Positions 1 to 64,000 of a stretch of DNA of 64,000 nucleotides are shown here, piece after piece. Made by a program: the position numbers and the translations under genes. The notes below the pieces were generated by a model. That model saw nothing but the letters and a program-made list of their open reading frames with translations, made no database searches and was not told the DNA's origin. Where the stretch lies: contig NC_079879.1 in NCBI RefSeq assembly GCF_029227915.1, forward strand, positions 30,384,501 through 30,448,500. The letters run 5' to 3'. This stretch comes from Hydractinia symbiolongicarpus. Its lineage: Eukaryota > Cnidaria > Hydrozoa > Anthoathecata > Hydractiniidae. Each line of letters begins with the position of its first letter. Position 1 is the stretch's first letter.

Positions 1-483
1 CAAACGCGTTTTGCGCAATGAACAGACCAGCGCATTTTGCTCGCTGGTTCAATATTTTTTTCCGAAAAATATTTTACAAAGAAATATTTCAGCAAGACTT
101 ATTCTGGATGAAAACATGACCAAGGGCGGAGAAGATAAAAATTCTAGATAATCTATATGCGCGAGTCTGTAAATTACATACATGCCGGAAAAATAGCAAT
201 TTTTGTTTTTCGCCGTCTGTAGCTCGACTTTCGTGTAAGTCACTAAAGTCGAAAACCAACAGCCGTTCCGTAGCCCCTTTAATAGAAAACAGAGCAAAAT
301 CATGGACTTTATTGAGAAAAATTGATAATTAAAATTTGTAACACTTGTTTTACATGAAAATAGCAACTTATTTCTCAAATACTACGCGCCCTTTTATTCC
401 ATAGGATGTTACAACATTGATTATTAATAGCGCCCGTTAACACTTCCCCACAAAAATTCGGCTGAAAAACTCCTATAATTCGT

Positions 484-540
484 AACTCATGTAATTCGAA
501 CAAATTTTGAATCCCCTTGGAGATCCGAATTACATGAGTT
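484..540. repeat. Perfect 15-bp inverted repeat
   Basis: AACTCATGTAATTCG at 484-498 is repeated as its exact reverse complement at 526-540, with 27 bases between. It could be a small foldback element or chance palindrome. No function is claimed. Confidence 0.75.
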
Positions 541-1326
541 GAACTGTATTCCCAATTAATAGTTTTTATGTTTTTTATAGGCTGCGCATTAATCATTAGA
601 GAGAAATAAAATACAAAAGATGTTGGACACGCGAGTAAAATTGAGAAAGATAAATTACGAATTTTTCCAAAAATGGCTCTGCGCGTAAAAATAAAACTTT
701 TACGGCAAAACTTCGTTTCAGTATCCGCTACCTTATACGATATTTCCAAACAAGCAATATTTCGTATCAAAGTTTTTCTACGGGCATTCTTTTTGTCGTC
801 AATAAAATTTGAAGCGATAACAGACGACTATCGTGGAAATATTTTATGGTTTAAATCCCAGTGCAGTATCTTGTTTTCTTATTCAAATTTATCTTTATTA
901 ACACACTCACTCTTTACTGTTATGGGTTAGAGTGAGGAGAAAACAATATTTTTTTTTACAAAATGATTGGGGCATCCACCGCCTTCACCACGGTTCCTGC
1001 GGCACTACTATCTTCTTTTTTGGAGACACTCTGGAATGAATTAACATCAAGAAATGAATGCGGAATAAATGATTGTACCTTGTATCTGCAAACCTAAAGT
1101 CTTAAATTTCCGACGTTCACAATCCTATATTTTGCATTTTAATTTATGTTAATCTCGTTTTTGATTGAAATTTTCTATAAATTTAACTTCAGACATCAGA
1201 TAAAAGCAAATCAATAGCTATTTGATTTTAGTTACTAATTCGCAATCTTTAATTTTAATAAAAAATGTTTATCCGCATTTATTTCTTCACAAACCATTTC
1301 TTTCCTGAAGGTAACATTTTAAATAA

Positions 1327-1362
1327 AATTCTTTCGTTTAATGGCTATTAAACGAAAGAATT
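1327..1362. repeat. Perfect hairpin, 15-bp stem and 6-nt loop
   Basis: AATTCTTTCGTTTAA (1327-1341) pairs exactly with 1348-1362 around a six-base loop. It lies about 155 bases beyond the NOP16 stop codon in the direction of transcription, so it could fall in the 3' UTR or just past it. A 3'-end structure or a MITE remnant are both possible. Confidence 0.7.
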
Positions 1363-1517
1363 AAGACAAGATGTTAAAAAATCAACACTTCAACAGACTC
1401 AAAACAATACTTCATCAAAGGGCTGACTGCATGCAGTTTTTAAACATCACAAAGCATCTATTAACATCTGACCAATAACGGTTGTACATTTTGTTCATCT
1501 GAAATATCAGTGTTTTT

Positions 1518-3406
1518 TTATAACGTATCCATTGTTTCTTCAGCTTGCAAGTCTGGGAACAATTCTTGATATTTCGGTAATAATGATGAATTTAGAAGTC
1601 CTTCACATTTGCGCCGTAGTTGTTTGGGCGTGTGTTGATACGTGTTGCGTTTGTCTTTAGACATCGCCTGCCAAAAAAAATCACGCAAAAAAAATTAAAA
1701 GTGAAAAGCAATTGTAAACACGGATTATTAGCATAATTAATCCTTAGCAGGATTTGGAGTGAAAATAGGTGCGTCATCATATTTGACTTAGTTTCTTGTC
1801 TGCCGAGCTAATTATTCTTGAAAACAGAGCAATTTTCACTTTTAGAACAATTTTAGTTTAAAGACCGTGTTAGTTTTTACCAAAATGGAGAATATAAAGC
1901 ATCCTTAAAACCAAAAAGGGAGAGTTACATTTGATGGTATTGACACACGTCAGTGAAAAGTGAAAGTAAAATAGAATATCACATGCGCCCACTTCATCAT
2001 ATTTAAAAACATACCTTATAGTTACTACCATGTGCTTTCATCAATTCCAATAAAAACTTCGCCTCTCCTGGAGAAATGTGTCGTTCCAATTTTTTTCCAT
2101 TCGCAGCCTTTTTTTCAAATGCTGAAAAAAACAAAAGTTTTTTTTATAAACGAAACAAGTCTAATCATTACCATTCACAGAAAGGTGGACATTGGATGTG
2201 TTACTCCAGAAGAAACAATCCATCTAGGAATTAAATGTGGAATGTACCTTCAATGACGGCCGTGTTTACGATGATTGGTTTCTCAACTTCCATGCTTGCA
2301 CCTTCTCTATCTTCCTTCAGAATCTAAACAACACAAATACAAATCAAACAACAAGCACGCACTCAGAAAACAAGAAACAAATTAACAAACAGAAAAACAG
2401 GCGGATAAACAAAGACCTACATCTTTTCTAGTAATCTTTTTATTTTTTGGGATTCTTAAAACTTCATTTGAATCGTAAGCCAAGCCAAGACCTTTTAAAT
2501 TCTGCTGCAAAGTCTTCGTATTGTCCCAATGTTTCTTTAAATCAGCACTAAAGAAATAAAAATCAACAGCGCTAATAAAACCGCAACAACAATCATAACA
2601 GTGCTATTAAAAGAGCTATATCAACCACCACAGCAAAAACAACCACAACAACAATAACCACCAAAACAATAAGAACCATCACCACAACAATAAGAACTAT
2701 CACCACAACAACAATAACCACCAAAACAATAAGAACCATCACCACAACAATAAGAACTATCACCACAACAATAAGAACCATCACCACAACAATAACAACC
2801 ATCACCACAACAATAAGAACCATCACCAAAACAATAAGAACCATCACCACAACAATAACAAACATCACCACAACAATAAGAACCATCACCACAAAAATAA
2901 CAACCAACACCACGACAATAAGAACAACCACTACAACAATAAGAACCATCACCACCGCAATAACAACAACCACAACAACAACAAACACCACCACAACAAT
3001 AACAACCAACACCACGACAATAAAAACAACCACCACAACAATAAGAACTATCACCACCGCAATAACAACAACCACAACAACAACAAACACCACCACAACA
3101 ATAACAACCACCACCACAAAAGCAACCACCACCAGAACAATACAAAGAAACAACGACAACAACAACCACCACCACAACAATAACAATCACAATAGTACAA
3201 GCTTCAACCACAACAATAACACCACGACAAAAAAACATAACAACCACCCAACAATGACTGCCACTAAAACAATAGTAACGAAATTACAAGCAGAGCAAAA
3301 CTTACTCTCCAATAGCAGGGTTTATGGTCTTCTTTCTTTTTCTTGTACCTTTAAGTATTTTGATTGTATTTCTTCTCCGAGTCTTTCTCGCTCTGATACC
3401 TCCCAT
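1518..3406 (-). CDS. NOP16: NOP16-like nucleolar protein, five exons
   Basis: Joined exons 3406-3306, 2547-2421, 2323-2248, 2121-2015 and 1667-1518 (minus strand) give about 186 aa; human NOP16 is 178 aa. Every join has GT-AG borders and matching phase. The basic start MGGIRARKTRRR is followed by HWDNTKTLQQNLKGLGLA, which corresponds to the HAWDHAKSVRQNLAEMGLA stretch of vertebrate NOP16. The C-terminal part has ISPGEAKFLLELMKAHGSNY and then DKRNTYQHTPKQLRRK, matching the conserved KNYYQDTPKQIRSK region. The family acts in the nucleolus in 60S ribosomal subunit assembly (established knowledge). No single exon is long, so the gene is easily missed by ORF calling. Intron 1 contains a large minisatellite. 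Start chosen as the first ATG of the basic N-terminus. The assignment is strong; exact first-exon extent in the mRNA is not known. Confidence 0.9.
2625..3250. repeat. 21-bp minisatellite in NOP16 intron 1
   Basis: Imperfect tandem copies of a 21-bp unit, typical form ACCATCACCACAACAATAAG plus one A, run for about 600 bases and become irregular at both ends. Because the unit is a multiple of three and lacks stops in several frames, it yields long spurious frames on both strands (Val/Ile-rich and Cys/Gly-rich on minus; His/Asn-rich on plus). It lies wholly within NOP16 intron 1. Confidence 0.9.
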
Positions 3407-3872
3407 TTTTATTTGTGTCTATTTTTTCTAAATTAAAATAGTCTATCATCATACAATACTTCGAAGTTTATAGTTTCAGAAGTTTAAATACAATATTAAG
3501 TATGAAATAAACAACTAGTCAGGATGGAGAAGCCCAATAATTACAGACCTAATTAACGTTACATTCGCAACGATGCTGAATAGAGAAAAACTGTTTTTAC
3601 AAATTTTAAATTTAAAAATTCCTACAGTAAATTTACAAATTTAATTAATCCGTACAATGCGTTTAATTCAAAAAAGCAATAAATAACAAATATATGATAA
3701 TAAAAAAATCTATAAATAATGCGATACAGGCAAAAAAACGTTTCAACTCGAAGAAAATTTTACACATTTAGCGATCTACTGCGAAACAACATGGTGTTAC
3801 ACATCCAACGTGAAACGATACAATCATACAGTAGATTAGACTACCATGTTACCAAGATACTGCAAGTTTCAA
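3407..3872. other. Spacer between NOP16 and the arylsulfatase cluster
   Basis: AT-rich spacer that must hold the NOP16 promoter on its left side and the 3' end of the first arylsulfatase on its right. Both genes are on the minus strand. No recognisable promoter element or other gene is visible. Confidence 0.5.
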
Positions 3873-6800
3873 TCATACTAACAAATTCTTCCAAGGACCC
3901 CACACACCATTATTTAATTTAGGATTAGCTTCTGGATCACGATATGTGGTTCGTCTTGACTTCACCATGCCATCTCTGTATTCTTGCAATCGATCCAACA
4001 TTTTCTTGTAAATAATTGGATGATCTTTTGAAACATCTGTGTACTCACAAGGATCTTCTTTAAGGTTAAATAGGCAAGGTCGATATTTCTTGCCACCACA
4101 GTAAGACACTTTCAAAGGTTTATGTCCACATTTAATACGAGCATCATTTTTTCCTTCGAACCTTACATAATCATTCATGTCATCAGTGAAGGAGTAACGG
4201 CTATTTTCATAAGAATTCTCTACCTCGGGAGGAGGGTACCATCCATCATAAAAACGACCTAAAAACAGAAAAGATTTATTGGCACATACTATAAACACCT
4301 TGTCATATGAAAGATCATGTTGACAAAACAAAACAGCGAAACAAAATGGCACCTTAAAGGTAAACTAAAGTTGATGTTCTCATTTAATGAAATATAAGAC
4401 TTGCTTTTGTAGCGACTCCTTCTAGTTTAACTGCACACATTATATTCAAGAATGATTTTTATTTGCAACGTGCAAACTTTGTCTTAGAATCAAAATCAAA
4501 GAAATATTCCTACTTTGGTTAACTAGTTTCCAGTCCCCTACAATAAGAGCTGCATTATGATAAACATGAGGATCAATATTAACAAGTATTTCATTTCTTG
4601 GTGAAGGGGATTTCTTCTGCAGTGTTTGCCACATATTCATTCCATCAAGATAATGCAAATCTGTTGTGTTGTAACCAGCAACTGATAGTAAAGTCGGCAA
4701 CCAATCAGTGGCATGCATCATATCACGTGATACTTGTCCTGGAGTTTTAAAAAGCTTGCTGTAAACACAAGCCGCAGCTTTGACACCTCCTAAAGTGAGA
4801 ATGATTCGGCAGAAGTAAATAAGAAGTTCTTGTAGGTTCAAAATTCAAATTTGTTTTAATTTGGAATGGTTTAATTTAAGTGCAAAAAATTCAAAATTAA
4901 ACCTAACAAATCAAATTTTCGATGACGATACCGAAGATAAAGACGTTTATTTCATTGATGATAATAGTGAAGGTGATAATTTATAACTGTAATTGTTTGT
5001 GAATTATATTTTTTAAAAAAATTAAAAAATATTGACATTAGAGGACGTTCAAAATTTCAGACATGTTGTTTGTTGGAATCTAATTTTTTTTAGAATTCTT
5101 TGGCTAATGTATGCTAACTAATGTAAAACTAAAAAGGTACTAATATCAATTTAGATAAAAATGTTGAGGTGTCAAAAAAGTGGACGTCACCGTCATGTCT
5201 GGCATGTTTTCGAGAACGAAATTGAATCTTGTAAATACGAGAACAACAGAGCTTTGTTTGCATGTTTGGTACAAGTTTTGTCTTCTGAATTTAAACTTCT
5301 TATTCCAGATTTTGACATACCCTCGTAAACAGTAGTTTTTGCACCACGCAAGGGATAATTTGTTGCCCAATTCATATCCAATCCATTTGCTGGACCACCG
5401 TTATCAGAGGTAAATATTATAATTGAGTTATCCAACATGCCACGCTTTTCCAGTGCTTTGTAAATCTAAATAAAAAAAAATGTCAAAGCAGAAGTATTTA
5501 AAACTGTTTCCACTTAGTTTTCCGCATGCTTTTAAATTCATCATCTCCTTCTTTTTTTCAGCTCTGGTTGAAAATATATAGTGTATCACCCAGCATAACA
5601 TATAGATATTTTTTCAGAAAGTTTGCCAACAATCGACACATATTAAAATTTGATGTAATATTTATTAAAGATAACTACGAAGAAATTTAATGAAGAGAAA
5701 TATATATTTTTCTATATTGCCCTATTTACTATTGGGGTTTCTTTTGGCCCTTGTAAGTATGGCAGGCATGTTCATAAGTTATACTTATGACAAAAAATTG
5801 TAGTACGAGCCAAGTATAAATTGGCATAATTATTCCCTAGCTGACGTCAGCCCTTATTGAATGACATCATGCAGAAATTTCACTATCGTTGAAAATAACA
5901 TTGCCTATCAAAATCGTGTTTGAGAAAGTGCTAGGCACTGGTTTAACACATCTGATATATTTCAGATTAGAATTATAAAATTAATTTTTAAAGAAGAAAC
6001 TAGTCATAAAAATATTAATAGCAAAGTTTAAATTTGCTGCAGGTACTTCCTGCCCTCATACCAAAGGATTAACCATCCTTAGTTAGTCAAGAAGTCTACC
6101 CTCTGAAATTTGATGCGCTGAACAAAAGCCTACTATATATCTTACCATGCCAATTCCATAATCCATTGCTGCCATCATAGCTGCATACTTTCGTCTGCCA
6201 TTATGTTTGATATGTTTGAACTTATCAATCCATTTTTGAGGCGCTTGTAAAGGATCTTCCACAAGGTTAGCACTGTGAACAGCTTGATATGCCACATAGA
6301 GAAACATTGGTTCGCTCAAATTATGACCTTTGATGCGATCTACAGCTTCATGGGAGTACATGTTACTACTATAATTACCCCATTGCGTCCACACATTCTA
6401 AAAATTTTTACATTAAAATTAATAAATTTACAGAATACGAGAAACAAGATATAACTTTTTCATTTTGAAGCTCCTACTTTACTAGTCGAGGGTGTATCCT
6501 TATGTAAATCCAATCCCCAATATCCGTTTGATGCTAATGAATGGTCCCAATAATCTGCTTGACCGCCATAATATCCATAAAAGGTATCAAAACCTCTCCG
6601 CGATGGTGTGTAATCGCGTGCAAAGAAACCAAGGTGCCACTAGAATAAATTAAATTTTTCTGCATCTTCTTAAAGATTAAGTCACAAAAGATTGTTTGTT
6701 TATATGAAGTTTGTAACAATAACGAAATCAGCATAAAAAAACATTATATTTCAACAAAAGCTTTTACAATCACAGTAAACACTCTAAAAGGAGAGACAAA

Positions 6801-7377
6801 CCTTTCCAATAGCATGGGTTTTGTATCCCAATGTTTTCAAATATTGAGGTAGCATTTTTTCTTCCAATCCTACACCCCATGCATTAGCTGCATATATCGT
6901 CCCTGACTGCATACCTAAAAATAAAAAGATATCAATAAAATAGAATAATAGAAGTATCAACTAAAGCATGTACAAGTATATTTAAAAATTTATAAATAAA
7001 GATTAAAGTTACTCACCTGTATGTATTGGATATCTTCCAGTCATAATTGCACTTCTTGTGGGAGTACAACTGGGTAAAACGTAGTAGTTGTTAAGTATAA
7101 TCCCATTATTTGCAAGATAATCAATGTTTGGTGTAGGGATTTGTTTAGAACCATGAAAACTCACATCATTAAATCCCTAAAAAATGAGGATACAGACTTA
7201 AAATTAAACACTTAAAAAATAATAAAAATCACTCATATTATATAAGGATGGAATTTATTTAAACAAAATTTACCAACGCAAACTAACCATATCATCAGCT
7301 ACTATCATAACAATATGTGGGGGAGAGCTTTGCGTCATGTCCAGCAAGACAGATAGTAAAATCGTATATCGAAACAT
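3873..7377 (-). CDS. Arylsulfatase B-like enzyme, copy 1 (eight exons)
   Basis: Exons 7377-7288, 7176-7017, 6914-6802, 6639-6478, 6397-6146, 5465-5321, 4789-4514 and 4258-3873 join in phase to about 527 aa, close to human ARSB (533). Family role: hydrolysis of sulfate esters, often on glycosaminoglycans, in lysosome or outside the cell. Visible signals: hydrophobic signal peptide ([15 protein letters not shown]), metal-binding VADDM, the C-T-P-T-R sulfatase signature near residue 67 whose Cys becomes formylglycine, GK-WHLG across the exon 3/4 junction, the AVHSAN histidine, and TSDNGGP followed by PLRGAK with the Asp-Asn metal ligands and active-site Lys. All catalytic residues appear present, so activity is expected. 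The C-terminal exon is Cys-containing ([12 protein letters not shown]). It is most like copy 2. The substrate cannot be told from sequence. Confidence 0.92.
4920..4986 (+). pseudogene. Possible transposase acidic tail in arylsulfatase-1 intron
   Basis: Inside intron 6 of copy 1, the opposite strand reads an acidic stretch [19 protein letters not shown] followed by Asn-Leu-stop. It resembles the acidic C-terminal tails of the pogo-like transposases at 27.7 kb (FFDVFDDEDDL) and 33.1 kb (FCDFDDETNL). The flanks are AT-rich and give no further protein match. Probably a relic, but it is short enough to be coincidence. Confidence 0.25.
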
Positions 7378-8725
7378 TGTTTTGTTTGATCTAAAAATGA
7401 AATATTTCTTACAATGAACTGTACAAAAGCATATTTGAAAAAAATTCTGAATTCAAATCCACAAAAATAAAAAGAAGAATCATTTTGCATGTTTTGAACA
7501 CGTGCTTATTCCAATTTCCTGATTTTTTCTAAAAATCAGTAAAAAACTGGATTTCCAGGCAATTTTTCATGCCATCCGTGTAAAAAATTATATAATAACT
7601 TTTATTTACCTTTCATTAACTTCAACCAGAATGTAAAAATTCGATGTAGAACTAAGGTGATTAAATTCAGATAGTGACATTTTGAGGAATTTTCAAGCTT
7701 TTGAACAGAAAAAGTGCTGACGCAAGCAAAAATTTATTGCTGCCATTTTGTTCCTTTTGTGACGTACTATAAGTGTGCTAAGTTTGATTCAGTTTGGACA
7801 AGCCTATGAAAAGTTACCGTGGGGGCAGACCCCCCCAACCCCCGGTCATAATATGTTTGAAAAACCCCAGGCCAAATAGGGTTAAGGGATGTTCGGACAA
7901 AATAAAACAACATGTTTTAGTTTATAGTTCATATAAAATATGGAAAATAATCAGCACTTAAATATGTTTTATAAGCACTTAAAATATATGAAAAATATAG
8001 GAGGAGTAATTATTATATCAGGTTATATCTATAATAATTCTGTTTTTTGTTAAAATTGGCAGTAGAATCACTACAACAAAAATAGCAATGCTTGCGTACG
8101 AAAGGCAAAAACCTGATTACTAGAATACATGAAGTGGGCGAATACATGGGTTTTTTTACTAGTATATAATATAAATGATAAATATAAAAAGAAAAGAAAA
8201 TATAGAAAAATATATATATTGAAAGAAAAACTATAAAAAGTAGAAAGTTCATTCTATTTATGTATTAACTAAATGTAAAATGTATTACTAACAGAAAAAA
8301 CTGCAAATGCCACCACAATAGCATACATATTATTTTTGGATAGTAAAAAATTTTTAAGACAGGTAACAGTAATTTCATACTGAGCATAAAAATAACTGAT
8401 GTTGGAATATATAAAATAGTACATATAAAAAATTAAAAATAACCAGCATTTAAAATTATTTTATAAGTCATCAAAATAGAAATAAATATATCAAATTATA
8501 CATTAAAAAAATAAAGGTAGAAAGTTCATAATCAAATTTATATTTATGTATAAATTACTTTCTTTGAATAAATACACTGAAAAAGAATAATAAAAATACA
8601 GATATAAATTTATATCAATTAATATTTTTATATGAATATATTATGTTTTTAATAAATACAGATATAAAAAGCAGAGAAAACCTTCAGCATTGTCAAAGAA
8701 AGGTAAAAAATTCTCAATTGACACC
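7378..8725. other. Spacer between arylsulfatase copies 1 and 2
   Basis: Very AT-rich. It holds the upstream region of copy 1 and the 3' flank of copy 2. A repeat at about 7735-7835 also occurs, inverted, in an intron of copy 2. No other gene is recognised. Confidence 0.55.
7735..7835 (+). repeat. Dispersed repeat shared with copy 2 intron
   Basis: The stretch around ATAGGCTT.TCCAAA..ATCAAACTT....CTTATAGTA..TCA.AAAAGGAACAAAAT, read on the minus strand here, recurs on the plus strand at about 10512-10595. Similarity is clear by eye over roughly 80 bases but imperfect. Likely two copies of an unclassified interspersed element. Confidence 0.55.
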
Positions 8726-11700
8726 TCATGTTTTTTTCAATTCGCACTTTAAAGAGTATGGGAATTTGTTAAATAATGAAAATAATGAAGTTTCTTCCTC
8801 TTTCAATTTCTTCCATGGTTTCCAGACTCCATTATTTAATTTTGGATTAGATTTAGGATCTCGTTTTGTATTTCTTCTGGATTGTACCATTTTCTGCACA
8901 TGTTCCTGCAACCGTGTAAGCATAATTTTGTAAATAATTGGATACCTCTTGGAAACATCAGCGTATTCACAGGGATCACTTTTAAGATTGAATAAGCAAG
9001 GCTGATGACGCTTTCCACCACAATAAGATGGAGATTTTGGCTTTAAACCACAGTGTATTCTTGCATCATTTAATTTGTTGCCAGCAACAAAAGAATTTAT
9101 GTTATTGCGGCTTTTTCCAGGAGGCTGGTACCAACTGTCATAAAAACGACCTAAATGGTAAATGGCATTAATTATAATACATTTGTTTTTTTCGCACACT
9201 TTACCTTTTTAATTAAAATCAAATAAATAAGTTTAGAACCACAAGGAACTTCTAGAACTGAAAAGAGTTTAGAATGTTTACTTAAGATAATTTTTCACAG
9301 CTTATGAATGCCCCACATTGATTGTTCACAAAAAGAATGAAAACATACTTTGATTAACTAATTTCCAGTCTCCTACTATTAAAGCCGCATTCTTATACAC
9401 ATAGGGATCGATATTTACAAGTACTTCTGTGCGTGGCGAAGGATATCCCCGCTGTAAAGTGTTCCACTGGTCCACACCATCCAAATTTTGTAGTTGTTGT
9501 GTGTTATACCCAGCAAGCGAGAGTAGAGTTGGCAACCAATCAGTGGCATGCATTAAATCATGTGATACTATCCCATGGCGTTTTAAGAACTTGCTGTATA
9601 CACACGCAGCAGCTCTGACTCCACCTGTTTAAACGAAATGAAATAGAGAAACAACTTTATCCTACACATTATTTCACTGACAAAAAAATTAAAATGACAA
9701 CCTACCTTCGTAAACAGTAGTTTTAGCACCACGCAGAGGATAATTTGTTGCCCAATTCTTATTCAATCCATTCGCTGGTCCACCATTATCAGAAGTAAAT
9801 ATTATAATTGAGTTATCCAACATGCCACGTTTCTTGAGGGCTTTGTAAATCTGAGTAATCACAAGAATACAAGTGAGAATAGATTGTTTAAAGAAAAGTT
9901 GATGGGATTATATGGTAAGAAAAACCTACTGATACTTACTTGTCCAATACCGTGATCCATATACGCCACCATAGCTGCATATTTTCTCCTGCCAATGTTT
10001 TTTATATGCTTGAATTTTTGAATCCAACTTTGAGGTGCTTGCAAAGGATCTTCCACAAGGTTTGCACTGTGAACAGCTTGATAAGCCACATATAGAAACA
10101 TTGGTTCGTCTATACTGTGATATCGTATTCTGTCAATTGCTTCCATAGAGAAGAGCTTGGTGCTGTGGTTGCCCCATTGTGTCCAAATATGCTAACATGA
10201 AACAGAACTGACTTTTTAACATGAAAGCCATTAAAAAACATACAACCCTCACTAAAATCAAAAAATTTAACAAAAATTACTTCGCTTGTCGTTGGTGTAT
10301 CCTTATGTAAATCCAATCCCCAATATCCATTTGATGCTAATGAATGGTCCCAATAATCTCCATGCCCACCGTAGTGCCCATAAAACGAATCAAAACCTCT
10401 CTGCGATGGTGTGTAATCACGTGCAAAGAAACCAAGATGCCACTAAATTAATAATGAAAAAATAAAATGAGTTTAATGCTAAATATACTGGCCTTTTTTA
10501 GGCCTAGAGAGGGGGGAAACTTTTGATAGGCTTTTCCAAATGGCATCAAACTTTCCCCGTCTTATAGTATATCATAAAAGGAACAAAATTGCACCAATAT
10601 ATTTTTGCTAAGCTTGAAATTACATTAGTTCCAGTAGTCAAATGAAAGTTGTTTAACATATTTTCCGGTTTTTACATAATTTGCATGAAATAAAGTCAAA
10701 AATAACCCGAAAAAAATTTGGGTATTCCACTAAAATCCAAAAATTGTGAAATTGGGTTAATCACACACTCACCATGAGACGATTCCCCTTGATGAAATAA
10801 GGTTCCCTTGAAATAAGGGCCCCTTCTTAAATTTTAATATTTAAAATAAACAATTTTTGCTTCCAACAGTAAAACTGTTGAAAACAAAAATTCGAACTTA
10901 TAGCTTGCCCTGCGTGATATAGTTGATGGTGTAGTCTCACATAATACCCCCTGTGTCATATGAACATATATTTTGTGATACTGTACATTATAAAAGGAGA
11001 AACAAACCTTTCCAATTGCGTGTGTTTTATAGCCTATTTCTTTCAAATATTGAGGCAACAATTTTTCTTCCAAACCAAGTCCCCACGGGTTAGCAGCGGA
11101 TATTGTCCCTGACTGCATACCTGTAAAACAAATAAAAAACTACAAAAAAACCAATGAAAAATAGAACAGTAGGTGTGTTCATTACCTGTGTGTATGGGAT
11201 ATCTTCCAGTCATAATTGCACTTCTTGTGGGAGAACAATTTGGTAAAACGTAGTAGTTGTTAAGAATAATCCCATTATTTGCAAGATAATCAATGTTTGG
11301 TGTAGGGATTTGTTTAGAACCATGAAAACTCACATCATTAAATCCCTGAAAAATGAGGATACCATACTTATTAATACTTTCAATGCTGGTATTTTTTAAT
11401 GTTTACTGCTATAAAAAACACAGTAATACTTCAATACGCAGTTAACTTATTATGTATGATGATTTACTTGGATACAACCAGGGCAGAAAGTGGGTCTTAT
11501 AAGTTATGTCTGGAGGTCTTAACTTATTGTCTTGCCCATTACTGTTTTTACAAATAGGGAAACAGGAGAAAGTGAGCAGTTATTCGAAGGTCTGCTTTCT
11601 TGAGCAGAGGAATCTTTAGGCAAGTACAGTATGCGTGAAAAAAGGATCAGGACTTCTCAATAAAAACATTAATACACTTACCAAATCATCAGCAACAATC

Positions 11701-11780
11701 ATAACAATGTGAGGAGGAATACATAGCCGTACATCTAGTAAAACTAGTCCAATAATCATCCAAAATAAATGTTTAGTCAT
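8726..11780 (-). CDS. Arylsulfatase B-like enzyme, copy 2 (eight exons)
   Basis: Exons 11780-11682, 11345-11186, 11120-11008, 10442-10281, 10191-9940, 9850-9706, 9624-9349 and 9150-8726 give about 543 aa. Exons 2 to 7 have exactly the same lengths and phases as copy 1. It has a signal peptide (MTKHLFWMIIGLVLLDV), VADDL metal ligands, a C-S-P-T-R formylglycine signature near residue 70, GK-WHLG, AVHSAN, TSDNGGP and PLRGAK, so the catalytic set looks complete. The final exon is longer than in the other copies: after the shared [12 protein letters not shown] motif it adds about 28 residues (KKLKEEETSLFSLFNKFPYS onwards). It pairs with copy 1 as one subfamily. Expected to be secreted or lysosomal; substrate unknown. 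Confidence 0.92.
10510..10600 (-). repeat. Dispersed repeat, second copy
   Basis: Inverted relative of the repeat at 7735-7835, here in intron 3 of arylsulfatase copy 2. It includes ATAGGCTTTTCCAAATGGCA and the AAAAGGAACAAAAT motif. Confidence 0.55.
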
Positions 11781-12978
11781 ATTTCTACACAAAAAAATAA
11801 GTAAAACACCACAATTCTGCTTGACTTTGTATCTATTTTCGCAACAGTGAAGGTAAAGCTTGGTTGGGGTGAGCTTTACAATAAAAATACTGAAATTAGT
11901 GTATTTTTTTGTCTAACTGGTAAAAAAATCTACTTGGGTAGATGAAAAGATATTCAACTCAAACATTATGGCTTGCCAAAATCCCGATCAAAATAATGCA
12001 CAGTATCATCGTGTGCTTTGACACACAGTTAGAGACAAAAGGTTAAGGTTTTCATGGCGTCAAAAAATCCTTTTTTCTAAAACGGGTTAACTCAGTTTTA
12101 AAGAAAATAATCAGTAATGGTTCCAGAGTGTCCGTAAGGACCTATGGAATTTGAAAGAGGGAATTAAAAAAGTGTAATGTTTCAGTAATGTCATTGATGA
12201 ATCTAATGTAGCAGGGTTTTACAAATAAAATATAGTAACTTTGCAAAAGTCAGAGACACACAAACACAATTATTTCTTTTTATATTACTTATTTTTAAAT
12301 TCTACAATTAAATTATCTCAGGATTGTCACATATAAAATTGCTATGGTTTATAAATTAAATTATTCTCGTTTTAATATTAAACAAATTAAAATTTTTTTT
12401 CTAGCTTCCTAATAACTGTCATATAACCTAGCTCTAATATAATTACAACAGTAAAAACTGTGTTTACACTTGATATATATCCAAATTCATGAGTCTACAA
12501 ATTTCTATTTTTAGTAACTTACTAAAAATAGATACAGGTTTGACATTAAAACGGTAAAAAATAAAGATGAAAAACTTTCTGTAAAAACTTTTTTCAGATT
12601 CATTTAAATCCATAATAATTTCTTGAATGCACATGTTCTAATGTAAACTGAAAATAATGCATATATCTGAATAACTATTGTATATTACAATGCGAAGAAG
12701 ATCATTTTAGAATTTAAACATTTTGGTACAAGAGAGTAAACGAATGAAACAAATTAAAACATTTTGTTTTCAAACTATTATGTCATTTGTATCCGTGTAA
12801 GTGTTCAAGTATACGAACAGTATTAGTTCTAAATTTAATTAAAATGGCATACTAGTTATTTTTTTGCTGCCACAATAATGCTGCACTGAAATAAGCTTTA
12901 GTATTCAAACATTAAAGATTATGTAATTTGATTTAAAAAAAAATAAAAAAAAAAATTTAAGAAAAACATGGGGAGAAG
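11781..12978. other. Spacer between arylsulfatase copies 2 and 3
   Basis: About 1.2 kb of AT-rich sequence with homopolymer runs. It contains the presumed promoter of copy 2 and the 3' flank of copy 3. I see no gene or classified repeat. Confidence 0.55.
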
Positions 12979-15900
12979 TTAACTTAATTTAACCCAAGGC
13001 TGCCACACACCATTATGCAATTTAGGATTCGATAGCGGGTCAACAATGTTTTTATTACGGGGAGGAACCATGGTCTTTCTGTATTCATCCAATCTTGATA
13101 ACATCTGTTTAAAAATGTCAGGATATTCCTTTGACAAGTCGTGATATTCACAGGGATCTTCCTTAATGTTAAACAGACAATATCCATGTTCCTTTGTACA
13201 GTGTGTTACATTTTCTGGAACTTCTCCACACTGTACAGATGCATCAACAAACATTTTCTCAACTAACTCTTTATTTTGGACCTGTGGAGGAGCATACCAA
13301 CCATCCCAATACTTTCCTGTAAAACAGACAAATTTTTATGGTTTTACATTGCCAATATACTGAAAAATATAATTATAACAGGTGGCAATATTACATATCC
13401 AAAAAGAGAATATTTAATTTGAGATAATTTTGATTTTTAAAAATTTGCAAAATTTCTAATCAAATTAATGCTGTATTTACATTATAAAATCACAAGATTA
13501 TACATTGTTTATACTTGATATATACGTTTAAATTTATTTTTTTAAAAAATAAACATGAAAGAGTAGTAAGAACAAAGCGGAATCAAAAAGAAGTGGACTA
13601 AACAGGAAATGTATGTGAACCTTCAGGTCAAGTTGCATGAGTACAAGGAGTCAATACAAAAAAAAACCCACCTTATTACTATACCGATTTAAAATAACAA
13701 AAAGAACAAAAGAAACGGTTGTAAGTGAATTTATTACTACTAAGATATGCACTTAAAGTCATGGTTTATTATGCATGGCAGATTTTGCATAAGAGATTTT
13801 ACCATAAATATGTTCTAAAACATAAAATCAATTGTACCAGGCTTAAAACATGATTTACACCATTGGTCTTTTTAAAAACTTATGCAAGTGTATTCATATA
13901 GTGCAAACATGCCTAAAAACAGTGTAAATTTATTTTAGCAATTGTTATTAATAAATTACCTTGAGGCATTACTTCCAGTAATATTTTCCAGTCACCCATT
14001 CTCAGGGCACCTGTTGAATTATCTACCATATTCAAGAGAACTTCCTTTCTTGAAGATGGTACCATATTCTGTAATGTTTCCCATTGATTAACACCATCAA
14101 GTGGATTGTTAGGCTTGACAGATCCACCAGCCAAATTTACAAATGTTGGTAGCCAGTCAGTTACATGCATTAGATCCATGGAAACTCTTCCAGGACTTTT
14201 CAGAAGTTTACTATGGATGAAGCCAGCTGCTCGCACTCCTCCTGGGTTACAAAAATTACAATGAGTTTAGCAGATACTGTTTTTCCAGGACATACATCAT
14301 AATGAATTGCTTTCAGAAATAACAAAGCTTAATATTACCTTCATACAGAGTTCGTTTAATTCCTCTTAGAGGGAAATTACTAGCCCAATTTAAATCAAAT
14401 CCATTTGCAGGTCCGCCATTATCACTTGTGAAAACAATAATTGAATTTTCAAGCATGCCCTTCTGAAGTAACGCTTCATATACCTAAGAGTATAATAATT
14501 TGTTGCAATGTTATCATGAAAAGTACAAAATAAGTCAAAGTGTGGCTAATTTTGCTGCAAATGTTGTAACTCTATGAAAAAACTTGTCCTTTGAAATCTG
14601 AAGTTGCCTTTTAAATATATCTCATTCCAGGAAATCAACAATGCACAAAATTAACGTAAATTTTAAAAATTGACATTAATTAAATGCCCCTTATTAAATG
14701 TTGTAGTAAATATCCAGAATATTTCCTGATTTTCGTTATCTTCATGCTTTCGTGCCTCGTTCCGGAATATTTTTAGATTAGTATGTGATATGTATGCGAA
14801 TAACCTACTATTCGCATACATATCAGATACTAATCTAAAAATTTATTTTAGGTGTTGTTGGTGGCTTGTAAATGAACACTGTTTAGTGAGATTGCATGAA
14901 AAATCTTTATCAATCCATCTTCAAATTGACATGACTTAGCACCTACATATAGTCAAAGAAAAAGCTTACTCTGCCCACACCAAAATCCATATATGCTACC
15001 ATAGCTGCATATTTTCTTCGGTTTTCATCGCTTATATGTTTGAATTTGTCAATCCAACTTTGAGGAGCTTGTAGAGGGTCATGTTGATTAGCACTGTGCA
15101 CAGCTTGGTATGCCAAGTACAAAAAGAGAGGTTCTGATGTGTTGTGATTTTTTATACAGGTTTCGGCTTCTGTAGTGAATATTTCTGTACTGTAATTTCC
15201 CCATTGATTAAATACAGCCTGCATAATATAATATGCAACATGTCAAAAGGTATTTCAAGATTGTCAACTAATAAAATTCTTAATCTGTTTGACTGTTAGT
15301 AAACTTCGTAAGCTCAACAAGTAACCTTTAAAATCTTTTAGTTTCCCTACAGAGCATTGCATATTGCACAAGTGTAATTATTAAACTTTGTATATCCTAA
15401 GAAGGAGGTTTTAAGGCTAAAAGAAATATAATAAGAAAATTCTCTGATTTTACATTTTTTTAATTAATAAAAATATGAGTACCTTTTCATTTTTATGTAA
15501 ATCTAATCCCCAAAATAATGACTCAGTCGAGTGATCCCAATAATCTGATTTACCATTGTAATATCCGTAGAATGTATCGAAGCCTCTGTATGTTGGAGTG
15601 TATTCTTTTGCAAAAAATCCAAGATGCCACTAAAGAGATAAACATTACCAGATTAGAAAAAAGGAACAAGCCAGTATACTGATGATAATTTATAACTAAT
15701 AATAATGAATCAATTTTTGTTGGAGCTCCAAACTTTCATTACATTGAAATCTTAAGTCATATCTTCTGATTAAAATAATACTTACTTTGCCAATAGCATG
15801 AGTGCTATAGCCTTGAGCTTTTAACAATTCTGGCAAGAAAGTCTCGTTTAAATCAACACCCCAAGGACTAGGCCCATGTATGACCCCATGTTGCATACCT

Positions 15901-16496
15901 GCAAAATGTTTGTATATCAAAGGAGTTGATACAAGTAAGTGTGTAGCATCATATTATTTTATAGATAGTTAAAACACATATTTTCATTGAAATAATTTTG
16001 ATGAGAAAGAATTCATTGCCAGTTTAAAGCTCAAAAAGCCCAAACAATTTTCTATAGAAACTGTAAAATCATATACATGTAACAGTAAATCAACAAACTG
16101 CTTACAAAAATATATAGGGTTATATATACCACCTGAAATACTACATGGAAATTGTACCTGTATGTATGGGATATCTTCCAGTCATAATTGCACTCCTTGT
16201 TGGTGTACAAATTGGTAAAACATAATAGTTGTTAAGAATAATTCCACTTTGTGCAAGTTTATCTATGTTTGGCGTAGGGATTTGTTGGGAACCATGAAAA
16301 CTCACATCATTCCAACCCTAAAAGAGTGTAACATATGAGTAGAAACAAGCATATTTTGATAAAAAAAATTTAAAAACTTAAATGTACGTACCAAATCATC
16401 GGCAACAATCATAATAATATGTGGTTTCTTTTGTTGCAAAGAAAACTTCATTAATGACGTAAAAACCAGATACAAAAAAGCTTTGCGTACACACAT
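12979..16496 (-). CDS. Arylsulfatase B-like enzyme, copy 3 (eight exons)
   Basis: Exons 16496-16392, 16317-16158, 15898-15786, 15629-15483, 15218-14970, 14483-14339, 14241-13960 and 13316-12979 join in phase to about 512 aa. Signal peptide [16 protein letters not shown], metal ligands VADDL, signature C-T-P-T-R near residue 72, GK-WHLG, AVHSAN, TSDNGGP and PLRGIK are all present. It differs from copies 1 and 2 by a shorter exon 4 (147 against 162 bases), a one-codon deletion in exon 5 and a distinct C-terminal exon with [20 protein letters not shown]. It is closest to copy 4, with which exon 2 is nearly identical in DNA. Intron 5 contains a long near-perfect hairpin. Likely an active secreted or lysosomal sulfatase; substrate unknown. 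Confidence 0.92.
14770..14841. repeat. Long near-perfect hairpin in arylsulfatase-3 intron 5
   Basis: Two 33-nt arms, 14770-14802 and 14809-14841, are reverse complements with one mismatch around a six-base loop. The arms contain GATATGTATGCGAATA. The size fits a small foldback MITE or a microRNA-like precursor. It lies between exons 5 and 6. Confidence 0.85.
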
Positions 16497-17304
16497 TGTT
16501 TATAATCTTAATAGAGTAACAATAGACATCTTGCAAAATGTAAGTGTAAACCCAATTGTAATCCACTTCAGTTAAGGATTTCATTTCCCTGGGTGCGAAG
16601 TAAACTATGTTAGATTAAAACACCACAAAACTTCAAACTTGTAATTTTTAGTGAAAATGACATAAAATATAACAATTATTTCACTCATATAAACGTACAA
16701 AGAACTTAGGCTGAAACATAAAAAATTTGAGTTAAATATTTTAACGTTAAGCATAGATAAAAAATGAATATAGACAATAATAATAATAATAATAATAATA
16801 GGCTTGAGTCATTATATAAATACTGCATATTGTTTTCTGCTTTATTGCAAAAGACATCGAGAAAGAGAATTTTGAAGCATTCTTTACTTTTTTAAATGTT
16901 GTTTAAATCTGCATAAAAAATAACCATCGCTTGACTATAATTTAAGGATACAATCCTAAACAAAAAATAATAAAGAAACCCTGATAAATATTGACAGTAT
17001 ATCAAAGATCTATCAAAACTCCCCCCTGTTGGATTTATGCATTTCAACTGATTCCCACTAAAGCAACATCTTTCAAACAACTCAAGACAACATTGAATGT
17101 GAGAATTTCAGCTGGTATTTCTTTAACTTAGACCACTTTGTAAATATATGTATTTATTACAATACTGAAGCTTAGTAAACTTTCTCTAAATTCTGTTTGA
17201 AAAAAGAATGTTTTTTTATTATGTGTAACAAATGTTAAAATGTTAAAAATATAAACATGTATAAAATTGTACTGATGTCACTAAATCTTTATTAACAAGT
17301 CCGT
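16497..17304. other. Spacer between arylsulfatase copies 3 and 4
   Basis: AT-rich spacer with an (AAT)n microsatellite at about 16779-16800. It holds the presumed promoter of copy 3 and the 3' flank of copy 4. No other gene recognised. Confidence 0.55.
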
Positions 17305-20300
17305 TCACAATGTAACCCATGGTTTCCACACACCATTATGCAATTTCGGATTTGATAGCGGGTCAACAGTTTTATTATTACGGGGAGGAACCATGGTCAT
17401 TCTATATTCATCCAATCGTGCTAACATCTGTTTAAAAATGTCAGGATATTCCTTTGACAAGTCGTGATATTCACAGGGGTCTTCCTTAATGTTAAACAGA
17501 CAATATCCATGTTCCCTTGTACAGTGTGTTACATTCACTGGAGCTTTTCCACACTGTACAGATGCAGCAAGAGGCTTATAATTGACTGTTTTTGTTTTCC
17601 TATGACTTTGTGGTGGAGGATACCAACCATCCCAATAATTACCTAAAACACAGAAGTTTCCATTTGCAGATTAGTTTTGACCTTAAAAGAAAAATTGGAT
17701 GTAAAAGCCAAGATATTGATGTCATCATCATATATCAGGTATGCTTCTTCTGTTACAATTTTTTAATTTTAGATCAGTTTAAGCCTGAAATGGTATAATT
17801 GTTCAGAAATCCAAATTTTGATTTAATTCTCGTTCTGCATACCTTTGTTCCGCTGTTTTCTCCAATTCTCCTCTTGAAAAAACAAGAAGTGTTCGGACTA
17901 AAAATCAGTTAAAAATAATAACCTGTATGACACGAGCCCCAGATGGCACCCAGCACAGAGAATAAAGTCACTTCCCCTGCATTTTTGACAGGGTTTGTAA
18001 ATAAGCTGTAAAATGTTTTTAAAGTAATGAAAATCTCTGTCAAAGCAACATATGGTTACTTTCTTTATGCACAGCTTAGCCAAAAAATTGCAGATAGTCG
18101 AAATCACACACTTGCATTGTTTCCAGACATAATTCTTAAAATCATTTTAGACGCTTGTTAAATTTTGTTTGAATGTCCAAACTAAAGAAATAAAATTTTG
18201 TTATAGTTCTACACATCAATTCTCTTCTAATTAAAAAAAGGAAATGTGAATCGCAACTAGTAAAGCCTTTTTAGGCCCCTAAGGAGTTCATACAATATTA
18301 TTGTTTTACTATCACAATTAGAAAATACACAAATAAAACATTTTATAATACAGCAAACAAATTCAACATGGCAAATTATATTGTTAACCATAAGCATTAA
18401 TTTAATAAACAACAAAAAAGATTAGTTAAGTCACAGTTAGTAGTTGTTAGTAAGTTACTCCTTTGAGCTGTGGCTTAACTTACCCCTGATTTTACCTTGC
18501 TGAATAAGTTTGTAATCACCGACTCTTAATGCTGCATTTTTCCACGTGCTGTTATCAATATTTAAGAGAATTTCCTTTCTTGGAGACGGTGTCATATTTT
18601 GTAATGTTTCCCACTGGTCTACACCATCAAGTGGATTGTTAGGCTTGACAGATCCACCAGCCAAATTTACAAAAGTTGGTAGCCAGTCAGTTACATGCAT
18701 TAGATCCATGGAAACTCTACCAGGATTTTTTAGGAGTTTACTGTGAATGAACCCAGCTGCTCGCACTCCTCCTACCACACAAATTTGTTATACAAATTAT
18801 AAAATTCATTATGACAACCAAACAAAATATCAACATATTTAAATAAACTGTTTGTTACCTTCCCAAAGAGTTGATTTTGCACCACGCAAAGGGAAATTAT
18901 TTCCATAATTCCAATTAAAACCATTTACAGCTGCACCATTATCAGATGTAAATACAATGACTGAATCCTCTAAGATTTCTTTTGCTTTTAATGCATTATA
19001 TATCTAATAATAAAAGATTTTATTTACCTTCATATAAGGAAGTTTTTACTCCTCTTAAGGGGAAATTATTTGCCCAGTTCCAATCAAAACCATTGGCTGG
19101 ACCACCATTATCAGTGGTGAAAACAATGATAGTGTTGTCTAGCATTCCCTTTGCAGCTAACTGATCATAAACCTGTGATGAAATGATGTTAGTGTGTGTT
19201 AGTAAAAATGGATGATTATTTGAGTAAATTATCGTTATATGAAAAAGATGTAAACTAGCAAAAGAAAGTTAGCATTAGTAACGTCAGGTTACAGGTACTT
19301 AAGACTCAATTTTTTGCATTACTCAAAGCCTTTTTTCAAAAAAACAAAAAAACAAAAAAAAAATGGGGACAAAGTATCCTCGGTTAGGACACAGGAGGCT
19401 AAGTGAGAACTGTTAACTAATAATAATAATAAAAAAATGTTATTGTTCTTTTTTAAATAAAATTTTATACACTGAATAAAATACTGGAAATTGCCATAAA
19501 TTAGAAGTAAACTCACTCTTCCAATACCGTAATCCATATATGCCACCATAGCTGCATATTTTCTTCGTTTTCTATGTTTTATATGTTTGAATTTATCAAT
19601 CCATTCTTGAGGCGCTTGCAAAGGATCTTCAGGTCGGTTTGCACTGTGAACGGCTTGATATGCCAAGTATAAAAACATTGGTTCTGATATGTTATGGTTT
19701 CTAATACGATCTTCTGCTTCCGCTGTAAATATTTCTGTACTGTAGTTGCCCCATTGAGTGTAAACAGGCTATAAAAATAGTCATCAAATTTGGCTATACG
19801 TTTAATTAAGGTAGAAATTAAATAATGCTGCAACTTTAAACAAGGTAGTGTTAAAACAAAATTTCAATGTTTAACAAAGAGGTTTGTTTGTATTTGTCAG
19901 TACAAAAAGTAGTAAATGTCAAGGGTTTTTTCCTTTTATGCGGAAGAAAAATACCAAATACTCCAACTGCTCTTTTTTCCATATATTGGTTGATTATACA
20001 GAGCACTTAGAACAAAATGTTTTTAACCTATTTCTTCAATACACTTCTTTAGATAACAATAATTAAATACACTTAGTTCTTTACAGGGGATTTTGTTGGT
20101 TTAATTATTTTCTGCCCTTGTTTGTGAACTCTGACAATGATTTTTCTCATAATAAAGTCTATATATATAATATATATATTAAAACATAAAAAAGCCATCA
20201 CTTATTTTCTTTAGTTACTCCAAAAAGTTGGACTTGCATTAACCTCTAAAATGTCTATATATATCCACAGAGGACAGATGCTTAAAACCACAAGGGTTTT

Positions 20301-23008
20301 TCTTTCTTTATATTAGAAAAAAGATAAAAATTTAACAGTTTGTGGCTCAGGTGAAATTTGCTATATTTATGCAATAATTTTGTTAATTGCAGGCTTAGAT
20401 CTTTAGCAAAAAAAACCAAAAAAAACAAACATTAATTGTAAGTTATTTTGTTTATGTCCATTTTGACTTTAAGGATGCTATTCTACAATTTAATCCTGCT
20501 TCTTCTTAAAAATAGCAAAGTAAACTTTTCGACTAATATCAGCAAAACCAAATCTGTTTGTTTCTTATTACCAAGGTCTAAAGGTAAGTGCCTTCCCACT
20601 TTTAAGTGACTTTTCTCTTATTAGATCTTCCTTCTAACTAAAGTCCCAACTAAAATATAAATTTTTTCCAACCCCTCCCAATCTTTTGGCAAGCTTTTCC
20701 ATATGGTTAGTCACTTGCCCAAACGTTGCGAAAGATTCCTGTAAGTTTCAAGTTCTCATCAAAAGCCAACAAAAATCAATCCACAGTATGTTATCTATAT
20801 GGAAAGTGTTAACATGATCTCCCATTGTTTTTTGGTTAGTGTCAATTATAATACTGTAAGTAAACAAAACAAAAATAGATCAGGTAGATGTTTTTCTTGA
20901 GAGTTAGTATAAGTCATTTGTTTTTGTTACGTACTAGGTTGCGTTCTGAGTGATAAGTGCACCTGTCTTACTACTTTGTATGCCTGTGTGCAGAACTGAG
21001 CTTTCTTACTTTCTCATTTTCATGTAAATCTAATCCCCAATATGTTTCCTCATCGGAATGATCCCAATAATCAGATTTTCCAAGGTAATAACCGTAAAAT
21101 GATTCAAAGCCACGATATGTTGGCGTAAATTCCTTAGCATAAAATCCAAGGTGCCACTATATGAAAAAATAACATTGCTCATAAATCTATAAAAACATTG
21201 GCAGAAAAAGAGAGGTTGAAATATCAATTTTATAGAAATATTCCATTTCAACATCTCTATTTCCACCTTGGTATCTTACTTCTAGATTATGATGCAAATC
21301 AAGTCCACAATATGTAAGATTAACAGCATGATACCAGTAATCAGCCTTTCCACTGTAAAATCCATAGAATGAATCAAAGCCACGATAGGTGGGAGTATAT
21401 TCTTTTGCAAAAAATCCAAGATGCCACTACACGAACAAATATTCAACAATAAGCAAAAAAGTCAATTTAGCTTTAGAAAATTCTCATTGATTTGAGAAGT
21501 TTAATTAGTATAGTTGTTAAGGTGTTGTTTAGTAGGAACTTGTACATTTTTTTGAATTGCTAAAGCTATTTCTGACTTTTTTCCTTGGAAAAATACCTTT
21601 CCCACGCCATATGTCCTGTAGCCTTCGTGTTTTAAATACTGTGGAAGAAAGGTTTCATTTAGCCCAACAGCCCATGCGTTGGGAGCAAAAATAGTGTCAG
21701 TTTGCATTCCTGAAATCAAAACGCTTTAGTTACAAGTTTTACCTAGAAATGCATTAACGAATTCATGTTTAAGAAAAGCTGTGTTACATTTCCAGTAACT
21801 TTTATTAAACTGTCCCCTTCGTCTGATTCCTCAGATATTTACACAGCCAACATAACTTTTATTTGAGAGATTAGATCAGTTTTATGTAACATTAGTGAGA
21901 TATGTGACCGCATCCATGTAAAGACCTTGCTAACGTTTTCAAAAATTCATTGCATAGGAGAGTTTGGTGAGTGTTACACTCTAATTAATTATGGCCCAAT
22001 TTGACTATCCGTTTCTATTGTGCATTTGAGATGCTGATCAAAAAATTTATAGTAAAAAACAGCAATATTATTTGCTTCATAATTCTTTCCAATGGTCTTT
22101 TTTTTAGTGATTTTTTTCACAGGTCTTGCAACTAGTATTTTAAAACACACAAAAATGTTGGTTAGTATAGTTAGTTCGGTCTATACATATACCTTTCCAA
22201 CTGCATGTGTAGAGTAACCTAATTTTTTGAGATATTGTGGCAAAAATTTCTCTTTTAATCCAACTCCCCAAGGCTGAGGTGATTGAACCGTACGTCCATG
22301 CATTCCTACAAATATGTCAACTTATTTATTTAATTTTATTCTAGAAATCCCTTTAAATGTACTATTTTATCCAACACAAAAATTGTCTAACCTGTATGTA
22401 TGGGATATCTTCCAGTCATAATTGCACTCCTTGTTGGTGTACAAATTGGTAAAACATAATAGTTGTTGAGAATAATTCCACTTTGTGCAAGTTTATCTAT
22501 GTTCGGCGTAGGGATTTGTTGGGAACCATGAAAACTCACATCATTCCAACCCTAAAAGAAATTAGAAATTTCTCTTCTTTTTAAGTTATTGTTTCTTCAG
22601 TTAAAAGGCAAAACTAATCATTTCGCATATTTCTGGTTGGTGCTTTTCAATGATTGTCACAAAATACACAAGCTACTGGTTTTTCTTATAATGCGCATTG
22701 AAAACCACTTTAGCACGATCACTACAAGTTTTATACAAATTTGTAAAAGCAAATTGGCTTTAAATTTCTCGATTTAATGTAAAAAATTATTAAACTCATG
22801 GTTATAAATGTTTATTCCTGTAAAGAAAATTGTGCATATTTCTTCACAAAGTCAATTTTCTATTTAATAAAACCAAAGAAAAAAGAAATTGTTTAAAAAA
22901 TTCACACTGTCTTACTAAATCATCAGCAACAATCATAATAATATGTGGTTTCTTTTGTTTTGATGCATCTACCAGCAGAAGTAAGCACAAGATCAGAAAA
23001 ATATTCAT
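17305..23008 (-). CDS. Arylsulfatase B-like enzyme, copy 4, with duplicated alternative exons
   Basis: Constant exons are 1 (23008-22916), 2 (22551-22392), 5 (19768-19517), 7 (18771-18496) and 8 (17642-17305). Exons 3, 4 and 6 each occur twice: 3a 22305-22193, 3b 21709-21597; 4a 21426-21280, 4b 21156-21010; 6a 19172-19028, 6b 19003-18859. Using one of each gives about 507 aa, phase-consistent throughout. Signal peptide [26 protein letters not shown] near residue 68, AVHSAN and the C-terminal Cys-rich exon are in constant exons. The active-site Lys and His of GK-WHLG are split across exons 3 and 4, and the Asp-Asn metal ligands plus RG.K lysine lie in exon 6; all variants keep them. Single-exon choices would therefore yield complete enzymes with different pocket sequences. 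I chose ATG 23008 because it starts the signal peptide; the frame stays open to 23041, but there is a likely acceptor in between. Two degenerate genes merged is the less likely alternative. Confidence 0.88.
17820..18180. other. Insert in arylsulfatase-4 intron 7, unclassified
   Basis: This 850-base intron is much longer than its counterpart in copies 1 and 2. On the minus strand at about 17920-18000 a short frame reads [20 protein letters not shown], a CxxC-x7-CxxC arrangement that hints at a fragment of a transposon zinc-binding protein. No longer match is visible. Confidence 0.25.
18859..19172 (-). other. Duplicated exon 6 cassette (6a, 6b) of arylsulfatase 4
   Basis: Exons 6a (19172-19028) and 6b (19003-18859) are both 145 bases. 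6a has [12 protein letters not shown] and ends SLYEG; 6b has [12 protein letters not shown] and ends TLWEG. Only 24 bases separate them, starting GTAAAT and ending ATTAG on the minus strand, too short for an intron. Read-through meets TAA at once, and joining both would break the frame. One or the other must be chosen. Confidence 0.88.
21010..21426 (-). other. Duplicated exon 4 cassette (4a, 4b) of arylsulfatase 4
   Basis: Exons 4a (21426-21280) and 4b (21156-21010) are both 147 bases, phase 0, and start with WHLGF. They diverge strongly at the end: [19 protein letters not shown] in 4a, [19 protein letters not shown] in 4b. The separating intron is 123 bases. Since 147 is a multiple of three, using both would keep frame, so exclusivity here would need active control. 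Confidence 0.85.
21597..22305 (-). other. Duplicated exon 3 cassette (3a, 3b) of arylsulfatase 4
   Basis: Exons 3a (22305-22193) and 3b (21709-21597) are both exactly 113 bases, start after AG, end before GT, and enter in phase 1 to end with GlyLys. They encode [16 protein letters not shown]...GYSTHAVGK and [16 protein letters not shown]...GYRTYGVGK. Including both would shift the frame (226 is not equivalent to 113 modulo 3), so only one can be used. The intron between is 483 bases. Confidence 0.85.
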
Positions 23009-24280
23009 TTTCAATCTTTTTATAAACCTAAAATATGTCAAAAGTTAAGTACATAGAATTCTAATTCTAAAAGCTGTGACACATACTGCTCAGATAGTCA
23101 CACCATCTTACTAAAAAAACTCCTATAAAACAAAATATTGATATATCACTCTGTAACAATAATATTACACATAGATGTAAGAGAAAAACTTCAACTTTCT
23201 GTCAATCCTTTGACATCATAACCTGCATCCTTCTTAGGTAACAAGATAGGTTTAATCCAACCAAATTTAAACAATAACCAACTTTGTTAAGGATGAAAGT
23301 GAAAACATTTAAAAAAAATATTTTTGTTTGTTTTTTTAGATTATTTTAGCTTAAAGCAACAAAATGTTATCATTTTAGAAAGAAAAAGGGTGGTGGACTG
23401 TTATATAGGGCAGAAATTATTAAAAAAATGTTAAAAAAATAATTAAGCATTATACCAAATTTAGGAAAACCAGGAATAACATTTAGCAAATTTGAAATGA
23501 AATAAAACTTTTGTCATAAAAAAAAAATATTCCCAAAACTGGAAAAATGGTGATGTGATTTCCTAGCAAATGAAAAAAAAAACATGGAAAAAAATTTATG
23601 AATTATATTTTACATATAATAGTAATAGTTTCCATCTGTTTACTTTTTTTGAAACATACGAATACACAAAAGAAAAAGGCACACATATAATCTTATACTT
23701 ATATTATTATTTATTTCAGCATTTATCTATAATCATAAACTAAAATGACAATTTTTTTTCAAACAGATACAATAACATTTTTGTCTTCTAGCAATTCACC
23801 AATTTGTTTTAATTGATAGCACTTTAAGACTTCTCTTCCAACAAAGCTTTCCATAATATCTGGCAATTATTCTAATTTGATTTGCCCCCTTGAACACCAC
23901 ATTTTATATTTTATATAACTTCATTACCTGCTTTTTAATTTTAGGTCGGCTTGAGGTGGATCGCACACCTAATTAATTATGCACGCGCAATCTCAAAAAA
24001 TTAAATTTCACCAAAGTAAAAATAGTAACAAAATTTCCCGTACATCACTTAAGGGCAGCTGTTTTGTTGAGGGAGTAACACTGGGCATGTGTTTCAGCAA
24101 TGTGGATGGCTGGGCATTTTAAAAGGGGGTCCACACATTAAACATTTGATATCCAGCACTCGTAATTCAGTCCTCAAAATTTATGTGTTTATAAAGTATA
24201 CTGTCATATTCCTTAGAAATTTTCATGCTTTACTTTTTACTTTCCTTCTGTTTTTATTTTTCATTTTTTCTGATGTTTTT
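23009..24280. other. AT-rich intergenic region upstream of arylsulfatase 4
   Basis: Contains the presumed promoter of copy 4 and long A and T runs. No gene recognised. TTTTAG at 23031 on the minus strand could be a 5' UTR splice acceptor of copy 4. Confidence 0.5.
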
Positions 24281-24289
24281 CTATTATTA

Positions 24290-24655
24290 ATCCTTTTTTT
24301 CTTAGCCTTTCTTAGGATACTTAGCCTGCTTCTTAGCTCAGATGAGCTAAGAAGCAGGTTAAGTATCCATAGAATTAAATATGTTATCCAGATAAGAAGA
24401 TTGAATTGGCTGGGGCACTTGGAAAGAATGGAGCGGGAATAATTGGGTAAGAAAGTGTAGAGACTTGATAGTTCCTGGGGCAAAGCCCAGAGGCAGACCG
24501 TGAAAGAATTGGCAGGAGGTTATACGGACAGACTTGATACAGAGGAAGTTAAGTTTAGATCTAACACAGTCTAGATCAGATTGGAATAGGGTCATTAATA
24601 TACCCCGTCCAACCCATGCTAGCATGGAAAACGGACGTTAAGCCGAGAATGATGA
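24290..24655 (+). mobile_element. LINE 3' end fragments, inverted pair
   Basis: From about 24341 the plus strand carries the 3' end of the LINE family seen at 54.6-55.7 kb: reverse-transcriptase C-terminal motif IRRLNWLGHLERME, GRP-like downstream sequence, and the 3' tail containing CCATGCTAGCATGG and GGACGTTAAGCCGAGAATGA. A short piece of the same family lies head to head on the minus strand (24310-24345), making a 26-bp palindrome around GAGCTAAGAAGCAGG. Frameshifts make both dead. Confidence 0.75.
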
Positions 24656-26383
24656 CTACTTTTCATTTATTTTTCCTTCCAATGCTATGTTTTTTTCTGT
24701 CAATGTCAACTTCTCTGTGTATTCTTGATGTAAAGGTATATTAATTGTTTTTGTCTATGAAAGTTTGTAATTCTAGTGAATGTAAGTCATTAATTTGAGT
24801 GGCACAATAAATCCTACGTAATCTGGTATTGTGAGAAAAGAGAAATGTTTTTTAACCAAGAAGGTCCAAGCAGTGGTAGCGGTGGCAAGAAAAACAAATA
24901 TTAAAAAAGCAATATCTGGGGCTACATGACATTTTAACCAAAAGTGAATATGTCATTGGGAATTTTTTCTGAAAATCTTCCATTAGGTCCATCTTGTAAA
25001 AGTACCTCAGGTCCTTTTGATAATGTTAGACAATTCTGTAATATACTTCGAAGGGTGACTTTGGCTGAGTCAATGAAATTAAAAGCACTGTTTTACATTT
25101 CAATAATATGTTGGGTGAGTTCAGAAGTCAGCTAAAAAATGCAAATTTCATTAAAATAACCTCCAGGGTGCCTTTGTACTATCAGGGACAACCATAACTT
25201 CGAATATCATGCCAAATTAGGGTAGTAGCTTAATTAGGCCTTTTCCAATAAACTACTTAAGAGATCTTCTCCTATCTAGATATTCGTTCTCTTCCTTTAC
25301 TGTTATCTCAACAACCATGTCTAGTCGCACCATCCTTTTTTGAGTTTGGTTGCTTGTTAAGTTATCTTTGTTCAAGCAAAATTTTATATAACTAGTCGTT
25401 AGACCATGGAAAATCCATGGGTTCGCCCATCCTTTTTATACCGCATTGCGTGCTTCTCGCTATTGCGCAGCTAAGCTACCATTTTGCGTGACAGACAGAC
25501 AGATGTATACGGGTATTATAATATTGATTTGCTTTGAAAGACTAAAAATGATATGGCATGTCTTTACATAGGCTGTTCTGAAGATTTGACAGGGCTATTT
25601 GGGCTAGCTATGTGCAACATTGTTGTGAATATCCAGTAAGAAATTACCCTTTTTTCCAGAAGCAACTGTAGCTAACCATAAAACAAAGGACCCGAAACAC
25701 AGTGTGTATGTTTGTAAATCAGGACAAACTAAACGCTATGTCTTCTGACAACTTAAATAAATAAAAATATATTTGGGGCATCGAAATTAGGTTTCATAGA
25801 ATGTTTTTAACTAAAAAATTGTTGTGACAATGAAACGGAACAATGATATGCAGCAAAAAACATGTTGATAGACTAATTAGGAGAGATAAATGGCTTAAAT
25901 ATCCTAGTGGCCCTGTTAGTGGTTACAAACAACCGTTGTGCTTCGTGCATAAAATCAGGCTTCATTTCCTCTTAGTGGCATTCAATATCAAGTGAATTTT
26001 ACCATAGCTTTGGGTTAACTAAAGACATGTGGGGGAATTAGGGAGATGGCACACCACTGTGTGCACCGTTGGATGTTGTGGGGAGTCGTGTCTGTCAAAT
26101 ACAAATATTAGAAGTTCATATTCTGGAGCACCCATGCAGAATATAGCTAAAACCTAGTTAGGGGTGCATTTCATGATTATATATCTAGAGACAAAAAGTC
26201 CTTCATAGCAAACCTCCTTTTCAATTTTAGACTACATTAAAAATTGAGAATCAAGGATGACAAGCGAAGAGACATCGTGTAGCTCTGGAACTGGTCACGG
26301 CGTCAGTTTAGTCACGTGCGTTGTTGTTTATAGTATTTGGGGCGATGACTTTTATTTTACAAAAAAAAAAAAAAGAAAAGAAA
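24656..26383. other. Intergenic region with repeat debris
   Basis: No confident gene. At about 25390-25530 a repeat-like block with CCATGGAAAATCCATGG, GACAGACAGACAGA and ATACGGGTATTATAATATTG resembles the end of a non-LTR element. A plus-strand frame at 24953-25117 followed by GTGAGT is exon-like but matches nothing I know. Confidence 0.45.
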
Positions 26384-26740
26384 ATGGCGCCCACAAATAT
26401 TAGGAAAAAGAACCATGTGGTAAAGGGGAAACCAAAATCCGGCAGGGTTTGGAAAAGCGAAGGCAGGAAGAAATCAACTATTATCAATGTTAAATCCTTA
26501 CATACATCGTGGGAAAAGCGAAAAAAAGAAAGGGCCGAGAAGATGTCCGTAAAGCAATTTCAAATGGAAATTAAAAAGGCAGCCAGTGAAGAAAAGGAAA
26601 AAAGAAGATTACGAGCAGAGGAAAACAAAAAAAGAAGAGAGGAGAACATTAAAAACGCCGAAATTGTCCAAAAGATAACAAACTCGGCAAAATTAAAAAG
26701 AATGAAAAAGAAGCAACTTCGGCAAATTAAAAAACGTTAG
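26384..26740 (+). CDS. CCDC86: CCDC86/Cgr1-family nucleolar protein, single exon
   Basis: A 118-aa lysine/arginine-rich protein. KGKPKSGRVWK near the N-terminus, LHTSWEKRKKERAEK, then a long charged helix with RRREEN-type repeats, and VQKITNSAKLKRMKKKQLR at the C-terminus match the conserved core of CCDC86 (cyclon) and yeast Cgr1, which act in nucleolar pre-rRNA processing (established family knowledge). Vertebrate CCDC86 has a long disordered N-terminus that is absent here; the length is close to fungal Cgr1 (about 120 aa). Start: ATG 26384, right after an A-rich tract; an upstream in-frame ATG at 26345 would add a lysine run from that tract and is less likely. No intron is needed. Confidence 0.9.
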   Translation: MAPTNIRKKNHVVKGKPKSGRVWKSEGRKKSTIINVKSLHTSWEKRKKERAEKMSVKQFQMEIKKAASEEKEKRRLRAEENKKRREENIKNAEIVQKITNSAKLKRMKKKQLRQIKKR

Positions 26741-27427
26741 TTGCTGGCTAACTTTTTAATGATAATGGCTTTTCCTTTTTTGTAGCACAGTCTCTGATAC
26801 TCTAGTTCAAAACATAACATGCTAGCTAATGAACTAGCTCGCTAAATATACAGCTATAATATTATACATCATGAAACCAGAGAGGAGGAGATACAGTATA
26901 CTAGGTATTTAATCTATGAATACTATAACGAAAATGGTTTGGTGACAGCACGGTTGGACAAGATTCGTATATTTAGCTCTGTACACTTTATTTCAAGGGG
27001 TGATTTTTATAAAAAAAAAATAGAATTTTTGTAATAAACATTTTATTTCTGCAAGAAATTATAAAATTATATGAAATCTTTTCATATTTATCAATTCGGT
27101 TAGCTATACTTTGCCTTGCCTTTGTGATGATTTTGACAAATTACATTTAATTTACCTATTTAAAATTTTACTAGGAGAGGAAAAACCGAGCTTAAATGGG
27201 AAAGAATACAAAAATGTAAAAATTGGAGTATTATTATGATGAGTAATCCTTAGTTAGCATATTTTCCTTAAATATGTAATGCAATAATTTTCTAAAACAA
27301 AATATTTACTCAAAATGTGATAAAAGTTTCAGCTCGAAAATTTAACGTTATTTGAAGTTATTTCTGTGAATTGAGCAAATTCAAAAAGACTGAATATAGT
27401 TTGAAAAAGCTAAACCCCATTTTACTA
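26741..27427. other. Spacer between CCDC86 and pogo-like transposon
   Basis: AT-rich sequence, no gene recognised. It holds the CCDC86 3' flank. Confidence 0.5.
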
Positions 27428-27723
27428 CCTAATCGGACAAATTTTCGCGCGGATTTAATTTCGCGAGGTCAAATAAATCGTATTTCGCGAGGATTTAATT
27501 TCGCGAATTTAGTCTTTTCAAAAATTTCGCGAGGATTTAATTTCGCGAATTCAGGCTTTCTAAAAATTACGCGAGGATTTAATTTCGCGAATTCTGTCTT
27601 AACTTAAAACAAATTTTCACGAAACATTTGAATATCGTAAAAATTGTAAAGGAAAGAAAATGATTTATTGTCATCAGTGTCAAGAATCATGCTTTTTCTT
27701 CCGAGTTACAAGTCAAAATCTAT

Positions 27724-28955
27724 TTACAAATCATCTTCGTCATCAAAAACATCAAAAAAATTTCTATCTTCATCCTCTTCATTTTCTTCGACCCATTCTT
27801 CTTCGTCGCTTTCGTCTTCGATCCCGTAATCACTGACGTATTTTGAAGCTGTTGACAAACCAGAAGAATTGACAGCTTGAACATTAGGTTCTTCGTCTAA
27901 CATTGGGTCGATGTCGTTAAACGGATCAAGGCTTGGTAAACCGGACATACCCTTGGCTACAGCATCCTTTATACCTGCTACTTGCCAACCCTTCAAGCAC
28001 ACCTGTTTCCCATCATCCGACGTCATTTCATTGTACATCTCAATAAGCCATTTCGCGTGTAACGGTTTGACAATCGAAAGCTTTAGTGATACTTCAATCG
28101 TTTCGAGCTCTTGAACTTATCCATAGCTTGGGTGATTTGATCTGCGTACCAGGTGGTAAACTTCTATTTCATCATGCGTTTAACATAGCCATTTGGGCCT
28201 CCTTGGACGTCAAGAGGTTGGAAGAGGTATGTGAAATTGGCAGGAACGCTCTCTAGCAATACATGGTTGTCAGACAATACCTTCAAGACAGGACCGGTCA
28301 TTTGCCCTTTAAAGACATCCATAATCATTAAAGCCGACTGATCTTTCTCCAATCCCAGCCTCTCTCGCTCTTTCTTGACGTACGGAACAATTATTTCATT
28401 CAACAGCTTAATTGATTCCTCTTCATTACTATAATGTTTGGGGTTCGCACTAAGTGAAAACGACGATGGAAAGTTTACTCTAGGGAGGCTTTGTAGTGTT
28501 TCCCCTCCATATATCAACTGTATTGGCAAAAATTTACCATCCAATGTTATTGTGAAGGTCGCGGTAATCATTCTTTTATCGCTCGAACCTTTAATTGGAA
28601 CAGTTTTTGATCCTTTTTGTGCTAACGTTTTGTTGGATACGGGTACGTATTTTGAAGGCGTTTGATCCAGATTGAGAACAAGTGATGGTGGGATATTGTT
28701 TTCCTCGATCTTTCGGACAATTCCATGTAAATATGAAGTTTCAAGCTCTTATCGAAGTGCTTCAGGAATAGGGACTTTCCCTGTTGTACCGAATCTTTTG
28801 ACAAAGCCCATCCTTCGAAACAAGCTTTGTGCCCAGTGTGAATGGCTGAGATCAATATGATCGAGATTCATCTCGGGATGACGTTTTATTAATGCTTTTG
28901 CGACTGACTCGGCGATTCCCCAAGTGATAACTCCTCCTCTTCCGCGTACAGCCTA
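27724..28955 (-). pseudogene. Pogo/Tigger-type DDE transposase, broken
   Basis: Read from 28955 down. The first part after a TTTTTAG acceptor-like site is a CENPB-type DNA-binding region ending HWAQSLFRRMGFVKR. The DDE domain follows: LVLNLDQTPSKYVP (first Asp), SALMIMDVFKGQMTGPV (second Asp), and YLFQPLDVQGGPNGYVKRMM (third Asp). An acidic tail ends FFDVFDDEDDL. It is inactive as it stands: in-frame stops occur near 28753 and 28165, and the C-terminal tail is in another frame. The N-terminal part beyond 28955 is not visible as a clean frame. In this family the enzyme excises and inserts the element at TA. Confidence 0.85.
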
Positions 28956-29033
28956 AAAAGTAAAAAATTATGAAATAGCCACGCAGGCGTGAACCATCTC
29001 AGCCGGCCTACGATTTACTCCTACGTGATTGTC

Positions 29034-29120
29034 ACTTTTTGAGACAAAAAGGCAAAATTCTAGGCAAAGTATTTACTCCTACATGATTGCCTAGAATTTT
29101 GCCTTTTTGTCTCAAAAAGT
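29034..29120. repeat. Perfect 33-bp inverted repeat at transposon centre
   Basis: 29034-29066 and 29088-29120 are exact reverse complements (ACTTTTTGAGACAAAAAGGC and on) around a 21-base loop. A near-copy of that loop, ATTTACTCCTACGTGATTG, also precedes the left arm at 29013-29031. It lies between the divergent transposase and HIRAN-like ORFs, where a shared promoter would be. Confidence 0.9.
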
Positions 29121-29185
29121 ATATGCTTCTACCTCTATCGATAATCTTAGGTCTCAGCCTATTTCAATTTCATTTTTAAGAAATT

Positions 29186-29650
29186 TTGAGAAATCTTTTC
29201 ACACCTCGCGGGCATACTTACCAAGTTAGACCTTGTCCTAATGCTAAGAAAGACATCAAAAATAATGAAACAGTTGGTCATTTACCAAGGAAAATTTCTC
29301 GCCCTACCAAATATCTTTTGGATAGAGGGGCTACGGTTGTGGCAAAGCTGACAGCCACCCACTACAGAAGATTGCCTCTATTTCAAGGAGGTCTTGAAAT
29401 TGCCTGCGAAATAACAGTTTCGATGCCTGGAAGTATCAAGGGGCACATGCTTCTTCGACGCTACCAAGATATGGTGGATGAATTATATTGTCAACCAAAG
29501 AATGAGGTCACCATGGGTTCGTTTCTTGAGAACAATGTTGGCCGTACCGAACCAGCCAGAGCAAAAAAACGCAAATGCGTTAAAAAAAACAGTACAACCA
29601 ACAGCAGGGAGCAAAGACATCCGAAACTTTTTTCAAAAGAGATAAAATAA
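29186..29650 (+). CDS. HIRAN-like domain protein carried by pogo-like element
   Basis: A 154-aa frame. VGHLPRKISRPTKYLLDRGA followed by GGLEIACEITVSMPG and later YCQPKNEVTMGSF resembles the second half of HIRAN-like proteins common beside cnidarian transposons (VGHxPRxISR ... QGGLEIPC); the similarity is from recall. HIRAN domains bind DNA 3' ends in some helicases (family knowledge), but no helicase part is here. The expected N-terminal half is missing from this frame; the 33-bp inverted repeat just upstream may have replaced it, or an upstream exon exists. A lysine-rich tail (RAKKRKCVKK) could be nuclear targeting. The named start is simply the first start codon of the frame. Function in transposition is unproven. 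Confidence 0.55.
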   Translation: MRNLFTPRGHTYQVRPCPNAKKDIKNNETVGHLPRKISRPTKYLLDRGATVVAKLTATHYRRLPLFQGGLEIACEITVSMPGSIKGHMLLRRYQDMVDELYCQPKNEVTMGSFLENNVGRTEPARAKKRKCVKKNSTTNSREQRHPKLFSKEIK

Positions 29651-29975
29651 TATTATTTACCGTATTTTTTAACGAATTTTGTTTGTAAGTTTTACATAGA
29701 AAAAAATAATCGAGAACAAAACATTTCACGAGTATTAATTTTCGCGATGGTACAAATTAAAAAATAATTCGCGAGGATTTAATTTCGCGAATTCAGGCTT
29801 TCTAAATATTTCGCACGGATTTAATTTCGCGATTTGACTGTTTGCAAATATTTCGCGGGGATTTAATTTCGCGAATTTGGGAAAAATTCGCGAAAACCGC
29901 GAAAATTTCTCCGCGCGAAAATTTGCCCGATTAAGGTATAACAATGTATTTTTTTAACTTAAACACTGATCTAGG

Positions 29976-32761
29976 CAACCTCGTCCCCAGGGCATCTTGT
30001 ATCTTTTCTGACCCTGGGACGGCGATACGAACATGGCCCTGGAGGAGGCTGGTCCGATATGAAACCTGATTGGCGCGGATATGTCAAATAATTATTGCGT
30101 CATACAAAACATTTTGGCGAGGCGGCGAGTCTGTGACCAACAGGAGGAAGCTGTTCGTTTTAAAATGGCGGAGGTGTATCAGCAGTATCAAGTTTTTTTT
30201 AAAGTGAAAAATTTAATAAAAAGCATTACTAAGCAATGAGAGTATAAAATAAGACATCATAAAGTAATACTGCTTACATGACAATATTTCAATAGCTGGG
30301 AATGTTTAATAAAGCTAGAAAAGTTGTTAGCTAGCACACTATACCTAACACACTATCAAGGTAAGAACAAAAGAAAGAAACTCAATTTGTTTCCAAGTGG
30401 CCAGGTTTGATTTACAGCTTTTTGCAAAGACTGACGTTGCATAAAATTGCCGCCCATGTCCTTTATAGACAAAATAATTTTGCACAAAGTATCGAAAATG
30501 TTTTTTTTTACAAAATATATATACATTACGTTTTAAATTATATCAGGTTGTTATTAGTTGGCATGTTTTATTACCTTATATGCTTTGGTTACTATAAAAG
30601 ATATAAAAAGCCAATAGGTTAACCGTCGGAGCCATTTTATCATTGAATGCACATTTATCCGGCCTAATTCAAGAAAATTCAAATTGCCAATGCTTCAGTA
30701 AAAAAATAAAGTTATTGACTTGAAACTTGTTAAGGAGTACCTTTAAACCTATCTGATAAAATATAAAATTACACCAGGCATGAAAAATTTAAAAAGCCAT
30801 TTTGAGGAAGAGAAAAAGGTAGGAAGATTTTCTTAAACTGATTCTTGCTAGGCCTTTTTTAACACGCTATGAAGAAATTTCAGAAAATCGAACTTAATCA
30901 AATTTTATTGAGCGCTCAATTAGGCATATGGTTAAATCCAGGATGTATTGAAGATGGTGGTAGATATTTAACAGCTCACCACTGTGATATATTATCTCAA
31001 GAGTTTTAATACAAATTACAAAGCAGTGAACATAAAAAATCACAAAAAAAGTCTAAACCGAGTATATAGTTTATAAAGCGTCCCATAACTTCAGTAAAAA
31101 ATAAAATATTGACTTGAGATTTGGTATGATATGGTTTTAGATTGGTTTGATGAAATTGAGCCAAAAAATAGTTCTATTATCATCATACATTCTGAGTTTC
31201 AGAATTTAGCCCTTTTCAAAGACGCCGATAAGCCGTTTTGACAGCATATCAATTTTGACCAAGATACATATTCAGAAAATTTTAAAAGCTATTCTAAACC
31301 TCAGAAATGTCAGATAAGATTCAACCTAAAATTATGCTAGTAAACAAAAAATTTAGTTGCAAGGAATGTCTCTTTGCTGACATCTTTTTGTGATAGGATG
31401 CTCTTATGAGAATACTGAATTAATCTTCACGGTTAGCTAGTTTGGCATTTTAAATATTTTCCAAGCAGAATGATAACAATAAATAGATGTATATATCAAT
31501 AAAAATCGATTTTTGAACAGCAGCAGAATTTTGATGAGCTCTAAAAAGTGCGAATTTATGAAACTAATTTTGGTCCAAAATCCCCAAAATAATTTCCTCA
31601 AAAAATTATTCCCGAAACATTTTTTTCTCAAGGTAGCAATACTTTGCTGTTCGTAAAGTCGTATATCAATTCTTTCTAAACTATTAAGGCAGTGATACAT
31701 TAAATCGAGAAAACAGATCACACGCAGACTTGTCGTTCTCGATTTTCAAACCAGCATAATGCTTTTGATAAAAATTTTGAATTATTTATGTTTTAAACAG
31801 AAAAAACCTTGTTTTTGTATAAATTAGATGCAAATTAAGTGTATATACAAAATAAATGTGAGCTTGCTGAGTAAAAAATAAAAAAGCTGCAAGGCGTTTT
31901 AAAACATGTCATTAAGAAAAGAAAAAGCAGAATTTATCAGTAATGGGTGGCTTTTTGGAAATGTTAAGGCCACAAATGTAAAAGAAAAAAATACTTCTAA
32001 AGTAAATACTCTTCTGAAGCCTTTTTCACCCAATATAACTGCAAGCAGTGAGTCCACCATAGTTGAATTCAGTTTCAGCTAAGTATTGTTTAAATACAGC
32101 AAAATCTTTGTCATCATATAAAAGCAGTAATGCAGACACAGATATGAACTCACGGTAAATGAGAATTCTAAAGTTCAGCCAAAATGAATAAAAAATGTAA
32201 ATGTTAATATGAGGTTAAATTTCTGCCTAGCTACTTTCAGTCGGGCACCTAGAATGATACGAACATTTGAAAATTATGTAGCCATATCTGCACCTTAGAG
32301 AACCAACGAAGTGCTATGTTCAGATGGGCAAATCATTTACTAATTTCCAAGTTTCCCCTAGCTACAAGTTTTGCAACCCAGTGCTTGCTAGTCAACCAAT
32401 TCAGTGAAATACACATAACTAAATTGCTTGAATTTCTTCAAGTAAACAGCAGCCTAAATAACATTATTGTATATTTATACATTTACACAAAACAATCAAG
32501 GGCAATATGCGAGAAGTTTGTGTGTTGCGATGAGAGGAATCAAAACAAACTCGCCGCACGCATCTGTGACGTAAAAGGCCGATCTCGCTTAGCTCTGCAA
32601 GGTTATATTAAAACTTTGGTACATTGAGACAAATCTCATTAAATATTACACACAGAAATACTGTGTATTGGAGGGTCACGTGACGAGGCCTCCTCCAGGG
32701 CCATGTTCGTATCGCCGTCCCAGGGTCAGAAAAGATACAAGATGCCCTGGGGACGAGGTTG
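29976..32761. mobile_element. Non-autonomous DNA transposon with perfect 74-bp TIRs
   Basis: 29976-30049 and 32688-32761 are exact 74-bp inverted repeats starting CAACCTCGTCCCCAGGGCAT. The sequence TGATCTAGG flanks both ends (29967-29975 and 32762-32770), a 9-bp (or 8-bp) target-site duplication, so the borders are firm. The 2.6-kb interior is AT-rich with no frame above about 100 aa and no recognisable transposase, so the element depends on an enzyme from elsewhere. TSD length suggests hAT, P or Mutator-type; the family is not settled. CTCGTCCC ends are familiar in cnidarian repeats. Confidence 0.9.
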
Positions 32762-32859
32762 TGATCTAGGATTTTGAAGCATCTTAAAATACGGTTGGAA
32801 ATTTTGTTGGAAACTTTAAATATTCTTTATAAAAAAGAGGCATGTTAAAGTTTTGAGTC

Positions 32860-33425
32860 CAAAAACTCGCGAAATTTTTTGGATAAATTTTTGCGAATCT
32901 ACAAATTAAAAAATTTTCGCGAGATAAACTTTCGCGAAATCTGAAATTGGAAAGTTTTGGCGAGATAAAATTTCGCGATTCGTGATTTTTTATGTTCTTA
33001 TAAAAAAAGTGGCCTATATTTGTTATGTATGTAAATATATTTGTTATAATGGTATGTAAAAACTTCTATTTACAAATTGGTTTCATCGTCAAAATCACAA
33101 AACAGATCAAACACATTTCTAGGCTCGTCTTCTTTCGGCTCCCACGCATCGTCGTCATCGTCTTCTTCGCCACATTTGAAACACCGTCGCTTTTGTTTAT
33201 TTCTAAGTTTATTCCAATCTCGTTCCCAGCGCTAGTTGTATTGGGAGGGCAAGCCGAGTGAGGGCGACTCAAAAATAACTTTTAAAACCAGCATTTTTTT
33301 AAAAAAATTTGGTGGATAAACTTATAAACTTTCGCGAATGGCCATTTGAAAGTTTCGCGAGACAAAGTATCGCGAAATTCGCTAAAGTTTCTCTCGCGAA
33401 AGTTTCTTCGAATAAAGTAGCTGAT
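32860..33425. mobile_element. MITE-like element related to pogo family
   Basis: Dense copies of TTCGCGA-type motifs flank a short core: AAATTTTCGCGAGATAAACT at about 32912-32931 and TTTCGCGAGACAAAGTATCG at about 33353-33372. The core keeps only the end of a pogo-like transposase (next entry). Exact ends are unclear because the outer TIRs do not align cleanly. Older decayed relatives lie at about 45150-45250 and 60480-60985. Confidence 0.6.
33070..33190 (-). pseudogene. Remnant C-terminal tail of pogo-like transposase
   Basis: The minus strand reads an acidic tail with EEDDDDDAWEPKEDE and RNVFDLFCDFDDETNL then stop, parallel to RNFFDVFDDEDDL at the end of the transposase at 27.7 kb. Nothing of the catalytic domain remains, so this is an internal-deletion derivative. 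Confidence 0.6.
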
Positions 33426-33548
33426 CTTAACATGCGCTTATGTCTTTTTATTTCTTAAAGAATTCTATATCATAATAATGTTTTTTATGATTAATATTAA
33501 TATTTGTTTTACTTGTAGTAAGAAGTTGCTGAACTAATTCAAACCATC

Positions 33549-33643
33549 CTCGTCCCTAGGGCTTGTTTCACTATGTCAAAACCGCTAGCGCTTACTTGAT
33601 GGACTCAATGTCAAAAAGCAAGAACCCCTTGGGACGAGATTAA
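33549..33643. mobile_element. Short CTCGTCCC-ended MITE
   Basis: About 95 bp starting CCTCGTCCCTAGGG and ending CCCCTTGGGACGAG, so the ends are inverted copies of the motif that also begins the TIR of the 2.8-kb element (CCTCGTCCCCAGGG). Probably a small non-autonomous relative. Confidence 0.6.
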
Positions 33644-33848
33644 ATTCAGACAACACAACACGACCATGCTTTTCAGATGCCATCTTTAAATTATTTTTAA
33701 AATATTCTGTTATCTGATTGTTATTTCTCTGCTGACTTAAGTCTTTTAAAACTTGACGATCGCTTACCGTTTGACATAGAAACCACTTTTCGTCAACAGC
33801 TAATATTTTCGCTGCGCGCAGCGATGACATTTCTTTCTTTTCGCTCAT
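33585..33848 (-). CDS. Hypothetical short ORF, head to head with NKAPD1-like gene
   Basis: An 87-aa frame starting MSEKKEMSSLRAAKILAVDE. The first roughly 65 residues have ordinary protein-like composition, but the last 20 (NLVPRGSCFLTL...) are translated from the MITE at 33549-33643. Its start overlaps the start of the plus-strand gene by about 25 bases. It could be a first exon of a real divergent gene, or chance. No family recognised. Confidence 0.25.
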   Translation of the reverse strand: MSEKKEMSSLRAAKILAVDEKWFLCQTVSDRQVLKDLSQQRNNNQITEYFKNNLKMASEKHGRVVLSEFNLVPRGSCFLTLSPSSKR

Positions 33849-36800
33849 GTGCCGCCATGATAAATCGTCGTCTTTTAATGCAAAAAATAATGGCGCACCA
33901 CCAAGACGTTGATAAGTCTGGTCGTGGTAATAGCCCTGCCTTAGCTGTAAATAAAGTCTTTGCTAAAAACATTTTAAAACAAATAGGCGATCACAATCGA
34001 ATTAAGTCTCATAAGGAAACTGTAGATCATAGAAAATTTGAAAATAGCGAGAGAAAGAAACACACACAGAAAAATCTAAAACCTTTTTCGCCTTTAAAAA
34101 CAATGTACAGTGACTATGTTGCTGAAGAAAAGGAAATAGAAGGCAAGAAGCTTAAAAGGAAGATTATAACTCCATTTGAACAGGTGAAGAAACTTGTAAC
34201 AGATGCTGCAGAGTTTGATCAAAGTAAAAGTTCTCAGGAGGAAATGCCACACAAAATGCTACAATCCCGAAGAATTGCACTTAAAAGTAATCGAATAACA
34301 CTAGACAAACGATTATTAAATAACCATTTAAAGGTAAGCAAAAATTATATTCTTCAGTCATGTGCCACAAATTTGATTTGCAGTAAAGAACCAATATTAT
34401 ATCTTGAAGTCAAAAACGATTTATGTCAACATTACTTCATCTATCAACAAGAATATATGGTGGGAATTTGAGAAGTTATTGGCAAAAAAAAACACAAATT
34501 TCATTCAAAAAGTTGGCCGAACTTGCCCTCATGTATATAAACGCTGTTTTTGGCGAGTCTGCAACCTTATACAATACCCCTTGCATATGCAAGGGGCATT
34601 GTATAAGGTTAAAATTTAAGTATTTTTAAGTTTGCAATACACGGTACTGGCCGATAGAACCATGTTTCCAGGCCCCCACACCAATTTTCAAGTCCGTAGC
34701 TAATAGCGTGGCGTTGGCATAAGGTTGGAAAGATGGTATACTTTGGCAAAAAATATATAATGTTTTTTATTTTTAATTTTGTGTGTTTTGTTCGACAAAT
34801 TAACTCGAAACCCATAACACACATGTATAATTATTTATATATTTAAAAAGTAGAAAAGTAGATTGTTTTAATATTTTTTATATCAGTAAAATTAAAACAA
34901 TACAAAAAAAGTTTCAATAACTTAAAAAATGATAAAAATACAAAATTTTAAAAAAATTGTGGAAACCATTTTAATTTTGTCCATGTTTTGACCGTAGCGA
35001 AACAGCCATGGCATGCAGACAGTCATTAAAAAACCAGTGAAGAGGTAAACTTAAAATTGCAGTATATGTACCACAAGTGACAAGAGAAATCAAAAATTAG
35101 GTTTGATGCTTCAATTTGTCTAACAAAGAGTTTGATTTGGTTCTGTACAATACCCCTTGTGAACAATTTTTATCCATATGTGTCTTGGTTTATTTGATCC
35201 AGAAGAAAGCAATATATATATATTTGTAAATTTGTTTCAGTTAAATTTTGAAAAATACTTCAAGAAATGGTACAATAAAAAAAAAAAAAATATGGTCTGA
35301 TCGGGGTGAACCATTCTCTGTTGAGAATGAAATACGGATGTGCTATGATAAATATTCATCTATATGTATACACACCATCCGGATAAACTATCTGAGTTCA
35401 TCACTAACATATTGCCGCACGTAGTGTAGTGGGTTCGTCTGCGTCTCCCAGTTCTGGGGACCGCGGATCGAATCCCGCTCACTGCTTGGCAGTATGTTAG
35501 TGATGAACAAAGTAGTTCTTCTTCAATATGACTTACACGCATTATACTCGCCTGTCATGATCAGAGGTCTGATCGGGGTGAACCATTCTCTGTTGAGAAT
35601 GAAATACGGATATGCTATGATAAATATTCATCTATATGTATACACACCATCCGGATAAACTATCTGAGTTCATCACTAACATATTGCGGCACGTAGTGTA
35701 GTGGGTTCGTCTGTGGCTCCCAGTTCTGGGGACCGCGGATCGAATCACGCTCACTGCCAGGCAGTATGTTAGTGATGAACAAAGTAGTTCTTCTTCAATA
35801 TAGCAAGATTGTGATTATTAAAACTTATCTTCTTTGACAAAAAAAGTTTATCTAAATCAACTCAAATTATTGTGTGCGTTAAGAAAATATTTATTTTGTT
35901 CACAAGTTTCAACTTTTCCAGATAACTCCCCTCAAAGTTGTGAAATAACCTGTCCACAATATTGACATGCAATATAAGTTTGTGCTGCATGTTGTAGAGG
36001 AGTATTTTGTAAAGATGTTTTATAACCGCCATTAAGAAAATAAAGCCAAAATTTAATGATTTGATTTGACCCTATAGTAGTTTACTTAGTATGACATTGG
36101 TAAGAAATATTTTATCAGAACTAAGAAAAAGCAATTATATATATAATTTCGTTTGAGCCAACTAGAAGACTTTGGAACAGCATAAAAACTTTTGTTAGAC
36201 CAAGTTTGTAAAGCAACCAAAAAGCATACAGTTTCCGTAAAAAAAACATCAACATAGGTTTTTATTTGAAAGTACACTTCCAATATTTCTAAGACGTTTT
36301 GTTTTTTTGGCATACCCCACTTATGATATACCGAAAGTTAGCTCAAGTAAATGTAATGAGTGAGCGAACAGATTTGTCTTATATCCGTAGTATAAGTACA
36401 TATTTGTTAAATTCAAACAAATATCCAGTCAATTTATAAATTGACTCTTTTGTCATGGGAGCTTTAACATTTATTTAACATTTATAGCATACTACTGTTC
36501 ATAATCGTTTAAAAGAAGAAGATGAAATGTGGGATCAATATCGTTTACAAAAGAAAAGACAGGTAAAGTAAACACTATTTTTAGTTCCATATTTTAGCAC
36601 CCTATTTTTATATAATAGATCCCATTGTATTATGGTAGGTCATATCTTGACACACGTTTTAGTAAATATATATTTTAATAATAATGCATGTTTTGAAATA
36701 AGGCTTGCTCTTTTGAATCAAGTTACATAATGTCTTTCATCATGACCAATTTGGTAATTAGATAGACGGCATCCTTTTAAATATGTTAAAATGCGATACA

Positions 36801-38699
36801 GCTTTTCGATGCATAATGTACATATTGTAATGTTTTGGAATAAACACTTTTTGGGGAAGTTGATGTTATAAAAAGGAGAGTATTTTAAACTTCGTTCATC
36901 TCTTGCTGCATAAACATTAAAATGTGTGTTTATTGAAAAAATAATATTGAAGTGATGGGGCGTCTAACAGACAGCAATGTTTATTTGAACCATAACTATA
37001 TGTAGCGTTAATGTATTATACACTTACAATAAAAAAATACAAGAAATAGAGACAACGATCATTACAGAATATTATAAATTTAGTTCTAAACGGATACTGA
37101 CCGGTTTCGATGTTGTACTGTAAAATACAAAGGTCAAGGCCACATAACCTCGGTTTGTACTTTTGACCTTGGGTATGCTATATATTTAAGTTGCTATATC
37201 CAAGCCACCAAGAAATAAAAAATGCATGTTCGATTTTGATAATTTTTGAATTCAAGATCGTTCTATTTTAAAATTTTGTAAGTACGCAAAACAAATTCGA
37301 ATCATTGTTTATGTGAATTGAAACGAAAAGATGGTTTAAGTGAGCCACTTTTACATTTTTTGTGTGCTATGAAAATGTTTTTTATTTGTTTACGTTTTTA
37401 TTTCACCATTTTAATGATGGCTTCCAAAACCGGTTAGTATAGCTTCATAGATGTTAAAATAAGCCGTAAATCAATTAAATCATCGGCTTTGTTCATACTA
37501 ACTGTTTTTTTGTATCAGTCAGGTAATAATGGTTTATACTGTTTCAGGTTGCCTCATTAAAATCAAGGAGCGCTAGTATGGATGAAAAAAATGCAAGATA
37601 CGGAGGGTCAATGTATTGTGACCGCGAATCAGCCCATGTAAAATCTCAAGAAATTCGCTCGACACGCGATGAAGTGCCGATATTTGGTAAGTGGACTCAA
37701 AAATTGATGGAAGAAAAAGAAAAAGACCCAGAGCTTTGGGGACATGATGGTTTTAAATCGATTTATAGGGAGGACTTAAAAATTGCGAAAAAAAGAGAAA
37801 AGAAAAAGAGCAGCACTATACGAATAAGTAGTACCGAAAGCGAAAGTGAAGAAAGTGAAGAAGAATGTTCAAATAAAAGAAGACGTGTGGTAAAAACAAT
37901 CAGCAGGTCCAATGACGTCCAAAAACCTGTCACAAGAAAAGTGAGCATCAAAAAAATAATTTTGGATAATTTGAATCAACATAATGAAGATAAAACAAGT
38001 CTAAAAAAGAAAAAAAGGACACCGAAAATTGAACGCAAAATTCAAGGCCTTCACGCGGATGAACTGGAGGAGACTGAGAGAAAGAAACCTATTAAAGTTA
38101 GAACTGTCGAAAAATGGGGACATGATGGATTTAATGAGCTCAACGATGGAGGCTGCAGTGATAGTCCTAAGAAAAAAGTAAAAAGCCTTGCGGTTATAAA
38201 ACGATCCACATCATCAAACATTGCAGATGAGGAAAACACAAAAGGCGTAAATGCTAACAATGAAATATCGTCTGCGTCATCTAAGTTTATCGATAACTCT
38301 CGTGAAAAGAATGTGTGGAGGAGATTACATGATGATAGCGTGAACAGGGAATCTTTAAAAAACAGTATCCACGGTGAAGTGCCAAAGAAAAATGGCAGGT
38401 TAGTGCTTTCAAAAAAGATCGAGCAAAAGAGGTCTGAAATTGTTCAGCACATTTCGTCTGATGATGAGAAGTATATTCGAGAAAAAAAAGTTAAAAAGAC
38501 AACGAAAAAAAAACCGCGAAAGTATTTATCTAGCAGTGATGAAGAGAGTGATATTAGTAGTAGTGATAGCGATTCCAGTTTTACAGAGAGTTCTACCGAC
38601 GAACGTCACAAGAAACTTAAAAAGAAACGGCTAAAACGCACCAAAGTTAAACACACTTTTTCTGATTACGACAGCGACTTTAAGCCGAAAAAGCGCTAG
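33824..38699 (+). CDS. NKAPD1: NKAPD1-like (C11orf57-like) nuclear protein, three exons
   Basis: Exons 33824-34333, 36488-36562 and 37548-38699 join in phase 0 to at most 578 aa. The tiny exon 2, HTTVHNRLKEEDEMWDQYRL, matches the RHTDAHNKIQEESDMWKIREL core of vertebrate NKAPD1, and exon 3 has ELWGHDGFKSIYREDL, matching DRWGHSGYKELYPEEF. The remainder of exon 3 is disordered, Lys/Ser/Glu-rich (SSTESESEESEEE, RKYLSSSDEESDISSSDSD), typical of splicing-speckle-like nuclear proteins; actual function is poorly known. Oddities: an N-terminal extension of about 150 aa, a second copy of the core motif in it (NKVFAKNILKQIGDHNRIK, near residue 43), and a second WGHDGF near residue 385. Several in-frame ATGs (33824, 33857, 33878, 33890) make the start uncertain. 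Intron 1 holds SINE-like repeats. Confidence 0.82.
34563..34610. repeat. 48-bp palindrome in NKAPD1-like intron 1
   Basis: Two 24-nt arms with no loop, AACCTTATACAATACCCCTT and onward, paired with one mismatch. A partial copy of the motif (TACAATACCCCTTG) occurs at about 35146-35160, so this is probably the end or whole of a small repeat family. Confidence 0.8.
35294..35529 (+). repeat. tRNA-derived SINE-like cassette, copy 1
   Basis: About 236 bases. The core at 35414-35485 resembles a tRNA, with an A-box-like TAGTGTAGTGG and a B-box-like GGATCGAATCC, but its acceptor arms do not pair well, so it is not a working tRNA gene. The core is bracketed by exact 16-nt inverted repeats (GTTCATCACTAACATA at 35396-35411 and its complement at 35493-35508). 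Confidence 0.7.
35566..35801 (+). repeat. tRNA-derived SINE-like cassette, copy 2
   Basis: Direct tandem copy of 35294-35529, offset by 272 bases and differing at only a few positions (for example GTGGCTCCC for GCGTCTCCC in the tRNA-like core). A 36-base spacer separates the two. Both lie in intron 1 of the NKAPD1-like gene. Confidence 0.75.
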
Positions 38700-41601
38700 A
38701 TATTCGCGTAAAGCGTGACCACGACTTTACGACGGAATGTTACTTTTTAAACTTTTTAAACCTGTATGATGAAGTAATTTTTTTAATTTTAAATTTTATG
38801 TTTTTAAAGTATCTGAGACCTTCTGTAATTTTTTTCTCAATGCTACAATAAGTAGATGGGAAAAAAGATTATTAAAGTGTGAAGCAAAATTACATTTTTT
38901 TCACACACATTTTTAAAAAAACACAAAATTTTGGCTAAGCCTCAATGTTGCTTATATTTCTAGATTTGCAGCCTTCAATGTTTCTTATTGGTTGACTATC
39001 ACATGTTGGATTGCTCAGTTAGGTTGACGCGCTAATAAAAATCAAACTTCTGTTTTAATTAAGCTTGCTGCTATATGATTTACTTTACTCTGTTATTTTA
39101 AAGGGATATGAGACTTGTTGCTCGTAAGATGTTGCTTACCATAGAGTATAAAAAAATGCGAGAATGAAAATACGCGGAGTGAAATTAGCCCATTTGGTAT
39201 TTCTGGCGTGGCGCAGGCACGTCATTTTAATTATCATTCTTAACATGCTTTTTTTCTTTAGACCAATTTTGGCCTCATGATTACAACAGCGACCGTTGAA
39301 AATCAATCTCCTACAAGGCGTGTTTAAAAGAGTCTGTACATTTTTGTTTACTTCGTTGAATTTATAGAATAATTCGAATTTCCACCTTTACGGCGGATTT
39401 ACCAAAGCGTCTCGGTGATATTTAACGTTAAGTTTGAGGTAGTTGCCAGTCAGAATTATTGCTGAGCATTCTTTCTGCTTATTGAAGTAAACCTTGTTGT
39501 GACCTACACCTAAGCTCCACATTACGTACCCATGTACTGCACTGATTCTTTCAGTGCTGGTGACAAGCAGGGCGTGTCATATGGGTTATCATTTTGTAAA
39601 GGGCATGTCTTAATCTTCCGACTATGTTTTTTTGAAAAGTGTGAATTTTAAACAAGATCAAGAGCCCCCGCTCTTTTTTATGCGCCGCCTCGCATCGAAA
39701 CGGCACTTGTGAATTACTTTTCACTGTGCGAAAGAGTTTTATTAATTTTCGCCGGTATTTATTTTACGAAATTATCTACCCACTACATATTCAAGGTACT
39801 ATTTTCAAAAGCCCTATAATTCGTTAGCTTCACAGAGTCGCATGTATTTGTGAATGTTTTATTGAAAAAAACATTTTATATAGCTACATTATTTCGTAAA
39901 AATCAATACTCGCAAAATTATTTACAAAGAATCATCCACCAAAATCAATACTCGCGAAATGTAATTTTTACCGACATGTTTTCCGATTTTAAAGATTTCG
40001 GGAAAGAAATTTTCTTTTCGGATTCTGCCCTGCAAGCAAACGCGAAAATTAAGCGCATACGCTTTTAGTAGCGCATCTAATAAAAATTCGATAGCTCAAT
40101 ACTGTTCTTTTTTCGTTTTAACCAGCGCTAAATACCAATGTGTACCAAAAAAGTAGTTGTTTTTTGTGTGTCAAGAAAAGAAAGTCACTGGTGAATAAAT
40201 TAATATGAAAGAAAAACCAGGCGAGATTTATTTTTGTGACGCCGGCGGGTTATTTTTGACGTGACGCTCTACCACAGAAGTTAGTGTTTCTTTAGAGCTA
40301 ACAAACTTCCAGGATTTACAACCCCATCAAAATTATAAGCATTTTGGATTGCCGTTTCTTTATATCGACGAAGTGATAAAAGACAAAAAGCATTGAAAAA
40401 GCGATAATCCCGATGGCATGACAATAGTACATTGATAATATTAAGATTCGACACCATGTCAATATTTTGGATTATGTTGCATAGTTGCAGATACTTTTGA
40501 AACGGCAAAATAAATGCGAGATTGGCTTCTTCTCTAAAATCAATCAAAGCAGATTTTTCAGATTGTCAATTATTAAAAAGTAACTCATTTAAAGGTTTTT
40601 TCCACCACCTACTACTTTTTCCACCACCTACTACTTTTGACATTTTTTTTCTGCCATTATTTGATTAACGTTGACGTTTTTCAAGACTATAAGGACTTCA
40701 CAATTTTTTTATATTGATTGGAAGACATTTGAGATTTTTCTAAAAAGAAAGAGAAGATTGGAGGATGTAACAAAATTCTGGCAAATGCACACTTTTGAGG
40801 GTCACTCGAGACTACAAACTTTAAAATGGCATACATTTGTACAAAGTCACGTTAAAGGAAATTTAAGGAAAAAGTTCCGAATACTAGGGAGTCCACAACT
40901 TTAACTTTTTACGAAATAAAAAGCTAGGTTAGGAGGTTTTAGGAATCAATACCTTTAGTTTAAATTTTAGGTTTTTTAGGAGATTTAAGATGTGGCAACT
41001 TGAAATAATGCTACTTTTAAAGGGGAATAAGACTTTTTATGATTTTCTGATTTTGTTCATTACAGTCTTCATTGATAAATGAATCATGAAAAGAAATATC
41101 GACTGAATATATTACAAAAATTACAAGAAAAAGGTTAAAAAATTATTATCGTAAAAAGAGCACTATCAATTAGTGCTATAAATAAATTAAATACGCTAAT
41201 ATACAACTTCAGACGCAGACCTCTAAAATAATAAATTTGAAAAATTTGAATTAAAAAGGAGTCTGCATTTAAAGTTGTATAATTCCACAATTATAAAAAC
41301 AATCAAAAACACCCCTAAAGTTATTCTTTTAGTTTAATTCTTTTGTCATTGTACAATAAACGTCACACAATCCTGATATTTTTAGCTAACACCCAACCAA
41401 AGTTGAATTGGCTGAACAAAAAAGTATTTGCGAGGATTGGAAGGCAAAAAAGCGAGAAATCGTATGCAGGAAGACCTTAAATGTTTAAGTAAAATTTCTG
41501 AGGTTATTTCAAAAAGACGACAAAGTTTTGTACGAGTCAAAATGACTAGCGTTCGTTTGGTTTTAAATTCCACACAACCACGTATGAAAAAAATGTTCGT
41601 G
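38700..41601. other. Intergenic region between NKAPD1-like and MATH genes
   Basis: About 2.9 kb with no confident gene. Frames at 40281-40547 (minus) and 40671-40904 (plus) have protein-like composition but no recognised domain. A 20-base direct repeat of TTCCACCACCTACTACTTTT lies at about 40600-40637. At 41201-41280 an imperfect inverted repeat (ATACAACTT...AAGTTGTAT) looks like a small MITE. Confidence 0.5.
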
Positions 41602-43459
41602 TTAAAACGCCTGTGGTACTTCTACCACACATTTGATAAATAACGAATCATCAAGCAAAAAGTTCTTTTTCTCGATATCCTCGTGCACGATAAAATCATC
41701 AAAACCTACTATAATCGATTTGTCATCTTTATGCGGACGCGATATACCGTTATGTTTTATCGATAGATCACGCACTCGCACCAAGTCTAATCGTTTGTTA
41801 CTATCACTATCTTGACTAATTAAGTAAAATGTATAACACGGTTTGATCGGCCAATTAAGAACAGGATCGAATTCGCCCGCCATAACTCGAACATAAAGTG
41901 ATAAACATTTCTTATCGCCCTTTCCTCGTCCGTTCAAGTAAGCCCAAAGAGAAAGCCGGTAACCGAAAGGACCGGTTGTGAATGGTTCAGATCGGCTCGG
42001 GTCATCGTAACTACCGGACTGAATTTTTTTTAGCTTTTTAGTGAATCCATTGATTCTCCACACGATCTCTCCTCGATGAATCGTATTTAGTCGCGATAAT
42101 AAACACGGACTAGAGCCAGTCGTACCAGTGCTATCATCGGAATTTTTACGAAGTACTCTTTTAGGCGAGTCTTCGCTTAAAGCCACCAACTTCGGATTGG
42201 ATGGAGGTAGTTTAGACGGAGATGTCGCACCATTCTCAACTAAGTGATTTCGGCTAGTGTCGAATTTATTACGAATGCTTTGCATTTGAAAACGCAGCTC
42301 ATCCACAACGGATGCTTGAAGTTCTTTTTGTACCTCAAATGTATTTTGTAATTTTTCCAATTCTTCATTTTTCGCGTCTGCAAGCCCCGTATAAAGGAAG
42401 TTTAATTTTTCAAAGTCGTTTTGTAATTTTTGAAGTTTACTTTCGAAAGCTTTGTTTTTCTGCTGCTCCTCTTTTAGTTTACTTCGTAGTTGCTGCAGTA
42501 CCTCTGATTGTTCTTTGATTAATTTTACGGCAGACGATAAATCTTGTTCATTATCATTAGTTGAACCTTTATTTTTGTATCCCTGCCAAAAAAAAATTAA
42601 AAATACTAGTGGAATTCAGACATATCAAAACACAAATTATTACTGCAAGAAAATTAATTTATTCGTTTGGGTAGACTGAAAAACACGTTTATGTAATCCT
42701 TAGATCGTTTTCTTTTGTGAGTCATCAAACGCTATGAGAGTCATCAAACGCTGTGAGAGTCATCAAACGCTATGAGAGTCATCAAACGCTGTGAGAGTCA
42801 TGAAACGTTGTAAGGCTTCTCTCAAAGACGTTAGTGGTAAAATTTCAACGTGACTTATTTCGTGTATGGGTATAATGAGGCTACATGTTTTTTTATAACA
42901 AACATACTTCTTGGGTTCTGGCTGGATGCTTCCTAACTTTAAAGGATCTTTTAAAAATTTACAGCCTTGCTTTTTATGCCTTAATAATGATTTCAGCAGG
43001 AGCCCTTTTAATTTATCAATTTAGATAATTCATAATTTTTTTCTGTACCTAAAATCGTGTTTTTTATATAAGAACTCAAAGTGAAAATAGGCGACAGAAA
43101 GCGCAACTAAATTAAAACGAAGTTCAAGTCATGAATATGTACAAAAAAATAAGTCAAAACCAGGCTTACAATATCTCCGTCGGTGTCTAGCAGCCGTTCT
43201 TTTTCGTCACTCATCTTCGATATAAGCACTTGATCGTTCTAAAACAAAAACAGTATTTCCATTGCATATAAGCTAGAAATATGTGTACGTAACATACACA
43301 GTAATAACAAAATAAAAAATTATCTGCACGCGGTACTGTTATTCACAAATCTACAACTTAAAAATTAAACAGAAATTTGATATGAATCTTAATGAGGGGC
43401 TTACAAATCAATATTACCTCATTGCATAGGACGATGTAGTTGTTTTTAACAGCAAACAT
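41602..43459 (-). CDS. Coiled-coil MATH (TRAF-C) domain protein without RING
   Basis: Exons 43459-43418, 43238-43170 and 42582-41602 join in phase 0 to about 363 aa. The protein starts MFAVKNNYIVLCNE, then MSDEKERLLDTDGDI, a coiled coil (EQSEVLQQLRSKLKEEQQKN onward, about residues 50-150), a Ser/Pro linker, and a C-terminal MATH/TRAF-C domain from about residue 209: EIVWRINGFTKKLKKIQSG, GYRLSLWAYLNGRGKGDKKC, LSLYVRVMAGEFDPVLNWP, and GFDDFIVHE near the end. TRAF-C domains trimerise through the coiled coil and bind receptor tails in TNF-receptor/NF-kB type signalling (family knowledge). No RING or TRAF zinc fingers are encoded in the exons I can find, so it may be a RING-less adaptor; further upstream exons cannot be excluded. 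Exon 3 and its domain are certain; the two small exons rest on splice and phase agreement. Confidence 0.8.
42719..42811. repeat. 19-bp tandem repeat in MATH gene intron 2
   Basis: About 4.7 copies of GAGTCATCAAACGCTATGA, alternating CTATGA and CTGTGA. It lies within 140 bases of the acceptor of exon 3. One copy junction contains TGAGTCA, an AP-1-type sequence, which may be incidental. Confidence 0.85.
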
Positions 43460-45660
43460 TTTTAATCGTTGCTAATTTTTATTTTATTTTATTAGATAAA
43501 CTAACTGAAGAATACGTTTGTTGTTGTGAAACTAATAATCCACACACATTATATCAACACTTGAACTTTAAGGCCAATGAAAGTCTTTCTACACAAACAG
43601 ATTAAAATAAAAATATTCCCAACAAGTTGGAATGACTCGAAAAAACTTTAATTTGAATAATTACAAACAACCACCACAAAAAGTACACATTCTTTGACAA
43701 GTATTTCCTATCTAAGTGGACAAACATCTCTATGGAACAATCTGTCTTGTTGTATGTGCGACATAACTTATTTATAAAGCAGATTAATACTTTCATTATA
43801 AGCTATATACTCAGAAAACAAAACTAATATTTTCAATGTATACAAAAGAAAGCTTTTTTAGTCAGCAGGCTATATATCTCGTTGTAATTTGTCCTTTCTA
43901 TCATTCTAATTATCTTAATTATCCACAGGTCTATACTGTATGACTTGTACTGTTCTGATAAAACATTACAGCCACACATGGGGACACTACACAGTTTTTT
44001 ACAACATGGTTCCAACAACTCATTTTTTAAACTCATCTCTTGTTCTCTCTTTTACTTAAACATCAAAAAAGATTATGAAAACATTTACAAAGAGTTATTT
44101 CAACTTCCAAAATCACCTGTCTTGTTATATCCTATTCTGCATGAATAATTTAAAAAATCCTATGATCATTTAAGCAACCCCCTGGAAATGCCTAATTTTT
44201 TTTTACATTTTTATATTCATAGCTACAGTTGCAAGGGGGTTGTATGGTCTGCTACTCAAATCTTGAATTTGATTTTATGAATAGGATTTTAAAAGGATAG
44301 ATGTTTGTTTTTCAGAATTTTATTTTCTTACTTCCATGAAGTAAGAAATGAAAGATTAATAAACAAATTAAAAACAAACGACTATTGAGACTACAGTACA
44401 TCAATGTTACAAATGCCTCCTTAAATGGCTTTCATGCAAAACTCTTTTAATTTGTTAAAATATCTCGAAAGTTGCAGTTGAAACAATATAATTTCAGCCT
44501 TGTGTTTCTTAAATTCACGTTTCTTATAAAAATTTGGACAGTGCTAATTGTAAAGAATTCTATGAACTAAATATTTCACGAGACATTTTCTTTGATTCAT
44601 CTCAGGTTTATCTATTCCACCTTTAGACAAAAAATGTATTTTTATCACAATAAAAATATAAGAAGTTGTTTTAAAGTTTTATCGTGTTGTATAAACAAGA
44701 TTACCCACCCCACATCCTGATTAAACTATCTAGTTATACTAAAAAAACAGTTTGTCTATCCATCATAAAATTTTACAGCACAAGGAGTGACATCCCTTTC
44801 CCTTTTTTCTTAGAACATTTCTATCAATATCTTGCAAGTGGTAGTGCACTAGTGGTAAGCAAACAATTAAACAGACAAAACCTTCAATCCAATAATGAGT
44901 TGCCATTCAACAATTTTTGGAGATTTTATGGTATTTGAGTATCCTGATAAAATTTAGGAAAAACATTTTTTTAGTCAATTTGACTCGCGCTAAGAAGATA
45001 ATGTTTTATATCTTTAACATGATTTAAATTTTATCTTCCAAGAAATATAAAAACTAAATAAAACTTTCATATAAAAACCAAATTGAAACTTTTTTAAATT
45101 TTTTCTCAGAAAACAATTCGAAATCCTAAATTGCAAGAGTTTATCTTGCAAATAATTTCAAATTTTAGATACTGTGAATATCTCAACTTGAGGATTTTGG
45201 AAAGTTTTTTTTTGAACTTGTGAAAGTTTTCCTGAATAAAGTAGCTGATTTTTCATTGGATAACCATCCAGCTAAAGTAAGCAATGTACACTCTAGCTAT
45301 TCAAGGACATATAATAAAAGTTTTCATTGTAATCAATACAAAACGCAAAAAAATGGCTTGTCACAATTTAGTTTTCTAGGTTATCTTAAAAGTTCGTCAA
45401 AAATTTAAGGTATTTCCAGCTTTTTCATGCACACTTTTTAAATTCAAGGCTCTTTAAGGTTTCTTAGGTTTGCAGGCTCGTGGCAACCCTGGATAGTCTA
45501 GTTAATAGGTATGCAGTTTAATGAATCCTACATACATTTAGTTAAACTTTACCATTGTCTTAATAAAAGAATAGACACAAATAAGAATTATCAAAAAGAT
45601 GAGAAAACCCAACACTAAGAAAACATAAAACATTCCAAGCAAAGAAAGTGTGAGACTAAC
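43460..45660. other. Intergenic region upstream of MATH gene
   Basis: AT-rich, holds the presumed MATH gene promoter. At about 45150-45250 the sequence GAAAGTTTTCCTGAATAAAG with GTAGCTGAT resembles the end of the MITE at 33.4 kb, a decayed copy. No confident gene. Confidence 0.5.
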
Positions 45661-45945
45661 CTTGTCTTGTTGTTGAAGATGTCATCCAGATCACTAAAAA
45701 CCAAGCAAATATCACAAATCATTGAGAAACATCAATGTCTTTGCGTTTTACTTCACTTTCTCATCAGGCTCTTACTATCAGCAAAAATCTTTTTTTTCCA
45801 AAGAAATATTCAATCTCATGGCATGAAAATTTAGTATGTTAATGGCAGTAACCCAACTTAAAACACATGTGAAGGAAATATCAAAAAAATTCTTTTCTAA
45901 AATTCATAACAAAAAAAATCTCACTTGCCTCTTGATCAGAGCCAT
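45661..45945 (-). CDS. Possible two-exon start of an unidentified gene
   Basis: Exon 45945-45929 (ATG, 17 bases) ends AAGAG before GCAAGT, a good non-canonical GC donor. Exon 45693-45661 (33 bases) sits between TTTTTAG and GTTAGT. Joined in frame they read MALIKSDLDDIFNNKT; using the nearby GT donor instead would give an immediate stop. Short S/E-x-DDIF starts occur in some small eukaryotic proteins of unknown function (DUF1764-like), but I could not find the later exons on this strand. Tentative. Confidence 0.35.
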
Positions 45946-46623
45946 TTTAATTTATAACAGTTTTCTTCCTTTCTGCAATTCTCAAATAAGAGCATTGCAA
46001 TAACAAAAAAGATGTATTTAAGTCAGAACTGTTAAATGATGTTATTTCACAGAACCTAAAGTTTTAAACGTTGTGGCCCAGTTTACATTTACCAAAAGTT
46101 CAAAATATTTTATCATTCTACTAATTCTTACCATATTTAATTTTAAAATGTGCAATCATTTTAATTTGGTTTACTGGTAAATCAAGTCAAAAGAATAACA
46201 AAAAGAAAAGTTCCTATCTACCAACTGATCAGTATTTATTTCTGGATGCTTGATCTTTTTAATCATCAGTAAACTTTAGGGTTTGAATTTAAATAATTGC
46301 ACTAATCTGCAAAAACTTTCCTGCCAATGGATTTACTCGAGTTTTGACGATTTTAGAAAATTTGGCATTGTTAGTTTCGTACAATTTGATGTTGTTTAAG
46401 TTATATACATGATTGTGTAGAGAAACAAACTTTGTTTCTATCATTTTTTAATGAAGATGTGTGATGTAAGAAATTTTTAAGATATTACCTTTGATCTGGG
46501 AATTTTATGTTTAGTAGGTAAATTTGATATGCAAAAACAAAATGGATTGCGAATCGTAATTTGTTAATTCAAATGCTGAAATAAGGGTAAATTTATTTCA
46601 GGTCTATATTGTCCGTGTTTTAA
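45946..46623. other. Non-coding stretch, nothing recognised
   Basis: AT-rich sequence upstream of the tentative gene start and left of the TTAA-flanked element. No gene or repeat identified. Confidence 0.5.
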
Positions 46624-47258
46624 GGTTACTGTAAAGGAAACAATTTTCTTTTTAGGTTTTTTGCAAAAAATTCATGACATATAGAAAAAAAAAATTCTCT
46701 TTCGAATGACATATTTTATATTCCATAAAAATATTTGGAACATCCCTTTACGTTTGTGGTCTCTTTTTCCGAAAGCTTCCTATTGGCTCATTGAAATTTT
46801 CGTTAATGGAAAGCTAAATAAATTATGCACAAAAGGTTCCCGGATTTTTTTGTATAAATTACTGATTAGCGAATTATGACGATAGAAAAAAAATAATATG
46901 CAATTTTTTGAATGATTATATATAATTACAAATAATTTCATAACAACGTTGTTACCAAAAAAAGACCGGGAACCTTTTTGAATTTAATTTATGCTGAATG
47001 TAATAGTGCAAAAACGAGAAGTCTGCGACCACGTGTTTGGAAAAAGAAGCCATTTTAAAACGTACAGTGAAAAAAAAATGGTGTGTGTTTAATTCATTAT
47101 ATTTTCATTTTGGAAAATTAACATCTTACGAAAATAACACCATCAAAAAAGTCTTTCATCAAACATTCAGAAAAAAAATAAATAAATAAAAGTATTGATA
47201 AATTATAAGGGTTTTTCTGAGACTACTCATCAAGTGAGTTTTTTCCTTTACAGTAACC
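46624..47258. mobile_element. TTAA-flanked MITE (piggyBac/Kolobok-like ends)
   Basis: 635 bp with perfect 17-bp TIRs, GGTTACTGTAAAGGAAA, each bordered outside by TTAA (46620-46623 and 47259-47262). TTAA duplications are typical of piggyBac and Kolobok transposons. Inside, further inverted motifs (AAAAGGTTCCCGG and CCGGGAACCTTTTT) suggest a foldback structure. No ORF, so non-autonomous. Confidence 0.85.
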
Positions 47259-47262
47259 TTAA

Positions 47263-50222
47263 GGAGTAAATAAACAAGAAAAATCAACAAGGATATAAAT
47301 AATAAAAGTTCTTCCTATTCATTATCATTTAACATAACATTTGTTTTTGTTCTATTTATGAAAATATTTATTATTTGTAGGATTTCCCCCTGAAAATAAA
47401 AGCTGTATAATGCAGACCCCTGAATTCACCTTGCCTACCTGAAAGCTGTGATACATTATGACAGCTTTTTTTATGCCCTATATGTGCCAAGGTTGGCATG
47501 CCTTTCTTATAATGTCGGCAGAACTAGCCTTGTTTTAAAAGATGTATAGGATAAAAAAGGAGAACAAAAAATTAAGTTTTTATTACATCGTTTATTGTAG
47601 AAAAAAGAAACACCACTTTTGTCTGTTTTGATTTTACGCAAAATCCACATTTTAAGTTATTTCAGGCCTTGAAAAATCAACCTTTCCTTCTATGGGAAAC
47701 CAAGTCAAAGTTGTTAATAAATAGGAAGAACAATAACATATCTGCAAAAGATATTAGTTGAGGTAAATTTTGTATTTTAAATGTCCAGAGTGAAGAAGAT
47801 TTTAGTGTGCCGACCTGTGCAGTGCCTCTACTCTAAGGTTTTGTCAACCTCATTTTCATTATGAGTCTACAAAATTTTGCTGACCTTTAGCCGTCTAACA
47901 TTGGCACTATTGTGCTGACTTTCAGTACTTTTGATTCACAGGGGAAACAGGTTGTGTCCATAGTAATTTTGTCCAAACATGAAGATTTTTCTAAAATCAT
48001 CTAAATCCTAAATTCATTTAACAATTTCATCTGTATGTGGAACAGGTGGTTTGAATGCTTTTCGATAAATTTCCTTAAATGGAAGATTTTGCTGTTTAGG
48101 ACAAGTTAAATGTGTTTCCATGATTTAGGTGGTTTAAATGCTTTTGGATAAGTTTGCTTAATTGGATGTACTGTTTGGGATTGGACGTTCTTTCTCGTTT
48201 TTAGATAAACTTAAAGAAAGCATCACATTTAATTCTTCTGTATATATATTGGTTTCGTATATATTGAAATATTTATGTGCTGAGAACGTAGAATGGTCAT
48301 AAACTCTTACTAATAGTTATAACTCACACATTGTGCATAAGACCAAGAAGGTTCAATATCGTTTACTGTAATTGTCCAAGGGTGGCCATACCCTTTGCCT
48401 TAGCTTTATGCTATTAGGTATGGTCTCCCTTCAATAGCATTATGTATTTTAATTTTGTTTCCCTGACTAATTATTATATTAATTTTCTTTTTCTTTATAT
48501 TTACGTTCTTTTAATTTTAATTGTATATATATAACTGCTATTGATAAATAAAAATATCTATCTATCTATCTATTTTATTTTGATTGCATATAACTGCTAT
48601 TGATAAATAAAATATCTATCTAATTCTCCGACTAAGATTCAATATGGGTAAGTGGATGTTACCATAAACTCTGGTAGGCTAGCAATTAATGTAAAATATG
48701 TACATCTATCCTAGCTATCTATCTGGGACTAAATTAACAGATAGGTACAATAGATAGGTTATTAACTAAAACACAGGATCACCAGGTTATATCTTAGGTT
48801 TTTATACTATTTTCACAAATAACAAGCTGTGTTTAGTTTATAATATAGCTAATTTACCTGGCTAACAAAATCATGCGCCATCTTTCTTACACAGTTGGGT
48901 TAACATTTTTTATTAGTTTTAACCTTGTAAACAACCTGCCGCTAATGACGAAAACGTCGAGTATCGTCGGTTTTGCAAACTTCACGGTAACTTTGCCGTT
49001 TCGGGAAACGCTCCACCACGGTGTTTTTGTTATTTCTTACTTTTCTCTTTGAGACTTTTCTTTTCTGGTATTTTTTTAATTATCCCTTTAATTATATTTT
49101 AGTATTCTTTTCTGTCTTATGCCGCGTTTATCCTACTCTTGACAGCTTTTCAGGTAATAAGAAATGTTAGGGTTTAGGGAAAGAGATCAGACAAACTTGC
49201 GGAAATTTTTTTTCGTTAATATGCCTGATCAAAATTTGGTCCGCACTGCAGTAAGTTTTTGTGGATCAGTGGTGGTTGCTACAGTGGTGGTACATATAGC
49301 TCTCTTAGACCATGACATTTTCGTATGTTTTGTATGCCTAACTTATTTACTTAGGTGACTCAATCTTTATCTTACTCAGTATTAAATACTTTTAGTTTCA
49401 TTTCGTTTCAATAACACTATTTATTCTATTTATAGCTAGCTAGCTAGCTAGCTATACTAGCTAAACTTTATTTAGTCCATCCCTGGTGGATGAAAAATAT
49501 CCTACTATAGCTACAGAGACCATGAAGTTTTAACTTGAAGCATGATATGTACTAGCATAAAAAATATAGAACCTCTAATGAATGCCAGACATCTTTCTGA
49601 TAAAGCCAGGCTGTTTTAAATCGATGGCCTTTGCAACTACTACCCCACTAAGTTAAAAGAGCTATATGGCTGCAAAACTATAGAAAAACTACTTTACTGG
49701 CCTTTTCTCAAAAGAAAACTACTGACTCAATACGAAGACGCCATTTACACATGTTTCGTTCTTACCAGAGGGCATTACATTGTCAGCCATGAAGCAATGA
49801 AATGGAGCAACTTTAGAATACCCCCTGCAATATGTGAGAATCCCTATGAAAGTAATCTACTTGTAATCTACCCTATGAAAGTAATCTACGTCACCAACGC
49901 GTGCTATGTATTATGACAAAGGATTTCCTACAAAAGTAACCTACACGACATGTGACCAACTCATTCTATTCATATTGGGACAATGGAATTCCTACAAAAA
50001 TAACCTAACCCTAACCCTGGATTGCAAAACATTGTCCGGGTTCCTCGGTAAAAACACATAATGGTAGAGAACATTGTATTATGAAATAAATTTATACAAC
50101 ATCCTTCGGATTGGAACTCAATTGTATATTTGGGGCATGGATTGGGATGCCAGGCAATAAGATTAAACAATAGCAGGCAGGACAGATACATGTGCAGATA
50201 GAAAAACAGTACTAACACCAGC
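47263..50222. other. Intergenic region with simple repeats
   Basis: About 3 kb with no confident gene. It includes the ATCT-tailed repeat at 48.5 kb, a (TAGC)n run at about 49434-49455, a short repeated motif ATGAAAGTAATCTAC at 49848-49888, and two telomere-like CCCTAA units at about 50003-50017, too few to mean a telomere. Confidence 0.5.
48520..48630 (+). repeat. Duplicated non-LTR-like tail with (ATCT)n
   Basis: TATAACTGCTATTGATAAAT followed by AAAATATCTATCTATCT occurs twice in tandem. Microsatellite-ended 3' tails of this kind mark CR1/L2-type retrotransposons, and the preceding 48360-48480 sequence may be the rest of that 3' UTR. Confidence 0.5.
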
Positions 50223-50671
50223 ATATGCACTTAAATGGTATGAGATACTCACAATGACATGCCCATCTTGGCTGCACTCCATTGTGAGTGTCTCCCATGA
50301 CATATCTCGTTCTTCTCTTCATCATAGTGCTCTTCAATGTTATGACCCACTCACAATGACATGTAATCTAGGCTGCACTCCATTGTTAGTTTCTCCCACG
50401 GCATTTCATCATAATGCACTTCAATGGTAAGACAAGCTTGAATATTTCCCACGGCATTAATTTCATCATATGCACTTCAATGGAACGACAAGCTTGAATG
50501 TCTCCCACGGCATTACATATGCATTTCAATGGTACGACAAGCTTGAATCTCTACCACAGCATATCTCATTATTCTCTTCATCATAATTCACTTTAATGGT
50601 ATGACACACTCACAATGACATGTACGTCTTGGCCGCACTGCAATTGTGAATGTCTCCCACGGCATTACTTT
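50223..50671. repeat. Degenerate tandem array
   Basis: Roughly five to six irregular copies of a unit with ACTCACAATGACATG, CACTTCAATGGTA.GACAAGC and TCTCCCACGGCATTA, unit length about 60-110 bases. It adjoins the 3' tail of the LINE at 50672 but is not part of its coding region. Confidence 0.65.
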
Positions 50672-53660
50672 ATTATTATTATTATTATTATTAAAAGACT
50701 ATATTCTGGCATATCCATATACAAATATACATAGCTTTTCATCCAGAAAATTTTAAACAAGGAGATTAATAAAATTTAAAATATATGTATATATATACAT
50801 TATGCTTACACTAAAAGAAATTTCTAATATATATTAAAAAAAATACTAATGATAATATTGTTAAAAGAAACGGACGAGAAAACAAAAACAAAAACAAAAA
50901 CACAGAAGAGAAAGTGCGCGATTTGAGTAAGGAAAAGTCAATTAACGCATAACAACAGAATGATCCACAAAAATTTACTTAAATTTCTTTCAGTAAAAAT
51001 AATTTTGTCTCTCTTTTAAATGTTATCAGCTTTTTAATCGAGCGAATGTCTTTAGGAAGTCGATTGAAAGACGTAGTTGTTACATCTTCGAAAGTGTTTT
51101 TGCGAAGTGATTTTTTTAATCGAATTTCGTCAGCATTTCGAAGAGTTCTTTTGTGAACAACAATTTCATTTTTCAAATACTTTGGCCAATTATTCTGATG
51201 AACACTTTTAAAGGCTGTGATCATCAAATGCCATTCTCGTCTTTGTTTAATAGGTAACCAACCTAAACGTGTTATATCTTCAGTATGGCTGTACTTATTC
51301 CATACAAAGCTGGCTGCACATATCATCACTTTATGCAGCTTTCGAATTTGGATGGCTGTTAATGGAATATAAACAGTGTCGTTAAAGTCTAATTTTGACA
51401 AGACTAGCATTTCAGCTAATTGTTTTCGTAACTTAAATGGTGCCATGCGTTTTAGTTTACGTAATATAGATAAGATGCCATGACAACACGATACTACACT
51501 CTGTACATGATCATTCCAACTTAGGTGTTCATCTAATTTAACACCCAATACAGACCATGTTGGAACTCTTTCAATCTGGAAGTCATCCAGTTTGATATCA
51601 GTACAATCGAGGTCGTTGAGATTGTGTCGTTTTGACATTTGTGATGTTGAAAACACCATTAACTTTGTTTTTCCTTGTTCAGAACAAGATTGTTATTTGT
51701 AGACCATCTTTGAAGTTGACTTATATCTCCGTTTATTTGTTCCTTTGCCTTCGCAAGATTATTTAATTTTGTGGACGTAAACAAAGTGGTGTCGTCAGCA
51801 TACTGTAACGTACTCGTTGTCAAATGCATTTCCAGGTCAGTGACGTATAAATTGAAAATAACAGGGCCTAATATTGACCCTTGCGGCACACCAGATGTGA
51901 TGTTACAAAATTCAGAGGTCTTATCATTAATTCGCACAATTTGTTTTCTGCCACACAAGTAACTCAAAATTAGTTCAACAAACTCTTTGGAAAAACCGAT
52001 TTGGTTGAGTTTCCTCATTGTAGTTTCATATTGAACAGTATCAAAGGCTTTCGAAAAGTCAGCTAATACTACAAGACTGATTTCGTTTTTACTCATTGCT
52101 TCTTTGATATCCGTTCTAAGTTTCATCAACAAAGTAGTCGAGGAGTGTCCTTTTCGGTACCCGAACATCGTTTCGGAATATAAAGATTTCTCATCGATAA
52201 AGATTATCATTTGTGTAAGGATAAGACGTTCAAATACTTTGGATAAAATAGGAAGGATGGAGATCGGTCGTAGTTCTTTTATTGATGTAGGAACATTCAC
52301 TTTTGGAATAGGTGCGACTCTTGCCACTTTCCATTGACACGGGAAGCATTTTTTCTCAATGCACGTATTTATAATATGTGTTAGAACAGAAGAAATTTCA
52401 TTTGCCAGTAATTTAACATATTTCACTGGTATATCATCAAACCCAGTTGATATATCGTTATGTAGTCCTTTAAGTTCTTTAAGTACCTCCTCATACTTAA
52501 CATGTCTGAGTTGAAACATTTTGGAAGTCGATGGTGGTAATGTTTGGAGTACTTCCTTTAAATCAATTTCAGATTTTGGAATTGATCCAGTAACTCGCTC
52601 AGCTGTTCCGGCAAAAAAAGTGTTTACACTATCAGCGTCAAAATGAAGAGGCTTCGAAGGAGGATGTAAAATTCGATTGATAGTGTTCCACACTTCTTTT
52701 GAGTTTTTAGAACTAAGTGCTTTTCTATAAAAGGAAACTTTAGCTTTCTTGATCTTTTTCTTAACAGAGTTTTTAAGTTGTCGAAATTCGTTCCATATCA
52801 TTTGATCGTTAGTTTCATGAGCAAGTTTTCGAAGTTTATTTCGCTTCGTTTGGTCACTTTTTATGTTTAAAGTATGAATCCATGGAGATGGTGGTCTTGT
52901 TATTTTTGTTCTTCTTAACGGGGCATGTCTATCAATGCAATCTTGCATGAACTTGTGAAGTATCTCCACTTTTTCTTCTGGATCATCTATAGCGTATATA
53001 ACTGATGTCGGTAGGTTCGAGAAATCCGACACAAAAGATTCCCTATCAAACTGCCTTTCATCTCTTATCATTTTATATCGAGGTTTAAACTTATCGTATT
53101 TAATGTTGATGATAGCGTAAGGTCCATCATGGTCACTAATAGTTTCGCATGGTAATACATCAGTATGTGCGATCTTGGTATTATTGTTAATTATCATATG
53201 ATCGATCAATGTTGCGCTTAAAGGAGTCGTCCTGGTTGGCTTTGATACTATCTGTTTAAGGTTGAATGCAGATAAAATATTGTTGTACTGTCTTACTTGG
53301 CAACATTCTGGTTTGAGAAGATTTATGTTTATGTCCCCTGTTATAAGTAGCAGGCCATCCCATGTTGTTTGGATATAAGTTATCAAATCTTCAAATTTAG
53401 TTAACCAGTCAGAAAAGGAGATGATTCTTTCCGAGCGGTATATGACCCCAAGAAGTAGTTTACTATGCTTGTTTCGGCCATCTACCTCGATCCATATATG
53501 CTCTAAATTTTCGTACATATCATTAATATCCTTTCGAATGCGATATTTGATCAAACTGTTCACATAAATTCCAACACCCCCTCCTCGAATTTGGTCTCTA
53601 TTCACATATTCCATTGAGTAACCAGGTATACGGACGTATTCCATTACTTCCTCATTATTC
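50672..53660 (-). mobile_element. CR1/jockey-type LINE, 5'-truncated
   Basis: Runs right to left. The 5' end is cut inside the endonuclease domain near 53.66 kb; the 3' end is an (AAT)n tail at 50672-50700. Between lie a long ORF for endonuclease and reverse transcriptase and about 280 bases of 3' UTR. A single frameshift and the 5' truncation mark it as a dead but fairly young copy. Confidence 0.85.
50979..53644 (-). pseudogene. LINE ORF2: endonuclease and reverse transcriptase, frameshifted
   Basis: Two frames, 53644-51659 (661 aa) and 51659-50979 (226 aa), are parts of one protein. The endonuclease part shows GGGVGIYVNS, LLLITGDININLL and ETISDHDGPYAI. The reverse transcriptase part shows RPISILPILSKVFERLI, the VVLADFSKAFDTVQ and LQYADDTTLF catalytic aspartates, and SGVPQGSILGPVIFNLYV. 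The second frame carries the thumb-like region (LGVKLDEHLSWNDHV) and C-terminal domain. The break falls in an A-run near 51672, consistent with loss of one A. A complete copy would reverse-transcribe its own RNA at a nicked target. Confidence 0.9.
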
Positions 53661-54019
53661 TCTTCTATTCTTCAATATAAATAATAATAATAATATTATA
53701 AATTAATAATAGCATCAAGTAATAATATCAAGTAATGATATAATCAACAGGCCACACACGTGTATCTGTCCAATTTTTTGGCTGACTTAGGAAGCCTGAC
53801 ATCCCCAAATTGGCACAGGCATAACACAGGAAAATCTAAGTATCTTGGTGAGAAATACTATGTTTCCGTATAATCAACAACAATATACGCATAAAGAGCA
53901 ACACAACTACACAATGTTAATTGTTATAATTTTTATACAAAAGGTATATCCCACAACTTTGGAACCTCTTTTAGGTTAGCCATGCTGGAACACCCATCAC
54001 ACCATCCCACTTACAGGAA

Positions 54020-54493
54020 ATGTTAACATTTATTTATAAATCCAGATTTACACCTTCTGATAAAGCTATGTTGAAATGCCTAGTTTTGTTTGCATATTTT
54101 GGCCTTTTAGGAGTATCAGAGTATGTTTGCCCATCAGAAATAACATTTGATTCAAAAATTCACCTATCCCCATCTGATTTTTGCCTCTCTTCATGTAATG
54201 GTACCCTTACCATGACAATTAAAAGCTCCAAGACTGATCCCTTTCGGAAAACATTTAAAATTCGTTTTGGACGAATTGGCAGTAGCATGTGCCCAGTGGC
54301 AGCGTTCTCCCAGTATCTTTTGTACAGGGGTACCCATTGTGGTCCCTGGTTTGTCTTATCCACTGGAGAATTCGTCACAAGGAAATTGGTTTGTGCTTTT
54401 TTTTTCGCATTGATTAATGGTTGCCGTGTTGATGACAATTCTTTCACATGTGAATTAACTCTTTGTGAGTGCAGAAAATTTTTTTTTCTTTAA
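54020..54493 (+). pseudogene. Tyrosine recombinase fragment (DIRS/Crypton-like)
   Basis: A 157-aa frame with KAMLKCLVLFAYFGLLGVSE, an IKSSKTDPFRKTF segment, and MCPVAAFSQYLLYRGTHCGP, typical of the phage-integrase-like recombinases of DIRS or Crypton elements in marine invertebrates. The usual Arg in GxxRxSE appears to be Gly, and the C-terminal HxxR and Tyr region is missing. Almost surely a dead fragment. Confidence 0.6.
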
Positions 54494-54644
54494 AATACTG
54501 AACACAATGTTCAGGTCATTGACTGAGTACGTTATAGTCTTAACTTTCCCAGCTTCCCACCTTTATGCTAGCCAGCATTAGGTATAGAAGAAATAAATCA
54601 ACCTGTCATATATATTTAATTTAAAAATATATTACAATCTCTTT

Positions 54645-55735
54645 TCATCATCATCATCATCATCATTCTCGGCTTAACGTCCGTTTTCCATGCTAGCATG
54701 GGTTGGACGGGGTATATTAATGACCCTCTTCCAATCTGATCTAGACTGTGTTAGATCTAAACTCAACTTCCTCTGTGTCAAGTCTGTCCTTATAACCTCC
54801 TGCCAAGTCTTTCTCGGTCTGCCTCTGGGCTTTGCCCCAGGAACTATCAAGTCTCTACACTTTCTTACCCAATTATCCTCCTCCATTCTTTCCAAGTGCC
54901 CCAGCCAATTCAATCTTCTTATCTGGATAACATCTTTAATTCTACAGAGACTTAGCCTGCTTCTTAGCTCATCTGAACTCTTTCTGTCTCTCAGACTGGC
55001 GTTACACATCCACCTAACCATTCTCATATCATTCCTTTCTAAACGATCAAGATCTTCCTGCTTCACTGCCCATGTCTTACCGTACAACATAACACTTCTT
55101 ACACAGGCCTCATACAACCTACCTTTTACCTCAATTGACAGGACTCTGCTAGTCAACAAAGGAAGTAACTCTCTGAACTTTTTTCAAGCAGAACCTATCC
55201 TGCAAGTAACACTTCTTCCAACTGCCTTCACTGCCCAACATATCACCTAAGTAACAGAAGTTCTTAACTATCTCTAACGAGCCACTGTTGTACATCATTA
55301 AAGCTGGAAATACTTCATTCTCTATAATCTCACCTTTGCAACGCTTGCATACAAACTGAATGTCAGCTCTTAATCTTCCACTAATACTACTACACTTCTT
55401 ATGTACCCAATGCTTGCAAGTCTGACAAAAAATTGAGTTATTACCAACCCCTTTCCTGCAAACTCCACAAGGCCACTTTCCAACTACAAGGTCACACTTG
55501 GCTGCAATGCTACCAATCATGACTTTAGACTTTGCTGTGTTTACCTTTAGCTCTTTCTCTTCTAGTCCTTTCTTCCACTTCTCAAACTTTTCAACTAATT
55601 CTTCCATCGACTCTGCTATGAGAACCAAATCATCTGCATACAATAACTCCCAGGTGTATATAGAATAGCGCTGTTCTCCTCGTTTTTCTTTTTTTATCAA
55701 CCACTGTAGCTCCTTTATTTATTTTGGTTATAATA
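54645..55735 (-). mobile_element. LINE fragment with PHD-like finger, 5'-truncated
   Basis: From 55700 the minus strand reads LLYADDLVLIAESMEELVEK (reverse transcriptase YADD motif), then a Cys/His block CGVCRKGVG...CQTCKHWVHKKC...CKRCKGE that looks like a PHD-type zinc finger, then NFCYLGDMLGSEG. After a deletion and frameshift near 55160-55200 a second frame gives CVRSVMLYGKTWAVKQEDLD, RRLNWLGHLERMEEDNW and the tail. The 3' end has CCATGCTAGCATGG and an (ATG)n run (54645-54665). Same family as the fragments at 24.3 kb. Confidence 0.8.
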
Positions 55736-57710
55736 TGTCATGCTTTTTTATAATAATTTCGTTTGTTTGCTGGTAAAGGAAATAGTAAATGGTAAAGGAA
55801 ATGACCTATTGTTTAGAAAAATAGAGATAAATCAAAGAAATAAAAATGATAATTAGAATTTTTACTTTATTTATTATATTTTTTGAAATCGTTTAGTCAC
55901 AAATTTTGTTTTAAAAAATGTTGTTGGTTACCCCCATTTAACTGCTTTAATGTTGTGCAAACTTAGTGACTAGATCTGTTTTAATGTTCTAAGTTTTTAT
56001 TGTGTCCTAAAAGTTATTTTTGCAACTAAAAAGAGTCATTTAATAGGCTTTAAAACCTAGCATGGTTTGTGGTCACAGGCCAAGTAGCATATTTACATTT
56101 GAAAAAACTTTCGTTTTTTCAAATGTAAATAAACAACAAAATTGGGTGTGTCACCATTATGAAGGTATCTGCACCTTGTTAATATGTAATGGTAACTGGT
56201 AATATTTTCTCTACTGATGTCTGAGGAACTATTTTATCAGCCTGATGTATAAATAGAATCAGATCTGTGAGAAACAGTGAATGTGCAATTTCAGTCTCAA
56301 AATCACAAATTATATATACAAAATTTGATTTTGATTTAGGAATTTTCAAGCATTATATATTGAAAAATCAGACAAATTTGATATTTTAATGTCAAACCTG
56401 ATCCCTTGGGATACCTAAACAACCATTTATTTTGTTTTTTTTTTGGATTTTTGAAGTTCTCAGGGTTTTCTTTGTGTGTGTAGGTTTTAGAGGAGTACTT
56501 GTTTTTAAGGAGTTTTTAAGGAGAATCTATGAGAAATCCATTTTCTTTATAGTAAAGAGATCTAAGATAAAGGATGAAGTAGCAGGAGATACTTGGGTAT
56601 TCTAAAATATACATTTTTAGCTTTTTACACTGGGATAAAGTGTTAACCAATAAATCTTCTATAGGACCAGGATATATATGCAGTATCAAAGACAATGATG
56701 TGAAAATTAATATATATAATACAAAAAAACTGGTAAAAACATTGGAAGATTTTGTACAACAAATCTGCCATGCTACATATCTCTGTGGTATTATTGGTAG
56801 TGGTGGTCAATTTTTTCATCTTCAAAACTCCAATTAACTATGCCAACAACATTTTAATGGGTCAGTTCTGTTGTAAGATCACTCAAAAATACAGGTATAA
56901 GGTGTTTTTTCTGGCACCAGAGCCTTTAGGAGATTCAAGAGATATAGAAATACATATGTCTAAAAAAAATCATTGTAATTTAGAGAATTTAAATCCAAAC
57001 TTAATCAAAGTAAAAAACACGTCATTGAAAAGAAAGCAAAAAAATTGTTTTTAAATTTATTTGCAGTAATCAGTAATTCAATTTATTTGCAATAAACAAA
57101 AAATAATCACCTTATTTCCTTATAAAACCAGCAAATAATATCTCTTGTCTAACTGCACAAGGCAAATGCAATATCAACACTAACTTATTTGAGATGACAT
57201 GTCCAATCATAGCCTTTGATTTTTATTAGGCAACAAGACAATTATGAATACACACCAAATGCTGCTATTGTTCACTTTGGCCGTCTATGTTTTGAGTTGA
57301 AGGTTTTACATAGATTTATTTTTATCTTATCATGTTATAGTTTTAATGATTGTGGTTAGTTTTGAGAAAATGTTTTAAATGATTTGAAACTTCCTTGAAT
57401 TGTATATCTATTTGTTTAATATAATTTTGTATTCATGTCTATTGTTAATTTAAATGGAAAATCAGTTTGTGGTTACATGATCAGAATTTCTATATGTAAA
57501 GGTAGAAATAAAAAATTTAATAGGTCATTTTTTTGTGGTTACGGAATGAGTTTGTGCTGGCTTATATATATATATGTTAAGCTAATAGTTTTAGATAGAA
57601 CAACAATATTATAATGATAAAAGTTGTATATACATGTGTTACGTGTTGTCATTCTAAAAAAATGTTTATGACACGTCTAAGCTTTGAAACCTTTTTATTT
57701 ACTTGTTTAG
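55736..57710. other. Upstream region of MTF1
   Basis: AT-rich, no other gene recognised. It includes a perfect 18-bp hairpin at 56091-56130. TTGTTTAG at 57703-57710 looks like a splice acceptor, so the MTF1 start codon probably follows a 5' UTR intron, and the true promoter may lie well upstream. Confidence 0.5.
56091..56130. repeat. Perfect hairpin, 18-bp stem and 4-nt loop
   Basis: ATTTACATTTGAAAAAAC (56091-56108) pairs exactly with 56113-56130. AT-rich; probably a small foldback repeat. Confidence 0.75.
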
Positions 57711-57715
57711 AATAA

Positions 57716-59950
57716 ATGGAGACTACAGAGGCATCATCCAGTGGAACTTCCGAGAAGCCTTTTGCATGTAACATTGATGGATGCAATCGTGCTTACAAGA
57801 CTAAAGGAAATTTAAAAACACATCAAAAAATCCATTCTGGTCAATTTAGCTTTTATTGTGATTATGAGGGCTGTGATAAAGGTTTTGTTTCAGCTTATAG
57901 TTTCAAGGTGCATTACAGGCATCATACAGGTAGGTTTAAAATACATTGTATCTTGTTCCTCTTCATTTTGCTGTACTATTCCAATAACTTTTTAAAGGTG
58001 TTTTGTTTCACATTGGTTTATTTATGATGGGACTATTTTAAGACTATAGCTATGTTGATTTTATATTCTCATTAATTGAAGTATATATTTCTTGCATTTA
58101 TTCACATAGTCTGATGTGTAATTTTACCAAATAGTTTAGCAGTTTTTTGCTGTTCTTATATTTGACATGAATTTAAAAACTTTTTGATAGTAAACTTATT
58201 GGTAGACATTTTTAATTGATTTTCAATTGACTTAATTTCTACCAATAGATTTAACTCCAAACTAATTAATGTTTATTAATGAATGCATTTGTTGCATTAT
58301 TTGCTTGTTTGTTATATAGGCGAAAGACCTTATTCTTGTGACTCAGATGGTTGCGAGAAAACTTTCAACACATTATATCGGCTTCGTGCTCATCAACGTC
58401 TACATAAAGGAAACTTGTTTGACTGCTACTTTGAAAACTGTGAAAAAGGATTTACAACACGGAGTGATTTAACAAAGCATATTCGCATTCACACGCAGGA
58501 GAGACCTTTCCAATGCACTGAAGGAGATTGTAAGCAAACCTTCCTTGCTTCTCACCATTTAAAAGCTCATTTAAGGAGACATTCTGGGGATAAACCATTT
58601 GCCTGCAATGAATCTGGTTGTGAAAGAGCATTTTCTTCTAAATATGGTATAGCAAATTTAAATATTTATGTTTTCCAATCACATTGTGCATAACTAAAGA
58701 TGTACCAAATAATAATTTTGATCGGGCTTTGTTTTTTAGGTTTGAAAGTGCATATTAAAAGACATAAAAGTACAGGGGACCTCAGTTGTCCTGAATATGG
58801 CTGTACAAAAACCTTTGTTTCAAAATCAAGTTTGTCAGATCATTTAAAGAAGCACTCAATCAGCACAAGCAATCTTTTCACATCACATGGCTCTTACACA
58901 TCTCCAAGTCAATATGATAATATTCACATATCAAAAAATGTAAATACAAATACATTGGATTTAAATATTTTACAATCTGGAGACAACACTCTGTCCAGTC
59001 ATTCAGATAATTTCCAAAATAATAATAGCCAAGCTTTGGAACATGAAGATGACAATATGGATTATGATAGCGATTCAAGATCTTCAATATATTCTCCTAC
59101 CCACACACATTTTCAACCTAAATTTACTCAGACACAATTTAATTATGTGTCTTCGACAGACTCAACTAATGTATCGGAAACAGTTTCAACATCCAACCCA
59201 TCTGATATTGTGAGCTTACTCAATCAGTCTTACTTCACTATTGATGACAGTGAGGCTGCTTTAAAGTTGCTGTCTTTTTTAGCAACAAGAGGAAACTTGC
59301 ATATTTTAAATGAACACGGCAGTGATTCTAGTTTTAACAATGACCTGGAAACATCAAAGGAAATTGAAAAAACACAAAATGGTATTGATGAAAAGCGTTT
59401 AGAAGCAAATATTCATCCATCAACCTTTGTTGAATCCTGTATACTGAATGCAATAAACACAGATAAGACTGGCAATATTGTTGCAAATTCAACAAATGAC
59501 TTCAAATCAACCATGCGGCTAGATTCTGTTATAAAGTGCCCAACGAATTGTCAAACCAAGAATATAGTTAGTAATTTGATTCATGGAAGCACAACTAAAT
59601 CAGTCAGTGCAAGTCAAGAAAACATTCAGCACTCTTCACATCAACCTCCTGTGCAAAATGGTAGCACAAAGTGTTGTCAAAAGCCATCAGATAAATGGAT
59701 TGAAAACAACAAACCCATACTAAACCATAAAAGCTTATTTCTTGCTTCAGAATTACCAGATAATCCTGTTTCTGAAACAATGGTTGAAACAACTGTAGGT
59801 AACCATTATAACTTGGATAAGCAAGACAAACATCAGAAGGTTTTTACATGTAACTGTTGTAACTGTGAAAATTGTACCTGCAAAACGAAACCAGAGAGTC
59901 CCATGGTTGTGAATATTATCACACCTAATGTTTTGAATGCACCACTTTAG
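57716..59950 (+). CDS. MTF1: MTF-1, metal-responsive transcription factor, three coding exons
   Basis: Exons 57716-57929, 58320-58646 and 58740-59950 join in phase to 583 aa. Seven C2H2 zinc fingers lie in about residues 16-225. Fingers 1-6 match the MTF-1 array: NLKTHQKIH in finger 1, NTLYRLRAHQRLH in finger 3, TTRSDLTKHIRIH in finger 4 and ASHHLKAHLRRH in finger 5, closest to vertebrate and insect MTF-1. A seventh finger (CPEYGCTKTFVSKSSLSDHL) follows. Next come an acidic stretch (EHEDDNMDYDSDSRSS), a Ser/Thr/Asn-rich region, and a Cys cluster CNCCNCENCTC at about residues 551-561, like the C-terminal cluster of Drosophila MTF-1. MTF-1 senses zinc and other metals and activates metallothionein and transporter genes through metal response elements (established knowledge). 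Both fingers and cluster are intact. Whether it binds copper as in flies is inference. Confidence 0.92.
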
Positions 59951-62110
59951 CGTGGACTCCTTATGGACTGTTTCTATTGCAATCATATTTTCTGTTAATA
60001 TACAGGTTTTATTATACCTAAAAATTTTATTATAAAACCTAACAAATTATCTCTATGACAGAAACAATTGTTTTTATAAATCCAAGTGTTGATGTTGTTG
60101 GTAGTGGTGGTGTTGTGTGTCTGTTTTAATATTATTGTGCAAACTGCTACTTTTTGCCTAACATTGAACTTTTTGTTGTTTAATTTTTACACTATGCATA
60201 TAATAACAGTATTTTTTGCCTAATTTTTCAACACTTTCCAATATAAACACTCTTTCAGTTACACAAATATTAAGGAGGAAATAAACATATATTTTCAGAA
60301 TAACTTTTAGCTTCAGTAATTTTAAGTAAAAAAAACTTGCATTGAATGCTGATCATATACTCAATATGAAATTGAAGTTAACATCCTTAGCAATTTTAGG
60401 ATATTTTTTCACTTTAAAACATTGTGGCTAAGAAATACTGCTAGATTTTTCAAAACAAATTTTTTCATTTACTTAATTAGAAAAAGGTTGAGAGAGAAAT
60501 TTTAAAGTTCCCCAATTTTTTTGAATGAACTTTTAGGGATTCTCAAATTAAAAAATTTTCAGAAGAAAAACTTTTCCGGTATATGAAATTGGAAGTTTTC
60601 CCAAGATCAACTCATGATAAGTTCTCAAGTTTCTTACCAAATAGAAGGTTTGCATTTGAAATAAGTGTCTAATAGAGAATGGATATTTTTTCCTTTTTTA
60701 CCCAATAAAGTATTAGTACAACAAAGTGACATCATTCCCAGAAATTTGTTTTTTGCTTGATTCGTTGAGGACACATGCATATCTAGTTTCAAGTTTTAAG
60801 AGAAATTCGGCCATTTGAAAATTTCTGAAGTTTAAAGCTTCATGAATCGACAATATGTATAGTTTGTACTGAATAAACTTTTGCAAATGGTCATTTGGAA
60901 ATTTCTGTAAGACAAAGTTTCTTGGAAGTGACTATAAAGTAATTAAATTCGCAAACGTTTTCTGATAAAAGTAACTAGGTAACTATATTTCTCTAGTTTG
61001 AATACCTTGTATTTTTTTATGTATATTTTTCTGAATTCTACATCTTTGTGCTTTGTATAGTATAATAATTGTTTTTTTCAAAAAAAAAGTGTTTTGGTTA
61101 CCATTGTCTACAGACTGTGTGACTGCACAATCTAGTCCTAAAAATAAAACCCTTGAAACTTGTTTTTGACTCTATCAAGATCCCTAAAAAGCTTGTTATT
61201 GTTCCGTTTAGATTCCCTCTAATTTATTATCATAATATTATAAGATATTTTATTTCAATTTTTTTATATTTTAGGATATTTCTTTTACTTGTCATCTAAA
61301 GTAAACCGACATGTATGCATTACATTTTAGATACTATTGCATTGCTTGGCATATTATTATTTATTAAAAAGTCATTTAGTTATACATTTATGTAAAAAGA
61401 AATTTATATCAGACTAATTGTGTCTTATATTTCTTCTCATTGTCTTGTTACTTGAATATAAGTATTCAATAGATTGTTCTTTTTAACTTTAAGAAAGACT
61501 TTTTTTTACAGTAAGGAGAGTAGGGTCAAGGCACACTTGATCCATCATCTTTGCAACACTTCGGAAGATAAAGTGCAGAGTAATTTTACCAATATTTCTC
61601 ATATATATCCGTTTGATGACTCACCCATTGTTTCCATCAGGCGTAAAAAGTAAGTTTATCCTGAATGGGAAGAAAAATGCTATGTAAAAATGATTAGAAA
61701 GAAAAAAGGGGTTGGAGATATTTGTTTAGCATACGGTTGAGGATAAAAATGTTCTTCTTCTATGTTTCTTTACATTTTTTTGATTCATTGTTTATGAATA
61801 CATAATTGCAGTTAATTTAAGCAAGTAGTGGCTCTTACAGTAGAAATATGTTTTGTATTTGCATGGAGAAAAGTAGGGATGTCCCAGGTTTGTACAAATG
61901 TAGACCAACAGAATGGGAAACGACTTAAGCAAAGAGCAAGAAGTGGAGAGGACAAAAATTGTTGATATTTTAGTTAGCATACTTTTTGAATGTACCTAAG
62001 CTTCATTTAGAAGGTAAAATCATAAAAGTTTTAATATTTTGATTTACTTTTCAATTTAGACTTAAAAACTAAAAAAAAAAATCTTCTTTTTACTTTTCCA
62101 TGGTGACTTG
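59951..62110. other. Intergenic region downstream of MTF1
   Basis: About 2.2 kb, AT-rich. From about 60480 to 60985 it resembles a decayed copy of the 32.9-33.4 kb MITE: AAATTAAAAAATTTTC, ATATGAAATTGGAAG, then GTCATTTGGAAATTTCTG and AGACAAAGTTTCTTGG align in order with the CGCG motifs largely mutated. No gene recognised. Confidence 0.5.
60480..60985. repeat. Decayed relative of TTCGCGA-rich MITE
   Basis: Order and spacing of motifs match the element at 32860-33425, but most TTCGCGA sites have become TTCTCAA, TTCAGAA or similar, as expected from CpG loss in an old copy. Only the left and right ends are recognisable. Confidence 0.5.
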
Positions 62111-63190
62111 ATGAGTGGCAAGCAATCACTGCACAGTTTGTTAGAACGTATGAACGATGTTCATAGAAAAGATATAAAGGAGATTAATGTTGGACATTTG
62201 AACGAAAATAAGTTTCTGCAAGATAAAGGGCATGAGAAAAAGAAGAAAAAAAAGATATGGAATACTGCAAATCAGTCATCACTGAGGTATAATATTTTAC
62301 AACAAGAGTTAGACGTGTGTGCCAACAGAGGAGAACAAATAAGCCAAGTTACGATTATAATTGTTGCTACATAAATTAAAATTTATAAGGTTTTAATAGG
62401 TCTAGTTTAGCAGTATCTAAAACTTATTCAGACTTAAAAATAGAAGTTGGGAGAAACGTTCATACATGGAAAGAACTAGTGTTGCTTGAATTTAAATTGT
62501 GTAGTATCCTGTGAATACAGTGCAGATAAAATATTTGAACATAACTGAGCTAAAAAAACAATTTTTTAAATTTAGACTTCGTAACAAAGTTAGTTCAAAT
62601 ACTCAAGTAGTGACTCCAAATCGACTGCCACCTATTGAAAAACATGTTGGTGACATGAATGATGCTTTTGTTGAGTTTTCGTGTGGAACATATGGTAACA
62701 TTACAAAGATAATCTTATCATATTTTGTTGATTTCTTATTTTATACTGCTGTTTAATTGTACAATTTAAATGTATTGATTTAGATTCACGTTTGACAAAG
62801 GTTAATAATGTAGAAGAACGAATCGAGACATTAAAAAATGAAAATAGAAATAAGAATAATCATCATGAAAGCATGTTGCCTGATGTCATGTTACCTAGAG
62901 CTGATAAACAGAAAGGTTAGGTTTGTTTTAAGGAATATAATTATCTAAAGTAATTTAGCAAGTTACTATATTTAATTTTTTTATTTCTTACAGATTGTAC
63001 ATTGGAGAAAACTTTTATTCCAACTCATCATATTTTACCAACCAAATCTTCACAATACAGGCAGATAAGGAATGTTCACAATGGATTGTTCAGTAAAGAA
63101 GCACCATTCGGAAGAAACAGTCAACCATCTCTGCAAATTATTGAACGAAAACTCTATCAGGTAAAAGCAACTGAATCAAGTTTAGGGTAA
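62111..63190 (+). CDS. Unrecognised multi-exon gene
   Basis: Exons 62111-62286, 62576-62694, 62784-62915 and 62994-63160 (or to the stop at 63188-63190) all have AG/GT borders and compatible phases, giving about 198-208 aa. It starts MSGKQSLHSLLERMNDVHRK, has a Lys run (KKKKKKIWNTANQSS), then NRLPPIEKHVGDMNDAFVEF, a charged helix-like stretch (LTKVNNVEERIETLKNENRN) and LEKTFIPTHHILPTKSSQYR. I do not recognise the family. Exon 4 either ends at CAG before GTAAAA, with more exons beyond the stretch seen, or runs on to a stop after ten more residues. Likely intracellular: no signal peptide or membrane segment. The consistent exon phases argue that it is a real gene. Confidence 0.65.
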
Positions 63191-64000
63191 CAAGAAATAG
63201 CAAGGCCTATAGCAGGACTTGAAATAGTGAAAATTGAAATAGTCAAAATTTTTAAATTAATTGCTATCTTTGTTCATTTTGTCAAAACAATATTCTGAAT
63301 ATATTTTTATTTATTTTTTTTATTGTTTCTGTATCTTTGCCATATATTGGTGATGATGATTTTCTTAATTTTTTATTATGTGAATATATTTACTCTTACC
63401 TGAGTCAGTGTTAAAATCAGATTGATATATACCATATTTTACTCTATTATTTCCTCTGTGAAGTTAGCCTTTCAACCTCCCAAGTAAACCCAAAGGTGGG
63501 TTAATATCAGAGAGGAAGGATTATTTTTTTTAAAGCATGGAAATCAGATTAATATTTTTTTAACAAAAGAAATGCAGGAAATCTAAATAATATGCTCCGT
63601 GTGTCTGTATGTCACTTTTGCAAAGTGGATAAAATCTCTTAGATAAAGTCTATATAGTATCGCCTATAAATTTGTTTCGTAATCGTAAAGTCGATTATAT
63701 TTCTTAATTTTCTTCAATAAAGTCTATAAAACATCACCTCTAAAATTGTTCTGTAATTTACCAAACTTTAACGTTAAACTAATATTAACGTCAAAGAAAA
63801 GTATAATAAACTAATGAAGCCAAGCCAAGCAAATAACTTGGAAACGAGGTGGTGACGTCACTGATTTTTCACCCCGTGGGTAACTAGGGACCAACTAGGA
63901 CCAATTAGGATAAGTTTCCCAAACCTGGGTCCCCAGATCCGTTTTGGAATGGACGTGTTGATGACGTTATCAAAAAACCTTCAAACCCTAATATCTCTGT
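63191..64000. other. AT-rich end of window
   Basis: No gene recognised. It may be an intron of the gene before it if exon 4 splices onward. A GC-richer, repeat-like block with GTGACGTCACTGA and GACCAACTAGGACCAATTAG is at about 63840-63970. Confidence 0.4.

Follow-up and report, generated by a model that had tools for sequence, protein, structure and literature searches.

Several clusters of mutually exclusive exons can reside in a single gene, as is described for muscle myosin heavy chain (PMC3912159). Arthropod N-cadherin offers a second precedent, in which three pairs of mutually exclusive exons lie in one gene and expression of the variants has been demonstrated (PMC2655722). Among sulfatases, no gene with mutually exclusive exons was found in the literature, as judged by titles and the beginnings of abstracts.

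Here we describe a gene of the colonial hydroid Hydractinia symbiolongicarpus with a comparable layout. This gene, termed gene A, lies in a stretch of 64,000 nucleotides that constitutes the window of our analysis (contig C5:30384501-30448500 of a 480.9-Mb assembly). Gene A is probably one ARSB-type sulfatase gene in which exons 3, 4 and 6 have each gained a second copy, and from which one of each is used per transcript.

Architecture of gene A

Gene A is found on the minus strand at positions 23008-17305 of the window, and it is a complete ARSB-type arylsulfatase gene of 11 exons, among which exons 3, 4 and 6 are doubled. The exons follow the order 1-2-3a-3b-4a-4b-5-6a-6b-7-8 with GT-AG at every border, and the members of each pair are equal in length (113, 147 and 145 nt) and in phase, and are free of in-frame stops. 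An earlier note on this DNA had claimed doubled exons with this order and these lengths and phases and with intact splice sites, and all of this was confirmed on the sequence. These are the marks of tandem-duplicated exons, namely neighbouring internal exons of similar sequence and of equal length and frame, with GT-AG borders and no stop. When one exon of each pair is spliced in silico, all eight combinations yield a 507-residue frame whose sole stop is terminal. The features of the gene are as follows.

17305..23008, minus strand: gene A, ARSB-type arylsulfatase; 8 of 11 exons would be used per transcript, giving 507 residues
22916..23008, minus strand: exon 1, 93 nt, with the start codon
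22392..22551, minus strand: exon 2, 160 nt, with the CTPTR formylglycine-type motif
22193..22305, minus strand: exon 3a, 113 nt, whose last residue is the Lys of GK; long tree branch
21597..21709, minus strand: exon 3b, 113 nt, alternative to 3a and nearer to other hydrozoan-like exon 3 sequences
21280..21426, minus strand: exon 4a, 147 nt, with WHLG; fast-evolving
21010..21156, minus strand: exon 4b, 147 nt, with WHLG; slow copy
19517..19768, minus strand: exon 5, 252 nt, constant, with a His aligned with ARSB H242
19028..19172, minus strand: exon 6a, 145 nt, with TDNGG and RGVK; slow copy
19004..19027, minus strand: spacer of 24 nt from the 6a donor to the 6b acceptor; the same in the second array copy
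18859..19003, minus strand: exon 6b, 145 nt, with SDNGAAV and RGAK; fast-evolving
18496..18771, minus strand: exon 7, 276 nt
17305..17642, minus strand: exon 8, 338 nt, with the stop codon

A second donor of exon 7 lies 12 nt further on (exon end 18484), and its use adds the residues KIRG. Exon 2 of gene A is identical to exon 2 of its neighbour, paralogue B, at 158 of 160 bases.

Paralogues and a second array

Three paralogues, B, C and D, are located downstream of gene A. They match P0002, P0015 and P0014, which, like P0001 for gene A, are public proteins of Hydractinia symbiolongicarpus. Each of the three has single exons at the places that are doubled in gene A, as the earlier note had claimed.

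12985..16478, minus strand: paralogue B, with single exons 3, 4 and 6; matches P0002; ends are tblastn edges
8804..11771, minus strand: paralogue C, with single exons; matches P0015; ends are tblastn edges
3882..7356, minus strand: paralogue D, with single exons; matches P0014; ends are tblastn edges

The window was also scanned with exon profiles, in six frames and on stop-to-stop pieces of at least 12 residues. Exons 3, 4 and 6 were each recovered in five good copies (two in gene A and one each in B, C and D). The scan gave no convincing further copies or remnants of these exons in the window, with next-best E values of 1.2, 0.36 and 0.14.

The same contig carries a second array, in inverted orientation, at approximately 25.93-25.95 Mb, which is 4.4 Mb from the array in the window. 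All 11 exons are present there with GT-AG-type borders at matching places and an identical 24-nt spacer, and the exon order 3a-3b-4a-4b-5-6a-6b is found in both arrays, which are 97-99.7% identical over their aligned pieces. The second array could have arisen by true duplication, or it could represent another haplotype incorporated in the contig. The latter possibility lends some substance to the concern that gene A itself is an assembly artefact merging two alleles or genes, and the earlier note had named a merger of two alleles or genes as an observation that would overturn its reading. However, the members of the exon pairs share only 60-75% of their DNA sequence, as against 97-99.7% between the array copies, and both arrays have the same order of six exons, such that an artefact of this kind is extremely improbable.

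Comparison of the two array copies gives 2 differences over the 810 positions of the alternative exons, 4 over 1119 in the constant exons and 28 over 3771 in the introns, and all eight insertions or deletions are intronic. The alternative exons have fewer differences, as expected, but this deficit is by itself not significant (Poisson 0.061, Fisher 0.080).

When the Hydractinia genome was searched with the exon 4 peptide, 14 matches were obtained, comprising two per copy of gene A and one per copy of B, C and D. The remaining matches are on contig C10, where three lie near 14.99 Mb (one whole, two partial) and one lies elsewhere. The locus at 14.99 Mb (L011) is a rearranged and decayed relative in which both copies of exon 6 contain a stop, and it shows how unconstrained copies appear in this genome.

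Catalytic residues, a public protein and a structure model

A Pfam run on P0001, the public protein that matches gene A, returned a Sulfatase domain. This domain, the CxPxR motif and the metal-binding and catalytic residues, the last judged by the list of positions used here, identify the gene product as ARSB-type. All ten positions that we take to be the catalytic positions of ARSB, and against which gene A was scored, align between gene A and human ARSB, which is the top PDB match by both sequence and structure (1fsu; its chain sequence reads A at the formylglycine position). We know of no alternative catalytic exons in human ARSB. The predicted product would be secreted or lysosomal, as is usual for the family.

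The swapped exons account for 136 of the 507 residues, and 52 of these differ between versions. Five of the ten catalytic positions fall within them, namely K145 (exon 3), H147 (exon 4) and D300, N301 and K318 (exon 6), and all five are held in both members of the respective pair, in agreement with the earlier note. Because all versions keep these residues, the variants are probably active enzymes, and they would differ in their grip on the substrate. The location of half of the catalytic positions is, at the level of sequence, in keeping with the proposal in the earlier note that the variation lies around the active-site pocket. Up to eight enzymes might be encoded by one gene.

P0001 is labelled isoform X1, and it corresponds to the second array copy spliced as 3a-4a-6b plus four residues (KIRG), which fit the second donor of exon 7. 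It is the only public protein whose exon use could be read, and it has one member of each pair. The cluster to which P0001 belongs has 17 members, possibly derived from both gene copies, and this count says little about the number of annotated isoforms because two gene copies and three source databases contribute to it.

The structure model of P0001, representing the 3a-4a-6b form, has a mean pLDDT of 90 and a pTM of 0.92. Its best PDB match is human 4-sulfatase 1fsu (TM 0.84/0.90, 41% identity), and thus a 1fsu-like fold is predicted for this form. Model confidence drops to a pLDDT of 62 at residues 281-290, within exon 6b, and is lowest at residues 411-420 (49).

Relatives for comparison comprise 228 distinct proteins, taken as the best 120 each of 7987, 7060 and 4133 matches, which give a partial view of animals. 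In a structure alignment of 47 of these 228 proteins, exon 6b lacks a glycine that follows Asp-Asn-Gly and is present in 46 of 46 relatives (G279A), and it also lacks P280, which is held by 44 of 46. The stretch of low confidence at 281-290 adjoins the lost glycine. The loss of near-invariant residues together with the low model confidence suggests that 6b forms might be weak enzymes. However, the DNGAA sequence of 6b recurs in P0194 and P0216 among the 228 relatives listed.

How one exon of each pair could be chosen

The earlier note read the pairs as mutually exclusive. We infer from the architecture that this is the most likely reading for use in RNA, with the best support for exon 6, the next best for exon 3 and the least for exon 4.

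For exon 6, only 24 nt separate the 6a donor from the 6b acceptor, whereas the exons of the four genes are otherwise at least 62 nt apart (the edges of B-D being approximate). For scale, a human survey took donor-to-branch-point distances below 50 nt to be a potential source of steric interference (PMC5740500). Should 6a be read on into the spacer, a stop follows immediately, and joining 6a to 6b loses the frame. The choice would therefore be forced mainly by space, the exons being too close for 6a-6b splicing, with a stop as the consequence of read-through.

The spacer between 3a and 3b is 483 nt long, and joining these exons causes a frameshift. The choice of exon 3 would thus be enforced at least by frame, since joint use runs into stops and the resulting RNA would probably be decayed.

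Exon 4 is the weakest case, as the 123-nt spacer between 4a and 4b is ordinary for the array and joint use stays in frame, adding 49 residues. Because of this, its choice must rest on splicing regulation. Perhaps exon 4 is alternative yet not strictly exclusive, such that some transcripts contain both 4a and 4b, or neither, in the manner of cassette exons, which a length of 147 nt, a multiple of three, would allow. However, joint inclusion would double the WHLG segment within the fold, skipping would remove the catalytic His, and P0001 carries a single exon 4. Cassette-like use is accordingly unlikely, and we favour exclusive use for this exon as well.

Base pairing between introns, as in docking and selector sequences, was rejected as a candidate for the control of exon choice. 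None of seven intron pairs exceeded 100 shuffles each, in what is a weak test with one sequence, and the best pair was equalled by 10 of 100 shuffles. No docking-site control was found in these introns for exons 3 and 4.

Constraint and unequal rates in the duplicated exons

Within pairs, DNA identity is 60% (exon 3), 75% (exon 4) and 67% (exon 6), and the dN/dS ratios obtained by Nei-Gojobori counting are 0.25, 0.29 and 0.21, respectively. The corresponding dS values are 1.6, 0.75 and 1.4, and are high for exons 3 and 6. In a simulation of decay, one copy was mutated randomly to the observed divergence in 5000 trials for each of six runs (three exons, two directions). A stop-free frame survived in 5-13% of trials, and the observed protein identity was reached in 0 of 5000 trials in five runs and in 3 of 5000 in the sixth. 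The pairs are therefore intact and constrained to a degree that exceeds chance.

The members of each pair have not changed at equal rates. Trees of the single exons, made with 26 of the first 28 protein ids (P0001 and P0009 left out), have end branches of 0.12 for 3b, 0.054 for 4b and 0.26 for 6a, as against 0.45 for 3a, 0.46 for 4a and 1.11 for 6b. Identity to the nearest relative is 79% (3b), 88% (4b) and 82% (6a) versus 68% (3a), 78% (4a) and 63% (6b). A broad profile was built from 211 of the 228 listed relatives, leaving out 13 that lack exactly one copy of each of exons 2-7 as well as P0001, P0002, P0014 and P0015. It gives the same polarity for exons 4 and 6 and the opposite for exon 3 (3a 69.9 bits, 3b 65.6 bits). 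In exons 4 and 6, one copy is thus conserved (4b, 6a) while the other changes faster (4a, 6b), and for exon 3 the conserved copy is probably 3b and the fast one 3a.

Such asymmetry, along with the near-invariant residues missing from 6b, would be anticipated if only one exon per pair were working and the other were a decaying relic. However, all six exons are intact in both copies of the locus, with dN/dS of 0.21-0.29, and true decay looks like L011, with its stops in both copies of exon 6. Moreover, the fast copies occur in a public protein and the slow copies are conserved, and so neither set looks dead. Relic duplication is therefore a very unlikely account, and we retain the reading in which both members of each pair function.

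Another possibility is that the gene switches between two coordinated states, a conserved 3b-4b-6a enzyme and a diverged 3a-4a-6b enzyme, and does not freely mix eight forms. The short branches of 3b, 4b and 6a and the long ones of 3a, 4a and 6b fit this idea, and P0001 uses exactly the three long-branch exons, a suggestion that comes from a single example. Yet that example is one protein, no simple positional rule is followed, since exons 3 and 4 have the diverged copy in front and exon 6 has it behind, and the broad profile reverses the polarity of exon 3. In addition, amphioxus gene models mix alternative exon 3 and exon 4 segments (see below). We consider a two-state switch doubtful, though it deserves more weight than either cassette-like use of exon 4 or relic duplication, and we keep to the reading in which up to eight forms are possible.

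The order of the exons fits the claim in the earlier note that three separate single-exon duplications took place, while sisterhood of the copies is neither supported nor rejected. AU tests with pair members as sisters gave p values of 0.336 (exon 3), 0.425 (exon 4) and 0.0856 (exon 6) on short alignments, and on trees of 38-50 columns these tests reject neither sisterhood nor a grouping of the pair with B. In the exon 3 tree, 3a groups with C- and D-type exons and others with 89/85 support, although its row is long and the alignment has 38 columns. Exon 3a may have originated by capture from a paralogue exon.

Alternative segments in other animals

Counted automatically, 8 of the 228 relatives listed carry an exon segment in multiple copies. 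Two of these, P0040 and P0094, look like gene fusions. Exon 3 and/or exon 4 is doubled in proteins of Branchiostoma lanceolatum (P0035), Mya arenaria (P0052), Petrolisthes manimaculis (P0077), Procambarus clarkii (P0178), Tigriopus californicus (P0185) and Mactra antiquata (P0076, second copy partial). By inspection, exon 4 also occurs twice in B. belcheri P0123, which the automatic count missed.

The ARSB-like isoforms X7, X8, X9, X10 and X12 of B. lanceolatum (P0062, P0057, P0053, P0046 and P0045) differ in the alignment only at exons 3 and 4, with three versions of each exon and five of the nine combinations represented. As in gene A, alternative versions of exon 3 and exon 4 are combined in these amphioxus isoforms. 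Unlike in gene A, exon 6 is single and the exon 4 segment seems to end earlier, as judged from gene-model proteins. The statement in the earlier note that no sulfatase has been described with combinatorial exon choice consequently holds for the literature found, but not fully for public databases, where P0001 already bears an isoform label and five amphioxus models combine segments.

Crustacean ARSB-like proteins (Procambarus P0178/P0184, Petrolisthes P0077, Tigriopus P0185, Scylla and Portunus) have two versions of a segment formed by exons 3 and 4. Three gene models repeat this segment in a 3-4-3-4 block, which differs from the 3-3-4-4 order of gene A. The crab proteins Scylla P0192 and Portunus P0193 are 93-98% identical in exons 2, 5 and 6, but 50% in exon 3 and 70% in exon 4, and the exon 3-4 segment of each resembles one of the two versions in P0178. 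Among bivalves, Mya P0052 and P0116 are identical in the alignment save for an extra exon 4 stretch and an 18-residue start. Of eight aligned spider proteins, two (P0075, P0100) have one type of exon 3 and six have another. By these protein comparisons, alternative exon 3 and exon 4 segments appear in amphioxus, crustaceans and bivalves, and probably, across species, in spiders. The points at which exon 4 runs on in the gene models and the 3-4-3-4 order of crustaceans suggest, by inspection, independent origins.

Pairs of relatives were compared as well, for which the 13 of 228 without exactly one copy of each of exons 2-7 were left out. Among 110 pairs at least 85% identical in exons 2 and 5, identity lags by more than 20 points in exon 3 for 27 pairs, in exon 4 for 30 and in exon 6 for none. 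The pairs are not independent, as both partners are amphioxus proteins in 10 of the 27 and in 20 of the 30, and 8 of the 30 include P0123, in which the two copies of exon 4 were taken for one. Looser limits give 59 rows for exon 3, 38 for exon 4 and 2 for exon 6, both of the latter involving P0001. Lower conservation may be a general property of exons 3 and 4, and where no single model has both versions, the proteins by which these cases are known may come from tandem gene copies with conversion.

The fusions P0040 and P0094 aside, Hydractinia provided the sole instance of exon 6 being doubled inside one gene among the 228 relatives listed.

Comparison with known systems

One possibility is that ARSB-type sulfatases have repeatedly diversified their substrate pocket through alternative exons carrying the catalytic Lys and His. 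Hydractinia would have gone furthest by gaining a third pair with the metal-binding Asp-Asn and the second Lys, and up to eight sulfatases with different specificities for sulfated glycans might then arise from one gene. We put this forward tentatively, with somewhat more doubt than belief. If confirmed, one gene would provide a small panel of sulfatases, and with it a natural experiment on the adjustment of specificity while the chemistry stays unchanged. Exon duplication may recur at the exon 3/4 site.

A lead concerning biological role comes from the Hydractinia arylsulfatase Hys0052.52, a predicted target of miR-2022 with expression in cnidocytes (PMC10548089). A role of gene A in stinging-cell capsules is at this stage a lead only. 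A search of the window for a miR-2022 site, made with an assumed miR-2022 sequence, gave no match with up to three mismatches, and this neither identifies gene A as Hys0052.52 nor excludes it.

Gene A resembles arthropod N-cadherin in having three exon pairs in one gene, which are mutually exclusive there and probably so in gene A. Unlike gene A, N-cadherin is an adhesion protein and not an enzyme, and expression of its variants is established (PMC2655722). Muscle myosin heavy chain resembles gene A in that separate clusters of alternative exons occur in one enzyme. Similar solutions arose there independently several times, and some animals use several genes instead (PMC3912159). Muscle myosin heavy chain is a motor ATPase, whereas gene A, as read from its DNA, encodes a hydrolase whose catalytic residues are carried in the swapped exons. 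What appears to be new, as judged by the literature listings, is a sulfatase with probable mutually exclusive clusters, in which catalytic residues lie within the swapped exons and two of these exons appear to recur as alternatives across phyla.

Possible exon exchange and splice variation in the sulfatase array

Genes A and B, the arylsulfatase gene with doubled exons 3, 4 and 6 and a neighbouring paralogue in which these exons are single, have nearly the same exon 2, with 98.8% identity across 170 bp (22390-22559 versus 16156-16325). The boundaries of this match lie no more than about 8 nucleotides from the exon edges. Exons 4a, 4b, 5 and 6a of gene A are only 77-81% identical to gene B at the DNA level, and there is no DNA match between gene B and exons 3a, 3b and 6b. 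This mosaic, wherein one near-identical exon is set among diverged or unmatched ones, suggests gene conversion on the scale of one exon between the two genes.

There are also two possible donors for exon 7 of gene A, and they are spaced 12 nucleotides apart (18484-18496). The longer form of the exon adds the residues KIRG, in agreement with the public H. symbiolongicarpus protein P0001 (isoform X1).

Other frames further along the window are as follows.

41602-42615, frame encoding a MATH domain (TRAF-type)
51659-53671, LINE-like retrotransposon, frame for the reverse transcriptase
58283-58693, frame with C2H2 zinc fingers

Related loci elsewhere in the genome

A second copy of the sulfatase array is located in inverted orientation on the same contig, 4.4 Mb from the first (G000:C5:25936297-25951989; loci L009 and L010). 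Likewise, a sulfatase of contig C10 is found twice with equal scores (L001 and L002). These twofold loci therefore represent either recent duplications or haplotypes that were built into the contigs.

Contig C10 also carries the following locus.

14986501-14996000, L011, related to gene A, decayed and with an internal duplication

Its exon 6 is present in two copies, each of which contains a stop codon. An intact protein similar to this locus is present among the public relatives (P0003).

Relatives in other animals

The sulfatase gene model P0009 of the pearl oyster Pinctada imbricata carries the segment with the formylglycine cysteine ten times in tandem, with a repeat unit of 34 residues. 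In one copy this cysteine is replaced by arginine, and in one copy the arginine of the motif is replaced by serine.

Proteins P0026 and P0038, both from one relative, show no differences in exons 5 and 6 but are only 61% alike in exon 3 and 74% alike in exon 4. Judging from these sequences, this pair may be one more instance of alternative exons.
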